Under the pieces are notes generated by a model that saw nothing but the letters and a program-made list of their open reading frames with translations, had not been told where the DNA came from and made no database searches. Shown one piece after another: positions 1 through 64,000 of a stretch of DNA of 64,000 nt (position 1 is the first letter of the stretch; each line of letters starts with the position of its first letter). The stretch comes from Bryum argenteum (taxonomy: Eukaryota; Streptophyta; Bryopsida; Bryales; Bryaceae): NCBI GenBank assembly GCA_037043015.1, contig CM073321.1, positions 16,675,001 to 16,739,000 of the forward strand, read 5' to 3'. Both the position numbers and the translations under genes were made by a program.

Positions 1-311
1 AGAGGATATGGAGATAATTCACCGAATGAGCCGTAGTATCCCCCGACCGGGGATAATTTGAGCGTGAGGATAAGGATGTATTGACACCTAGATCTAGCTA
101 TTTTTTGATGATTAATAAAGTAGGGTTCATGAACTGTTTATTTTTATCTAGTAATTGACTTTCGTTTAAACATGGGTTATCTCTACTGGTGTTAACGGTC
201 TTGATTGTCACTGAACATAAAATCATGACTTATACTCGAGATGGGCCTTTCGAGCCCCTCCTGTTTTTTTGTAGGACATTAAGCTTTTGATGATTATCCA
301 CGGGATAGGGA

Positions 312-333
312 CAGGGATGTCAAAATGGACGTC
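312..333 (+). repeat. hAT-type terminal inverted repeat, left end
   Basis: CAGGGATGTCAAAATGGACG begins here. Nearly the same sequence stands at 53125, and a related end in the opposite orientation finishes at 39977. CAGGGnTGTC is a typical hAT terminus. It is followed by a stretch rich in GGACGTCC and GTCCG words, then a GC-rich block. I found no matching right end or 8-bp target duplication, so the element cannot be closed. Confidence 0.6.
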
Positions 334-529
334 TTTTGAGTTTGGACAGACGTCCGGACGTCCATCCGAATGTCTGTCCATGAGCGTCCGAACGTCCGTC
401 CAGGCGGCTAAATCGGAATTACTACGACAACAATAAAATTCCTAACCGTTAGATCGTATTCGAAGTGGCATCTTCGCCGTTGAAAGTATTGTAGTGAGTT
501 CTCATAGATACCATTAGATTGGATTGCGC

Positions 530-790
530 GGCCCACGACTGTCCGATCGGTCGCGGTCGGCGTCGGCCATCAGATCGGTCACCGTTTTAGTCGACCATCC
601 AATCGGTCGCAGTCGGCGTCGGTCATCAGATCGGTCGCTGTTTTAGTCGACCGTCCGATCGGCCGCGGTCGGCATCGGCGGTTCGATCAATCACGGCCGG
701 CGGATCTGCGCCGTCCGTCTGATCGGTCAGGCCGTTCGACCAGACGACCGTTGGATCGAGGTCGGCTGTCGGCCATGCGACCGCAACCTA
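530..790. repeat. GC-rich subterminal array of gatcggtcg-like words
   Basis: This block is built from irregular repeats of GATCGGTCG, CGGTCGGCGTCGG and TTTTAGTCGACC. A 69-bp segment recurs almost unchanged near 550 and 617. Comparable arrays lie at 6330-6590, 9150-9370, 39650-39880, 41880-42310 and 53330-53480. Each sits at the outer, 5' side of a gene or just inside a hAT-type end. I read them as subterminal regions of hAT-like elements; promoter activity is possible but unproven. Confidence 0.55.
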
Positions 791-848
791 CATAAGGCCG
801 ACCGGTCCTCCTCTTGCTCACTTCTTACCTTCCTTTTCACGGTGCAGA

Positions 849-1930
849 GTGGCTGTACGGTGGAAATTCTGTGAATTTTCCATCCACTGGCTCCTTATCA
901 TGGGAAGGAAAGAAGTCTTTCCGTTTGTAAGGGGGGAGATTTGCTATTTTTTCAAAAAGGTGCCAAAGCATGCGACTGGAGGGAGTTGGGGCCGGAAGCT
1001 TGGGAAGTTTTTCCAACAACCGCGCAGTCAGCACCCATCAAATAAGTGGAAGAACTTTCTTCGGGAGAATGTAATTGTAAAATTTTAGGAGGCCAACAGT
1101 CTTGCAGGTTTGTTCAACAAATACGTGAGATACAAAGACAAAGCCCCTCCCAAATTCAAAGAGGACATGATTAACCTCATGATGGAAGCGCTTCAAGATT
1201 TGATGTGGAGACCGGAGACTAATAAGCGTAGATTTATGGAGTGGTTGGACCTTAGATTAATCAATGCTCTATGGAACGCAGTCGACATATTGAAGAAGTA
1301 CCTGAAAACAAGTCGAGCGGATGGTGTGGAGTTTATGGATGTGGTATTCAGGGCGGAGTGTTTTCAAGAGGCGATGAGGCCGTATTCCAATAATCAAAAC
1401 TGGCGCGACTCTATAGGATGGTGGAACACGGACGAAGGAAAGTTAGTGGAGAACGGTCGCATTAATGATTTGATAGTAATTCCTTACACAGCCCGTATCA
1501 TCGAAATCGAGAAGAAGAGACTAAGAGGTGGTTATGACACAATTTCCAAAATTTATAAGAGGAATTCCAGCCATTGAAGAGTACTCGGAATTTGCACCAA
1601 AGACTCCCAACCATGCATAGGCACGACTAGACTTAGCCAAGGTGGAGTATCAGAATGAGGTGTTTGCCGTGAGGATACAACATCCAGGTGTTATTCGTTT
1701 TATAGTCATTCATTCAAATAAGTTCCAAGACTATACGTATTGGTGGAATGGCAGGACGACTTAATCAATGTTGGCCCTTGATACAGAGTATGGAGATGAT
1801 GTTCATGAACACATCGCACTCACACCTCATTCCGATGATGAGCTTATTCGAGCTTGGCAGTTGGTTCGGTTTCGCAAAAAACAAACTGAGCTTGCTTTGG
1901 CTCTAGTGCAAATCATGAGTATATAGGAAT
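849..1930 (+). pseudogene. Kinase-like gene, N-terminal half, first copy (broken)
   Basis: The reading frame runs from a possible ATG at 849 to a stop near 1088, resumes at 1110-1577 and then dissolves into stops and shifted frames up to about 1930. The 1110-1577 part (155 aa) matches the second copy at 2672-3440: VRYKDKAPPKFKEDM against VRYKEEAPTKFKEEM. It ends in a glycine-rich LRGGYDT segment that may be the ATP-binding loop. The catalytic loop is absent. It lies downstream of a hAT-type terminus and a GC-rich array, so it is probably element cargo. It is a truncated member of a tandem pair and surely non-functional. Confidence 0.6.
1041..1926 (+). repeat. Direct segmental duplication, copy 1 (copy 2 at about 2668-3510)
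   Basis: Both copies start with a related AGAACTTT...GAATGTAATTGTAAAATTTTA stretch and stay closely similar through the kinase-like ORF to CTTTGGCTCTAGTGCA, then diverge. Copy starts are about 1.6 kb apart. Copy 1 has more disabling changes than copy 2. Confidence 0.7.
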
Positions 1931-2671
1931 TTAAAAGTATAGAAGATATGTTGAACAAATGATCTACAAGGATGTGTGGTTTGGGATGTTGGTAGTATTG
2001 ATGGGGTATGGAATATTTTTAAGTTACTTAGCTTGCTTTGAGCAACACTTTTTCGTGGTACAGGGTTTCATTTGAAATCAAAAGTACATTGTACGCATTT
2101 ATGAAATTATATTTCTATAATATATTATAGTGTAGGTTTGTTCTTTCCATTTGATACTTTTTCCGATTGAATTCTGTTATTAAAAAAGATAACATGTATT
2201 TAACTTGTTCTAAAAGGTAGTAGTGGTTAGCACCACTGATGTTTATGTGCGTCATACATGTCACAATTAAGGGTACGTGGCTGGTTGGTAGCACAAATTT
2301 TCCTGCCCGCCAAAGCTCACTTAGCTGTACCAAGTCATGTGTACATTTAGCTGCTCAAACGAGTCCGATCGGAATTGAACTCGGACCACCTTCGTTATAT
2401 AGAGACTCCTTCTCATCCAACCACTCAACTCATGACTTAGTGTCCATTTAAAAATTACTCCGGCCTTTATATTAATCAGTTGGAATTCCGACTTGGAAAG
2501 TCCACAATGCACAAACTTATCCCCCATATTATACTATAAATTGAATGGAAACTTTAAGATTCATAACTTTCTAAGTTATTTGTGTACAACAAAACATCAA
2601 TCTAAAACCTCTGAATTTCATTTTAAGGGGATATTTAACTCTCAAATTAATGAATATTGTGTTATAAGTGC

Positions 2672-4028
2672 AAGAACTTTTTTCTAGAGAATGTAATTGT
2701 AAAATTTTATGAGACCAACAGTCTTGCAGGTTTGTTCAGCAAATATGTGAGATACAAAGAGGAAGCCCCTACCAAATTCAAAGAGGAGATGACGGACCTC
2801 ATGATGGAAGCGCTCCAAGATCCAATGTGGAGACTGGAGATTGATAAGCGTGGATTTACGGAGTGGTTGGACATGAATTAATCGATGCTCTATGGAACGC
2901 AGTCGACGTATTGAAGAAGTACCAGAAAACGCATCAAGCGGATGATGTGGAGTTCAGGGATGTGGTATTGAGGGCCGAGGGTCTTCAACAGGCGATGAGG
3001 CCGTATTCCAATAATCAAAACCAGCGCGGCTCCATAAAATGGTGGAACATGGACGAAGGAAAGTTACTCGACCAGGGTCATATGAATAATTTGATAGTAA
3101 TTCCTTGCACGGCCCATATAATCGAACTGAAGAGAAAGAGTCTAAGAGGTGGTTACGACACATTGAAGAGGTATTGGAAATTTGCTGCAAAGACTCCCAA
3201 CCATGCAGTGACACGACCAAACTTGGCCAAAGTAGAGCATCAAAATGAGGCGTTCATCGTGAGGATAGGGCATCCAGGTGTTATTTGTTTTATCGCAATT
3301 TATTCAAATAAGTACCAAGGCTATACGTATGGATGGAATGGCGGGACGATTCGAGCAATGGTGGCCCTTGATGCAGAGTATGGAGATGATGTTCATGAAA
3401 GCAACGCACTCACACCTCATTCAGATGATGAGCTTATTTGAGCTTGGCAGTTGGTTCGGTTTCGCAAAAAACAAACTGAGCTTGCTTTGGCTCTAGTGCA
3501 TATCATGAGTGAAGTCACTGGATGAACTACCTCCACAACGTTGTGTCACCAGACAACATACTTCTTCACTTCCCTCAAGATGAATCACAAGTGTATATTG
3601 GTGTATGCGATTTGAGGTTCATCACGAGCATGGATGATAAAATGAGGTCCTTGTACACGTTCACGAAACCCGAAGATAGAATCGATACCCTACGAGCAAG
3701 ATATTGGGTGGATCCTGGGGTGGCGTACTTGTACAAAGAGAGTAATCACATTTACATTATTCCCTTCTATGATAGATCTTCAGAGGAGTTTGCTACGGTA
3801 CGGATAGCACAACGAATCCTCAAGAAGACCATGTCCACGGCCTACGAGAATTTGCAACATACAACAGGGCCTGACCGGTGGTCAAATCAAAACCTTGCAA
3901 ATGCTTTTGACCAATACTTAGAGATGGTGGCAGATGCAAAGTTTACGTTGTCCCACATTGTCAACTGCTTCATGGAATCATTCCATTGGCCGGTGCCGAA
4001 TGACCATTTTCGCACCAAGTACAAATAG
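2672..4028 (+). pseudogene. Kinase-like gene, second copy (broken)
   Basis: Three consecutive pieces (to 2881, 2863-3441 and 3522-4028) make one kinase-like protein separated by a frame change and stops. Visible landmarks are LRGGYDT (candidate glycine loop), GWNGGTIRAM, the catalytic-loop equivalent YLHNVVSPDNILLHF, and VYIGVCDLRF where canonical kinases have DFG. The catalytic Asp of HxD is Val here (HNV), whereas the homologue at 14819-16471 keeps HND. The C-terminal 168 aa include WVDPGVAYLY, corresponding to FVAPELWFLY of the homologue. Even if repaired it would lack two catalytic residues. The upstream half is a duplicate of 1060-1930. I infer a protein-kinase-fold family spread by hAT elements. 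Confidence 0.65.
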
Positions 4029-4960
4029 TACATTAGTACTGTACATCTGTTGTAGTTCTTGCGGCTTTATTAGCTTTTTAGATTCTTTATCGAAGTCCTA
4101 ATGTAGATGTAGGCAATTTTTTGGAGTCAAATGTATCACATGCCATCTATATGTAGGTACTTCAATTACATTCTTGTTTTTATATACCTTGCAATGAATG
4201 ACTTCTTTTCCATAGTCGGATATTTTGGTATATAGATTAACATATGGTTTCATTAGTTAGAAGTATCTAGTTTATTCCTCTTCAGTAACTTCTCTTCCGT
4301 AATTTCTATAAAACAAATTCAAAACACATGCATGGTTTTCTATAGTATTGCATATAATCATTTCTAACAATTCCCACAAGTATGTTGTTAATTTGTCATT
4401 AGTGTTCAAGCTATAAAAGTCTATGATTTACATCTCATCATTGCAACATGTACCCAATTCCAAAGATGTACCCAATTTAATACCTTCAATAAAAATACCT
4501 TCAAACCTTGACGACCAACATCTGAGGATATATAATGAACTATGAAACTTCTTCATTATATCAACCTTGCGTAGTTGCGTTATTAATGGTTTGTCCAAAG
4601 TCAATTTAAGCATACTATGACTTTTCTTACCTATGGCATTTTTTGTGTAAATTAATGAACTTAGCATATGTTAGGTGGGACTGTGAAAAGAAGCTTATAG
4701 CCAAACAAAGAAAATTATCACCGCCAAGTGCACTCATAGTAAAAATACAAGAAATCTTGGTAAAGTCCCTTGAAATTATCAAATTGCATAATATATTAAT
4801 ATATGATATGGTCATACATTCGGATAATCCATTCATAAACAAAATATGGATTTCAAGATCTTCAAAATTTGCCCCTAGCAAGGCGATAATGATGTAGGCA
4901 TCATCCGTTGCAAAAAACTACATAACCTTTACTATAATGGCACTATGTATGATGGTACAG
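4029..4960. other. AT-rich spacer between convergent genes
   Basis: About 930 bases separate the kinase-like gene (+) from gene X copy 1 (-). Short open frames at 4428-4897 overlap on both strands and show no motif. I see only presumed 3' flanking sequence. Confidence 0.5.
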
Positions 4961-6274
4961 TCATTCTTCATCTGAGTCTGTATCATCATGTTTACGAAGT
5001 GGTGCAGCGCCGTGTGTACGTGGTCCTCGAGAAGATTCACCAAACAAGTTTGTGTGCCTAAAGTTCCTTTCACCTTCAAGTTGTTCAATGTATTCTTGCT
5101 GACTTAGTAGTGTGGCCTGTTGCAGATCTCGTTGGAACCGCGCCTCATCGTCATCACCAGATAGGAAAGGTGCTGAAGGTATGTCGTTACTCTCGAATGC
5201 ATTCTAGCCATATCCATGATTCGTATAGCCAACAATCTCTGATCTTCTATCATATTGGCCTCCATACTCGTCTGTATCATTCGGATGTGATGGCCTACGG
5301 TAATCGGGACTTTCGACTGGTGTACCGTATTGGTTCTCGCGATTGTATGGATTTATAGGATGAGTTGAGCTTGAGTTGCCTTGAACATTGGGTCCGCTAC
5401 TCTGCGCACCTCCTAAACCATCTGTACTTGTGTATACATTAATATGGGTAATTTGAACTATATCCACCTCTAGCGTATACGGGTTCGACTCCGTACGTAT
5501 CTTGTTGATGGAATGCCATATAATCCACAGGAGTACCAAATTGGTGGTTACCATGGTATTACCCCTCACTTCCTGTGCCAAATGATCGTCATGGTTTGTA
5601 TCTTGGGTGGTGCCCTCATATCCCCTTGGAGTTCCATGTTGTTGAAGTTAAGCATCCATATCAGCTGAACGTTCTGAATAAGTAGTATAACAATCGCTTG
5701 GTCCCATCCAATTCGTTATAATGAATCAGTTGCTACGATCCAATAAATGCACGTTCAAACCTATCACAGTGGTCCAGTCAATATCCTTGTGAAGAACTAT
5801 TTCAGCCCAAACCATAGCCATGGTAGAATACAGCATCAGCTCTAGCCTTGTGTTCTTGATTCCAACCGCAATTTTGACTTCATGATATTGGTGCGTAAAA
5901 TGGTCGCTTTTGCAAGTCTTTACTGGTCCTTCACATCAAGGACCATATTTCTGTGCTTCGTGGCGCGGCCATATCTTCATTATGTGATACATCTTCACGT
6001 ACATTTTGCATATGGTGCAATTCCAAATGTCGGCCCTCTCCTCTCGCCAACCCGGCACCCCAACGTAGTTTGGGTCACTCCATGCTTTCCAATCCATTTT
6101 TGCAGGGTCGCCCTTCGGTCGTGGAGACTTGGGCTCGCCCCTCGATCGTGAAAACTTCAATGCCATTCTCAGCAGCGACAAGGTGGCACAGCGTAGTCGT
6201 GGGTGTCCCATGAGGACCCTGAGGAACGCACTCGATGAAGCTTTAAGAAAAGCCACACCGTCCAGCCTGTCCAC
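4961..6274 (-). pseudogene. Gene X copy 1 (unrecognised, hAT-associated; broken)
   Basis: Reading down from 6274, the protein contains WNCTICKMYVKMYHIMKIWP, then in shifted frames TCKSDHFTHQYHE and VWAEIVLHKDIDWTTV, and a C-terminal part ending DTDSDEE at a TGA (4961-4963). One in-frame TAG (near 5209) sits in an otherwise open C-terminal stretch. The middle block is clearly homologous to gene X copy 2 at 9590-18023 (KYVKMYHI, KIWPRACHK, TCKDNHFLHRAEE, VYAELILKQKVNWSTF). The Cys/His-rich start could be a zinc-binding segment. I do not recognise the family and assign no function. It is convergent with the kinase-like gene, and a GC-rich array lies at its 5' side. Confidence 0.5.
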
Positions 6275-6329
6275 CAGAGTGAGGGAGAATGAGCCCTCCC
6301 CTCTTATTTATGCCGTCCGGGGGGTCGGA

Positions 6330-6590
6330 CGCCATTGGCTAGCTAGCACGGGCCGTCCGATCCCGGACGGCGGCGATCACATCACCGATTGAGCAGCCTC
6401 GATCGATGTGTACGATCGATTGGGGCCGCATGATCGATCGGGGAATCGCGGCCGCCCGATGGCGCGGTCAATCGGTCGATATGGGCCGTTGGTGCCCGGC
6501 CGACCGATCCGAGCGACCGGCAACCGGTCTGCCGACCGACCCGGCGACCGGCCTGGCGACCGACTAGGTCCCTTGGGTGACTGTTCGGTT
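6330..6590. repeat. GC-rich array of gatcg / gaccg words
   Basis: Dense GATCGATCGG, CCGACCGATC and GGCGACCG words lie upstream of gene X copy 1. ORFs called on both strands here are compositional artefacts. The block mirrors 530-790 on the other side of the kinase/gene X pair, as expected for the second subterminal region of one element. Confidence 0.5.
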
Positions 6591-6734
6591 GGTCGCCCCA
6601 TGTACTTCCTTCCCCCTCCTCTTTGTGCCTCTCTCCAAAACTCCCCATTTGCACAACTCCTATCACTGAACTGCATTGCATACTTGCATTTCAAAATTAC
6701 TATTTTTAGCCTCTCTTGTCCACGTGGCGTCTAA

Positions 6735-9050
6735 ATCAAGGCAACAAATGTTTCGACAAGGGAATGTGGGAAAGATCTCTTTGTCAGAAACAAGAATGTT
6801 TTAAGACAAAGATACTTTGGGCTTTAAAGAATTCTATAATAAGGGACTCTTTACAAGGGGAGTGAAAATCAACAAATCTCCATGCCATTTCACTCACCTT
6901 TTGAGTAGTTATCCCCAATTGGCTTCAATTGGAGAAAACATTTATCAATCAATAAAGTGGGGCCAATTCCCCCATTTGTGAAGCCCTTGGAAGTTGGTGC
7001 CCATTTCTAGAAGGAAAACGAAGGTCATGGGGCCAATTCTTTTTATTATCTAGAGTCTGTGTTTTTGATTTGTTTGCATTGATTTTATTTTTTTTAAATA
7101 TTCTTTTTTAATTCGAATCAAGAAAACGCTTCTAGGCCATGAAATGACATTCATTTCTTATATCTCCCGACTTTTGTCAAAAATTGATCCATTCTCACAA
7201 CAAGATGTTGTCATGTATTGGCCCCCATTAATGGCTTGGCCCCTATTGTGTACTTTGAGGTGGCCCTAAATCCTCTCATATGACGTTCAAGGAATTTTAG
7301 CTATTCCTTGATGAGAGTATAGTTATGTCTAACATTAGAGAAATCTAAATATATATATCAAATCTACGTGAGCATGTGTGAGCATTTAGTTTTTATAACT
7401 TTGGTATTACCGTATTAGTCATTATTTAAACTTCCTATTTAGTCCTTAACTTGTCCACATTTTATGGTCCAATTATTTGATGTGCATTTGGAAATTACTC
7501 CATTGTTGTGTATCTATTTTAGTAGTACTTAATATTAAAAAACACTGTGCTTAAACAACTCATTTTATTATTGGCTATTTTTGTCTGACACCCTTGAACT
7601 AAGCTAGGAGTATATTTATATCGTAGTATGAATAATTGTACTTAATATGTACATATTATTTTTATATAATTATTTTTAGCATTTTTCTTATTGTATTGAT
7701 TTGAATGATTGTTTATTTACCTCTTACAATGGTAATAGAAATACGTTTCTATTGTTTTCTATTTTGCGATCATAAATAAAGAGAAGTAAAAAGGGAGACA
7801 AATAAATTTAGGAAAATATCCCACTCTATAAGTTTTTAACATATGGCATCAACTTATGAAGTTATGATCATATTTGAGCTTGTACACGTAGAGTAGTAAG
7901 ATTTTATATTAAAGAAAATTGATTATTCTCATATTAGAAACTTCGATTGATTGATTTGCGAATATAATATTTTGAAGAGGCATCACTTCTTCATTCGGAG
8001 TATCTCTTGGATAAAATTACTTGCGGATAGGATTTAAGGTTTATGGTTCATGATTTGTGAATTAGGGTCAAGGCCTCTAGGAGTCTAGGGTTTAGGGTTT
8101 AGGGTTTAGGATTTAGGGTTTTGGGTTTTGGGGATTTGGAATAGATTTCATTTTAATTATAGTTTCGGTGTTGGAAAGCTTTGCAAACTTAATTGTGTGT
8201 GGAAGGAAATTAATGGATTTGTGTATGTACGGTTTAGTATTGAATTATATTCTTAATGGACAATAATGGCGGTTTTGTCTATTGCATAGTTATTATTTGC
8301 AAAATAATCTATTTTGTATGTATCATTTTTGTTTGATGATGATTTTGATTTGGAAATAATCAGGAGTTTAATGCAAGGAATATATTGGAAGTATTTTCAA
8401 CATTCAACATGGGATCTAAGATTCTAGACTCCTCAAACTCAGAGCGTGGTTTTAAGCAAATTACACATTTCCAAAGAAAGGGTCCTATATTAAAATGAGG
8501 ATAGTCAATTTACATTCTCAACCATGCAATCTTGTAATAGAGTTATAGTTGTAGGTCATGTGGCCCAAAGTTTGAGTCATAAAGCCTCATAAATTACGAG
8601 TTCATAATGTATTAGTACATAAGAGAATTTACGAAATTTCATCATTTTCAGATTAAAGTGAAAATTCATATAATATAGCTAATGCAATAATGAAATCTCC
8701 AACTACAAAGTTATTGAAATTTATCTAAGTATTACCGTTGTATCAAAAAGTGTGTTCAATGAAACTTAATACTAGAGAGCATTGCCTTGGAATGATGAAA
8801 ATTGCCAAATAATTTACAAAAAGAAAATAGAGAAGAAGGAAACTCTTTGGACTCAAATGTATGCCTTATGTACGAAACATCTTTGAATTTGTGAAGAATT
8901 ATACTTTATAGAGTAGACTCAAGATGGTTTCGATCTCAAAAAAGAAAGTGAAGATCTATCCGTAAATAAAGAATCTGTAGCATTTCAGAAATCAACATAA
9001 GAATCCTTTTTCATTCTGTAATAATCATTGAGAATCTAATAACGCAAATC
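6735..9050. other. AT-rich non-coding stretch
   Basis: About 2.3 kb of AT-rich sequence with no ORF above 60 codons and no recognisable domain. The only structured part is a short telomere-like repeat near 8085. Confidence 0.6.
8083..8125 (+). repeat. Interstitial plant telomeric repeats (TTTAGGG)n
   Basis: Three or four head-to-tail TTTAGGG units decay into TTTAGGATTTAGGGTTTTGGG. A similar degenerate tract is at 23306-23420. The heptamer is the usual plant telomere unit, which supports a plant source. Confidence 0.75.
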
Positions 9051-9149
9051 TTTGAGTGATCAAAAAGGATCCAAGGAGATTTTGTCCGATTTCATTAATA
9101 CATTTGGATTAAAAAAAATAAAAAATAAAAGAAAAAAATATCCAGTTGG

Positions 9150-9370
9150 GCCGGTTAAATGGCCGCCTAGATCAGTCGGCCGCCTAGATCGGTCGGCCGT
9201 AATCGATCGGTCGTCGTCGGTCTATCATCATCGGTCAATTGTCATCGGTCGGCGAGATCGAGCGGCCAGGATCGGCCGCCCCGGAGTGGTCGCCCGGACC
9301 GGCCGGCCAGCATCGGTCGCGGCCATAATAGGTCGAGCAAGCGGTTCGTGCGGTCGGTCTATAGGGCTGG
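9150..9370. repeat. GC-rich gatcggtcg array upstream of gene X copy 2
   Basis: Repeated CCTAGATCGGTCGGCCG, GTCGTCGGTC and GGTCGCGGCC words, like those at 530-790 and 39650-39880. The block stands outside gene X copy 2, opposite the GC-rich block beside the hAT transposase at 39.7 kb. That fits the two ends of one host element interrupted by later insertions. No terminal inverted repeat was found to its left. Confidence 0.5.
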
Positions 9371-9870
9371 TAAATTTAGGGGATAAAAGACCCTTGGCCC
9401 TCATTTCCCATCACTTCTATTCGAATCTATCCACCTCAGATAAGCTGCAACCGTGGGCATTAGCTTCTCGTGTGCTGCATTTGTGTTGGCGGGGAGAAGT
9501 CAACGTTCTACACGATACTTGCGGCTGCTTCAACGCGTTTTTGCATACTTGGGATATCTTTGGAGTATTTTAAATACTCACCGTTCTTCATGGCGACAGT
9601 GACCGATAATACGAAGATGGAGGTTGATTCTCACAAGACTTTGAGGTCACCTGCTAGAAAACACACAAAGGGAGAATTGGTGGAGACGGAGTTGGTTTAC
9701 CACGAGACACCGTCAAAGAGAGTGAAACCCAGCGGAGCGAGACATGAGTTGCATTACGAGATCTCGGACAATGAGGCCATCAAAGCTGAGAGCGGTTGGA
9801 AGCTAGAAAAGGAGGAACACTAGAAATTGGCGTCCTGCGAGAAATATGTGAAGATGTACCACATTGGTAA

Positions 9871-10276
9871 AAACTCGATATTCGTTATTTTGGGAGATTT
9901 TCAATCTCCCAATTTAATGACAGTTTAGCTCGAGTCGAGCTAAACTACACCCTCAGATTGGATACTTCACAGAAACTGGCCAAAACAACTAATTGTTAAA
10001 CTTTCAAACGGCCATAACTTACTCAAATTTTGTCCAAATGAGGCATATGAAGTGTTTTTTGACATCTATGTTGTCTGTAGATGTCATAAAACACCTCATA
10101 TGCCTCATTTGGACAAAATTTGAGTAAGTTATGGCCATTTGAAATTTTTGACAATTGATTTTTTTCTGCAATTTCAGTGAAGTACCCTATTTGCTGGTAC
10201 AGTTTAGCTCGACTCGAGCTAAACTACATTTTTCCCAAAATCGTGGAATTTTCCCAATATAATGAATATCGTGTTT
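9871..10276. mobile_element. Foldback MITE, 406 bp, almost a single inverted repeat
   Basis: The left end AAACTCGATATTCGTTAT and the reverse complement of the right end AAACACGATATTCATTAT match. Inside, CAGTTTAGCTCGAGTCGAGC pairs with its mirror near 10200. Further in, GGCCATAACTTACTCAAATT pairs with AATTTGAGTAAGTTATGGCC, meeting near 10068. The whole unit would fold into one long hairpin. Possible target duplication TAAAA. It interrupts the gene X frame between MYHI and KIWPR, so it arrived after that gene was in place. Long hairpins of this kind can feed small-RNA pathways. Confidence 0.85.
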
Positions 10277-11652
10277 AAAATTTGGCCTAGAGCATGTCAC
10301 AAAGTTAATACCAATAATTTTCCTTGCAACCCGCAAACATGCAAGGATAATCACTTTCTTCATCGTGCTGAAGAAGTTTGGATGGCATTGTTTGGAGATC
10401 GTCCCAAGAGCAAAGGTTACTTTTCCTATACGCCTTTGTGCATGGTGTATGCTGAGCTAATACTAAAGCAAAAGGTGAACTGGAGCACATTCACAGCGAG
10501 TAGTGCATTTCCTCTTCGAATCGGGAAAAATCAAAAGGATAACCCAGATATGTTTGATCCAAAATCAAACTCTACAAAGGCTTTATTGCAGCACTTGAGG
10601 AGGAAAACTCATGAGACGGCGGTGAAGGATTCTCCTCCAACAACCACGACACAGAAGGAGGATGGAAGGAACATGGTTGCCATGGATGTTCCACTCGTAG
10701 AACCAACAATAATTGATAGGCTCGAAGATACAAATGTAGTTGGAGAACCTCACGTAACCCCGGTACCAACATCAGAGGACGCAGGGCCAAGTGAACCAGG
10801 GGAAACCAAATCACCAACAGATGCCATGAATCCTGATTCGGGTATAGTGGGCAATTTTGAGGAGTATATGCGTACGATACCAAGCAATAAGAAATTAGAT
10901 GAGTTTCTGAACACCGCACAAAGAATGGCTGATCGGTGCAATGCGCTAGATAAAGAACAAGGTTTGCCAAGGAATGATTGCGGAGTTACCAAGGCTAGTT
11001 ACATAGCTGTTTTAGGGATCAACTTGAAAGTAGGGTCAAGTATACTTGCTAGTACGGCTCCTGAATTAGTGAAGATGAGTTACACTTTGGCAGGTATTAT
11101 GCCTAACGTTCTACAAGCTGCCATAGATTATGACGTATTCATAGATCGATGGCACGTTCTACTGAACGATGCTCTTAGAGATGCGCAGATCATTGAGAAA
11201 CCGGAGGAACAAAATGGAATTATGAGGAATTCCATTAGAGAGTATTACATTGAATTGCAACAAATTCAGATGTTTGGCAAATGTACATTGATGCAAAGTA
11301 TGAAGAAGCAGTTCGCAGTGAATCTGGGGTTCCATTAGAAGACTCAAAAGAATTGGAGAAGTTTGCTGCATCACAAAAGGAGACTCAAGGGACTTCATCC
11401 ACTCTTTTTCTTTCACAATATGATGCGGGTGGTAAAGAGGATGGTAAAGAAGATAAGGGAAAGACCATTATGAAAATAGACGATGTTAAAAGTGCGTGGG
11501 CGATGAAGTTGGAGATAGCAAATAAGCAGAGAGATAATGCACTCGCAAATGTACGAGCATGGGCGATAAAGTTGGAGGCTGCGAATAAGGAGAGGGATGT
11601 TGCAGTTGCAAAATTGGAGGATGATGCAAAAGCATGGTCAATGAAGTTGGAG

Positions 11653-11660
11653 GCTACAAG
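11653..11660 (+). repeat. 8-bp target-site duplication, left (GCTACAAG)
   Basis: Identical to 17053-17060 and directly abutting both termini of the hAT element. The lack of differences suggests a relatively recent insertion. Confidence 0.93.
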
Positions 11661-11929
11661 CAAGGTTGTCATATCGGGCGTGTTGAGGCAATCGGGCGGA
11701 CAAAACGGACGTACAAGTTGTTCCGAACGGACGGGCATGCCCGCCCACCTTGATAGTGGGACGCGTGTAATTTTTTCATGGGTAAGAAACTTTGCAGTAA
11801 AAAGCCACGTAGGATGTGACGTGTAAGTCCATCGTGGCGTCGGGGCGGGTGAAATTGTGCCATGGCGGGTGAACTTTTGTTAGGGCAGGTGAACTTTTTA
11901 GGGGAAAGGTAAACTTTTGAGGGGGCGGT

Positions 11930-12430
11930 GTGAACTTTGGTGGCGGGGTGGGTAAGGGGTGCGGGGCGGGGAAGGGGGCGGGGGGGGGGAGGAAGGGGGG
12001 GGATAGGGGAGGTAGGACGGGGAAGGGGTGGTAGGGCGGGAGAGGGGGTAGGGGCGGGGGGGAGGGAGTAGGGCGGGGGAGGGGTTAGGGGGGTAAGAGG
12101 ATAAGGTGGGTTAGGGAGGGTGGGGAAGGGAGGGGGGGGGTGGAGGGGGGGCATGGGAAGGGGGGCGGGAGAAGAGGGGGAGGGGTTAAAGGGAAGGGGG
12201 GGGGAGGGGGAAGGGGAGGGCGGAGGAAGGCGGGGGCGGGCAAAGGGGGGGGTAGAGAGAGGGATAAGCGGGGTAGAGGGAGGGATAAGGGGGGGTAGAA
12301 TAAGTGAAAAGGGGGGGTAGAGTAAGGGATAAGGGGAAGGTAGGGGATGGATAAGGGGGGGGTAGGGGGAGAGATGAGGGTGAGGAAGGTGGGATAGGAG
12401 AGGGGGTAAGAGGGGGTAAGGAGGGTTGCT
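11930..12430 (+). repeat. G-rich purine tract inside the hAT element
   Basis: Roughly 500 bases of GGGG, GGGTA and GGCGGG runs, with many consecutive G-tracts able to form G-quadruplexes. The counterpart near the other end (16670-16860) is C-rich, so the two sides form an extended imperfect inverted repeat. The relative at 46040-46300 has the same arrangement. Reading frames across it are artefacts. Confidence 0.75.
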
Positions 12431-12490
12431 GCGTTTTTTAAATTTTCTTTAAATTTTTAAATTTTTTTAAATAAAATGTTCTTTAAAGAG

Positions 12491-13022
12491 GAATGAAATA
12501 AACATAACACTACCCACCAGTATATTCTCTAGTCTTAATATAAATTCTAATCCTAAAATCAAATATATGGTTAAACCATTAGAATGATAAATATATTTGT
12601 AATATAGTATTGGGAAGAAGAATGAAATAAACATAATACTACCCACCATTATATCCTTTAGTCTTAATATAAATAGTAAGCGTAAAATCAAATATATGGT
12701 TAAACCATTAGAATGATGAATTTATTTGTAATATAGTATTGGGAAGAAGAATGAAATAAACATAATACTACCCACCACTATATGCTTTAGTCTTAATATA
12801 AATAGTAAGCGTAAAATCAAATATATGGTTAAACCATTAGGATGCTAGATTTATTTGTAATATAGTATTGGGAAGAAGAATGAAATCAACATAATACTAC
12901 CCACCATTATATCTTTTAGTCTTAATATAAATAGTAAGCGTAAAATCAAATATATGGCTAAACCATTAGGATGATAAATTTATTTGTAATATAGTATGGG
13001 AAGAAGAATGAAATAAACATAA
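12491..13022 (+). repeat. Tandem array of a 129-bp unit, about four copies
   Basis: GAATGAAATAAACATAATAC recurs at 12491, 12620, 12749, 12878 and 13006, a period of 129, 129, 129 and 128. Each unit includes ACCCACCA, CTTTAGTCTTAATATAAATA and AAATATATGGTTAAACCATTAG. The shorter relative has a single such unit (46358-46490), so the array expanded in this copy or contracted in that one. Confidence 0.9.
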
Positions 13023-13237
13023 TAGAAGGTGGGATTGGAGAGAAATAGCACACATTTTAAGAAGATTATTTTTTGGGGGATGTGGTAGCTAGACTTTGAA
13101 AAAAAAGGGGGAACTGCTTTGTAGTGGGGCAAATTTGAATAAGAGCGGGAAGTATGGAAACTTCAATTCTTTCTTTTCTTGGATCCCCCCTTGGCTCCTT
13201 CTTCCACGTACCGGGTATTTTTAAGGCAATGAAGTCC

Positions 13238-14510
13238 AAACATTCCCTCATTAAAGCCGGGATTTGGAGTATTCCGGATATAGTGGGGGACTGTTTGGAT
13301 TTCCAATGATTGGATTGACCATCATTCCACTCCTCTTCCACTTCCTTCCCTTCTCTCCTCTTCCCTCCCCTTCTCTCCCCATTCTTCCCTTTCTTTTCTT
13401 CTCCTCCTCCCTCACCCGCACTCTTATCCTCACCCCCCCCTTATCCCCCCACCCTCACCTCGTCCTCTCACCCTCACCGCCCCCTCATCCTCACCCCCCT
13501 CACCCTCACTCCTCTCACTCCACCTTACCTCCTCCGCTCTACCCCTCCAATACCCGCCCTACCCCCCGGTACCCGCCATACTCCTGATATCCGCCCTACC
13601 CCCCCGGTACCCGCCCTACCCCCCCCCCCCGGTACTCGCCCTACCCCCCCACCCTCACCTCCCCTCATCCTCACTCCCCCCCCTCTCACCCTCACCCTCT
13701 CCTCCCACCCTCACCCTCCCCTCTCACCCTCACTCCCTCTCTCACCTTCACCCCCTCTCTCACCTTCACCCCCCCTCTCACCCTCACCCCCTCTCACCCC
13801 ACCCTCATCCTCACTCCTCTTACTCCACCTTACCTCCTCCGCCCTACTCCCTCCGATACCCACCCTACCCTCCCACCTCACCTTCACCCCCTCTCACCCC
13901 TCACCCCCTCCCCCTCACCACACCCTCATCCTCACCCCCTCACCCCCTCACACTCACTCCCCACTCCACCTTACCTCCTTTACTCTACCCCTCGGTACCC
14001 GCCCTACCCCCTCGTTACCCGCCCTACTCCCCGATTACCCGCCCCTACCCCCCCCTACCCGCCTCCCTACCCCCCGTTACCCACCCTACCCCCCCGGTAC
14101 CCGCCCTACCCCCATGTTACCCGCCCCTCCCCTTGTAACCCGCCCCCCCCATCTCACCCCCCTACGTAGTTTTTTGAAAATTTTTGCAAAGGTTTTTGTC
14201 ATCTCTCTCATCAATCTTATGTTTTGCAAACAAGCATCATTAATGGGATAAGCAAATCTAAACATTCCCTCATTAAAGTCCGGATTTGGAGTATCCTGGA
14301 TATACTAGGGGAATGTTTGGATTTCCAATGATTGGATTGACCATCATTCCACTCCTCTTCCCCTTCCTCCCCTTCTCTCCTCTTCTCTCCCCACTCCTCC
14401 CTTTCTTTTCTTATACTCCCCCCTCACCCGCCCCCTCATCCTCACCCCTTCCCTTCATCCTCCCCCCCCTCACCCCATCACTTCTCCTATCTCCCCCCTC
14501 AACTTTGGAT
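13238..14510 (+). repeat. Two 1-kb direct repeats with C-rich minisatellite
   Basis: ACATTCCCTCATTAAAG, CGGATTTGGAGTAT and GTTTGGATTTCCAATGATTG occur at about 13240 and again at 14260. Each is followed by a pyrimidine tract of CCCTCACCC and CCCGGTACCCGCCCTACC words. The short relative carries the same pair at about 46735 and 47313. No coding capacity is credible here despite long open frames. Confidence 0.8.
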
Positions 14511-14818
14511 TGACATCCGCTACCGGTATGTTTATTTTTTTATTGTCCTATCATGTTCATAAGATATTTTTTAGTTGTTATAAGATTTAAAATAATTGTT
14601 CTCACACTTAACTATTTATGGAACCAATAAATATGTGCACCCAACTCAAAACAATGCAATTAAATATGTCATACGAAGATGTACAAATGCATCGAATAAG
14701 AGAAGTTGTTGCGTATATTATATGTATGTGCACAAATGTAGAGTACATATAGTATTGTAATTATCCATGCAATCCTTCTACATACAATAGGCACACTCTA
14801 ACTTTGAAGACCGCTAAA

Positions 14819-16471
14819 CTAAATAGCTGAATTACGGAAACAACACATGGGCATGGTCCAATTAAATGGATACTTTTCCAAGGCCTCTTTAACATCGGAT
14901 ACGGTCAACTTTTTGGACACGTCTTGGAGGGCTTTTAATTTGAAACTGAAGTGCTCGTGATTCATGGCGCGGTTTGTGCGGTGTGGCATAAAGTACTTCA
15001 TATCGTACTCTTCTTGCCAAATGCGTTGTGCTAACCACCCGGCGGAGAATGCATCGGCTGCCTTGGAATATATGTGTTTGCATTCCATAACCTCAAGGGG
15101 ATTGTCAGAACCGCGTGGACCATACAAAAACCATAATTCCGGTGCCACAAATTTTTGCCGTTTGCGTTCTTCATTCAACTCCTCTAGCTTCGCAAATCCA
15201 TACTTGGATGGCGCTTGTTCCACCACTCAACTTGAAATTCTCCAATCACAAAGCCCGATGTAAACCGTATCTGGTTTCCAATCATCGAAATGCAATAGAA
15301 CATTGGTTGGAGTAATGTCGTTGTGTAGATAATTGTGTTCATGACACTTTTCCACAATGACAAGCAACGACAATGCCAAGTCAAGTCGTCGTTTACGGAA
15401 TGTTACAATCCAACTTAGTTGTATATCGGATAGCCCTGAGTTCCGCTCTTTTGGAATGTCGTCATATTCTAAGTGCCCTGGGATTTTCTGATTGATATGG
15501 ATGTCAAAATCTTTGAAGCTACCTCCGTTCCACCATAGCAAAAATCCATCCATTCTTTTAGGATGCAAGTACGATACTCTGATGATTCCAGGGTGCTTTA
15601 CTGGACATCCACCCGCCTCATTTACAATTGCCATGCGCTTCTCCCTCTCGTTCTTCACGTTCGTCAATTGTTTACGCGCGAATGGAATCCAACTAGGAAT
15701 ATGTTGAAGTTTTGTAAGTACCACCTTAGTAACCTTCCCATATCCACCTTGGATACGTTGTCCTGGCATAGATACCACGATAATGGTTGATTTCAGCGAC
15801 TTGAAAGTTCCACTGTTGCAATGAGACATAACAACATCCTCGGCTTTTAATTTCCATCTCTCATTCCTCTTCCCACGAGCTTTCGAGAAGGATTGACCAA
15901 AACTTTTCACTAAATCTAGCTTTGAAACTAGTTCGTCATCTTCAATTGTCCATTAGCTCTTGTCTGTCAATTTCTTCCCCGAAATATACGTCCACGCGTC
16001 TACGGTGTTGGTAGTCAACTCTACCACTTTGAGGTCCAACCATGCACCATGGTCGTAGAAGTTGGTCCAATCACAAAGTTCGTAATTGTTTTGAAAACAA
16101 CGCTCTAGGTATTGGTGAAGATTGTGACACAAATTGTGGTTTCCTTCCTCATTCGCCCCAAGGTAAGACCTATGCAAATCTGGTATAGTTCGTATCTCAT
16201 AGAAATGTATACCACTCTGTCGAGCAAATTCGAGATACTCCTCGGTTGGCATAAGTGGTGTCTCTTCCTCCTGTGGCAAGATCGAATTGTTCTTTTTTGA
16301 CCCCTTACTTTTTTTCTTTTTTCCCTTTTTTTTTCGTGATCCCGAGGAAGAAGGGTTTATAGATTTTGTCTCCTTTGAAATTTCCTTTGTTTCCTCACGA
16401 CGGTCAAGAGGGGTTTCCAAATCTTGATTTCCGTGTCGCATACTCGAACCTTGGCTCCCTTCACCCTCCAT
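14819..16471 (-). pseudogene. Protein-kinase-like gene carried by the hAT element (two stops)
   Basis: One continuous frame of about 550 codons starts at the ATG at 16471 (MEGEGSQGSS). It is broken only by a TAA at 15953 and a TGA at 15227, with no frameshift. In order: a Ser/Lys-rich N-terminus (GSRKKKGKKKKSKGSKK), IQGGYGKVTKVVL (glycine loop), HPGIIRVSYLHP, LLWWNGGSF, EHNYLHNDITPTNVLLHF (catalytic loop with HND and the conserved Asn), VYIGLCDWR (CDW where kinases have DFG) and FVAPELWFLYGP (APE). The C-terminus is PFNWTMPMCCFR. It is intronless. The altered metal-binding motif makes it an atypical kinase or pseudokinase. It is homologous to the genes at 849-4028, sits wholly inside hAT termini, and is missing from the 2-kb relative. 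Confidence 0.85.
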
Positions 16472-16669
16472 TTTGAATCTGAAAAAAAAACGGCAAAAAC
16501 TCCTCCTTCGTGCTGAAAAAACACCCCGCCAAGTGCCCACACTAACTCAATGAAGTAGTAGTGCTTGGCAACTAGCGGAGTGAGGTGAATAATGAATCAA
16601 CTTTGCTTTTATAGGGGAGGGGAGTGGAGGCACTTGGAGTGTGGAAAAGTAAAAGGAGGGTGGGCCCAA

Positions 16670-16860
16670 CCCCGCCCCCCCCTCCACCTCTCCACCTCTC
16701 CCCCTCCCTCCTCCTCCCCCTCCCCCCCCCCCGCCCCCACCCTGGCCCCCCTGGCCCCCGCCTTGGCCCCATCCGCCCCCCCCCCCGCCCCCGCCTTCGC
16801 CCCCCTCCTCCCCCGCCCTGACCCCTCCTCACCCGCCCCTAATCCCTTTCACCCGCCCTG
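16670..16860 (+). repeat. C-rich tract near the right end of the hAT element
   Basis: CCCCGCCC and CCCCTCC runs mirror the G-rich left tract. Equivalent sequence lies at 47440-47680 in the short relative, where it follows directly on the second 1-kb repeat without the kinase gene. Confidence 0.7.
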
Positions 16861-17052
16861 TCCTCAGACTACGTGGCACGTACGTGGCGGCCAAGTGGCT
16901 TGGTTTTTACCCAAACCCTTGCCACGTCCTCGTTTTTTTACCTAATTTAAAAGTCAACAGGGGTTTGACCGTATCGGACGAGCGAGAGCTCTATCGGACG
17001 GACAGGGCGGACGGACGGGCGGGCGGCGTGCCCGCCCGGTATGACAACCTTG

Positions 17053-17060
17053 GCTACAAG
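17053..17060 (+). repeat. 8-bp target-site duplication, right (GCTACAAG)
   Basis: Right partner of the duplication at 11653-11660. The gene X coding frame continues from here as ATSKGRDEAV. Confidence 0.93.
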
Positions 17061-18762
17061 TAAAGGGAGAGATGAGGCAGTTGCTGAATTGGAGGCATTA
17101 CGGAACACCTTGAAAACGGTAGATTCTACACCGCTCCAAGAATGCACACTACCATGGCTGGGATGGATTCACCGACTTCAAGATAGGGCGAGTTTGGTTT
17201 CAAAGGCACAAGACAATCTCAAAGCTATTGCAGCTAAATCAAGAGATTCACGTGAAGTTGTAGATACTTCATTGAAGAAGTTTCATGAGATGAGTACAAA
17301 ACGGCAATATGACCCTATAGAGGTCACTTTTTGGGCGATGCAGAAGATATGATGGAGCGTACAAATTACTATAAGATGGGGAGAAACAATGATGTTGATT
17401 GGACTTTGGAGATAGAGGAAGGATGGGCATTGGAGCATCAAACACAACCGTTTCTTTTTATTTTCTCCAAAGAGAGTGGAAAAGGGAAAAGATGGTTTGT
17501 GGCACAAAGTAACAAATTCAACCGGCTTAGGAAAGGAGTACAGGAAGTACGATCATACTCTGATTGGAAGAGCTATGGTCCTTGCAAAATTGGAGGAAGC
17601 CGCGATATACCGGACTTCGATACCGGAAAATTCTTTCCAAGATGTGGAGGTCTCTTATTGGAATGCGGTGAAGAAGTTTGATAAGCGTATCGATGACGCC
17701 ATTTTGTTTTGGAGGACATGTATTTAATATCCAAAAGAAGGATCATTCATATGAATGGATGATTTCAAACGTATTGTATACAATGTCTTTGCACGAATCG
17801 AGAAGGCCATGAAAATCTTACGTAACAAACAAGTGGATCCTAGTAGAAAGCACAAGAGAGAAGATGGCGAAGATGGGGACAATAGTTGGCAGGCGGAGAT
17901 GAAAGGCGAATTTGCAGCCGTGGATCGGGAATATGAAGAGGGCGGTAGAATTGCCCATCCAAGTCAAAGACCGCGTACTCGTAGTATAGCTCAAATCGAT
18001 CAATCGGATGTACTTTCAGTTTGAACGGATGTTGGACCTTTAGTTTGAACGTATAAAGATAGGCTCTTCCTAGGTTGTATGGATGTTGTTTTAAAAATGA
18101 TGAAAATGCCACCATTGACTCATGGGGCATTATTTTTGAAGTAAAGGGTTGCAATCTTTTTGGTTTAATGTGCATTTCTTCTCTATGCTTGAGAGTCAAG
18201 AACATCATGCGACAGGTATGTAGAGAGATATATAACTTTTCAACACATTAAATATAGTCATGTAGACAATAGAATCTCCCCATGCATTTAAGGCCTTATT
18301 CATTAAATTGAGAGACATTGAAGTCTCAATTTAATCTCTGCTATAAATAGACTTCTAAATATGCAAATTAAATTGAGACACTCCATTAAATTGATACTTT
18401 TTGAGTGTTTTGATAATTGGCAATTCTTTTTAAATAGATAAAGTGTTAATATCAAACATCCCATGATACATAATAGAAAGTGATTATTTGTTAAACCAAT
18501 TTGAGACATTCCATTAAATTGAGATTCTCAAAATAAGTTTTCAAAGGTAAAGTTTTAGTTAGAATAATATGCTATTTATTTCCAAATTGGATAGATGAAG
18601 TAAAGACAAAGTCCGCATTGCACAATCTACTAGCTAGAATACAACTATATCTACTAGCTAGAATACAACTATGAAGGAAAGTATTCTATCTATTTCCTAC
18701 CAAGCAATATCATAACAAAGAAATGCCCCTTTAGACACTAAGACACTCTTCAATGTGAAACT

Positions 18763-21633
18763 TCAACATCGAAAGCATATATCATCCTTCTGGAGTAGAT
18801 GCGTTGTCTTAGAGTTTGTCGTAAAAGCATTCACTGATGCCTTGATGATGTCAATTTGGAGCTTTGGTATAGCTATCTTGGGATCTGAAGTTGATTCGCG
18901 CGCTCTTGGCTTCCAAGCTGTCATGATACATGATGTGTTCGACCATGTTGGATCCATTGTTCGATCTTCCCGCCACACATTCCCCTTTTTCTGTGTCCCA
19001 TCCTACATACGTGTCCATATTGATATGTCTGCAGGAGCCCAATATTGAATTTGGATCATATGCATATGTCCGGGATCCGGACTTGGATTTGTTAAGGCTC
19101 TAGTAAGCCATAATGGCCTTGGATCATCCTCTGCGGGACGCACTGCAACAGAATATCCTGCAAACGTATCGCGATTTACACGGAATGAAGCACGCGGACG
19201 GTCACGGACACGTCCAACAAAGGGTTCATCTTCCGCATCCTCTTCCTGTACAGTGCCATCTCCATGCATGAAGTCAACCTCGTCAAGGACAATTCTAGAA
19301 GCCGGCCAAAATCCATCAACTAAACTTTCACGTGGCTCGATCGATGCATCAAGAGCAACTCGAACACCTTTCCAATAATCTCTTGAAGGATTGTTTTGCC
19401 GTCTAAATTCTCCAGAGAGATCCTCATCAGCCATTCCTGTCCAATGTGCAATATACCCATCTAGCCCTTTCTTGACATCATTGAGTGAACCTGTATGTTC
19501 TAGGATGACTGGTTTCGGTAAACCAGATGGAACACAAGGTCTACCATCTTCAGTCTCACCCCACAAGCGAATCCCTTTGCCATGCTCTGGTAGCCAATCC
19601 TTGTTAGTGCACAAATTCTTGTACTCCATTATAGGCCACCCATTCGAATCCATGCAGAACTTAAATTGCTTTGGCTTAGAATGACCCTCTAGAAAGTCAC
19701 CGCCTGTGCCCAGCTAACCATCGCAAAATTCCTTGAAATTGGGAACCTCCTCAATTAAATGGGGAATGACAGGTTGTGTTTCAGAGTCCATAAAGGATTT
19801 CATAAGTCGCGGGATTGTTGGGTAGTCATTTGTATTCAACTTTGAGCTCCATCGGCCAAACATGGCATCTATATCTTCATGCCTGTGTCCAACTATAAGG
19901 AAGTTCATGTAAACTTCACGAAAAATCCCTTTGTATACAAGGAGTGAACAAAAGGCCAAAAGCCATCTATTCTTGTTGTCCCCTGAAGCATTATCTAGCT
20001 GCAAGACTAGTATAGGGGGCAAAGCTTGAGCAGGGACAGGAGCATCAGGTTGAGGAAGAGGGGAGTCAACGCATGTATCTGAACCTTGCAAAACTGCACT
20101 GGATAATCTCGATCGAGTATTCTCATTTAAAAAGACCCTACGAGATGAATTCCTAGGTTCTCTTTCGAGATCACGTAGGAGCTTTGCAAGAGATCCAATG
20201 GTTGAGTTAGAATTTGCGGGGAAGACGTCAAGACCATAGTGCGCGTATTTAACATCTCCATGACCATGTGCAATCATTCCTGTAACTGCAATAGGCATTT
20301 GTGTGTAAGAATCAGTTGCCTTGGTCTTGTGAGAAAAGTGTCGAGACGCGGTCTTGGAGTGATCCATCTTATCATGAATGATGGTCAGCAGCTTGTGAGG
20401 AGAATCATCGGAAACGGTCCGATTGAAATAGTATAGTTCTCTATGTGCCTGTTGAGAGATGAGGTGACTTTCCAATTTATTTCACCACTTTTGCTGTGCA
20501 TACGATAGAGGTGTGCAAGTGCTTCGAAGTTGCTTGTATCTATCACACAGGCCACATCGAGAAAAAGTATCACCTGGGGCCTTTGGGGCAAACTCTGGAA
20601 ATGAAGAACGCCGAATGTTACTCAGGCCACTTGAGGAAATTGGCGACAGCTCGAATCTTCCATTCATCTCATTGATGTGAGCTAACTTGTCACTCTAACA
20701 GAACACAGATGGCAACACCATGGCATGGACTTTTTCACCATTTGCCAGCGTCCTTGTCTTGTGAGGCATTTTGTCGGCATCAGAAACTATTAGCGTACGA
20801 AGCGTCGCAGCTGCTTGGACCGTATGTAGTTGGGGTTTTTTCAACCCCACATTCCCGTGACCCTCAGCTTGTTTCCCACTCTAGGACATTTCCCTGTACC
20901 TGTAGAATGTAGCTCTAGAAATACCATGAATGATCCACCAAGCGGTAGATGTAGGGCACACTTCTCTACCTTTCAAGGTGATCCACTCCAAGTCTGCCAG
21001 GTCCTTGTGGATCTGTCTATGGACCTCAAGAAGAAAATTCTTACGAGCATAAACCCCATCATTCACATGCGGTTGAGAGCGGATATCCTGAACATGTCGA
21101 CGGGGAACTGGTTGTAAGCAATTTGCCTCACAACACGATTGTGTGGAGATCGCAGCGATAGATCTTTGGCGCTAGCAAAGCATCTTTCTTGGGTGGAGCA
21201 ACATTCTCTACTCTATGACGCATAGAGTCATATGAACGAACACCTTCCAACCTTTTTGATTGACTGCTTTCATAGCCTCCTTGTACTTATGAGTCTGCTC
21301 ATGGTTGTAGAGACTCACGCCATCAAGCAAAACATGTTTCGTGTCCCATGCGTGGAAGAACCACATGTGTCCGGATGGGAAATGCTCCTCAGATAGGGAC
21401 TCCGCGATTTGCATCATAACCTGATTTTCACCAAGAATTAAGTCTTCTATTCCGTCATCTACATCCGGATCCAGGTTCTGGCACAATGCTTTGGCCACGT
21501 CAAGACCTTCATTGTTACGAAGGGTCACAACTTTTAAGATCCATTTAGCCCCGGGTATGCCGTCGCAGACTGCGACGCCAGGCGCCAAAGAAGGCAATGA
21601 CCTTGCAAACTCTTCGGGACGATGCATATCCAT
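18763..21633 (-). pseudogene. DUF7869-like transposon protein, 957-codon frame with 7 stops
   Basis: A single frame runs from the ATG at 21633 (MDMHRPEEF) to a TGA at 18763-18765 with no indel. It is interrupted by TAG at 21208, 21172, 20881, 20695, 19714 and 19003, and TGA at 20482. In order: Cys-containing QSCCEANCLQPV, CPTSTAWWIIHGISRATFYR, RCGLCDRYKQL (zinc-binding-like), TIIHDKMDHSKTA, ILVLQLDNASGDNKNRW, FLIVGHRHEDIDAMFGRWSS, and a C-terminal PLWLTRAL...IQIQYWAPA segment. The LDN and GHxHEDID motifs are what I know from DUF7869-type proteins. A DDE/RNase H-fold transposase role is plausible but inferred. A splice acceptor stands just before the ATG. This is the best candidate for the element's mobility gene. 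Confidence 0.75.
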
Positions 21634-21634
21634 C

Positions 21635-22827
21635 CTGCAAGAAAATCAACAATATATAACACAATTAAGTTCAATTCGATGAGTGAAAGAATAACAATTC
21701 TTCATGTCGAACGCTTATTCCGACCACCGGCGAAAATGAAAGTTAAGTACCATGAATATGTTAAAGACGAGAACAAGAGCGCTATAAGGGACACGAATCG
21801 TCAACTCGACGATACCATCTTAATAGTTTCCGTCTCCAAGCTGTGGAGTGAAGAAAGAATCCTCACGAATCGTCGAGCCGACGATATCCACAGCAAGTGA
21901 CTAATAGTTTTCTTACATTCCTACAGACAAAGGCTATCAAATCTAACTTATATACTACTTTGAGTTGTTCGTACAACATAGAGTATATCTTGATAGCCAT
22001 TAGCCCAAATAATCGAAGTTATCGTTGACCCCACGATAACTTGACGAACGACCACATATACTACGATAAAGTACTCCCCCGCCGTGGATAGATGAGGTAT
22101 CGTTGACCCGACAATAACCATCGATGGTAATAATAGTTTTAAACATAATGTACTACCTTGTGTGCAGCTTGGAAGATATCGTGGACTCGACGATAGCATG
22201 CCATGGATGCAATAGTTTAAATTTACATTCTCATATTGGAAAACATATATATTATCGTCGACGCGATGATAATTCGGATGGTACTAAACGACATTAGAGT
22301 TATCGTCGACACGACGATAACCTGTTATACATAAGAGGTTATCAAAAGAGGTTACCTTATGAGTTATCGTCGACACGACGATAACCTGGCATACTAATCA
22401 TTTAAATGTGAATTGAGCTACTGGTAATCATGATGGTTATCGTCGACTCTACGATAACCAGGCAAAAAAAGACTGCACGCCCCCCGAGGACTGCACGCCA
22501 CCGCGAAGACTTTACGCCCTCCGAGGCGACCCTCAGGGTTATCATCGATCCGATGATGGCACAAATCCCAAGGCATTTCCGAATTTTTCGGCGTAAAGGA
22601 CGCAATGTACGTTGCAGTCGTTGTCAACACAGGTTTGGTAACAAACGATAACACGAATCTGAAGAACAATAAACTCAACCGATATACTACGAAAAAATCC
22701 AAGAACAATAAACACAAATAGAGATGATGAACAATAAACAGAAGCAAAGACAATCAGCTTGACAACAAGAGGCGGATTATACATTCTATACAATCGCAAA
22801 AGGAAGTGTCGTAGAATGTTAGCTAAC
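21635..22827 (-). other. Predicted 5'-UTR intron of the DUF7869-like gene
   Basis: On the reverse strand a donor CCGCAG|GTTAGC stands at 22827 and an acceptor TTTCTTGCAG at 21635, one base before the ATG. The intron holds ten copies of the 17-bp palindrome. A very similar donor (TTGCAG|GTTAGT) precedes the equivalent intron of the divergent gene at 26996-28104. Splicing is predicted from sequence only. Confidence 0.5.
21797..22557. repeat. Palindrome cluster A: ten ATCGTCG-NNN-CGACGAT sites
   Basis: Seventeen-base sites (7-3-7, dyad symmetric) start at 21797, 21869, 22021, 22099, 22178, 22254, 22302, 22366, 22439 and 22541. Sites at 21869, 22302 and 22366 are perfect (ATCGTCGAGCCGACGAT, ATCGTCGACACGACGAT). 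The rest differ at one to four arm positions, mostly C/T or G/A. The three central bases vary freely (ACT, AGC, ACA, ACC) and the flanking base is often T or A. Spacing is irregular (48-152), so this is not a tandem repeat. The cluster lies in the predicted 5'-UTR intron of the DUF7869-like gene. Confidence 0.9.
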
Positions 22828-22967
22828 CTGCGGCGGAATTTCAGAGCCAACACCGTGAAGTAGCGCCCAGGAATTGATAGAAAAGAAGAGAAGAAGAGAG
22901 GAGGAGAGAAAGCGCGGAAGAGCAGCGCCTCAAGCCGAAGGAAGAGCAACGCAAGAACTTGCCCGGG

Positions 22968-22976
22968 GTTTATACA
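22968..22976 (-). promoter_or_regulatory. TATA-like box for the DUF7869-like gene
   Basis: The reverse strand reads TATAAACCCC here. It is followed about 30 bases on by a pyrimidine-rich leader (CTCTCCTCCTCTCTTC) and then the predicted first splice donor at 22827. Order and spacing suit a plant promoter. Confidence 0.4.
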
Positions 22977-23159
22977 ACGCAAAGAGCAGTGAGGAAAAAG
23001 AATGATGAAAGCCAAGGCAGTTCCTCGCGCGAAGAATACCAACATTCAATGGATGAATTCAGCGCGCAAGGAAAGAGCGGAAATAGTTTGTCGCCAAAAA
23101 TAAAATTCAAACGGTCATTGTTCAAACGGATCTTTGTATAAGACATATTCAAGATAAGA

Positions 23160-24178
23160 CCCGGCTAATAAATGAGGACCCAGAACTTTCGTAACGAACT
23201 TATTAGCAGGATCTTGGGTAACGAATATACGTCCCAAATAGCATCCTCCATGAAAATCCGCTTTGTGAACAAATTCATAATTAAAGGCTTACAAAATAAA
23301 ACCTCAGGGTTTAGGGTTTAGGATTTGGGGTTTTGGTGTTAGGAGTTAGAGTTTTAGGGTTTAGGGTTTAAGATTTTCTGGTCAAGAATTTAGGGTTTTT
23401 ACGGTCAATGCTTAAGGTTTTAGGGGTTAGTAAACTTAATGTATGGATTTTCAAAGTAAAGGCTATAAGCTTTCCGCTTAAATAGTCGATAAAAATTTAA
23501 AAGATAATGTAATGAAGGTAAGTATAAGTAAATGTTTTTGTTTGGTGTTAATGAATGTAAAGTTTTCTAATATTGTTATCACTCATTGACCATTTTACAT
23601 TTACAATATATAACATATGAATTTTAAAATTTGGCGTTAGAAGAACGTTTGTAAATACTTAAAGTAGCATAATGTAGGTCGAATATCAACCATAGAATAC
23701 AATATGAGTAAAATGTATATTATAAAAAATATTCTAACTTTACATACGAGACTATATAACCAAACTTAAATGCAATAGTTAGCAACTTTATATAGAGTTT
23801 CAAATTTCATAACTTTATTTGAATTGTGTTATTGTGTAAAGTGCATATTTATGTAGTTTTATAGTACAACCTATTCTAGTTTGGACTAATAGAGTGAGTG
23901 TATTATTAAAAGCTTTCAAACTCTTCTCTACTAAATACCTAATAGCTCTACCATGATACAAAACTATAAACCTATACAAGATGTCATAGGATGTTACAAT
24001 TATGTTACAACTTATATTCATGTACAATTACTTAAGTAACTAGATTGTTTTTTCATAATTTTCTCAACTAATTCTCTAAGAGTCCTTATAAGACAATTAT
24101 ATTCGCTCTATTATTTCTATTTTATAATAAATAATAACTTAAATTCAGACTAATAAAAGATAGTTGTTTATGTGCCCT
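23160..24178. other. Non-coding stretch in the 18-kb element
   Basis: Upstream region between the two divergent genes. It contains degenerate TTTAGGG-like repeats (23306-23420) and AT-rich sequence. I see no gene. Confidence 0.5.
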
Positions 24179-25161
24179 TTAAAGTTCATAGTATCTTCTC
24201 CTCATAAAATATCTCTTTAGTCTCATCCACATTCTAGTTTGATCATATGGTATCACATCTCCTCTTGAGTCTACTCCTCCATGGGCTATATATCCATGAC
24301 CCACAGACTTATAATAACCTCTTTTTGGGTCTGTTTGACTGGACCTCCCCTTGTTCGGAGCAGTTTCATAGTATATGTTTGCTTGAGTTAATGTGCTTTG
24401 ATATGCAATCACATCATTATTCCATATTTCAGGTATATAAATAAATAAAACATGATTGAGTGATAAAGCACTTGGATTTAATATTTTATTATTTATTATT
24501 TTATTACCATCTAATAATAATGAAGCACTAGATGTTGTTGGTATAAGATGATTGTCTTCATAAACTTCTTGCCGCGCATATTCAAATTTGATATTTTCCC
24601 AATATGGTGTTTCTTTTTTATTTTTATCTGCTAGAATGTTTGTGTAGCTAATAATAATTCTCATGTTAGTTTTTATATCAAATTTCATGAGAAAAGATAA
24701 TTCAAAATGTCCTTTTTGTATCAATGCACATTGAAGTATCTTGTTTCAAAGAGGCATTTATTTTTTGTTTTCTTCACTTTTTTTTGTAAAAAGATTTGTA
24801 ACCGATGGAAAGTATCATGAAAATCCTGTAAAGTAGTTATTTCAATATCTTTTGTGATAAATGTATCAAAGATATATTTTATGTGTTTTTGGAAATCAAG
24901 GTTCAATAAATTTTCACATATAAGAAAACGTGATGTTTTTTTAAGGCAAGCACCACAAATTTTGTGGAAAAAATGAACATAATATTGTTGTTTTGCAAGA
25001 ATAAGCAATTCCACTTTAGATGTTCGTTCCATAAATATTTTATGGAAATACTTGCACCCTAAAGTTTTTTTGCATGGAATAACATACGAACAATCGAACA
25101 ATTTTTGAGAGTGTTGTGGGGTTTTACAAATGACATATTTAACTAAATATGGATAGTCCAC
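24179..25161 (-). pseudogene. Unrecognised AT-rich gene remnant, two frames
   Basis: Two adjacent reverse frames, 25161-24721 (146 codons) and about 24724-24179, abut at a frame change, suggesting one gene broken by a frameshift. The first is Lys/Phe/Cys-rich; the second ends with a basic tail (MWMRLKRYFMRRRYYEL). Their base composition is far more AT-rich than the flanking element genes, and no palindromes occur within. I recognise no family. A nested foreign insertion is possible. Confidence 0.35.
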
Positions 25162-25675
25162 GGTCTACAACTAAGAACAATGGTTGCAAAATGATTTCTA
25201 TAATCTCGGTTCTATGAAGATACTCTTCAAATATGTAGACTTTAAGGTCATGGATGGAGGGATCTCCCCTTGTTTTAAAGTCTATAAATAAGCCCAAAGT
25301 CCATATTCAGTTAAATGATGCATACAAGCTCTAGTTTTAAAATCATATATCAACTTTAAAACATTTTGAAATTCTATGAAGTTAAGGGTAATCACTTATG
25401 CAATTCTAAGCTTTTTTGCCTCATGCACTTCAAGCTTATCTATCTCGGGAATAAAATGAATAATTATAGACTAAGGAAATATAAGGCAATAAACTTTAAT
25501 ACACAAAATCTCTATAAATATTATAATGAATATAATATACATTCTTAACATTATATGTAGTTATTTGAACAAGCTTTTACTTTGCTTTTCAAATTAAAAG
25601 GGTTTTTAAAAGTAGGAAATGTAAAAGTCTATAATAAATTTTAAAAATATAAAAGTATAAATTAAAAGTATACCA

Positions 25676-25839
25676 GGGGCTTCAACTACCATAGTTGGGG
25701 CCCCAACTAGTGCAGCTGAGGGCCCCAACTACTACACCTGGGGCCCCAACTAGTGCAACTGGGGGCCCCAACTAGTGCAGCTGGGGACCCCAACTACTAT
25801 AGCTAGGGCCCCAACTAGTGCAGCTGGGGACCCCAACTT
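25676..25839 (+). repeat. Tandem repeat of GGGGCCCCAACTAGTGCAGCT units
   Basis: Seven or eight units of about 22-24 bp with GGCCCCAACTA cores. Variants read GACCCCAACT and ACTACTATAGCT. The core GGGGCCCC is itself palindromic. No coding role is seen. Confidence 0.85.
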
Positions 25840-26995
25840 GTTGACGCATTTTTGTGCCAAAATTAGGTGTCGCCCTTTGCTTCTATCTCATGTGTGTCTT
25901 TTGGTGATAACTAGTCAAACTTCATGTCTCGTAAGTTGCACAACTTAGTATGGGTCGTCTCGACAGTAGGGCAAGCTAAAAGGCATATAAGAGGGTATAA
26001 GAAGCTACAGAGCTCATTCTATTTTTGTTTGCACAGACCCTTTATGTAGTTTTATGATGTTAAAGATGGATTGTAGGTGGGGTGATCACAAAATTTTGCT
26101 TTGCAGAGAGTCATGGCCTCTTAACCCCTCTTTCTATTCTTGTGTTCACTCACTTGATTGCGGATCTTGAGTTCTTGCGGAGCACTACCAAAACCAACTC
26201 GAGTCTTGACCTCCTCCACACTGCTTAGAACCTCCATGTAAGTATCAAAACTTACTAGCTTAACATGTAAACCTCATATGGCAAACTTATCTTTGTAATA
26301 AGGTTTTTGTACTCATTTTTTTATCACCATCTTTCCATGTTCATGGATGTTCTTGAAAGATTCTTAAGTAGCAACATACATTCAAGAACACAAACGTAAA
26401 AAACTAAACTTAGTGTTGAAGCAATTAGTTTTCTAACACGAAACAAAATTTAGGATGAAAATAAATAAACGCAAAACCATAAGCATAATTTTGTGTTCTA
26501 TATAAAGTTTTGTAAATTTTGTAAATTTTAATTTGTTTTGGTTTTCTAAATTTTCTAAATTTTTGATTTGTGAATTTTATAAATTGATATTTCTAAATTT
26601 TTTTTATATCTTTTGAAATTATCATGTGCATAGGCATGGTCATGCATGACCATGCCCATGCCCATGATAATTTCATGTGCATGGTGGCCATCATGGGGGG
26701 CATGATGACCCCCCTGCGTCGCCTTTCCTGCTCACTTTTCCTCCTTTCCTGCTGTCATGATTTCCCTTGTTCTCTCTCGCATTTGCCGCAGCTGTCGCAG
26801 CGTTTGCATTTTCGTTTTCTTTTGTCGCAGCTCAGTCGCAGCTCAGGTTTTGTCGCAGCCGTCTTTCTCGAAGCTCGCTGGCGCGCTTTGTTTGCTTTTG
26901 TGCAACGCTGGTGTTGCTCGTTTGCTTTCGCGCAGCGTCAAACATTCTGCAGCCGAACTGTTCTCCTGAGCGCCAAACCTCCCTGCGCGTTGCAG

Positions 26996-28104
26996 GTTAG
27001 TTTATCGCCTCCACTTAGGGTTAAGTGCTGAAACTCGGCGGGTTGTTACTTTGTGCACTTTGATGCTGATGCGTTCGTGTTTTATTGCGTGTTTTATTGC
27101 GTGTTTTATTGCTTGTTTTGGGACAGTCGGGGTGCCGGGATTTGCCGATTACTGAGACAGTCCGGCACTTAGAGCAATTCGGGACAGTACGGGTGGCGAG
27201 ACTTCGCCGGATTCGGGACTGGCATCTCTGCAATTCGGGAGCACTTCGGGCTATTCTAGAGCACTTCGGCAGTTAAAGCAATAAGGGTTTAGGGTTTAAC
27301 ATTCAAGAGGAGGTACGCTTGAAGCTTCTTTTACAATTTTGTACTGGTAATTCGCCACCATAATAGCTTAGAGAGCAGTGGCTATATTGTCGGGTCGACG
27401 ATACAAGGCTCGTAAAGGCCTTATTGTCGGGTCAACGATACATGGCTCCTGATGGCCTTATCGTCGGGTCGGCGATACAAGGCATCAAACAGCCTTATCG
27501 TCGGCACGACAATATAAGGCTCCTACTGGTCTTATCATCGGGTCGACAATACGAGGCTCCTAATGGCCTTATCGTTGGGTCGACGATAGAAGGCATCGAA
27601 CAGCCTTATCGTCGGCATGACGATAGGAGGCTTCAGACAACCTTAAACGTAGAAAAATCTAGGAAAACCATACTAAAGCAGAATAAGAAAATTTATCGTC
27701 GGGTCAACGATAATAAAATTAAATATACTATCATGCTCTCAATCAATAAAAATCAAAGTTACGAAGCTATCGTCGGACCGACGATACCAAGGTTGGGAGT
27801 AGCTAGATGAGAGCTCTATAGGTCAGAATCAACGCAACTAAAACATTCATTCCATGAGAGTCCATGAGAGCATATCGTCGGCTCGACGATAAGGTCTGCA
27901 GTTCATTCAAACGAGTATTCTTAAACTGGAATTTCGTCGTGCTAACCATACCCTACGTAGTATAGCAATGGTTACGCTCTTTTTTTATCAAAGATATCAG
28001 AAGACTGCATCATTGGGTCGACGATAGGAAGCTTAAAATCAGCATAGAACTAATTGCGGAGCGGCAAAACGTCTAACTCGAATCCTTGACGGTGATGTAG
28101 ACAG
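26996..28104 (+). other. Predicted 5'-UTR intron of the unknown (+) gene
   Basis: Donor GCGTTGCAG|GTTAGT at 26996 and acceptor GTAGACAG at 28104, six bases before the ATG at 28110. The upstream GC-rich exon-like sequence (about 26700-26995) looks like a transcribed leader. The intron contains eleven copies of the 17-bp palindrome, mirroring the arrangement of the divergent gene. Splicing is predicted only. Confidence 0.45.
27386..28025. repeat. Palindrome cluster B: eleven ATCGTCG-NNN-CGACGAT sites
   Basis: Sites start at 27386, 27423, 27460, 27497, 27534, 27571, 27608, 27695, 27769, 27875 and 28009. The first seven are spaced exactly 37 bases apart and are separated by CAAGGCTCnTnAnGGCCTT-like linkers, so part of this cluster is a 37-bp tandem repeat. 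The later four are irregular. Perfect copies are 27769 (centre GAC) and 27875 (centre GCT). The central triplet is most often GGT here, against ACT, ACA or AGC in cluster A. Confidence 0.9.
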
Positions 28105-29552
28105 ATAAAATGGCGGAAGTCGTAGCATACGACTACAAAGTCACCCTGCACCACCTCGAGCCGTTCGTGAATCCGTTGGGAGACGTGCCATTTTTCGAAG
28201 AAATGGCCGAGACATATGGAGATCTCTGGTAGTTCAGGCCCCATGTTCAAACATAGAATTTTGGAGTCAACAAATTCAAGAATTTTGTCTTCATTTGATA
28301 CAGGGCGAACGGATCATCTACTTATCTGCCCTCGAATCACAACGAGAAGGTCACCATCATCGAGTTCCACAGAGACATCTACATTGTCATCGTGCTCCGT
28401 GCAGTGGACGAGAATGGTTTCGAGCAAGATCACTGCCACTCTATTGTCATCGATACAACAAAGGAGCATGGAATTTTCGACATTCAGGACCTGATGACGT
28501 ACTTTGAGGGGTCCGAAATGGCCTCTCTGAATAGCGAGTTCATTAGGTTGGGATATGTGGGCGGACCATGTGGCTCTGGAAAGTCCATCGCGAATCGACT
28601 CATGAGGATTTTCCAAACACTCGATCGATACGCCCTGGCTAACGTCTGCTCAGAACCCGCTGCGCGACGAACACCAGTGCAGCCGAATCGGGGTGCTTCG
28701 ATTTCACGCCTGAATTTGGCGTGCACCCCTTCCGGATCTGCAGGCAGAGGAGTAACACCAAGTCAGCCTCGGTCGGAGGGTAAGAAGAGAGCACCACCTT
28801 CTACAGATGGAGCTGTGTCGAGCCGCAAGCGCAAGAAACCCGCCTCAGCCGCACCAAGTACTGCAATAGTACCAACTCAAACTACAGGGAGTTCAGGGTC
28901 AGCATTGACAAACGTGACTGCTAGGGCTGGTACTTCTGATGAGAATCTGGAGGAGTTCGAGAAAACCGCGAACTTAGAGAAGGAGTTCTGGGATAACCAC
29001 AAGGACTGCTTTATGATGAACATGAACCCGATGGAGGTAGATATCGATCAGTGCATACTGGCCAAGGATCAATATGTTATCCGAACGCTGTAGCAGGACA
29101 TGGTTGAAGGAGTCGCCAGAGAACTTGTCTAGATGATCGATGTCAAGCAGAGATAGAAAATCTGCCTAACTCTAGTGGATTCCAAGGAGAAGCTGCTAGA
29201 GAACAAGCCAGAAGATTGGGATGAGATCAAAGACGAGAAGTTCATGATCATCAACGGGCAGGATAGCGTTTGGGCATCAAAACAGCTGCAGAAAGAAGGA
29301 TGTGGAGAGGTTCGGCGCAACAAGCTCTGCAAATGGAACGCTTACATCATCTGGACATTGGACGCAACTAAACTTTGAGAGATATCAAAATTCTACAACA
29401 TCACAAACTACCTAGATCATGCACAACCGTCATGGGGACACCAAATAGTGGCGTGTAGAAATATTTGGATAGCCCTAAAGCGGCCAACTGATGTATTTTT
29501 CAAAGCGGTCACGAGGGGTAATAAGGCGGAGCACAACGTCGTCAGGTTCAAG

Positions 29553-29655
29553 GTAACATTTTGATCCCAAGTGGCTATCGTTGCATCGACGATACCTCTT
29601 ATGCTGACGTTCATCTTACTTCACAATGCTAACCTGAGCTAATTAACGTACGCAG
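29553..29655 (+). other. Intron 1 (103 bp) of the unknown gene, with a palindrome
   Basis: AAG|GTAACA to CGTACGCAG|AGC. The reading frame changes register exactly across it (frame open on both sides), which supports a real intron. One 17-bp palindrome copy lies at 29577-29593 (centre CAT). Confidence 0.75.
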
Positions 29656-30981
29656 AGCTTCACAGATGCTGTGACGGAGAGATACCAGAACATCAATCCA
29701 ACATGGGATGGGGCACACATAAAGTCCGCAGCCAATCTGAAGAATGAGATTCAAATCATCACCCTACCGGACCACAAGTTTGACTATTGGGAAAGGTTTC
29801 TTCAGAAGCATGCTGATGGCGAACTAATCCACCCCGTCTCAAAATTGCCTTTCAACAAAACGAAGACCTATAAGTCCAAGAATAACAAGTTGAAACAGGA
29901 GTTCTTCAAGCGATGCGGATGGTTCACCGACACAGACTTCACCATCATGTCAAGGCATCTACTTGGAGAAACACCGGGACGGACGGCACCATATCCGAAA
30001 GTCATTGTTGGGAGATCTCTGGTACTTGTGGCGGACAACCTTGCGTGCGTCGACTGGGTGGCGAGAAGGAAGCGCACGAAAGTTGTGCTTGAGGATATCA
30101 TTTCAATCAAGCCCTCCCTCAAGCTTATCGACGTCGGCGGCGACACCATTGACGCCACATGGAAGGCGTGGAAGATTAGGCACCGTTTCACGTCGGCGAG
30201 CTGGGATTTTCTCTTGACATATCCCAGCGCAGAGTACTACAGGAAGCGCCTCCGCAACAAGGCAAAGACAAAAAATGCGGTCGAGTTGGAGTAGCAGCAT
30301 CCAGAGGTGGTGCACATGTACAGAAGGTTCATGACGCTCAAGTACCGCCCGAAGGAGCCTCTTGAGAGTGTGCAGATCAGAGGGCTAGATTTCAAATCGA
30401 AGGCTTTAGTCACGAGCAGCCATTACACCTACACTTCACGCGTGGTGAATCTGGCACTACTCGACTTGCGCAATGTCCCATTCTCGCAACTGACCTAGAC
30501 GAGCGGAGTCGTGGACCCATTCCTGGACTATCTGCGGCATCATCTAGAGCCCAAGATCTCGGAGCCGAACGTCTAGCTGATGGTCTTGTCTAGAAAGGAA
30601 GACCAGAAAGTTGCATCGAAGTTTGCAGCTAGAGAGCTCCCTCAAGATGAGCCGTCTCTCTCCACGTACGTACCAAGTAAGGCGGAAATGTTGGACAACG
30701 TCAGCAAAAGAAAGACCGCACCGGACGTGACACTTCTCTTCCTGTTTAAGAAAGGAAGTGAATTAGCAAAGGATGCGACGAAGTGTGTCAAGAAGAGGTA
30801 TGACACACCAGCTAATCGCCTGTACTATATAGAGGCCGCGACAAATACGGAGGCAAAATGGCGGGTGTATCCAACTGAGCTTCGCATAGAGTTCTACTTT
30901 GAGATACTTGCCGCGTGCGCGTCAGTGAAGGAGAATATCATTGGCATTCACGCGGGCGCGAAGTTCCTCCTTGCCACTAAG

Positions 30982-31121
30982 GTAACCACTCGTAGACTAT
31001 TCTTTGGTATCGTGGGGTCAACGATAACCAAAGCTTTATTTCAACTCTATGCTTTATAGTAGTGTGAATTATTGTCGGCTCAATGATAATGTGATCTAAC
31101 AGTGTTCCATGTATATGCCAG
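30982..31121 (+). other. Intron 2 (140 bp) of the unknown gene, with two palindromes
   Basis: AAG|GTAACC to TATGCCAG|ATG. Again the frame is open on both sides in different registers. Palindrome copies are at 31009-31025 and 31071-31087. Both small introns carrying copies argues that the motif is wanted outside coding sequence. Confidence 0.75.
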
Positions 31122-31785
31122 ATGTTCGGAGCTCATTACTATGGGTTTGTAGATCGTCACGACGTGAAGAGCGAAATCAAAATCCTGGCTCTTGCAGAAC
31201 GGCTTGACATGAACAACTTCATGCACTCGAACTCGCCGTATTTGATAGATTTTGTTCCTCCGGTCACGCGGAGTCCCGTAATAGTGCACTTTGACTCACC
31301 TCCGTCGCCAATGATAAATCTAAAATCTCTTGTTGAAGGTGGGCTCGGAGTAGTGCGCCAACCTGAAGAAGTAGGAGCGCATGTTTCCAATGATCCGGGC
31401 ATCCAAGGCATCAATCAATACGGGACGAACACATTCCGAGTCTGCTCGAGGATGAATTTTGAGCGAGCTTTCCCCCTCGCACTAATAGATGACCAGGGGG
31501 CCGGTTCATCTCAAAATCCCATCGACATGGGGACAAATTCTGAGTACGAGGCGCAACGCAACCATCGTTTAGATGACAAGGATTCAAATGTCGATGCACA
31601 AGCGGACGATATTGTGCATTTGCAGGTCACTCCCTTGGAAGGCCAACAATCCCCCTCACAGGATCAAGGCGAGCATGATTTCTATCATGACGATGCCATC
31701 CAAGATGATACCGTCATCAAATTGGCTACGAGAGATTTGGGAGAGCATGGTGTGGTCGCCCAAGTCGGTTCTCAGAATGTCGAGG

Positions 31786-33365
31786 ATCGTCGGTCCGGCG
31801 TTGCTGAAGAGCCTGTCGGGGAACCTGGTCCTGACCCCGAACAAGAGCAGGCGTCAGATCGTCGGGGCGACGATGTACAGGAGGATGTGGTGGACCTCCG
31901 ACAAGCCGGCGCGGGGGGTGAAGAAGTCGATCGTCGTGCCGACGATGTGGAGGAGGATGTTGTGAATCTCCCTCAAGCCGGTGCAGGGGATGGAAGGGTC
32001 GATCGTTGTGCCGACGATAGACAAGTTCAGGATGTTGATACCCAACATGGCGGTGCAGGGGTAGAACCGGTGGAACAGGACCACGCTATAGTTCCTACAC
32101 ATGATGGAACTGATCGTGGTAAAGGCCAAGATGCCGCGGATCGTCGACTCGACGATCGGGACGCAGTGAATAATCGGGTATCCACACATGCGGGGGCAGA
32201 GAGGGCCATACGCGGACAAAGGCAAAGAGGAAATTCTGCGGGCAGCAGTAGACAGGTCATTTTAGAGGCGAGGGTAAACCGGGCGTCCCGCAGGCGTAGG
32301 CAGAGAGGTCATCCGGCTGGCGAGGGCAAACAAGATAATCCCGAGTCGCAGGCTCGCGAAGTCGTGGGCGGCGATGGCGATGTAGTTGTGACCCAAGTTG
32401 TCGAAGATCGGGAACCGAGTCCCTCAGAGATCATTCATCTTCCTAGCAATGACGAGTTCGATATATCGCACTCATCGGACGAGGATGACGAGGAACCCGT
32501 AGATCCGGACGCTGTGGAGTACAAAATCACGACGGCCCCCAACGGCTTGCGAGTCAAGTTTGAAAAGGGATATTGGGAGAAGGACGAAGAAAGGAGGGCG
32601 AAGAGAATCAGGCGGGCTCAGGAGAAGGAGGAGGTGAAGGCCGAAAACATGAGGTTAGCTCAAAAGCAAGCCCAGTCGGACAAGATAGTGGAACAACTGC
32701 AGGCTCAGATGGCACAGATGCAGTTGTCGTTGCAGAGCCAGACCGGGCTCAATCTTGGTGCCGCCGTACTGTCCTTTCCAGTGCTTCCTCTGTCGACATC
32801 CGCCCCCTCTACCTCAATCCCTCTCTTGTCGACATCGTCCGACCCTCCTGCTGAGCTCATGGTCGTGACCACGCCACCGCCTCCTTCTAGCACATCGGAA
32901 CCTCTACCTCCTCTGGTAGAACAGCAGCCGCCTCTAGCGACTTCGGATCATCTCTCCAAAGATGAAGGTGCTCATGTCCCCTCTAGCACTGCCGACTGCG
33001 CTGCTCCAACCTCAGTGGAGTCACTTGTTCGTTGAGCTGACGATGAAGGCCCCGCGGTATCACCTGCTCCAACTTCGGCTGTGTCCCCTGATCGTTGACT
33101 CAACGATACCAGTGGAGCAGTCCCCTCTGCAAACAGTGACGTCATAGAGTCGACTCCTCCCTGCCAGTTGTCAACGATTCCATCCACCGTTGAGGGGCCT
33201 TACGACCTCTGGGTGCCTGAGACGGCTGCACCACTGGGATCTCCTGCCGTACAACATCATCGCCATGACGATAATGTTGATGATGAATCTCAAGAGAGTC
33301 CTCGTATTGAGGTCTAGCCAACAGCCGGAGATGCTCTCGCAGACTCGGATCGTCGAGCCGACGAT
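31786..33365. repeat. Palindrome copies in coding exon 3
   Basis: Copies start at 31786, 31858, 31930, 32002, 32140, 33028, 33091, 33256 and 33349. Perfect arms occur at 31858, 31930, 32140 and 33349. All are in the same codon register, GAT-CGT-CGn-nnC-GAC-GAT, giving DRRxDD or a close variant. Two carry CGA-to-TGA changes inside the motif (33033, 33096). Sharing the DNA motif with introns means the constraint is at least partly on DNA. Confidence 0.85.
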
Positions 33366-34031
33366 GGTGATGAGGAGGACAAAGTCGAGAAAGTTGACTA
33401 CGAGTTGGGAGTTGACAACCTGGAGGTTGGGAGCTCAGAACTTCAAACGGCTCCTGAAGTTCCTTCTCACGACCCCGGTGCAGACGACCAGGTACAGAAC
33501 TCTGACCCTTACTGTTTTGATTGATTCCACGCCCCCCACTGGAGTCTCTCATGCCGTGTGAGCGTAGCCAAACTCCAGATTGCTCTTTGTATCTAATTTG
33601 TATCTTATGCTTGTTAATAGGATATCAACTTCGGTTCTTGAGTGCTCATGGCGGACAACATTCAAGTCCGTTGCTCGCGTACTTGTATTGTAGTGTACTG
33701 CCTAGTGTAGAGAGTAGATTCGAGTGCCAACTGCGGCTTGCGAAATTATCCCAAATGTATTATGATATCCTTGTTTATAATGATATGCCTATTTTGAAGG
33801 CCTTTTTCCGCATACATGCCTAATTGTCTTTGCTTGTCAATGTATATGCTGCACAGTTACCAATCAGTGTTTGCGTGCCACTCTCATTTGAACTGAAAGC
33901 AATCTCAAATGGGAGGCCGGAGTTGATCAGAACGACTAAAAGCTCCTGTCTACTCCCTGGCTCTCCCATTTCTTCATTACCCGAGGTAACTTCTTGATCA
34001 ATCTCTCTGTGTCTTTTGTCTTGCTCGAGTA

Positions 34032-34878
34032 GATGTCGAGGATCGGGTAGCTCTCGAGCGTGCGATAGAGATCCTCATAAGGACCCTTCCGCCTCCGCCG
34101 CGGAGGAAGTGCTTGAATATTGTCCTTGACCTGAATGGCGTTCTCTGCCATTCTACGTATAGGTCCAACCACAGTGGACCCAAACTGTACACTTTGGGGG
34201 ACAATATTCGCTCGCATAGGACTTACTGTCATTGGTCCTAAAGTGGTGTTCGCGAGGAAAAATGTCGGGGATTTTCTCCGGCAAGTTTCCGACATCACGG
34301 AGAAGGTCTTAGTGTGGACTTCAATGATGAAGCATAATGCTGAGGGTGTCGTTGGCCACCTCTTTAGGGGTGACAAACATCCTTTCAATGTCCTCTGCCA
34401 AAAGGATTGCACCACGATCCAGCTCCCCGACGGGAAGTCCTTTCAGCTCGGCCACAAGGTTGTGTACATGAAAGTGCTCTCGGAGGTTGTGTTCAGCAAT
34501 CCTAGTGGTGACACGTTCTTTTCCCCAGACAATACTCTTCTCATTGATGACTCTCCCCAAAAGAGTATCTGCAATGAGAACGGTAATGCTCTGTTCCTTC
34601 GCACCTAGAGTCTTCGGGATGGCGAGAACGACTTCCTCATGGAAGACCTTCTGCCTTGGCTAAACTGCCTAGATTCCCACGAGGGACATTTGCAGCGATT
34701 CGTGGAGGACAATCGCATTGGCCAAAACCCGCTACGTCCTCGTGACCCGACCGCCAAGAAACTCATCGCCGGCATGTTGATGTCTTCGCAAACCATGGGG
34801 ACTCGATTTAGTTTACCGGAGATGGGCCTAGTCATAGAACATGGGCGCACGGTTACTAGGAGATCTAGCTTTCTGTAG
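34032..34878 (+). pseudogene. FCP1-like (HAD/CTD phosphatase fold) relic
   Basis: Two frames read one FCP1-homology domain. Frame one gives RRKCLNIVLDLNGVLCH (HAD motif I, DLNGVL as in plant FCP1-like proteins). After a frameshift near 34200 the other frame gives RKNVGDFLRQV, VLVWTSMMKHN (motif II), a Lys-containing stretch (HKVVYMKVL), LLIDDSPQKSICNENGN (motif IV, DDSP) and LLPWLNCLDSHEGHLQRFVE. One in-frame TAG (34606) splits the last part. Family members dephosphorylate Ser of the RNA polymerase II tail or similar substrates; this copy cannot. It lies just behind the unknown gene, same strand, inside the 18-kb element, so it is probably captured cargo. The overlapping reverse ORF is a shadow. 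Confidence 0.75.
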
Positions 34879-34899
34879 CTTGTTTTCCCCATCTACATT

Positions 34900-35900
34900 T
34901 ACATCTACATTTTGACTTTTCCATCTACATTTTGTAATTATTGTACCATGATGTACACTATGTATTCACCGGAAGTTAATAATAAAGGAGTTGGATTTAC
35001 CCCTAATTCTTTGTATTATTACTATCGGTTGTCCATGGATGAATTTTCTAACATTGAATCTACTGTGATGGACTATGCTTTTTATTTCACCTTGCCTGAC
35101 GCGGTTTCATTTTATTTCTGCGTCAAAAATGAATGTTTCTGTACATAGGATGAATGCATGCGCGTAGCTCTGCCGCGTCAGAGGCCATCCACGAGCCTCC
35201 TCTCGGGGTTCGTGTCGGAGGGGGGCAGTTGCGGCACTGCTGTCGGCTCCGTGCCATACCTCCTCCGGTTTGCCGCAGACGCTACATCTGCGGCCATAGA
35301 CTACTCCAAAGGGCACATTGAAGACGACGTAGTCGACAGCCGCCGAGTCGCGGATTCGTCAGGACCGCGACTTGCTCTCCCTCTCCACTAAAACGGACAT
35401 CACCGACCTTAGGCAATTGCTTCTCGCCTATCCCTCGAACTAGTGAGGGATCAATTTGCAAACTAGTCCTCCTTCCTATTATGACGCTCAAACCTGAATC
35501 CCTCGTGGCCGCTCCAAGTTCTGCTCAAATTTACAAGGACATCAGCTGCGAAGCAAGTGGGGAGTGCGCGAAGAGCCTACTTCAACATCGTGTCCGCGTT
35601 TTGCCAGAGCGTCGTCTTCACTTTCTGACATTAACTGCAACACCGGTCACGAATACAAAGACTCCCAATACAACGGTGTCTAGAGACTCCAAACGACCAC
35701 CTCGCAGATCACGGTCCGTCTCCGCTTGTGGGCCCTCTGATACCATCACTCCAGTTCAAAGGTCGAAGCTGAAGGTCTGTGCAGCTGAACAAGTTGGCAC
35801 AAGCGAAGCCTGCTCGTGGAGAAGTAGGCCCCTCCATCGATCATGACGCGACGATATTTTCAAAGGGCTTGCAAAGCTCAGAGGACGAGAAGCAGCTAAA
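34900..35900. other. Unresolved coding remnants
   Basis: Open stretches occur on both strands. On the forward strand near 35600-35930, pieces such as DINCNTGHEYKDSQYNGV and LNKLAQAKPARGEV sit in different frames with TGA/TAG between them. They suggest the decayed 3' part of a forward gene, but I cannot fix frame or family. On the reverse strand near 35300 a GRRCSVCGKPEE sequence is the only zinc-ribbon-like hint. Confidence 0.25.
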
Positions 35901-36370
35901 CTTAGTGACACAAAATCCGATGTGCACTGATTGATCTACTATGGCAGTAGAAGTCATGTTGCAGAAGATTATACATGTAGACCGTTTAGTAGTAGTATAT
36001 ACCCGTACATTAATTCTTTTGAGGTCCACTATGTTTGTTGACTTCCAGCAATGCTATTTTTGTATACAATTACGTATAAAATATATTACCCTCTTTGAAA
36101 AGCACTCTCTTTTTCTTCTATGAGCAATTGTTTCATTTATGTTTCATAGATGCATGTCAGTTTCATGCAACCTACACACTATTAATGCTAGAGTTGAAGA
36201 ACAGTAGATGTCAATTGGAGCTTCTTCAGTTCAAGATTTGAGTATTTACCAACTCATCAGTTCTACATATCTTCGGGTTCAACAATTATTGATTCACTAG
36301 ACTTCTACATCTGTTTCTGAAAGTCTCAAAATGTACATTTTGTCTCAATTTAATGAATAAGGCCTTATTT

Positions 36371-39363
36371 GGAGTATAACAATAAAGTACTACAAAGACT
36401 ATAACTACAATATTTATAATAAGGATAAGTTCTACATAAAGATGCAAAATTCAACCACTCATCAAGACCAGAGGATTGTTCATAATCGCTATCTCCCTTC
36501 ACTTCAGCTCCACTAGATCCCGTACGATCATATTCATAATCGCTCGGAACCTCTTGTTTGAACTTGGGCTCGTACTCTGAACATTTTATATTCCCATATT
36601 TATGCAAAGTAACAAATTCTGGGAGATTAACGGTGATCTTTGGTTTTTTTGGCGGAACAATTGGAAGCGTTGTAGATTTACATTTATGCGACTTGGAAGT
36701 GCCAAGCATGTGCTATAACCACGTGGCAGTACGAGGAACATTGGCATTTTTTAGATACCTGCCCAAAGGTACATCCGAGTCACTAGAGATGCTGCCATAT
36801 TTGGCTCTTGAAAGGGATACCAAACCCATAGAGGATTTCTCCAATGTTGTCGTAACCCTTACAATAGAGGGTTGAAATAAAGCTCGGGGAGTAGCACATG
36901 GTAAAGATAGTTGATCCTTACTACAAGATGCGATATTCTCTGCGACCGGATCAGAGCTCATAGAACTGGCACTAGTATTACACGCAGTAGTTATTACGTC
37001 TATCACCTTCTTTTCCAACCCTAAACCACTAGCGATAACAGGTGGGATGTTATTCGATTTGTCCATGCCGCCTTGAGTCATTAACCGTGCTAACGGCTGC
37101 TCATCCTCTAAATCATTTGCCGAAGCACCATATGCGATAAAATCACCCTTAGCATCGTGAATATCTAGAGCATCTTCATCATTTGAAGCGGGGAAGAAAG
37201 TCATATTATTGTCTTTATCACCAAATTCAAAAATATCATTGTCATTAAACAATGAATTGTGCTCGACAACTTCCTCATCGTTTTCATGTACTTGGTCTTC
37301 CTCTAAATCCAAGTTCTCTCTGTACCACCGCCTATCGTCACTCAACTTATCATTCGCAAGCAATTTTGAATTTGAATATATGCTGATGAAGTCACGAGCT
37401 CTCCCCGATAGTAACTCGTTCCGTTTCTTGTCGTGAACATAAGAGTAGCTACTCCAGTTGCGTTTGCAAGCCAACGAGGACACGGTCTGTGCTAGTATTC
37501 GCTTTGCAAATGGAGAGTGAAGTTTAGCACAAGCACCTTCAAACTCCCACCATGCATGTAGAGCTAGTTTTTGAGTCTTAGGCTCGAGCATGTCACGGAG
37601 CGGTGGACCCCTTACTCGAAACACGAGAAATTCTCTCAGCACGTATGCATAATCCTCCGGTGGACATAGTTTTTGTAAAACATGCTTGCAAGATATTGTA
37701 AGATTGGGATTGTCAGCTAACTCTTGTTCATGTAGTAAATAAGAATTTAGAAGTGCAGCCGCGCCATGTAAATCAATTGTCATGAGCCGTTACCGATGGT
37801 AAAACTCTCCTTTGCGGTGGCCACCTCAAGTGGTTCCAAAGAGAATGGTGGTGCATACAAAGTATGGACATGTCTCTCAAGATCAGGCATGATAAGCCAA
37901 GCCTTGCCCGTACTAGGAGCCTTGCCGTCAAATTCTCTCAGAGCGTAGACTACGGGGGCCACCATATCCCGTAATCTTTTGCATTGCTTCCAAAAATCAT
38001 CGCTCAACACCACCTTTTTGATCTTACGGGAGAATATAAGCTTATCTCTAGCAGATACCGTCTTCGTCAAGGCATAGGCTGTGAACATAGGATCAACAAC
38101 AACTTGCTCCAATGATATCTTGACCTCCAACAAACAATCTATCATTATGAATTGGCTAGCAAATCTTGTTTTTCTAGGCATCAATAAGCTGAATTTTGCC
38201 TTGTGTTTACAAAACACAACTAGGGGCATTTGCCGTCTCTGGTTAAACTTAAGCATTCTCTTGGCCATGAACAAAGTTTACGCCATCCATCCAGCCTTTT
38301 GCCATTCCTCCAACAACAAGTCCATTGCATGTGTTGCACACCCTTGCCTAAAAATGTGCGGATATTTCTCAGGGACTATTCTGGAGGCATTGAGCATTAC
38401 GGAAGCATTGTCTGTGCATACTTCGACAATGTTCTCTGGTCCAACTTGTTCTATGTACTTCAACATGAGAGATGACATGTACACCGCTATTTTTTCTATG
38501 CCAGTATTATCCACAGCTCCAAGAAAAAGCTCTCCAGCTTGAGTCACAAGCATCGCATTTACCAAACTAAGGGCGACTAGTCACAAATGACCATCCATCC
38601 ATGGTCAAAGTTCCTCCAAACTTCCAAAGGCTCTCCGAGAGTCTACTATCTAGTTTCTTTTGTAACTCGGTCTTTACTTCTCCCAATAACCTTGTCCGAA
38701 TGTCATGGTAAAATGGTGGAGCATAGAATTTTCAAAATCTAGCAGTCTCCATCATAGCTGCTTTGAACGCATCATTCCGGGCTACAAAAAATGGTATATA
38801 TTTGCTTCGTAGAAAAATTTCGCCCAAAGTTTATCCAACTCCCGCCTATCCGCTTCTGCAAAAGTAGCTTCAATTGAAGATTGCTTGGTTTGCTTCATAG
38901 ATCCAATCATCGGGCGAGTATCCTTAATTCCCCTCATGAGGATGGAAGAAGCAGAGGTTGGCCCGGCCAAAGGATTTGCTGAATTCATGGGGGTGCCTAG
39001 AGAGGACCCTATACAAGAGTCACTTCTAGGGATTTCTAGAATGTCATGTTTTGAGGCACCCGGAACTTCCGCGGATGGAGTGAGGGAACATTCACCAAGA
39101 AATCCGTCCATTTCTCCGTTATATGGAGGGAACACCCCGCCACATCTTAAAAAAAACTGCCTAATTTCTCTAGGCAGCTTTGGGCAAAGGGCAGAATTCG
39201 AATCCCGATGTCCAGGAAATTTCTCGTACCCATAATGACTCACATTCTGACTCTTCTTTTTGGAAAGTATTACGTGACATAAGGAGCATTGTATGAAGGA
39301 GGTGGACACTTTGCCTTCCTTCTCGATGTCTCTAAACCAAGGCTCATATGGAGCAGGGCCCAT
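36371..39363 (-). pseudogene. hAT transposase (DUF659 and hAT dimerisation), broken
   Basis: From the start at 39363 (MGPAPYEPWF): CSLCHVILSKKK with downstream His/Cys, a degenerate BED-type zinc finger. Next, in a shifted frame, comes PFFVARNDAF and TMDGWSFVTSRP (catalytic-core start), then LGAVDNTGIEKI, VEVCTDNASVMLNA (conserved TDNA) and GCATHAMDLLLEEW of DUF659. The C-terminal WWEFEGACAKLHSPFAKRIL and SSLACKRNWSSYSYVH are the hAT dimerisation block. Stops include TAA near 38277 and TAG near 36711, and the frame changes several times. The reading frame runs to the boundary of the 18-kb element at 36366. It probably belonged to the same host element as gene X copy 2. It cannot mobilise the kinase-carrying hAT. 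Confidence 0.85.
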
Positions 39364-39649
39364 TTTGAGAAATAGGACACTTCAAAGCCAGAATAGTGGT
39401 GGGACCGGGACGTGAAAAAAAATGGCAAGAGTTCCTTACGGAAATCCTTACTTCCGAACACAATATCTACCAAGCAATGTATACACAAAAAGAATTATGT
39501 AGCTCATAGCCCTTGGAAAGTGTTCAAAATTCGGAAGTGAAGTGAGACTCTATGTCTCTTGTCTTATATACCATCCAACTCTGAATATGACCATTGCAAT
39601 TTGAAAATAGCATGCTCCAAGGTCCGTTGGATATTGCCAGCAAATCATC

Positions 39650-39880
39650 CGGCCACAAAGCGGTCGCTTGAGGCAAGGGCCAATCGCCCACGCCGACGGC
39701 CGGTCACCGAGGACGACGGCCGGTTGCCTCTTTCAACGGCCGCTCGCCGGGCCCGACAGCCAGACCGAAGGCCTGTCGCCCTTGCCGATGGCCAGCCAGC
39801 GGATCGGTCGCTCGGGCCGACGGCCAGCTCGAGGGCCGGTTGCCGGGGTGGGTCGGCCAATGAACGCACCCCGATGGCCA
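39650..39880. repeat. GC-rich gacggccggt array, 5' of the hAT transposase
   Basis: Repeated GACGGCCGGTCGCC, CGGCCAGCC and GGTCGCTCGGGCCGACGG words between the transposase start and the terminal repeat at 39977. Same class as the blocks at 530-790 and 9150-9370. Confidence 0.6.
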
Positions 39881-39951
39881 TGTACCCTTAGTAAGAAGTT
39901 CAAAATCTCTAAGTCACGGACGGTCCCCGCACCCCTAGCGGTTGTGCGATG

Positions 39952-39977
39952 GACGTCCTGAGGCCATGACATCCCTG
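39952..39977 (-). repeat. hAT-type terminal inverted repeat, right end
   Basis: The reverse complement reads CAGGGATGTCATGGCCTCAG followed by GACGTCC. It shares CAGGGATGTCA with the left ends at 312 and 53125. It lies outside the transposase and its GC-rich block, so it is the natural right end of that element. The left partner was not found. Confidence 0.6.
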
Positions 39978-40589
39978 ATCGAAACCCTCTGCCTTTTTAG
40001 TTGCATGTGTAAGTGAACTGTTGTGTGGTTCTTTTGTTCCTACTCTTGTTTGTTGTTAAATAAGATTGATGTCATGTTCTTATAGGATTCCTATGGAATC
40101 TTTGTCATTGTCTGCATCTTCCAGCGTTGTGGATGGTATTGCATTCCTAAGTTCTTACTCCTCATTTACATCTCTGCCTTGATGATTATACTGACGTCAC
40201 ATTTCCAGTTTTTTCTTTTCATCCCATTTGCTTGCAATATTGATGACAACCCTACATTTATTCCTCACCTTCTTTAGCCACTTATTCAAGAATGTACGCA
40301 AGGATGCTACCATTTGCAAGAGTGCTTCTTTATTAATCTCCAATAAAGAAATTTCATCCATTATATTCGTCTTCTCAATTATATATGTAACTTCCTTCTT
40401 AAAAAGGGTCTTGACATTTCTTCATTGCCCGTAACCCTACAGCCGGTTTAAAGTCACTTTTGACTCCAATCATTTCTTGTCTATGGATCTACGGATAGTT
40501 GGACACCTATAAGCAAGGTTCACCTTTCTTAGCGATTGGAATCCTCCACTCATACTCCTTCCAAGAATCCAACATTGGAGATGCCATGT

Positions 40590-40892
40590 TTATTCTACAA
40601 CAAAGTAAAAATCCAAAAATGAGTATATGTATAACATATCATTGTTTTTGTGGAGGAGAAAACTGAGAGAGAGAGAGAGCAAAGAGTATATCGAGATAAT
40701 TAAAAGATATATTAGGAGTGTCTCATGACCACATATTTATATGGAAGGATTGAAAACCTTTTACGTTATCTAAAGATGTTGAACTGGTAGTGGAACTGCA
40801 ATCTAAATAGAATCTTCTAATTTTCTCTAAGTGTCAGCGCACTCTAATGTAAAAGGACACCCGGAAGTTCCAAAGGGCGCCTTATCTCAACA
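40590..40892 (-). repeat. Probable 3' LTR of the Copia fragment
   Basis: On the reverse strand a TGTTGAGATAAGGCGCCC sequence begins at 40892, directly after a purine-rich GTCGAGGAG stretch and about 90 bases past the RNase H stop. That is the usual Copia order (polypurine tract, then TG...). The outer boundary is not determined; a GAGAGAGAGAG tract lies inside at about 40667. Confidence 0.4.
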
Positions 40893-40980
40893 CTCCTCGA
40901 CCAAGGAACGCCTCATTAAAAACTCCTCCTCGAGCAAAACCCTATGGGAAAATTCTCAAGTGGAGAAAAGAGTGCGCCCT

Positions 40981-41674
40981 TTACATGAGGTCTCGAAGTA
41001 AGCGGAGACCTGCTCGGCGAACCAACTCTCGATGCTTGGAAGGCTGGAGTGCCTTGGTTAGCATATGTGCAATGTTATGTGCAGTGTTAATTTTCTTCAC
41101 CTTGATCTCATTCGTCTCCACGAGGTTGTGCATAAACTCGAAGAGTTGAGGTGGAATGTGCTTAACTCGATCTGCTTTTGTAAAGCCGGCAGAAACTTGG
41201 GCAACTGCAGCAGCCTTGTCCTCAAAGATGATGGTCGCCTTGGGCTGCGAGCTCATTCCGCATTGTTCCAAAATCGTGCCCACCATAGTTTGGAGCCAAA
41301 CCGCCTCTCGAGCGGCTTCGTGAAGCGCAATCAACTCCACATGGTTTGTCGAAATCGCCGTCACGATCTGCTTTTACAGATTTCCAACATATCGGAGCTC
41401 TGTTCTTGAGGAAGATAAACTCTATCTGAGACTTGCCACTAGTCTCGTGCGTGATGTACCCGGATCTGCATATCCCGTGATGTCGCGACTCGCCTCCTTC
41501 GTATAGCGTAGACCCAAATCTTCCATTCCTTCGAGGTATCAAAGAATGTGCTTCACCCCGCGCCAATGTCGATCAGTTAGCTTGGGCCCGTGGCGAGCTA
41601 ACACACTAACAGGAAATGCAATGTCAGGGCGAGTGTAAGTTGCAAAGTAAATTAGCGCTCCAACCACAGCGAGG
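40981..41674 (-). pseudogene. Ty1/Copia reverse transcriptase end and RNase H, truncated
   Basis: Reading from 41674, in several frames: VVGALIYFATYTRPDIAFPV, LTDRHWRGVKHILRYLEG, GYITHETSGKSQIEFIFLKN, then STNHVELIALHEAAREAVWL, EDKAAAVAQVSAGFTKADRVKHI and NIAHMLTKALQP. These are canonical Copia C-terminal blocks (RT thumb, RNase H). The 5' part is cut away exactly where a hAT-type terminus starts at 41675. Stops and frame changes make it non-functional. It ends with LRLLRDLM at 40981. Confidence 0.9.
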
Positions 41675-41697
41675 CAGGGTTGTCTTATTAGACACAC
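41675..41697 (+). repeat. hAT-type terminus (CAGGGTTGTCTTATTAG) inserted in Copia
   Basis: CAGGGTTGTC resembles the CAAGGTTGTC termini of the kinase-carrying hAT family, and it begins where Copia coding sequence stops mid-domain. Beyond it lie GTCTG-rich sequence and GGGCGACCG arrays (41880-42310, 42775-42900). I found neither a right end nor the rest of the Copia element. Confidence 0.5.
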
Positions 41698-41879
41698 TTT
41701 TCGCAATGTCTGTCTGATTTGTCGTATTGGACATGTCTGTTAGACGTCTGATCGACGAAAATGTCGACCGTACCAAAAATTGCATAGTAAAAAACTTGTT
41801 GAGATCGACATTGAGGTAAAAAACTATTTTCCTACGTGGCGTAGGGTCGATAATGACGTGGAAAATCAAAATACACGTC

Positions 41880-42310
41880 ACAGTGGGCGACCGCGGCTGG
41901 GCGACCTCGCAAGGCGACCGACGGTAGCACAGGCGCGAACGTCGGTCGCCTGCGGCGATCGCCGATCGCCCAAGCTGCCGCGCGTAGGCGACCGGCGGTC
42001 CAGTAGGAAGACCGGCGGTCGCCCTAGCAGCCGCTTCTAGGCGACCTAATGGGCAAGGACAAAGTGTCCGCGAGCCTATTTGTACCCAACCTGTTGGAGC
42101 GACCGCCGATACAGCCGATGGGCGAACGTCGCTCAATGGGGCGACCGCCGATACAGTTCATGGGCGAATGTAGCTGAGAGGGCGACCGGCAGTCTACCTG
42201 ATGATCAAGGACAAAGTGTCCGCGAGCCTATTTGTACCCCTCCTGTTGGGGCGACCGCCGATCCAGCTGATGGGCGAACGTAGCCCAGAGGGCGACCGGC
42301 GGTCTACCCT
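41880..42310. repeat. GC-rich GGGCGACCG array with 120-bp repeats
   Basis: GCGACCGCCGATACAG-CTGATGGGCGAACGTAGC and AAGGACAAAGTGTCCGCGAG recur, the latter at about 42055 and 42208. A related block lies at 42775-42900. These look like subterminal repeats of the element whose end is at 41675. Confidence 0.6.
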
Positions 42311-43139
42311 CTTGGAACGAAGGACATGAACTTTGAAGAGCCATAACTTTTTCATTTGGACTCTGTTTTTGACGAAATCACTTGGGTTGGGTCCCAAATT
42401 AAGTCTAGTTTATGTGGTAAAAATTGCAGACCCATACAATTAAGTATAAAAAAAATGGCATGCATTTTAGTGAAAGGAGTATTTGTTTTTTGGGTTTTTA
42501 AACATTTGGCATGTTTTACCATTGCAAGCCTATTATGTCACATCAAAAATGTTTTTGCATGATTTGTTTTACACAAGTGTGATCTTTAGATGCATCCCAC
42601 AATCTTTGTAGTTGGAAGTATTTTGATCCAGATAATTTTAGTATTGGCTTTGCAATGATATTTCTTCGATGAAAAAAGTGAAAAAGTGGATGATTTTTGA
42701 AGAGATAGATCTCCTTTAACCATCGTTAGATTTTGAATTTATTTTTAAAAATGGATTCCAATTACAGAACGTTCATGGGCGATCGTGGGTCCTGCATGCA
42801 CGACTGCGGGTCCCGCATGGGCGACCACGGGTCCCGCATGGGCGATCACCGGTCCGCTGCAACTGCGGTTTGGGGCGACCGGCAGTCCGAGGGGGCGAGT
42901 GCACAAGAGCTCCCGCTCTTGCTCTTGGATCCTCTTCTACGCAATAGCTCAATTCCTCATATTCAAATTTCGAATTCACCGCTTCAAGCATCTTCCCCGT
43001 TCCCCCTCATTTCCCTTGAATCTCCCTTCATTTTTCATTCCGCATCTTCTTCAAATTTCATATTCTCCGCTTCCTCACATTTCCCATAAACAAATGAAAA
43101 TGATTGTCATGGTCATGGCTTTTGGCCAAGACTCGTAAC

Positions 43140-44505
43140 TATGATAAATGAAAAATGAATTTTTGAGTGCACTGGACACTCTTCTAGTGCAAGATGGATT
43201 TAGACCCATACAAGTTTAATCTCAATTTTAAAATAAAATTCTCATCATTCTCTCTTTTACCCTCCCCTTTTTCTTCATTTCCTTTTAAATAATTGTACTC
43301 TAGCCAATCAATGATTTTTGAGCCTCATGGTCTCCCTGATAGTAGTTGAGTTGAGAATTTACTTCCACTCAACTACAATCAAGGAGACTATAAAAACATT
43401 ATCCATTACGGATAAATTAGCATACTTTGGGGACTTTTAAGTTAGTGAGCATTCTCCTTTCATTAAGGTATTGTAAAGCCAAATCGTCAATCTTGAGGGT
43501 CCACAATGTAAAGTGAGCCTAAGACAAGTAGAGTAAAGGTACGCTTGTTTCAAGTTCCTATAATGTCTTAGTAGTGAATACAAGTGTTGAAAATATCTTG
43601 ATTGTCATGATATCTGAGTTTGATTTATTCATCATAATATGGGCAAGGGATATCAAATATTTGCACGTCATTCACAAATAATGGGTTAAATATTACTATG
43701 AGTAATTGGATCATTAGAATGTTTGTAAATGGATATTGTTGTCGACTTATAATATTTACCTTCATATGGTGGTCACTCAATTTTTTGCCAAATCTATAAT
43801 ATGTTGTATATCACCCTTTAATTTGACAAGCAACTTTTTCCCTCACTTGTTACTAGGCTATATGCACGAACCCCTTTCTCTTAATTGTATTAGAAGGCGT
43901 TAATACTTAACCCGCCAAAATTTTCAAATGCCTCCCCCCAATCATTTTAACCAATGTTATAATGTTATGGGGCCGTAAACTAATTGCAAGGATAATCTAT
44001 TAGCATAAATATACTCGGATATTGTGTATGGAGAAGTTATAATTTATTAAAGACTCTACTGATCTTAGAAGAAACTAAAATTTGTTCTTGAATGTGATGT
44101 TAGAATATATGATGAAGTTTTGCTGCAAAGATAGTATCTTATCTAAATGCTAGAAATTGATTGACATGATTAAATTCTAAGATTGTAGATATTGAAGTGT
44201 TTGATGCATTAAAGAGGCTAAGACTCTGTAAATCAATACACATTTTATCAATTATTTTAAATAGTTAGGCACAAAATGACTTGCTAAGATATACATTATA
44301 TAATAAAATATATATCATGTCATGCCTACCAAGAGGATAAGAAAGTGTCACCCCATCCTCCCTCCCATTCATTATTTCCAATTTAGAGATTTAGACCTCT
44401 CATGTCCATTTTTTATAAACAGAAAGATCATGACATGGAAATAATAGAACCAATGATCCCAAATTACTAGCATGTGCCTACTCCTTGTTAATTTGAACTA
44501 ATACA
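43140..44505. other. AT-rich non-coding stretch
   Basis: No ORF above 60 codons and no recognisable repeat. I see nothing in it. Confidence 0.5.
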
Positions 44506-45744
44506 TTAAAAAATACATGGCTCTTTTACCCCTACATTGTACGTGGTGATAGAGCTCATCCAACTTCTTGAGGTCGAGGAGTCGTGCGGTGAGGACACGG
44601 GCTGGGTTGGAGTCGCGTGATCTGGTCGATCGAGAAGTCGGGAGTAGTTATTCGGTTGGCATGAGCGAAAGGATGCTATAGACCAACTTAAGAGGAGAGT
44701 GGCCTGTGGCACTTTGAAAGTAGTGCGGTAAGCGTGTAGAACGGTAGGTAGTTGGACGTCCCATTCGGATCAATTTTCGTTCACCGATTTCTGGAACATC
44801 ATCACGATGATTTTGTTGGTTGATTCGGTCTGACCATTGCCTTGCGGGTAATAGGTTGTCGATGTTGTATGGCGGGGCAGAAAGTGCTCCACGAGTGTGA
44901 CGATTGTTGAGTTTAGGAAGAGACTACCTTGGTAACTCACCAAGTGAAGGAGGCAACCAAAACGTGTCAGGATCGACTCACAAAGAAACGTTGTTGTCTC
45001 CTCGGTTGTGTTGCTCCAGAGTGTTTGGGCCTTGACCCAATTTGTGGCATAGTCAGTAGCAACTAGGATATAGCGGCGGCCGGTGTGGCGAGTTTTTTTG
45101 ACTGGTTCGATGAAATCGAGTCCCCATTTCATGAAGGGTTCGGTTCGGAGGGAGGTCACCAGTTTTGAAGGAATGGTGGATGGAAGGCCGCTCGTGAGTT
45201 GGCACTCATAGCGGAACTTGCGGTAGTCGATAGTAACTTTGTGGAGAGTTGGCCACCAATAGCCGACGTCAAGGATCTTGCGGACTGTGATATCGCAAGA
45301 AAAGTGGCCGCTGGAGTTGCCCTTGTGGAGTTCGCGGAGAATCGGTATCGATTTGCTAGGGGTCAAAACTTGACGGAGGCGGTTGTCCGACCCGAATCGG
45401 TACAGTCGATTTCCGATGAGTTGATAGGAAATGACTTTATGCGCCACTGGTTTGCGCTCTTCTTTGGGCATGGTTGGTGGGAAGGTGCCGGTTTGTAGAT
45501 AGTCGTTGATGGAGTTCAGATTATTTGTTTCTGTTGAAAAGAGCTGAGCGTCGACAGTCTGGTCAGGAATACGGATGGCAAGATCGGCCCCCTCATTACG
45601 TGAGAGAGCATCATCGATACCATGTGATTTCTTTGGTTTATAAACCACTGAAAAGTCAAAGTCCATAAATAGTAGGAGCCAACGAGCAATTTGACCATAA
45701 ACTTGAGGTTTGTTGACCATGTACTTGAGAGCTAAGTGATACAC
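44506..45744 (-). pseudogene. Gypsy integrase with RNase H tail, inactive
   Basis: The frame 45744-44770 opens with the RNase H end (LKYMVNKPQVYGQIARWLLL, KPKKSHGIDDALSR). An integrase zinc finger follows (ELHKGNSSGHF...YRKFRYECQ, first Cys of the CxxC pair replaced by Arg). The core has WGLDFIEP (first Asp), TDYATNW, VSYQGSLFLN where active enzymes have SDQG (second catalytic Asp replaced by Tyr), and GNGQTEST (Glu). The C-terminus decays below 44770 (VLHAYRTTFKVPQATLL). Without the second Asp it cannot integrate DNA. Confidence 0.9.
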
Positions 45745-45869
45745 AAAGAAGACCTATTGCCGAGGAGGTAGTGTCGATATTTATTGATTGCGTACATCAT
45801 GGCTAGAGCTTTCTTTTCGGTGGTCGTATAATTTCTCTCGGCTTTGTTGAGGAGGCAAGAATCGTAGGC
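45745..45869 (-). pseudogene. Gypsy RNase H segment, left of the hAT insertion
   Basis: In one frame the reverse strand reads DSCLLNKAERNYTTTEKKAL and AMMYAINKYRHYLLGN, the conserved Gypsy RNase H block. Upstream coding (TGIIDQPIAYA) continues at 47872, beyond the inserted element. Confidence 0.8.
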
Positions 45870-47871
45870 CAAGGTTGTCATATCGGGCGTGTTGAGGTAA
45901 TCGGGCGGACAAAACGAACGTACGAGTTGTCCCAGACAGACGGGCGTGCCCGCCCACCTTGATTGTAGGGGGTGTATAATTTTTTCATGAGTAACAAACT
46001 TTGCAGTAAAAAGCCACGTAGGATGTGACGTGCAAGTCCATCGTGGCGTTGAGGCGGGTGAACTTTTGTTAGGGGGGGTGAACTTTAGAAGGCGGGTGAA
46101 CTTTTGAGGGGGCGGGTGACATTAGTGGCGAGGCGAGTGAGGGGGGGAGGGGGGCGGGTGACTGAGGTGCGGGGCGAATGTGGGGTGGAAGGGGCAAGGG
46201 AGGGATGGAAAGGGTAGAGGACGGGGGGGTTGGAGGCGGGGGAGGGGGGTGCAGGGGGGTAGGTGGGATAGGGGAGGGGGTAAGGGGGGGTAAGGGGAGT
46301 TGCTGCGTTATTTTAATTTTTTTAATTTTTTTTAATTTTATAAAAAAATGTTATTTGAAGAAGAATGAAATAACCATAATACCACCCACCAGCATATTCT
46401 TTAGTCTTAATATAAGTTTTGAGCGTAAAATCAAATATATGATTAAACCAATAGGATGATAAATTTATTTGTAATATAGCATTGGGAAGAAGAATCAAAT
46501 AAACATAATACAAGGTGGGATTGGAGAGAAATAGTACACGTTTTAGGAAGATCATTCATTTGGGATGTGGTAGCTCGAAGTTGAAATAGAAGGGGGAATT
46601 GGTGTGTGGTGGGGCAAATTTGAATAAGAGGGGGAAGTACGAAAACTTGAATTTTCTCTTTCCTTGGATCCCCCCTTAGCCCCTTCTTCCAAACACCGGG
46701 TATTTTTAAGGTAATGAAGTCCAACAAATCCTCACCAAAGTCGGGATTTGGACTTTCCCAGATATAGAGGGGGAATGTTTGACTTTTCTATGATTGGATT
46801 CACTATGCCTTTTTTTCCCTCTGCTTCTCTCCCCACTCCTCTCTTTCTTTTCTTCACCTCCCTTCTCCACCCTCCCCACACCCTCACCCCCCCCCTCACC
46901 ATCACCAGCCCCCTCAACCCCTTTCACTCTCACCCCCCCCACCCACACCCCCCCTTTCACCCTGACCCCCCCGACTTCCCTCACCCTCACTCCCCTCACT
47001 CCCCCTTACTCCCTCCACCCTGCCTTCACGGTACCCGCCCTACCTCCCGTAGTACCCGCCCTACTATCCGTGGTACCCGCCACTACCCACCAGGTACCCG
47101 CCCCTACCCACCCGGTACCCGCCCCTACCCCCCCGGTACCCGCCCCTACCCCCCCGTAACCCGCCTCTACCTACCCACCACCCCGTAACCCGCCTCTCTC
47201 CTATCATCCACCCCACGTAGTTTTGTGAAAATTTTTGCAAAGGTTTTCTCATCTCCCTCACCAATCTTATGTTTTGCGAAGAAGCATCATTAATAGAATA
47301 AGCAAATCCAAACATTCCCTGACTAAAGCCGGGTTATGGAGTATCCCGGATATAGTGGGGGAATGTTTGGATTTGCAATGATTGAACTAAGCATCCCTCC
47401 ACTCCTCTCCTCTTCTCTCCCTTTCTCTCCCCACTCCTCCCTTCTTCCCGCCATGGCCCCTTCCGTCCCCCGCCCTGGCCCGCCCTCCTCCCCCGCCCTG
47501 GCCCCCCCTCCCCCCCCTGCCCCTCGTAGTCGCCCCTACTTCCCCCGTACCCGCCCCTGCCCCTCCTTACCCACCCCGGACCCCTCTCACCCGACCCGGA
47601 CTCCCTTCACCCGCCCCGGACCCCTCTCACCCGACCCGGCCTCTCCTCACCCGCCCCTAACCCCGTTCACCCGCCATGCCCTCAGTCCTACGTGGCGTGT
47701 ACGTGGCAGCCAAGTCGCTTGGTTTTTACCCAAACCCTTGTCACGTCCTCGTTTTTTTACCTAAACTAAAAGTCAACAGAGGTTTGACCATATCGGGCAA
47801 GCGAGAGCTCAATCGGGCGGACAAGGCGGACGGACGGGTGGGCGGCGTGCCCGCCCGGTATGACAACCTTG
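45870..47871. mobile_element. Short hAT element (2002 bp), relative of the kinase-carrying hAT
   Basis: It begins CAAGGTTGTCATA and ends TATGACAACCTTG. Flanks are TCGTAGGC (45862-45869) and GCGTAGGC (47872-47879), 7 of 8 identical, an aged hAT target duplication. It shares the subterminal GCCACGTAGGATGTGACGTG stretch, one 129-bp unit (46358-46490), the two 1-kb repeat starts and the C-rich tract of 11661-17052. It lacks the kinase gene and the tandem array. It is inserted in the RNase H frame of the Gypsy element, between PIAYA and DSCLL. Confidence 0.92.
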
Positions 47872-48760
47872 GCGTAGGCAATAGGCTGGTCGATTATGCC
47901 GGTGGAGTTCTGCGCCAACATAGCGCCAACGGCAATGTGCCAATGTCAGATGCATTGGTATGAATGTGGAACTCAAGGGTTCAGACGACGCCAATTAGGA
48001 TGGGTATATCCACCAGGGCCTGAATTTTTTGGGGTCGGGAAATTTGCCTTGCTACCTAACGATGTATCCTAAAATTACACTCGAGGGGACGTAGAAGATA
48101 CATGTTTTGGGGATGAGACTAACACCTCACTGCCGGCAACGTTGAAAAACAAAGCGGGGTTTGGATAGGTGAGAGTCAATATCCCTGTAAACACTGAAGG
48201 TCGAGGAAGAGTTTCATGAAGTTGCCTAGGTATTCCATGAAGATCTGGTTCACGATGCGTTGGTATGTCGGGAGCGCGATCTTTAGGCCGAACGGGATCA
48301 CGACCCAAACGTACGCTCCCTACTCGGTGATGAAGGTAGTTTGGGGTCAATCCTCTTTCTGAATGCGGACTTGGTGATATCCTGAAAAACAATCAATAAT
48401 TGACTACACATCATACCCAATGACGATATCCAGGACCTCATTTGTGAAGGGAAGAGGGTATAGGTCCTTTTTTGTAGCTGTATTGACTGTTGAGGCGGCG
48501 GAAATCGACGCATATCCGGAGCTTTTCATTTTTTCCTGGGCACGACAACAGTAGGGGAGAGCCAGGATGCTTGGTCGACGGGTTCTATAAATCCCGCGGC
48601 CAGTAGGCATTTGAGGTCGGCTTTGACAGCTTTCGTGTAGTTTTGATTCATACAGTAGCGCGCCTAGTGACTTGGGGATATCGTCGGATCGAGGTCGATC
48701 CGATGGGTCGTCACGTGCTCTGGGATTCCTCAAAAGACATTGAAGAACTTGCGGAACAAA
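47872..48760 (-). pseudogene. Gypsy reverse transcriptase and RNase H start, decayed
   Basis: In shifting reverse frames: YPLPFTNEVLDIVIGYDV, AYVWVVIPFGLKIALPTYQR (the conserved PFGL.NAP.TYQR block) and NQIFMEYLGNFMKLFLDLQ. The catalytic YxDD region is not recognisable. At least four frame changes occur within 900 bases. It joins the RNase H segment at 45869 once the 2-kb hAT is removed. Confidence 0.8.
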
Positions 48761-49713
48761 GATTTTGTGGCAATCAGCAGCTCCGGAGTAAGATTTGCAT
48801 TGACTTTCAAAAAATTTGGGTCAGCTGGAGTACCGACATTTAAGAGACAAAGTCAATCATTGTCGTTGTGGTTCCAATGGGCGATATCCATAAATGGAAG
48901 CTTGGCTAGAATGGGCGTTTTGTTGACGGCAATGGTGCCCGTTGAGGTGGGTTGGGTCGGGTGAGTCGACTATGTCCGAGGGTGGTGACGATGAGGTCAC
49001 CCGGGAGTTTTTGAGGTGATTTCAATCGAGTGTGCCGATTGGGTGTAGCGTGGGATCGGACGCCATGAGCGTTGCCTCCTCGTCATCGGTGATCTTTTCT
49101 GCAAAATTATGACAAATTAGTACATGCGGTGTGTGAATAAAAAAAAACCCACCATGGAGTGGCTTTTAGTCACAAAGAATTTTAGGAAACAAGATTACAT
49201 GAAGGGAAGAAGAAGAGCGAAGAGGAGAAAGAAAGAGAATCAGGGAGAAAGAATAGAAGAAGAAAAGTACCACCGGCCGGATGCCGAGGAGAAAACCGTT
49301 TCAGTACTCCGGCTTTGGGAGCCTATTTCTCCCTCTCTAAAGATCGGATCGAGGAATACCATATACCTCTGGAAAGCTCTTTTGGAGCTCTATCTACCCT
49401 AGAAATCTCAACAGCATAGGGAAAGAACTCCGTTACTGATTGCTGTTTGAAGACAGCTGATTTGTTCACTGCCGGAGGGGAAACCGTTTTCGACACCCCA
49501 ACTTTGGGAGCCAATTTCTCCCTCTCTACGACTCGGATTTGAGCATGCTTACTACCGCTGGAAAGCTCTACTTACAAGCTACCTACCACAAAAATCTCAA
49601 TCAATTTGAAGAAGAATTGAGCGAATGATGGAAGAAAGACCGAGAGACATTTGATGGGGATTGAGAGAATTGAGTGAAAGGATCCACGGCCTCCTCTCAA
49701 CAACTAAGCAAAT

Positions 49714-49860
49714 CAAGAAGACATTCACTTAAGAAGGGCTCTCCTTCTCTAATCAACAATTCAAGAAGACATTCACTTGAGAAGGGCTCTCCTTCTCCTA
49801 TCAACTAACAATTCAAAAAGAAGAAGGGCTCTCCTTCTCCTATCAACTAACAATTCAAGA
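49714..49860 (+). repeat. Tandem repeat GAAGGGCTCTCCTTCTCCTA
   Basis: Four units of about 45-50 bp, each with AACAATTCAAGAAGA and AGAAGGGCTCTCCTTCT. The GGGCTCTCC core is unchanged in all. Confidence 0.8.
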
Positions 49861-50313
49861 GGAAGATCAATGTGAACAAGAAGATCAAGAGACAAAGAAG
49901 GTGAAGAAGACGGAGAAGGAGGCCCATGGCCCTCCTCCTCCTACACTAACTAGATGGAGGTGATTGTGCAAGAAGCTTGAAAACAAGCTCTTAAATACAA
50001 CATAACGAGCCGCCGGAGAGGCGGCTCACCCTAACCCTACCAAGGCTCAAAGCCCTAATCTAAGGTCCTTGTGGATGAATGTTGCCCCAACTCCATGGCG
50101 CTCCGTTCTTCAAACACACCAACTACTCCACCGGCTCTATGAATGAATGTAACTTACCAATGCCACCACGAAATTAGATGAACAAAACCAATACAATCAA
50201 ATCACAAACACCAATACAATCAAATCACAAACACAAACATGAATATCATAAGTTAATTACGCAAGGCCAACGGTAAATATCTAACCCAAAGTCAAGCAAC
50301 TAATCCTACGCTA

Positions 50314-50414
50314 ATTAAGGATCCACTAGGGGGCTTTTTACCTCCTTTAGGCCTTCCTAATCGCATTAAGGATCCACTAGGGGGCCTTTTACCTCCTCTA
50401 GTCCTTCCTAATCA
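50314..50414 (+). repeat. 50-bp direct repeat, two copies
   Basis: ATTAAGGATCCACTAGGGGG followed by CTTTTTACCTCCT and CCTTCCTAATC, repeated once with three or four differences. Confidence 0.85.
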
Positions 50415-50619
50415 AACCATTCACTCCTAATCTAATCTAAACTCAAAATCGATGCTAAATAATCTACCCAAAGTCTTACAAAAATTATCTCTTAACATGC
50501 ATATTATGTTCACAACTCAAGCTCTCAAACGGTGTGACTGCCTCAAATCCCAACTAGTGGTTGATTTTGACTGTTTTCACCATGCCATTTCTAATGATCT
50601 GGACCTCATTGTTGGAACA

Positions 50620-51097
50620 CCTTGGCGTGTCGGAGCCAAGGTCGCCCCAATAGCATGTGATAATCCGACTTGACAGTCGAGCAGCCGATTTTGATAAGGA
50701 TGACTATCTACGGGATGCTATGGATGTGGATTTTCACATCGCGTATCAAGCCTTGGGGCTTTTCAATGGTGCCATTGACCATCTTTAAATTGAATGGCTC
50801 AGGGGCGGGTTTTGCTAAACCGAGACGGCAACCTTCGTCCTCAGTGATCACATTGACGTCGGAGCCGCCAACGATGAGGACATCGTCGACGCTGTTTTTG
50901 CCGACGTATACTGTGATTACGAACATGTAGTTGTTAATAACTATAGTAGATGCGATGGTAGCGGTATCGGAGAGAGAGGCGGGTGCTTCTGGAGCGTGGC
51001 AAAGTCGACTACGCATGAACGAGGTCAGTATTGGGGACAGGTGAAGAAGGTCCCGAAGCGAGACTTGGAGCTTGCAGTCATGGAGTTGGTCAAGCAC
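50620..51097 (-). pseudogene. Gypsy aspartic protease, inactive
   Basis: The frame 51097-50708 contains VYVGKNSVDDVLIVGGSDVN, where Gypsy proteases usually have (I/L)DGGS. The catalytic Asp is Val. GCRLGLAKPAPEPFNLKMV follows. The C-terminal block DYHMLLGRPWLRHAKV is found at 50620-50670 in another frame. An active enzyme would cleave gag-pol; this cannot. Confidence 0.8.
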
Positions 51098-51556
51098 GAG
51101 CTGGTAGGATGGTTCGGTGTTGCTTTGGCTGGGTTGAGTGCTATTGGTTGCTCGAGGTAAGAGTGGTTATTGGGGTAGAGCGTCTTGATCCCAGTTGAAA
51201 GCGGGAAAGCGTTTGGTCGGACGATTCCCGGCCGTCGATTCAACTCAATGCAAGTCCTGGAGCTTGTGGACCTCGTCGATCATTCGATTCTGTACCTTCT
51301 CCTGCTCGGTCCAATCTATTGTTGCTGGCGTCATGGGAGTTGGTGTGGGTGCCGGTTTGAACTGGCTGCGTATAATTGCGGCAACAGTGTCGATGCCGAC
51401 GGTTGCATTGGGTAGTTCGGTGATAACAACTGAGGTCTTGCTTGACTTTCTCTCATGTTCATATTTATCTACCAACTAGCGTAACTTGGGGTCCTATAAT
51501 ATAGGGCAACGGTGAGTTGGATGCTCTTAAGGTTGACACAACGCACATGGGATTAC

Positions 51557-53026
51557 TCATTTGGGTGGGTGGTCGCGCCATGGTGGGCGGTTGAGTGAAG
51601 GGGTCGTTGACTCCGATGAGAGTGCCACGACCGGGACCGTTGGTGTGGTTGCGGCCGCGCGTTGCTTTGATAGGGCATTGTTGGGATTGAGCCAACAGTC
51701 CTTATCGCCATGGCCATATTTCTTGCAATAAGGGCAAATCAATTGTCGAGCGGTCGACCTGGAGTCGGCTTGAGTTGTGGTGACCTTAAGGAGACCACTC
51801 TCTGTTGTCTTGGCTGATCGTTTGGCTTCGGCCAACGTGCTCCGCGGAAGTCCGACCGTAGCGACGTGGAGATAATTCAACAGACCAGCTCGGATTGTAG
51901 AAATTGACTAGCTAATTTCATCATTTTTTCGTAATAATCATCGACGTATTCGTTGGGTTCTTGATTCAGTTCACGAATGGGTAAGTAGGCTTGATTGTTG
52001 TTGGCGATGTCCTGATATTGATGTTCAAAGGCATCGAGGAGTTGAGGTAGTGTTTGGAATGGATAGGTCGAGCGTTGAGTTGCAAACTAGTTGTAGTTAG
52101 CGGTATCGACTAGAGAATTGCCAAAGCTGGATGGCTGGTTCGGTTTCTCCGTTCAAAGTGACCGCATTGAGGAATCGATGGACGTGTGTAAGAGTGCACG
52201 TACCTTCTTTGAAAGTGGGCATCGTGACGGGTTTTCAGGCAATGAGTCAAGGAGGAAGAAGAGTTGCTACTTCCGCATTATACGTGGGTGCTTAAAATGG
52301 TGTGGTGGTCGGTACTGGATAAGGTTGTGGTTCGTAGGGGCGGAGGAGAGGATTATGGCCGTATTGACCACAGATGTGACGAGGAACCTGGGGAAGGTAT
52401 CTAGGAGCTTGGCCCCCTGGTGCGGATTGAGTATGGAACATGGAAGGTTTGATTTTAGGAATAACTCTGACTACTGGAACAGAGTTAGTAGGTTGAGTGG
52501 CCATGCGTACAAGTGGGGGGTCAACTCCGGCTGCACTCGAGCGATGTCGAGGTGCCGGGGTGCCGGGGTTTGCGTCCTCAGGCGAGATACATCTAAGTTG
52601 AGGATTTTGGGAGCAGGTTGCTGAAACGGCGGTGCGCTCGAACTTGGTACGAGGTGGACTAGGTTTATGGTGAGGAAATCACATAGTTGGTCGATGAACT
52701 CCGGGCGGAACGCCGGAGGTGCGTTTGGTGTTAACAGTTGACTGGGAGAGTGTTGTCCAGCGGATAGTGTCCCTGGTCGACAGCCGGGTTGACGAGGTCG
52801 ACTAGCTGGACTCCCAGGGCGTCTGACAGGTGTGTCGAGTCCACTGCTGTGAGCCTCTGGTGGACCAACGGACGTACCAGACTACCAGGTCGGCTGGTGT
52901 AGCGGCCCGAGCTAATCGTGGCGCCGCGAGTCGAGAGAACGGGTCCAGTCGACGATCGTGGAGAACCTGGTGAGAGGGAAGATTGACTGAAACATGCACA
53001 AATGTATTAGGGGCTACCATATCCAT
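51557..53026 (-). pseudogene. Gypsy gag with CCHC zinc knuckle, decayed
   Basis: A perfect CX2CX4HX4C knuckle (CPYCKKYGHGDKDC) lies in the frame 51880-51557. Upstream pieces 52504-52292 and 53026-52802 (MDMVAPNTFVHVSVN) are Pro/Gln/Arg-rich and occupy different frames, as in an eroded gag. Order on the reverse strand is gag, protease, RT, RNase H, integrase, which is Gypsy. Flanking LTRs were not identified. Confidence 0.65.
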
Positions 53027-53124
53027 TAGTACAGAAGCAATCCAAGTATCTAAATCGGCACGGCTTTTGTAAAGCTGATAAAGTTGTCATTGATGGTCAA
53101 GCTCGGCACGCATGGGGCGAGGTG

Positions 53125-53145
53125 TAGGGATGTCAAAATGGACGT
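53125..53145 (+). repeat. hAT-type terminus, second copy of the 312 family
   Basis: TAGGGATGTCAAAATGGACG is followed by CTTTTGAGTT, GGACGTCCG words and AATCGGAATTACTACGACAA, matching 312-440 over most of that span. It then enters a GC-rich gatcggtcg block (53330-53480). It lies directly beyond the gag end of the Gypsy element. No right end found. Confidence 0.65.
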
Positions 53146-54456
53146 CTTTTGAGTTATTTTGGACGGAAGTCCGTCCGGACGTCCGCCCGGGGGGTTAATC
53201 GGAATTACTACGACAATAGTAAAATTTTCAATCGTTAGGTCTTTTTGGAGCTCGCATCTAAGCCGTTCAAATCTGATCTTCTTTAGAGCGATCGAGAAAA
53301 TTCGCTCCGACCGGCCCCCGGTCGAGCCGACCAAAGGTCATGGTGACCATTAGATTTTAATCGGAGGCCCACGACCGTCAGATCAATGACGACCAACTGA
53401 CCGGTCGGACACGGTCTAAGCGTTTGCCGGTCGACCGATCGATCGGACGGCGCGACCGAAATCCAAGGGAAAAAAATAAATAAATGAAATAAAAATGGCT
53501 GATGACTTGGTCGTCCCAGGCCACCCCGGTGACAACCAACCGATCGGACGCCCCGACCAAATCTCGATTTCTTTTTTTTTTCCGACGGCCTGGGCGTTCG
53601 AAGCCGCGTTGGTGGGGAGCTAAGGATGGCGGCCACTCCTCTTAACCCTAACTCTATTCTAATTTATTCCAAAAACCATTTTGAATTTCTTTAGAACTCC
53701 CCCTCTAAAGTTTTTGAAGATCCAGATATTAACGGTTTGGGGTTCCCGCGCAAATAAGATTCTCTTTGCTTTCAGCATTACGATCTTACTAATCGAAAAG
53801 AATCAACGGTTTAAATTTTACAAGTGACAAAAAACTCAAGTTAACTTTAAGTTCCTACGGTTGGATCTTCTAAACATTGCTTCAATTGAGGCTTTACAAG
53901 CATGGAGAATGTAGGCAATTTCGCGTCAAGGATATCTAGGGATTAAGATCTCTTTATTGGCTCTGTCATCTGACAGAGTCTTTGTATTGAGCGCTCCGAC
54001 GGGTTTCTAAAAAGGTCCAATGACCTATCTCCTTGTGCGTTCACACCTACACAAGCATTTTCTCTCTCTAAGGTACAAGCCTTTTCTCTCTTACCGTTTT
54101 TTTTTTACTCGTGCAGCTTGTCGTTGTTGCAGCAGTAGTGCTGTCCCCCTTGCCTTGCCCCTACTCCCTTGGTCCTTCCCCTTCCTGTGCCCGTGCTCCC
54201 GAGTGCGCGCTCTCTCTTTTGCTTTAAAACTGCGCTTCCAGATTGCTTGCGGCTTCTGTGCGTGCTTGCTTTTGTAGGGTTTGCAGGGATTGGCAATTGC
54301 TGCTATTAGGGCACGGAATGACGGGCGGTGGTGACGACACAGAGTCGGAGTGAGGAGGTCTGCGGGTATGTTGCAAGCGAGTTTATGTTTGTGTGAGCGG
54401 AAGAGAGTGTTGAGCGCGTGTACGAGCGAGCGATGGTATGCCATTCTAGGAGAGTC

Positions 54457-54627
54457 AATGGGAGGAGCGTTGGCGGAAGCCGCCGTGTCGTCGAAGCCGT
54501 CGTATCCGATGTCGGATCCGGCTACGAAGTGGCGCTCGCGGGAGCAGCATGAGCCTTCACCGCCCTCCACTTCCCTGGCCTACCGGGACACTGATGAGGA
54601 CAACGATTCCAATTCATCCTCCATGAC
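54457..54627 (+). CDS. Exon-like segment of an unrecognised gene
   Basis: The ATG at about 54459 opens MGGALAEAAVSSKPSYPMSD and stays open to a possible donor at TGACGG|GTATTC. The sequence is Ser/Asp-rich and without known domain. Preceding GC-rich sequence (54090-54450) looks like a leader. Whether it joins downstream exons (55621-55721, 55803-55862) is a guess. Confidence 0.3.
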
Positions 54628-55142
54628 GGGTATTCACTTACCCTTACTTACTTGTTGGACTCCTGCAGGCATGTCCGTTACTGTAACAGAGGTAGTCGGT
54701 AACCTCATGTTGCTCATTGCGGGTACTTGGGTCGATCGATGTGTGAGTTTCATCGATCGGTGTGTCTGTGTGTGTGTATAGGGCATCGGAGGTGCCACGG
54801 GATTATGATGGGGCGTGCTTGCAAATGCGGTTATCGTTTAGTCCGGTAGCACACTTGTTTTTATTTCTGGTACAATAGACGGATTGTAGCTTGGCGGGTG
54901 CATTAGGGCTGCTTCGCATTCTTATTTACAAGGTAACAATGAAAGAAGCCTCTTCCTGTATGACATATAGTCATAGTGAACCATGTAATCTAAACGTTGA
55001 CACAATTAGGTCAAATTCTTGGTTTCGGACACTATAGTTGAGTCTGAATTGGATGTCGATCAAAGTCATCAACTGTAACTTCGTTGAATCAGTTCATCAG
55101 GCAATACTTTCTACTTAGATTACAGTTTTTTGGATTTCACAG

Positions 55143-55209
55143 GTGTATTTAGATGGAACCACTACTATGTCGACACAAGAAAGGAAGGCCAGTCTCGGCG
55201 AATTTTACG
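55143..55209 (+). pseudogene. AIRP2-type RING E3 ligase fragment, exon A
   Basis: Acceptor TTTCACAG, then VYLDGTTTMSTQERKASLGE, then donor ACG|GTAGGG. It matches the region just upstream of the RING domain in plant AIRP2-like ubiquitin ligases, known in Arabidopsis as positive regulators of abscisic-acid responses. It splices in phase to exon B. The N-terminal exons expected upstream were not found. Confidence 0.7.
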
Positions 55210-55432
55210 GTAGGGTTTGTTCCCTTCGTTTCATCTCACAAAATGCTCTGTTTGATATGCTTACATTAGGATCACGCTGAGGAGATCCTCGTACTGTGCT
55301 CTTGTGTAGAGAACACGTTGCCATGCATTCACCTGCTAATAATAGGTTATGAGTATATATAGCGGAAGGTGGATCAGGCTCACGTCGGCTATTATTATCC
55401 TTATTTGCATACGGATTGTGCATGTGGTGCAG

Positions 55433-55590
55433 GGCACATATACCCTTCGTTGCAACAGCTGCAGGTGGGGTTGACGGAGGTGGAGGATCTGAAGCAGAAG
55501 GCGAAATGTCAGGAGCGGTACAAGAAACGTGACGAGGAGTGCAGTCACATGTCGCAGGTGGACTTGGAACGGGAGATCGAGTGCGGGATT
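55433..55590 (+). pseudogene. AIRP2-type RING E3 ligase fragment, exon B
   Basis: After acceptor GGTGCAG the joined frame reads HIYPSLQQLQVGLTEVEDLK, then CQERYKKRDEE and SQVDLEREIECGIC. This is the AIRP2 family signature up to the first CxxC of the RING finger. The remaining six zinc ligands are missing: the sequence changes to GTPPCLAFQ and runs into a TTTCAG acceptor at 55620. The ligase is therefore truncated inside its catalytic domain. This looks like a captured or relocated gene fragment. Confidence 0.75.
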
Positions 55591-55620
55591 TGCGGGACCC
55601 CACCGTGCTTGGCGTTTCAG

Positions 55621-55862
55621 GTACATCATTGCTACTTCAAGAGTTACCAGCTATTCTAGATGGATCTGCCAAGCTGAAAGCTACGCCTCAAGATGATTCT
55701 CGTGCTAGTCATGCGCCTAAAGTAAGCTCGACGCCTTACTATTAATAACTCAGTTTTCAGCTGTGGCCCATTACCAACTGAGGTGCATTTCTTGTTTCAT
55801 AGGTTTCAGTCAAAGAAGCATGGCTATCATTTGAAGGACCTGCAGTTGCTGCCCACAACAAG
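55621..55862 (+). CDS. Two exon-like segments after the AIRP2 fragment
   Basis: 55621-55721 (SLLLQELPAILDGSAKLKAT up to AAA|GTAAGC) and 55803-55862 (ATAG|GTTTCAGTC, VSVKEAWLSFEGPAVAAHNK, AAG|GTTCGT) have good splice borders and compatible phase. A further open stretch near 55992-56115 reads RLARLLVEQQLQMRKSLLLL after an in-frame TAG. I recognise no family. They may be exons of a host gene in which the AIRP2 piece sits. Confidence 0.35.
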
Positions 55863-55890
55863 GTTCGTACTTTCATACCAAACACGGTGT

Positions 55891-55953
55891 AGAGATCATA
55901 TTTGGACAAACATCCTTGAAGTAGATGCTAAATATGGTGTTATAGATGCATAT
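55891..55953 (+). repeat. Direct repeat, copy 1 (copy 2 at 57101-57163)
   Basis: AGAGATCATATTTGGACAAA through GATGCTAAATATGGTGTTAnAGATGCATAT, 63 bases, five or six differences between copies, 1210 bases apart. They bracket the CAATACTT microsatellite region. Possible ends of an unrecognised insertion. Confidence 0.6.
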
Positions 55954-56395
55954 ATGCTCGCATGGATCAGTGGTCTGTGTCGTTGAGATAGGGTTTCCAA
56001 CTCCGTAGCAGATGGGCATTCGGTTAGCCCGGCTGCTGGTGGAGCAGCAGTTGCAAATGCGCAAGTCTTTGCTTCTACTTGACGAGTCTACAAGTCATCT
56101 CAATACCAAAGCGAGGTTAGCTATCTACCATTATTCACTCTCAACTCTATGTAGAATTTCAGAGATCAAATAGTTTTTTATTAGAGATCTTCTGTTTGCT
56201 CCATGGGTTCATGTGTTCATGTCGACATTCCTGTCGAATGTGCTTTCTTACTACCATCATCTCAACTTTCTCGGTTATGACGGTATGTCCTTACCTTTTT
56301 GCTTGGTAAAATCTTACCCTTTTTGCTTGGTAAAATCGATGGTGATGTATTCAGTTATTAATGGTGTTTTCTGTCTTTGCAGCGCTGCCGTACGC

Positions 56396-57000
56396 AACAT
56401 TTTCCAATACTCCAATACTTCAATATTTCAATACTCAATACTTCAATACTTTCATACTTCAACACTTCAATACTTCAAATACTTCACATTTTTCAACACT
56501 TCAATACTTCAAATACTTCACATTTTTCAAATACTTCAATTACTCCAATTTCTCTAGTTCTCAATACCTCAATTACGTCTATACTTCAAATACTTCAATA
56601 CTTCAATATTTCAGCACTTCAATACTTCAGATACTTCAAATTCTGCAAGTACTTCAATTACTCCAATTACTATAATTACTCCAATTATTTCAGTTCTCAA
56701 TACCTCAATTACGTCAATACTTCAATACTCCAATATTTCAATATTTCAATACTTCAATACTTCAATACTTCAATACTTCATTACTTCAATACTTCAATTA
56801 TTTCAAATACTCCAAATATTACAATTACTCCAATTACTCCAATTCTCAATACCTCAATTACATCAATACTTCAAATACTTCAAAACTTCAATACTTCAAA
56901 TAGTTTAAATACCTCTAATACTTCAAATACTTTGAATTCTCAGTACCTCAAATACTTCAATACTTCATTAATACAATACTTTAGATATTTAATTCTTTGA
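56396..57000 (+). repeat. Degenerate CAATACTT minisatellite
   Basis: About 600 bases of TTCAATACTTCAAATACTTC and CAATTACTCCAATT words. The long Asn/Thr/Ser/Tyr reading frames in all three forward phases are artefacts of this repeat. Confidence 0.9.
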
Positions 57001-57259
57001 ATACTTAAATAACTCCAATCAATCCAATCGCTCAAATTACACATTTTACCCAACTTGCTATTTGAAGTCTATTCAACACTTTTACATAAATTATTGTTTG
57101 AGAGATCATATTTGGACATACATCCTTGGAGTATATGCTAAATATGGTGTTACAGATGCATATTGGCCGGATCATCACAAACCTAAATATTGTGCTTTTA
57201 AACTACCAACTATATTACCAAAGTTTTCAGAAAATGCAACCTTATTTCGATTTATTTGA

Positions 57260-59700
57260 ACAAATACACATCAATCAAAATCAATAAAATATACTTTGTA
57301 AACTCTTCAATGTTGGGTATTTTATTGGAAACAATTGTGTATAATCCAAATACAACTTTTGTAATAAATACACTATGTAAATATTAAAATTGAAACAAAT
57401 GTCTATATATAATAATGTTCAATCATATTTTAAACTAAGTAATTGATTTTCAACATTTAATAGTGAGCAAGCATAAAATACCACAACCAAATATTAGACA
57501 TTGAACATTAGGGATATCATTTAATAATTTAAAAATAAGCATAAAAAATTGCATATTAGATATTAATCATTGAATATAAGATATTAATCATTGAATATAA
57601 GATATTAATCATTGAAAATTGAATATTACACTTTGTATAGATATTGTGGTTGTAAATAATTGGGTATAGTTTACATAAAGTTTATATTCTTTCATATTCA
57701 ATTTTTGTCAAAAGAATCAAAGAGTAACCCAAATACCAAATTCACTATTTTGTATTACATTGGTTAATGTATGATTTTCTTTCAAATGTAGAGTGTAAGA
57801 CAGAGCCCTTACGGTCCTACCGTTTTCTTGTTTTATCTAAAATCTAAACCATACTTAAATTACTTTTGCAAATTGATTGATGATTCATTTAATCTTATTA
57901 TCATGGTCTGGAAGATGTTACTTACTTCGTACTACTTATGGCATGTTGATGTTTAAAAACTAAAAAGAGAAAATGTGATGATGTTCATGTGTTTTCTAGT
58001 TTAAATTACGTATTTTTCTTCAATGCCCAAATTGCAAACTTTAGGAACAAGCCTAATGTCTTAATTCACTGTGAAGGGCATTTAGTATTTTGGGGGTGTA
58101 AGATCTTAGAGTCATTTGCCAAAAACACATAGCATTATAAGGGTCAAATAAGATCAAATAGAAAATCTTTACTTGAGGATAAGAAGACGCTTCCACAAAG
58201 ATTACTTTCATTCAATACAAATTTTATTGCCATATAAATCAAATGGAGTTAATATCATCAAATTGCATCTTAAAATAATATATCAGTGTATATTTGATCA
58301 TGAAGTAATATAAATTGCTATAATAAGATACTGAAGATACATCACTTTCTACATAAACGTGGAAATGACTCATCTTTATTCAGGAGTTATGAACATCTAC
58401 CAAGAACAATTAAATGAAAAATCTATATCTAAACATTGCCACTACGTAACTTGTTAAATGTTTAGGAGAGTCATATAGAAATATACTCTTCATACTCGCA
58501 CATATACTTGAAAGAAAAATATTAACACATACCTCTTTGTACCCATGTACTTCTCAATTTGGGTTGCATTTTATTTGAATTTGTATTGCAAGTTTTATGT
58601 TATATGTCTTTTTACTTCACATATTTATATATTTATATGATGCTAATAGCCTTTCAATATAGTACATGATTGGATATTCACTCTAAAGCTCAACCACTAA
58701 AGGCCCAATCAACAAGAGAATTATTAACTATTATGAGGATTTCAACTATAACACTTTAATCTAAGCATTAAGGTTTTTATATTGTCTTTGGGAGAAAGTT
58801 CACAAGAGTTAGAAAACTCAAATCTCTTAACACATTTATTTTTCCTTCAAATCCCCCCCCCCCTTAGCCTTTAGGGGTTAAATAAACAACAACCTATTTG
58901 GATTCAAATAAAATTTGCTTAGATACTTAGATTTGTAAATAGTTAGCAACTATAATATTTTTCATTATCATAAGTCAATGTGAATATATTGCAAATTCTA
59001 TCAAAGCATGACATTGTACCCGTAAAGAATTCCAAGTGATTTATGAATACTTAAGATTCATATGAAGAATAAGGGGTTATTCATAATAAGTTCTATTTTT
59101 CATGTGTCTCCAAGCTCATAAGATCTTTTGAGTAAAGAATTCTCTTCTATGAAAAGAAGATCGTTTCGACATTCCTCTAACAAAATCGTCATGAGGATTA
59201 ATGCCCTCATTTAGGTTGTGGGTACAATGTTAGGTACCTAAAAATAGAAATTTTTTAAATGCAGGCAAGAGGAGGAAGAAGAAGGGAGAAGTGGAGAGAA
59301 GAGGGAGTGTTGGTGAGTGAGAAAGGAAGAGAGGAGCGCAAGATGCCGACCAGCATGTCGACCGAATAGGATCTGCGATCATTTTACGGGCCCATTTTTA
59401 GCCCCATTTTGACATGGATCTCACAACTCAATCCATGGCAGCATCTAAAAATTTGCATACGAAATCTTCACCATGCATCCTAGAGAATCCAAAAATTGGA
59501 TTTTCCATATGTCTCTTTAATTGTTCTTAAACAGTATTTGCTCAAAACACTGTTTTTGACTATTTACTGGAGATTTTGACCCCCGTGACGTTTAGGGTGT
59601 CGTGAGTTACCAAACCAAGTAGGACCAAAAACAACCCAATTTACCTCTAAAACCTAGCAAAAAGGTCCATCAGGTGGGTGATCTACTGACCGGGTGTCAC
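57260..59700. other. AT-rich non-coding stretch
   Basis: About 2.4 kb without an ORF above 60 codons. Local AATATTAGATATTAATCATTGAATATAAG repeats occur near 57550-57620. No gene seen. Confidence 0.55.
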
Positions 59701-59770
59701 TAAGTAACCAATGGTGATTTAGTTTAACCTCCGTAAATCCTCGGAAGGATCTTTCCTGATATTTGGAAGA

Positions 59771-60660
59771 GTGCGGAATTGTCACTCTCTACCGATTGAT
59801 TTAGGTGATCGGAGTTTCACCGGTTTATTACTTAGTACTTTCTCTCTCTCTATCCAGAGTTCTTCCCTTACAACTACGGCTACCATCCGGTTTTACCTTC
59901 CGAACACTACGTCATTCCAGCAATTATCCGGTTCTCTCTCCTTCCCTAGTCCAATGATACTTGCGATCCGGACTGCATTGAATGGTATCCCGCCGTATAA
60001 TCCGCAAGATTTTGACTAACGTTACTTGGGACCATACTGGTATCTGGGTTTGCACACAAATCCTAATAAGGACTTCCCTCGACCGGATATCCCATTCGGA
60101 AGGTTAGTAATCAAGTCGGCTTTACTCGCCAACTCAACACCTCTGTCCAAACCGGATTGTAGCAACAAATCCCACGACCAGCAGACACGAACAGAACGCT
60201 TGGATTCTCCCACTCCGACCTCTTACTGACCACGCAACCACTCTAGCAATCCCAACCCGGGTACTAGAATAGGAACCACCAAATTTGCAAGGGACTTCCT
60301 GTCACTACAATCGGATCCAGACCGCACTTGCACAAAACAACTCAGAATCACACAACCAAAAGCAAGGACACGAGTTTTTGGATGCAAGCTAAACCTTTAC
60401 TTACAGGTGCAGAAAATACATAAAAGACCCCAAGCACTCCGCAGTGGCTTGGCTTAGTACTGAGCATCTTCGGATTTCCCGGAAACCCTTATCAGATCCG
60501 AAATTCCCGGAATACGAGATTTCCGAGGTGAATGGGCTAGCAAGCATCTACTATAGTTGCCTTTACCTAACTAATTCTACATTCTATCCTCTACCGGTTG
60601 GTCATTGGTCGGCTCGAGGGCGATGACGGTGGTGTCGTCTTCCTCAAGATGCCAACACGT
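59771..60660. other. Mixed-composition stretch, no supported gene
   Basis: Short open frames on both strands (59771-60019, 60026-60229, 60444-60626) have no domain. CCGGnnnnCCGG and ATTTCCGA words recur. It could be regulatory or LTR-like sequence 3' of the coiled-coil ORF, but I cannot show it. Confidence 0.3.
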
Positions 60661-60771
60661 GAGAAGTAGGTGATTCGTCCTCCGGGTATCGCTCCGCCTT
60701 GTGCAGAGCAGCTGCTTGGGTTCATGTGGGGGCGGTGGTGGCTTCTGGCGCTACTGAGTCCTCCTACTCTT

Positions 60772-62072
60772 TCATTTATTTTGGAGCGCCTTGAGTTTCA
60801 ATGGTGGGGGACCGGTGAGGGCCTCCTGTTCCGTCGGTTGAGGTGTGGGCTCCTCCGGTTCTACTCGTTCTTCAGCTACCTCCATTTCCTCCCCTCTGGA
60901 CACCACATGGAGGTCTGACTCTTCAGCTCGATCTGTGGTGGGCTCTGTCCCCCCTCTCTCTGGTATCGCATACGGGTCCTCATCCGGTTCCCGGGGTGAG
61001 TCCCCTCTCACTTCTGCCCCCAAGTGCGCTACATCCTCCTCTATGGGAACTCCTGGTGCCTCCACTTCTTCCGTGGCTTCGTTCATCCGGGGTGGCGTTA
61101 CCTCCTGCTCCTCCGGTCTTGCTTCCTTCATCTCTTCTGTTTCTTGGGCCACCGGGTCCTCCGAAGCAGGTGTCGGTTCCTCCCTACTTTCTAAAGGCAC
61201 CTGTTCTTCAATTGGTGCCCCAGTAAGTATAGGCACTTCCCTCTCCGGGGTAGCAGCCTCCTTCGAATCCGCATGAGGAAGAGCTCCTAGAAGCTTACCG
61301 GTCAATACCCCGAATTTCTTTAAGCATTGGTTGATCCCTACCGAGTGCCTCCGGAGTAGCTCTATCGATTGGGGCGACTCACTCATGTTGATCCGGGCGT
61401 CGTAGGAGGTCGCCTTGGTTTGGACCTCCGCCTCCGGATGCAGCACCCTCATGACTGCAAAACTGTCTGGTCGATGCCCTGTAATCTCCAGATTACTTCT
61501 TTTTGGTCTCGCACGATTTTCCTCAGTACCTCCACATCGTGCTGCTCCGTCGTCAAGGACCTTGGTTCACATTGGGCTCTCCTTGCGATCTTCTCCTCTT
61601 GTTGGGCCCTCCGTTCAAGTTCCGCCTTCTCGGCTTGCAGCCTTGCCACCTCGTTGTGCGACCCCTCCGCGAGCTCCAGATAGCGCTCCACGTTGGGTGT
61701 CCGGAAGATGCGTTCGAGCTGTTCCTGGGAAGAGAACAGTTGACGGTTGTCTTGCTCTACCTCCTCCATGGCGAGTCGGATGGGATTGAGAATACCCTCG
61801 CTGGGGATCCGGTAGTAAGGTCAAGGAAGAGCGGGAGTTGTAGTCCACGTCCCGGAAGTCATCATGCCCCGGTGAGATGACTCCATAGCAACTCCCGCTA
61901 CTGGTGTTGCGGGGGTTGGAGCATCCGCCTGCTCCGGTGAATGGGTTTGAGGAGGGGTAGCCTCCTCGGGAACGACATTCTCCTCGGCTTCGAGCGACCT
62001 CCTCTTCACCTGAGGCGGCGGCTGTCTTACCGGTTCGGACTCCACTACCAGAATCGGTTCCGGTTCCTGCAT
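60772..62072 (-). pseudogene. Coiled-coil, Glu/Pro-rich protein (gag-like?), broken
   Basis: Frame 62072-61449 starts MQEPEPILVVESEPV and is interrupted once by TGA (about 61821). It then runs through a strong coiled coil (LEGSHNEVARLQAEKAELERR-like heptads, about 100 residues). At 61449-61452 a TGA overlaps an ATG (TCATGAGG) and the frame shifts. The next part, MRVLHPEAEVQTKATSYDAR then MSESPQSIELLRRHSVGINQ and LKKFGVLTGKLLGALP, ends in an acidic Pro/Glu tail (stop at 60772). I do not recognise a domain. Similar coiled-coil ORFs occur as gag-like parts of plant retroelements, which is only a guess. A CACTA element abuts its 5' side. Confidence 0.5.
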
Positions 62073-62129
62073 TGGAATTGGATCCGTGCTTGGTGCCCGC
62101 TCTACCTCCGTACACTATAAGAAAACCCT

Positions 62130-62320
62130 GTTTTTTGTGATGTCTTGTGTAATGTCTAATGTATTTTGTGATGTCTTATTGTCTTAAAAGATGTCTTCGA
62201 AGACAGGAAGATGTCTGTACGTCTAACGGGCACATTTTGGATTGGAGGGGCATGAAGACATCACCAAACAAAAAGATGTTGGTGAAGACATGGATGTCTT
62301 TGAAGACATCCTGATAGACA
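62130..62320. repeat. CACTA subterminal GATGTCT repeats
   Basis: About ten GATGTCT or AGACATC heptamers in under 200 bases, including back-to-back GATGTCTTCGAAGACA and GATGTCTTTGAAGACATC, which form small palindromes. Confidence 0.85.
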
Positions 62321-63473
62321 TCAAACTGCCACGTTGGCAAGGGATTTTGGACCAGCAAGGTAAAAACGACCAAAATTTACCGTAGGATAGGGTAAAAAGC
62401 ATTTCTAATCTTAAAAGAGTAGCTGAATGGGCAGCGGTTTTCAAAAGTAGAAAAAAAACATCACACTTTTGTAATTTTTTTTTTTTTTTTTTTTAAATAT
62501 GTTAAATTATTATGTGACATGGCAATATTGAAAATACTAATTTCAGGCTATTCTCACTATTTTTTCATTGGTCTATTTTTTAATAATATTAAAATAAAAA
62601 ATCATATTCCAATAAAAAATATATTTTGTACATTTTTATTATATTAAAATAAACTGAAATATTAGAATTCTATAATTTTTTATGATTTAAAAATATTTAA
62701 TATTTAAAAAAAATATTATATAAAAAATATTATATCTGTAAAATAACAATGGTGGCGAAAAATAGAATTTCGAAGTAAAAGTAATTTCGTGGATATTTAA
62801 TCCTCAAAAAAAGTGTGGACATAGATTAAAAAAGTTATTTACAACGCTTTATCTACATGGCAACAAAATCTCCACGTCGGATTAGTTGACAAGTCATGCA
62901 ACATCTAGTCGGATGTCTAACACGATGTCAACTTACCATAACTACGGTCAAGCATGAATGTCCGCATAGACATCTATTGGGATGTCTATGAAGATGTTTT
63001 GCACGACATCCTCCTAGACGTCATTTACCAAAAAGCGGCAGTACTTAAGGGTCTCTTAAGAATAATGTCAACTTCTTCTCTTACTGCTTGTCCTCCATTG
63101 GCGCGGGTCTCTGATTAGGCTCTGTCTCTAATAACCCTTAATCCTCGAATACTTAAAAAAAATATAAAAAGAAAATAAAAACAATAAACAATATTTTTTG
63201 GCTTACTTCAAGAAGGAACTAAATATTATTGATTACTTATAGATTAGATTATTATAGTCCAATGGCAAGTTTATACATTACTCTATCATCAACTACCAAT
63301 ATTATACAAATTGAAGCAAATTTACAAGAGATATGAATTTATGAAAGTAGCTATTTAATATAGTTTAGGAGTCAATTCTAGAATAGAATTAGTATTAGGA
63401 AAGTTAGTTGGAAAGTTAGTTAGGGCAGAAATAAAAGGTAGTTAAGAGTTGAAAGGAGAGCCTATCACCATGG

Positions 63474-63490
63474 GAGACTATAAATAGTCT
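63474..63490 (+). promoter_or_regulatory. TATA-containing hairpin
   Basis: GAGACTATAAATAGTCTC is a perfect 18-base palindrome centred on TATAAATA. It is followed by CACACTTTTCTATCAATAAAG (poly(A)-like signal 30 bases later). This combination resembles an LTR promoter/terminator core, so a solo LTR may be nested in the CACTA element. Confidence 0.4.
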
Positions 63491-63542
63491 CATAATTGTG
63501 ATTCCACACTTTTCTATCAATAAAGATTATTTGATTTGTTCT

Positions 63543-63670
63543 GGAAGAAACTCTATGTCTTACAATACGTGCTTTGTTGTGGAAGAAACTCTATGTTTTA
63601 CAATACGTGCTTTGTTGTGGAAGAAACTCTATGTTTTACAATACGTGCTTTGTTGTGGAAAGAACTTTAA
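63543..63670 (+). repeat. 38-bp tandem repeat, three copies and a partial
   Basis: GGAAGAAACTCTATGTTTTA followed by CAATACGTGCTTTGTTGT, starting at 63543, 63581, 63619 and partially at 63657. Copies 2 and 3 are identical; copy 1 has one C for T. Confidence 0.92.
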
Positions 63671-64000
63671 AGCATCTGGTATTTGATTTGTTGTGGAAGA
63701 AAACAAAAAACCTTTTATGAATAACGTGTTGTAGTTGAAACTCTGAAGATGTCATCAGATGTCTTTGATAATATCTGCAGGGATGTCTAAGATGACGTTC
63801 ATGAAAATGTTTAACATGATGTCTATGAAGATGTCGAAGATGACATCTACGACATCATCCATAATCATCTACAGGGATGATTTTCATCGATTTCAGTGGA
63901 TGAACAGAGGCGGCTAGGGTTCGCTGCCGCCGCCATAGTTAGGTCATGAGACCTTTAAGTAGAACTAGAGGCCGCATAAAGCTCATTTGTGCCTTCATTT

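Follow-up and report, generated by a model that had tools for sequence, protein, structure and literature searches.

Related DNA transposon families in the Bryum argenteum genome carry different palindromes that share one architecture and lie at the same places in the element; this arrangement is the new observation made here. We propose, with a probability of about one half, that the palindromes are operators of transposon-encoded self-recognition, through which a dimeric protein, most likely the product of the second element gene, would counter host silencing.

The window (the whole 64-kb stretch of DNA that was analysed) contains a decayed 18.1-kb DNA transposon, the class A copy, which bears out the original prediction of an 18-kb element. 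Its inverted ends begin with AAGGCC, and in other copies most sequence matching these ends breaks off at 18289/18290 and 36366/36367. The 4-bp target duplications are perfect in nine of 11 element copies and off by one base in the other two, and their sequence varies among copies. No Rfam family reached its gathering threshold in the window. The features of the element are as follows:

18286..18289, 4-bp target-site duplication ATTT, left
18290..36366, DNA transposon of class A, defined by inverted ends, 4-bp duplications and end matches stopping at its borders
18290..18320, plus strand, left terminal inverted repeat AAGGCCTTATTCATTAAATTGAGAGACATTG
18763..21633, minus strand, gene 1, DUF7869 protein, presumed transposase (low-coordinate end from the original prediction)
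21797..22557, site array 1, 10 palindromes, 164–908 bp upstream of the gene 1 start codon
27386..28025, site array 2, 11 palindromes, 101–724 bp upstream of the gene 2 start codon
28110..33524, plus strand, gene 2, several exons, candidate site-binding protein (3′ limit from the original prediction)
28986..29552, plus strand, ParB/sulfiredoxin-like region of gene 2, with a GQH box that reads GQD in the broken window copy
29577..29593, palindrome in gene 2 intron 1
31009..31087, two palindromes in gene 2 intron 2 (starts 31009 and 31071)
31786..33365, nine palindromes in the gene 2 coding exon, exon 3 (starts 31786–33349)
36336..36366, minus strand, right terminal inverted repeat
36367..36370, 4-bp target-site duplication ATTT, right

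The class A palindrome, ATCGTCG-N3-CGACGAT, has 34 matches in the 64 kb at up to three mismatches, and 33 of these lie within 21797–33365. Dinucleotide shuffles of the window contain 1.5 such sites on average and five at most, and none of 100 reaches 34. The lone match outside the element (48680, three mismatches) is at chance level. The predicted sub-counts of 10, 11, three and nine sites in the two arrays, the introns and exon 3 proved exact. None of these sites is subterminal, since they end 3.5 and 3.0 kb short of the element ends. The palindrome arms carry 1.6–2.0 bits, compared with 0.3–1.0 bits in the flanks. The first seven palindromes of array 2 are spaced 37 bp apart; in array 1 the spacing is irregular and the flanks are unconserved, but the arms are kept. 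All nine palindromes of the coding exon are in one frame, and part of them sit on a 72-bp tandem unit. The four perfect ones translate as D-R-R-x-D-D, and two of the non-perfect ones contain a stop in the window copy. Among 185 sites from the window and 58 A/B loci (up to three mismatches), CpG positions are mismatched in 12.3% of cases (86% transitions) versus 2.4% at other positions, as anticipated from the window alone.

Three further site classes occur in sister families of the same genome. The class C palindrome is ATCCCCG-N3-CGGGGAT, that of class D is TTTAGCTCG-N3-CGAGCTAAA, and that of class E is TTCAACTCG-N3-CGAGTTGAA. Read outward from N3, the four half-sites are CGACGATA, CGGGGATAA, CGAGCTAAA and CGAGTTGAA, and all four classes have in common a CG on each side of N3. 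The four CpGs per site that were noted originally therefore hold for class A, while the other classes share only the CG flanking N3. Genome counts for classes A, C, D and E are 1079, 1891, 8410 and 1861 (at no more than one mismatch for A and C), with 15, 9, 2 and 0 matches to the reversed patterns. The class A motif is thus confined to one element within the window but not in the genome as a whole. Hybrid sites with one A and one C arm (89 forward and 75 reverse at up to one mismatch, two of them exact among the matches listed) are fewer than the symmetric sites of either class. The window also contains two D-type sites, in a foldback repeat outside the class A element, and a class C site with one mismatch at position 38; none of these is tied to an element.

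Sites segregate by class. In a matrix of 72 loci at up to one mismatch, there are no off-diagonal entries: the 60 A/B loci contain 108 sites, all of class A, the three class C loci, which represent two elements, 52 C sites, the three class D loci, likewise from two elements, 44 D sites, and the two class E loci 15 E sites; two F loci and two G loci contain 26 and 17 D sites, respectively. At three mismatches, the A/B loci yield seven C matches and two D matches in addition to 157 A matches, which weighs against the self-recognition reading. A class A site is present in 49 of the 60 A/B loci at up to one mismatch; the 11 that lack one (eight at up to two mismatches) are to be read against a locus length of only ∼3.6 kb. 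Conversely, 70 of the 82 distinct A sites among the matches listed are no more than 15 kb from a gene of an A/B-class element, and 76 are no more than 30 kb away. Neither a lack of the motif in other copies nor its spread outside the family, the two outcomes that would have refuted the original prediction, is borne out by these counts.

Placement is likewise shared among the classes. Arrays of classes A, C and D lie upstream of both genes; class E has its array upstream of gene 1, and class E sites also precede the first recognised exon of gene 2. All four classes have sites between gene 2 exons. Arrays comprise 8–21 sites across the classes, and near-regular spacing is seen in the other classes too. 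The original reading of the palindrome as a binding site with dyad symmetry gains strong indirect support, and so does the original analogy to VANDAL, as the sites are specific to the element and near its promoters, symmetric sites outnumber hybrids, and the palindromes differ between related families.

Gene 1 identifies the element as a DUF7869 DNA transposon. The gene is broken in the window copy, where PF25273 (DUF7869) matches 19717–20481 (3e-40, 138 bits; cut-off 26 bits) and tblastn matches extend over 18823–21645. In the B-class locus L021, gene 1 is a single 956-aa frame that matches PF25273 at 5.5e-46 (157 bits, same cut-off). Two uncharacterised DUF7869 proteins of Physcomitrium patens (P0021 and P0039) and one of Ceratodon purpureus (P0023) belong to the same presumed transposase family. 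By eye, the stretch CPTAWWTIHGISRATFYRYK reads as helix-turn-helix-like, without a domain match, and a gene 1 profile had no meaningful match among solved structures. Three other affiliations do not fit in the features compared. VANDAL elements, which are Mutator-like, have a MURA-like transposase of Mutator type and a target duplication of ∼9 bp; here the duplication is 4 bp and the full L021 gene 1 frame matches no Mutator family at E values up to 5, and pieces of the window copy give the same picture. CACTA elements have CACTA ends, a 3-bp duplication and subterminal sites; here the ends are AAGGCC, the duplication is 4 bp and no window site comes closer than 3.0 kb to an end. PIF/Harbinger elements make a 3-bp TWA duplication, and those observed here are 4 bp and varied in sequence. 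Literature searches, with subscription papers and preprints outside their scope, returned nothing on DUF7869, on a KDZ or DNA transposon superfamily in Physcomitrella, or on the class D half-site as a text string, and nothing relevant on moss transposable elements together with anti-silencing or with palindromes and ParB combined.

Gene 2 is broken in the window copy, and its C-terminal part is rich in charged residues. With the spliced gene 2 of class C as query, tblastn matched 28155–29552, 29659–31014 and 31137–31244. Its product may be ParB/sulfiredoxin-superfamily-like, as judged from a GQH-box match limited to 33 residues. The phage ParB link originated from a tblastn match (E 0.3, 22 residues) among 16 records, one of which is called ParB-like; the remaining records mostly reflect a helicase-loader match. 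In a pairwise, post hoc hhalign comparison, the box matched the phage DUF6551 family with a probability of 96.2 over 33 columns, and the profile of that family in turn has weak matches to Noc and sulfiredoxin. PHROG 1033 (ParB-like) matches the box in two of nine members (best E 0.0046). Pfam matches to the box are weak (DUF6551 at 0.17 in one of nine members), and two further ones, at 0.046 and 0.066, were taken as chance. The pieces of gene 2 that were scanned gave no Pfam match above the family cut-off, NCBIfam gave none for the box in three members, PF02195 had no matches across the whole genome, and no part of gene 2 was recognisable as a DNA-binding domain. A gene 2 profile matched no solved structure in the PDB at E values up to 10. 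Relatives were sought in a large protein library (nothing in a first search, one protein, P0083, in a second) and in IMG/VR (none), and a search of plasmids was without a match.

Between classes, the gene 2 proteins diverge rapidly. A and B, which use the same site, have 52–57% in common, A and C 32%, A and D 25–30%, and C and D 26% (one copy per class, two aligned parts). The fast-evolving gene 2 is a better candidate for the putative binder than gene 1. Co-divergence does not single it out, because gene 1 diverges between classes along with the motif too. With few independent classes, the co-divergence of protein and site is a pattern rather than a test of which protein binds.

We infer the following mechanism. 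A dimeric element protein, most likely from gene 2, would bind the arrays that precede the two genes as well as those inside gene 2, and would act on both promoters so that its own element and same-family copies stay expressed despite host silencing. As families diverge, protein and half-site would change together with the CG-N3-CG core retained, and each family would come to respond only to its own protein. A bolder but doubtful extension is that each family encodes a ParB-like protein that, as at parS, loads as a clamp onto its own array of CG-N3-CG palindromes and from there spreads over the element to keep silencing out; the two invariant CpGs would then serve as a methylation sensor. Such a scheme would give at least four orthogonal codes in one genome and would amount to a kind of partition-like system, carried by eukaryotic transposons, that has not been described before.

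The same sites and the same kind of binder could instead serve repression of both promoters, as autorepression or copy-number control. Palindromic operators near start codons are typical of autorepressors, and the site positions suit repression equally well; we nonetheless consider this unlikely, as arrays of 8–21 sites, with additional between-exon and coding sites, exceed the needs of a simple operator. It is a little less likely that the gene 1 protein binds the sites, which would then enhance transposition from within the element or regulate gene 1 itself. The divergence of gene 1 with the motif and our own reading of its helix-turn-helix-like stretch favor this, but the window sites are kilobases from the ends and occur instead by the promoters and between the exons of gene 2. 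Binding by transcription factors or insulator proteins of the host would explain why arrays are promoter-proximal, yet such binders are very unlikely because sister families have four different palindromes and sites are scarce away from elements. We give still less credence to a functionless by-product of tandem repeat growth: the 37-bp and 72-bp units and the near-regular spacing in other classes fit it, but the irregular array 1 with its conserved arms, and the recurrence of a single architecture in matching positions in four classes, do not. Selection for an RNA or DNA hairpin or cruciform, which perfect palindromes with a 3-nt center might suggest, can be set aside as scarcely credible, since the sequence is largely fixed per class and the class A sites have no compensatory excess (12 double changes, eight compensatory and four not, versus 13.3 expected), which argues against hairpin function.

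Operators of self-recognition would have partial counterparts in three known systems. Bacterial ParB and Noc act at clustered palindromic parS-type sites in chromosome partition or occlusion. Clustered palindromes and a possible ParB-superfamily nucleotide-binding box in the candidate protein recall that system; here, however, the match covers only the 33-residue box of a possible eukaryotic transposon protein. TnpA of the CACTA element En/Spm is an element-encoded regulator that has repeated subterminal 12-bp sites and also affects promoter methylation. Repeated short sites of a putative element-encoded regulator are the common feature, whereas the moss sites are internal and the ends are AAGGCC. 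The model for anti-silencing proteins of transposons that co-evolve with their target motifs is VANDAL-VANC. Studies in Arabidopsis describe elements with the genes VANA, VANB and VANC, and element-encoded anti-silencing through family-specific short motifs upstream of genes and in introns; these motifs expanded as tandem repeats, differ between related families, and for VANC21 and VANC6 are 8–9-mers in one orientation (YAGTATTAY and AGTTGTCC/AC) (PMC5735166, PMC10398659). The original analogy to VANDAL carries over for the family-specific arrays near genes and in introns that differ between sister families, and breaks down for the Mutator transposase and the ∼9-bp duplication. The moss elements further differ in their CG-N3-CG palindromes, DUF7869 gene, 4-bp duplication, ParB-like candidate protein and coding-exon sites. 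Four natural specificities within one architecture make protein–DNA co-evolution directly testable, and the CpG on each side of the center in all four classes does the same for methylation sensing. If our reading is true, a moss transposon type unrelated to VANDAL elements came to the same VANC-like logic by way of a different protein, and its half-site code can be read.

Palindromes of the form ATCGTCG-N3-CGACGAT form arrays within a single DNA transposon of the window. At up to three mismatches we found 34 matches, 33 of them within 21797-33365, while shuffles of the window gave a mean of 1.5 and a maximum of 5. The original prediction had divided these copies among two clusters, two small introns and a coding exon, and its sub-counts (10, 11, 3 and 9) were reproduced exactly. 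A second scan, for any palindrome centred on CG-N3-CG with at least six of seven flanking bases paired, returned nine in the window: seven belong to class A (the class of this element) and all fall inside it, and the other two, at 9924 and 10203, are of a different class. A lone class C-type site with one mismatch lies at 38-54.

Features of the element
18290-36366: DNA transposon, delimited by its inverted ends and by where most matches in other copies stop
Minus strand: gene 1, presumed transposase, DUF7869 (PF25273, 3e-40)
Plus strand: gene 2, candidate site-binding protein, with no Pfam family above the cut-off

The palindromes in the window stay at least 3.5 kb and at least 3.0 kb from the two ends of the element. 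The 4-bp sequences flanking the element were compared in the window copy and in ten others with both ends paired: in nine of these 11 the two sides match perfectly, and in two they differ by one base. Both genes are broken in the window; gene 1 of one class B copy is a single 956-residue frame. Of 82 gene 1 homologues, the three that carry an organism name are moss proteins (Physcomitrium patens and Ceratodon purpureus). A hAT transposase piece (36716-37789; PF05699, 2.4e-7) adjoins the right end. The window also holds a retroelement integrase piece (44773-45753; PF00665 and PF17921, both under the curated cut-off) and a protein-kinase-like piece (15230-15952; PF00069, 1.1e-4, under the cut-off).

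Protein searches for related elements in the same genome, one with a gene 1 piece and one with a gene 2 piece, each gave 150 matches, from the best 149 of 1654 and the best 150 of 777 candidates, respectively. Pairs of the two genes, matched by eye, are divergent, usually with about 7-14 kb between them. Class B, whose gene 1 is 70-75% and gene 2 50-56% identical to those of the window, shares the class A site. In class C (about 65% and 35%) the palindrome is ATCCCCG-N3-CGGGGAT, present in two arrays; in class D (about 59% and 33%) it is TTTAGCTCG-N3-CGAGCTAAA; and in class E, found using a Physcomitrium protein as query, it is TTCAACTCG-N3-CGAGTTGAA. Groups F and G have a D-type palindrome with an outer flank different from that of D. 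From N3 outward, the half-sites read CGACGATA (A), CGGGGATAA (C), CGAGCTAAA (D) and CGAGTTGAA (E); they share a common core, the centre-adjacent CG, and vary in the remainder.

The sites also hold similar positions in classes A, C, D and E, upstream of both genes.

Positions of sites upstream of the start codon, except where stated
Class A: gene 1, 164-908; gene 2, 101-724
Class C: gene 1, 186-1018; gene 2, 76-493
Class D: gene 1, 183-952; gene 2, 59-1374
Class E: gene 1, about 116-1140, counted from where the gene 1 match begins; gene 2, further sites ahead of its first recognised exon

For groups F and G, positions cover the stretch upstream of gene 1 only. Palindromes also lie between gene 2 exons in classes A, C and E, and class D has five sites past the start codon of gene 2, in the expected intron region. 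The nine palindromes in the class A coding exon share one reading frame; the portion retrieved of exon 3 of the examined class C copy has none.

The sites are specific to their family. Sixty A/B loci were picked on protein similarity alone, including the window's own two (L005 and L035) and some pairs that represent the same element. The class A site occurs at up to one mismatch in 49 of the 60 and at up to two in 52; C, D and E sites at up to one mismatch, and other classes' sites at up to two, occur in none. At three mismatches, there are 157 A matches versus seven C and two D. Three C, three D, two E, two F and two G stretches contain only their own class at up to one mismatch, and three E stretches each have one D-like match at two; the motifs were discovered in these same stretches, where only the zeros for other classes count as a test. 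The 44.1-Mb contig that includes the window, C1, carries 56 of the 60 A/B loci (L005-L064), many with stop codons, and the C-to-G copies were drawn from several contigs. A non-recombining sex chromosome (U or V) is a candidate identity for C1.

For 82 distinct places with exact class A matches, in the first 8.1 Mb of C1, the distance to a listed A/B-class gene is at most 15 kb in 70 cases and at most 30 kb in 76; 2000 rotations gave means of 4.6 and 9.1, and the observed values were reached by 0 and 4 rotations. None of these 82 has a listed class C gene 1 copy nearby. Of 74 listed C sites, 52 are near one or another of the three such copies, and none comes within 15 kb of any listed A/B gene. 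A class A element at C1:37806550-37825760 (L090) is inserted next to a class E palindrome, with the 4-bp duplication TTAA.

Across the 258.8-Mb genome, the class A site occurs 1079 times at up to one mismatch, versus 15 for the reversed pattern used as control; counts are 1891 versus 9 for class C, 8410 versus 2 for D and 1861 versus 0 for E. At up to one mismatch, a hybrid of one class A arm and one class C arm matched 89 times in forward and 75 times in reverse orientation (controls 6 and 12); among the matches listed, two were exact and most were, by eye, one change away from an A or C site. Symmetry therefore belongs to the sites themselves. Information content is 1.6-2.0 bits per position in the arms and 0.3-1.0 in the flanks. 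Among 185 class A sites with up to three mismatches, mismatches are five times as frequent at CpG positions as elsewhere and mostly transitions, as would be expected if dead copies are methylated. Compensatory double changes in class A sites show no excess.

A foldback repeat in the region of 9900-10245, with inverted arms spanning 9998-10148 and meeting near 10073, carries the window's two F/G-form palindromes, CAGTTTAGCTCG-N3-CGAGCTAAACT, at 9924 and 10203. The best 40 of 705 candidate places genome-wide were scored for this repeat and all matched, with 80 matches on both strands. Because the repeat carries D-type palindromes, some class D sites may fall outside gene-bearing elements; it is perhaps a non-autonomous element borrowing sites.

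An unbroken class C gene 2, spliced in silico, encodes 1370 residues without a stop and reaches the end of the fetched stretch. The best-conserved part of the protein contains F.I(D/N)GQH..A and, further on, N..N; it is about 42-46% identical between A/B and C in most copies and 32% between D and C. Two aligned parts, from one copy each, are 52 and 57% identical between A and B, 32 and 32% between A and C, and 25 and 30% between A and D. A profile of the conserved box matches a phage ParB-like family (DUF6551) over 33 columns with a probability of 96.2, and that family in turn matches solved structures of Noc (E 0.0017) and sulfiredoxin (0.0047). Direct tests of gene 2 for ParB-type relatives gave nothing firm, and we regard this profile-level resemblance as a lead.

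We infer that the palindrome arrays are bound by a dimeric protein of the element itself, most likely the product of gene 2, which would then act on the promoters of both genes. Autorepression, as an alternative effect of site binding, fits this layout nearly as well. The logic of an element-encoded protein acting on its own element's arrays has one known precedent, the VANDAL-VANC anti-silencing system of Arabidopsis. As far as tested, the Bryum element differs from it in ends, duplication, transposase gene, site architecture and candidate protein. If gene 2 does encode a ParB-type clamp, the novelty would exceed that of a VANDAL-VANC-like variant.
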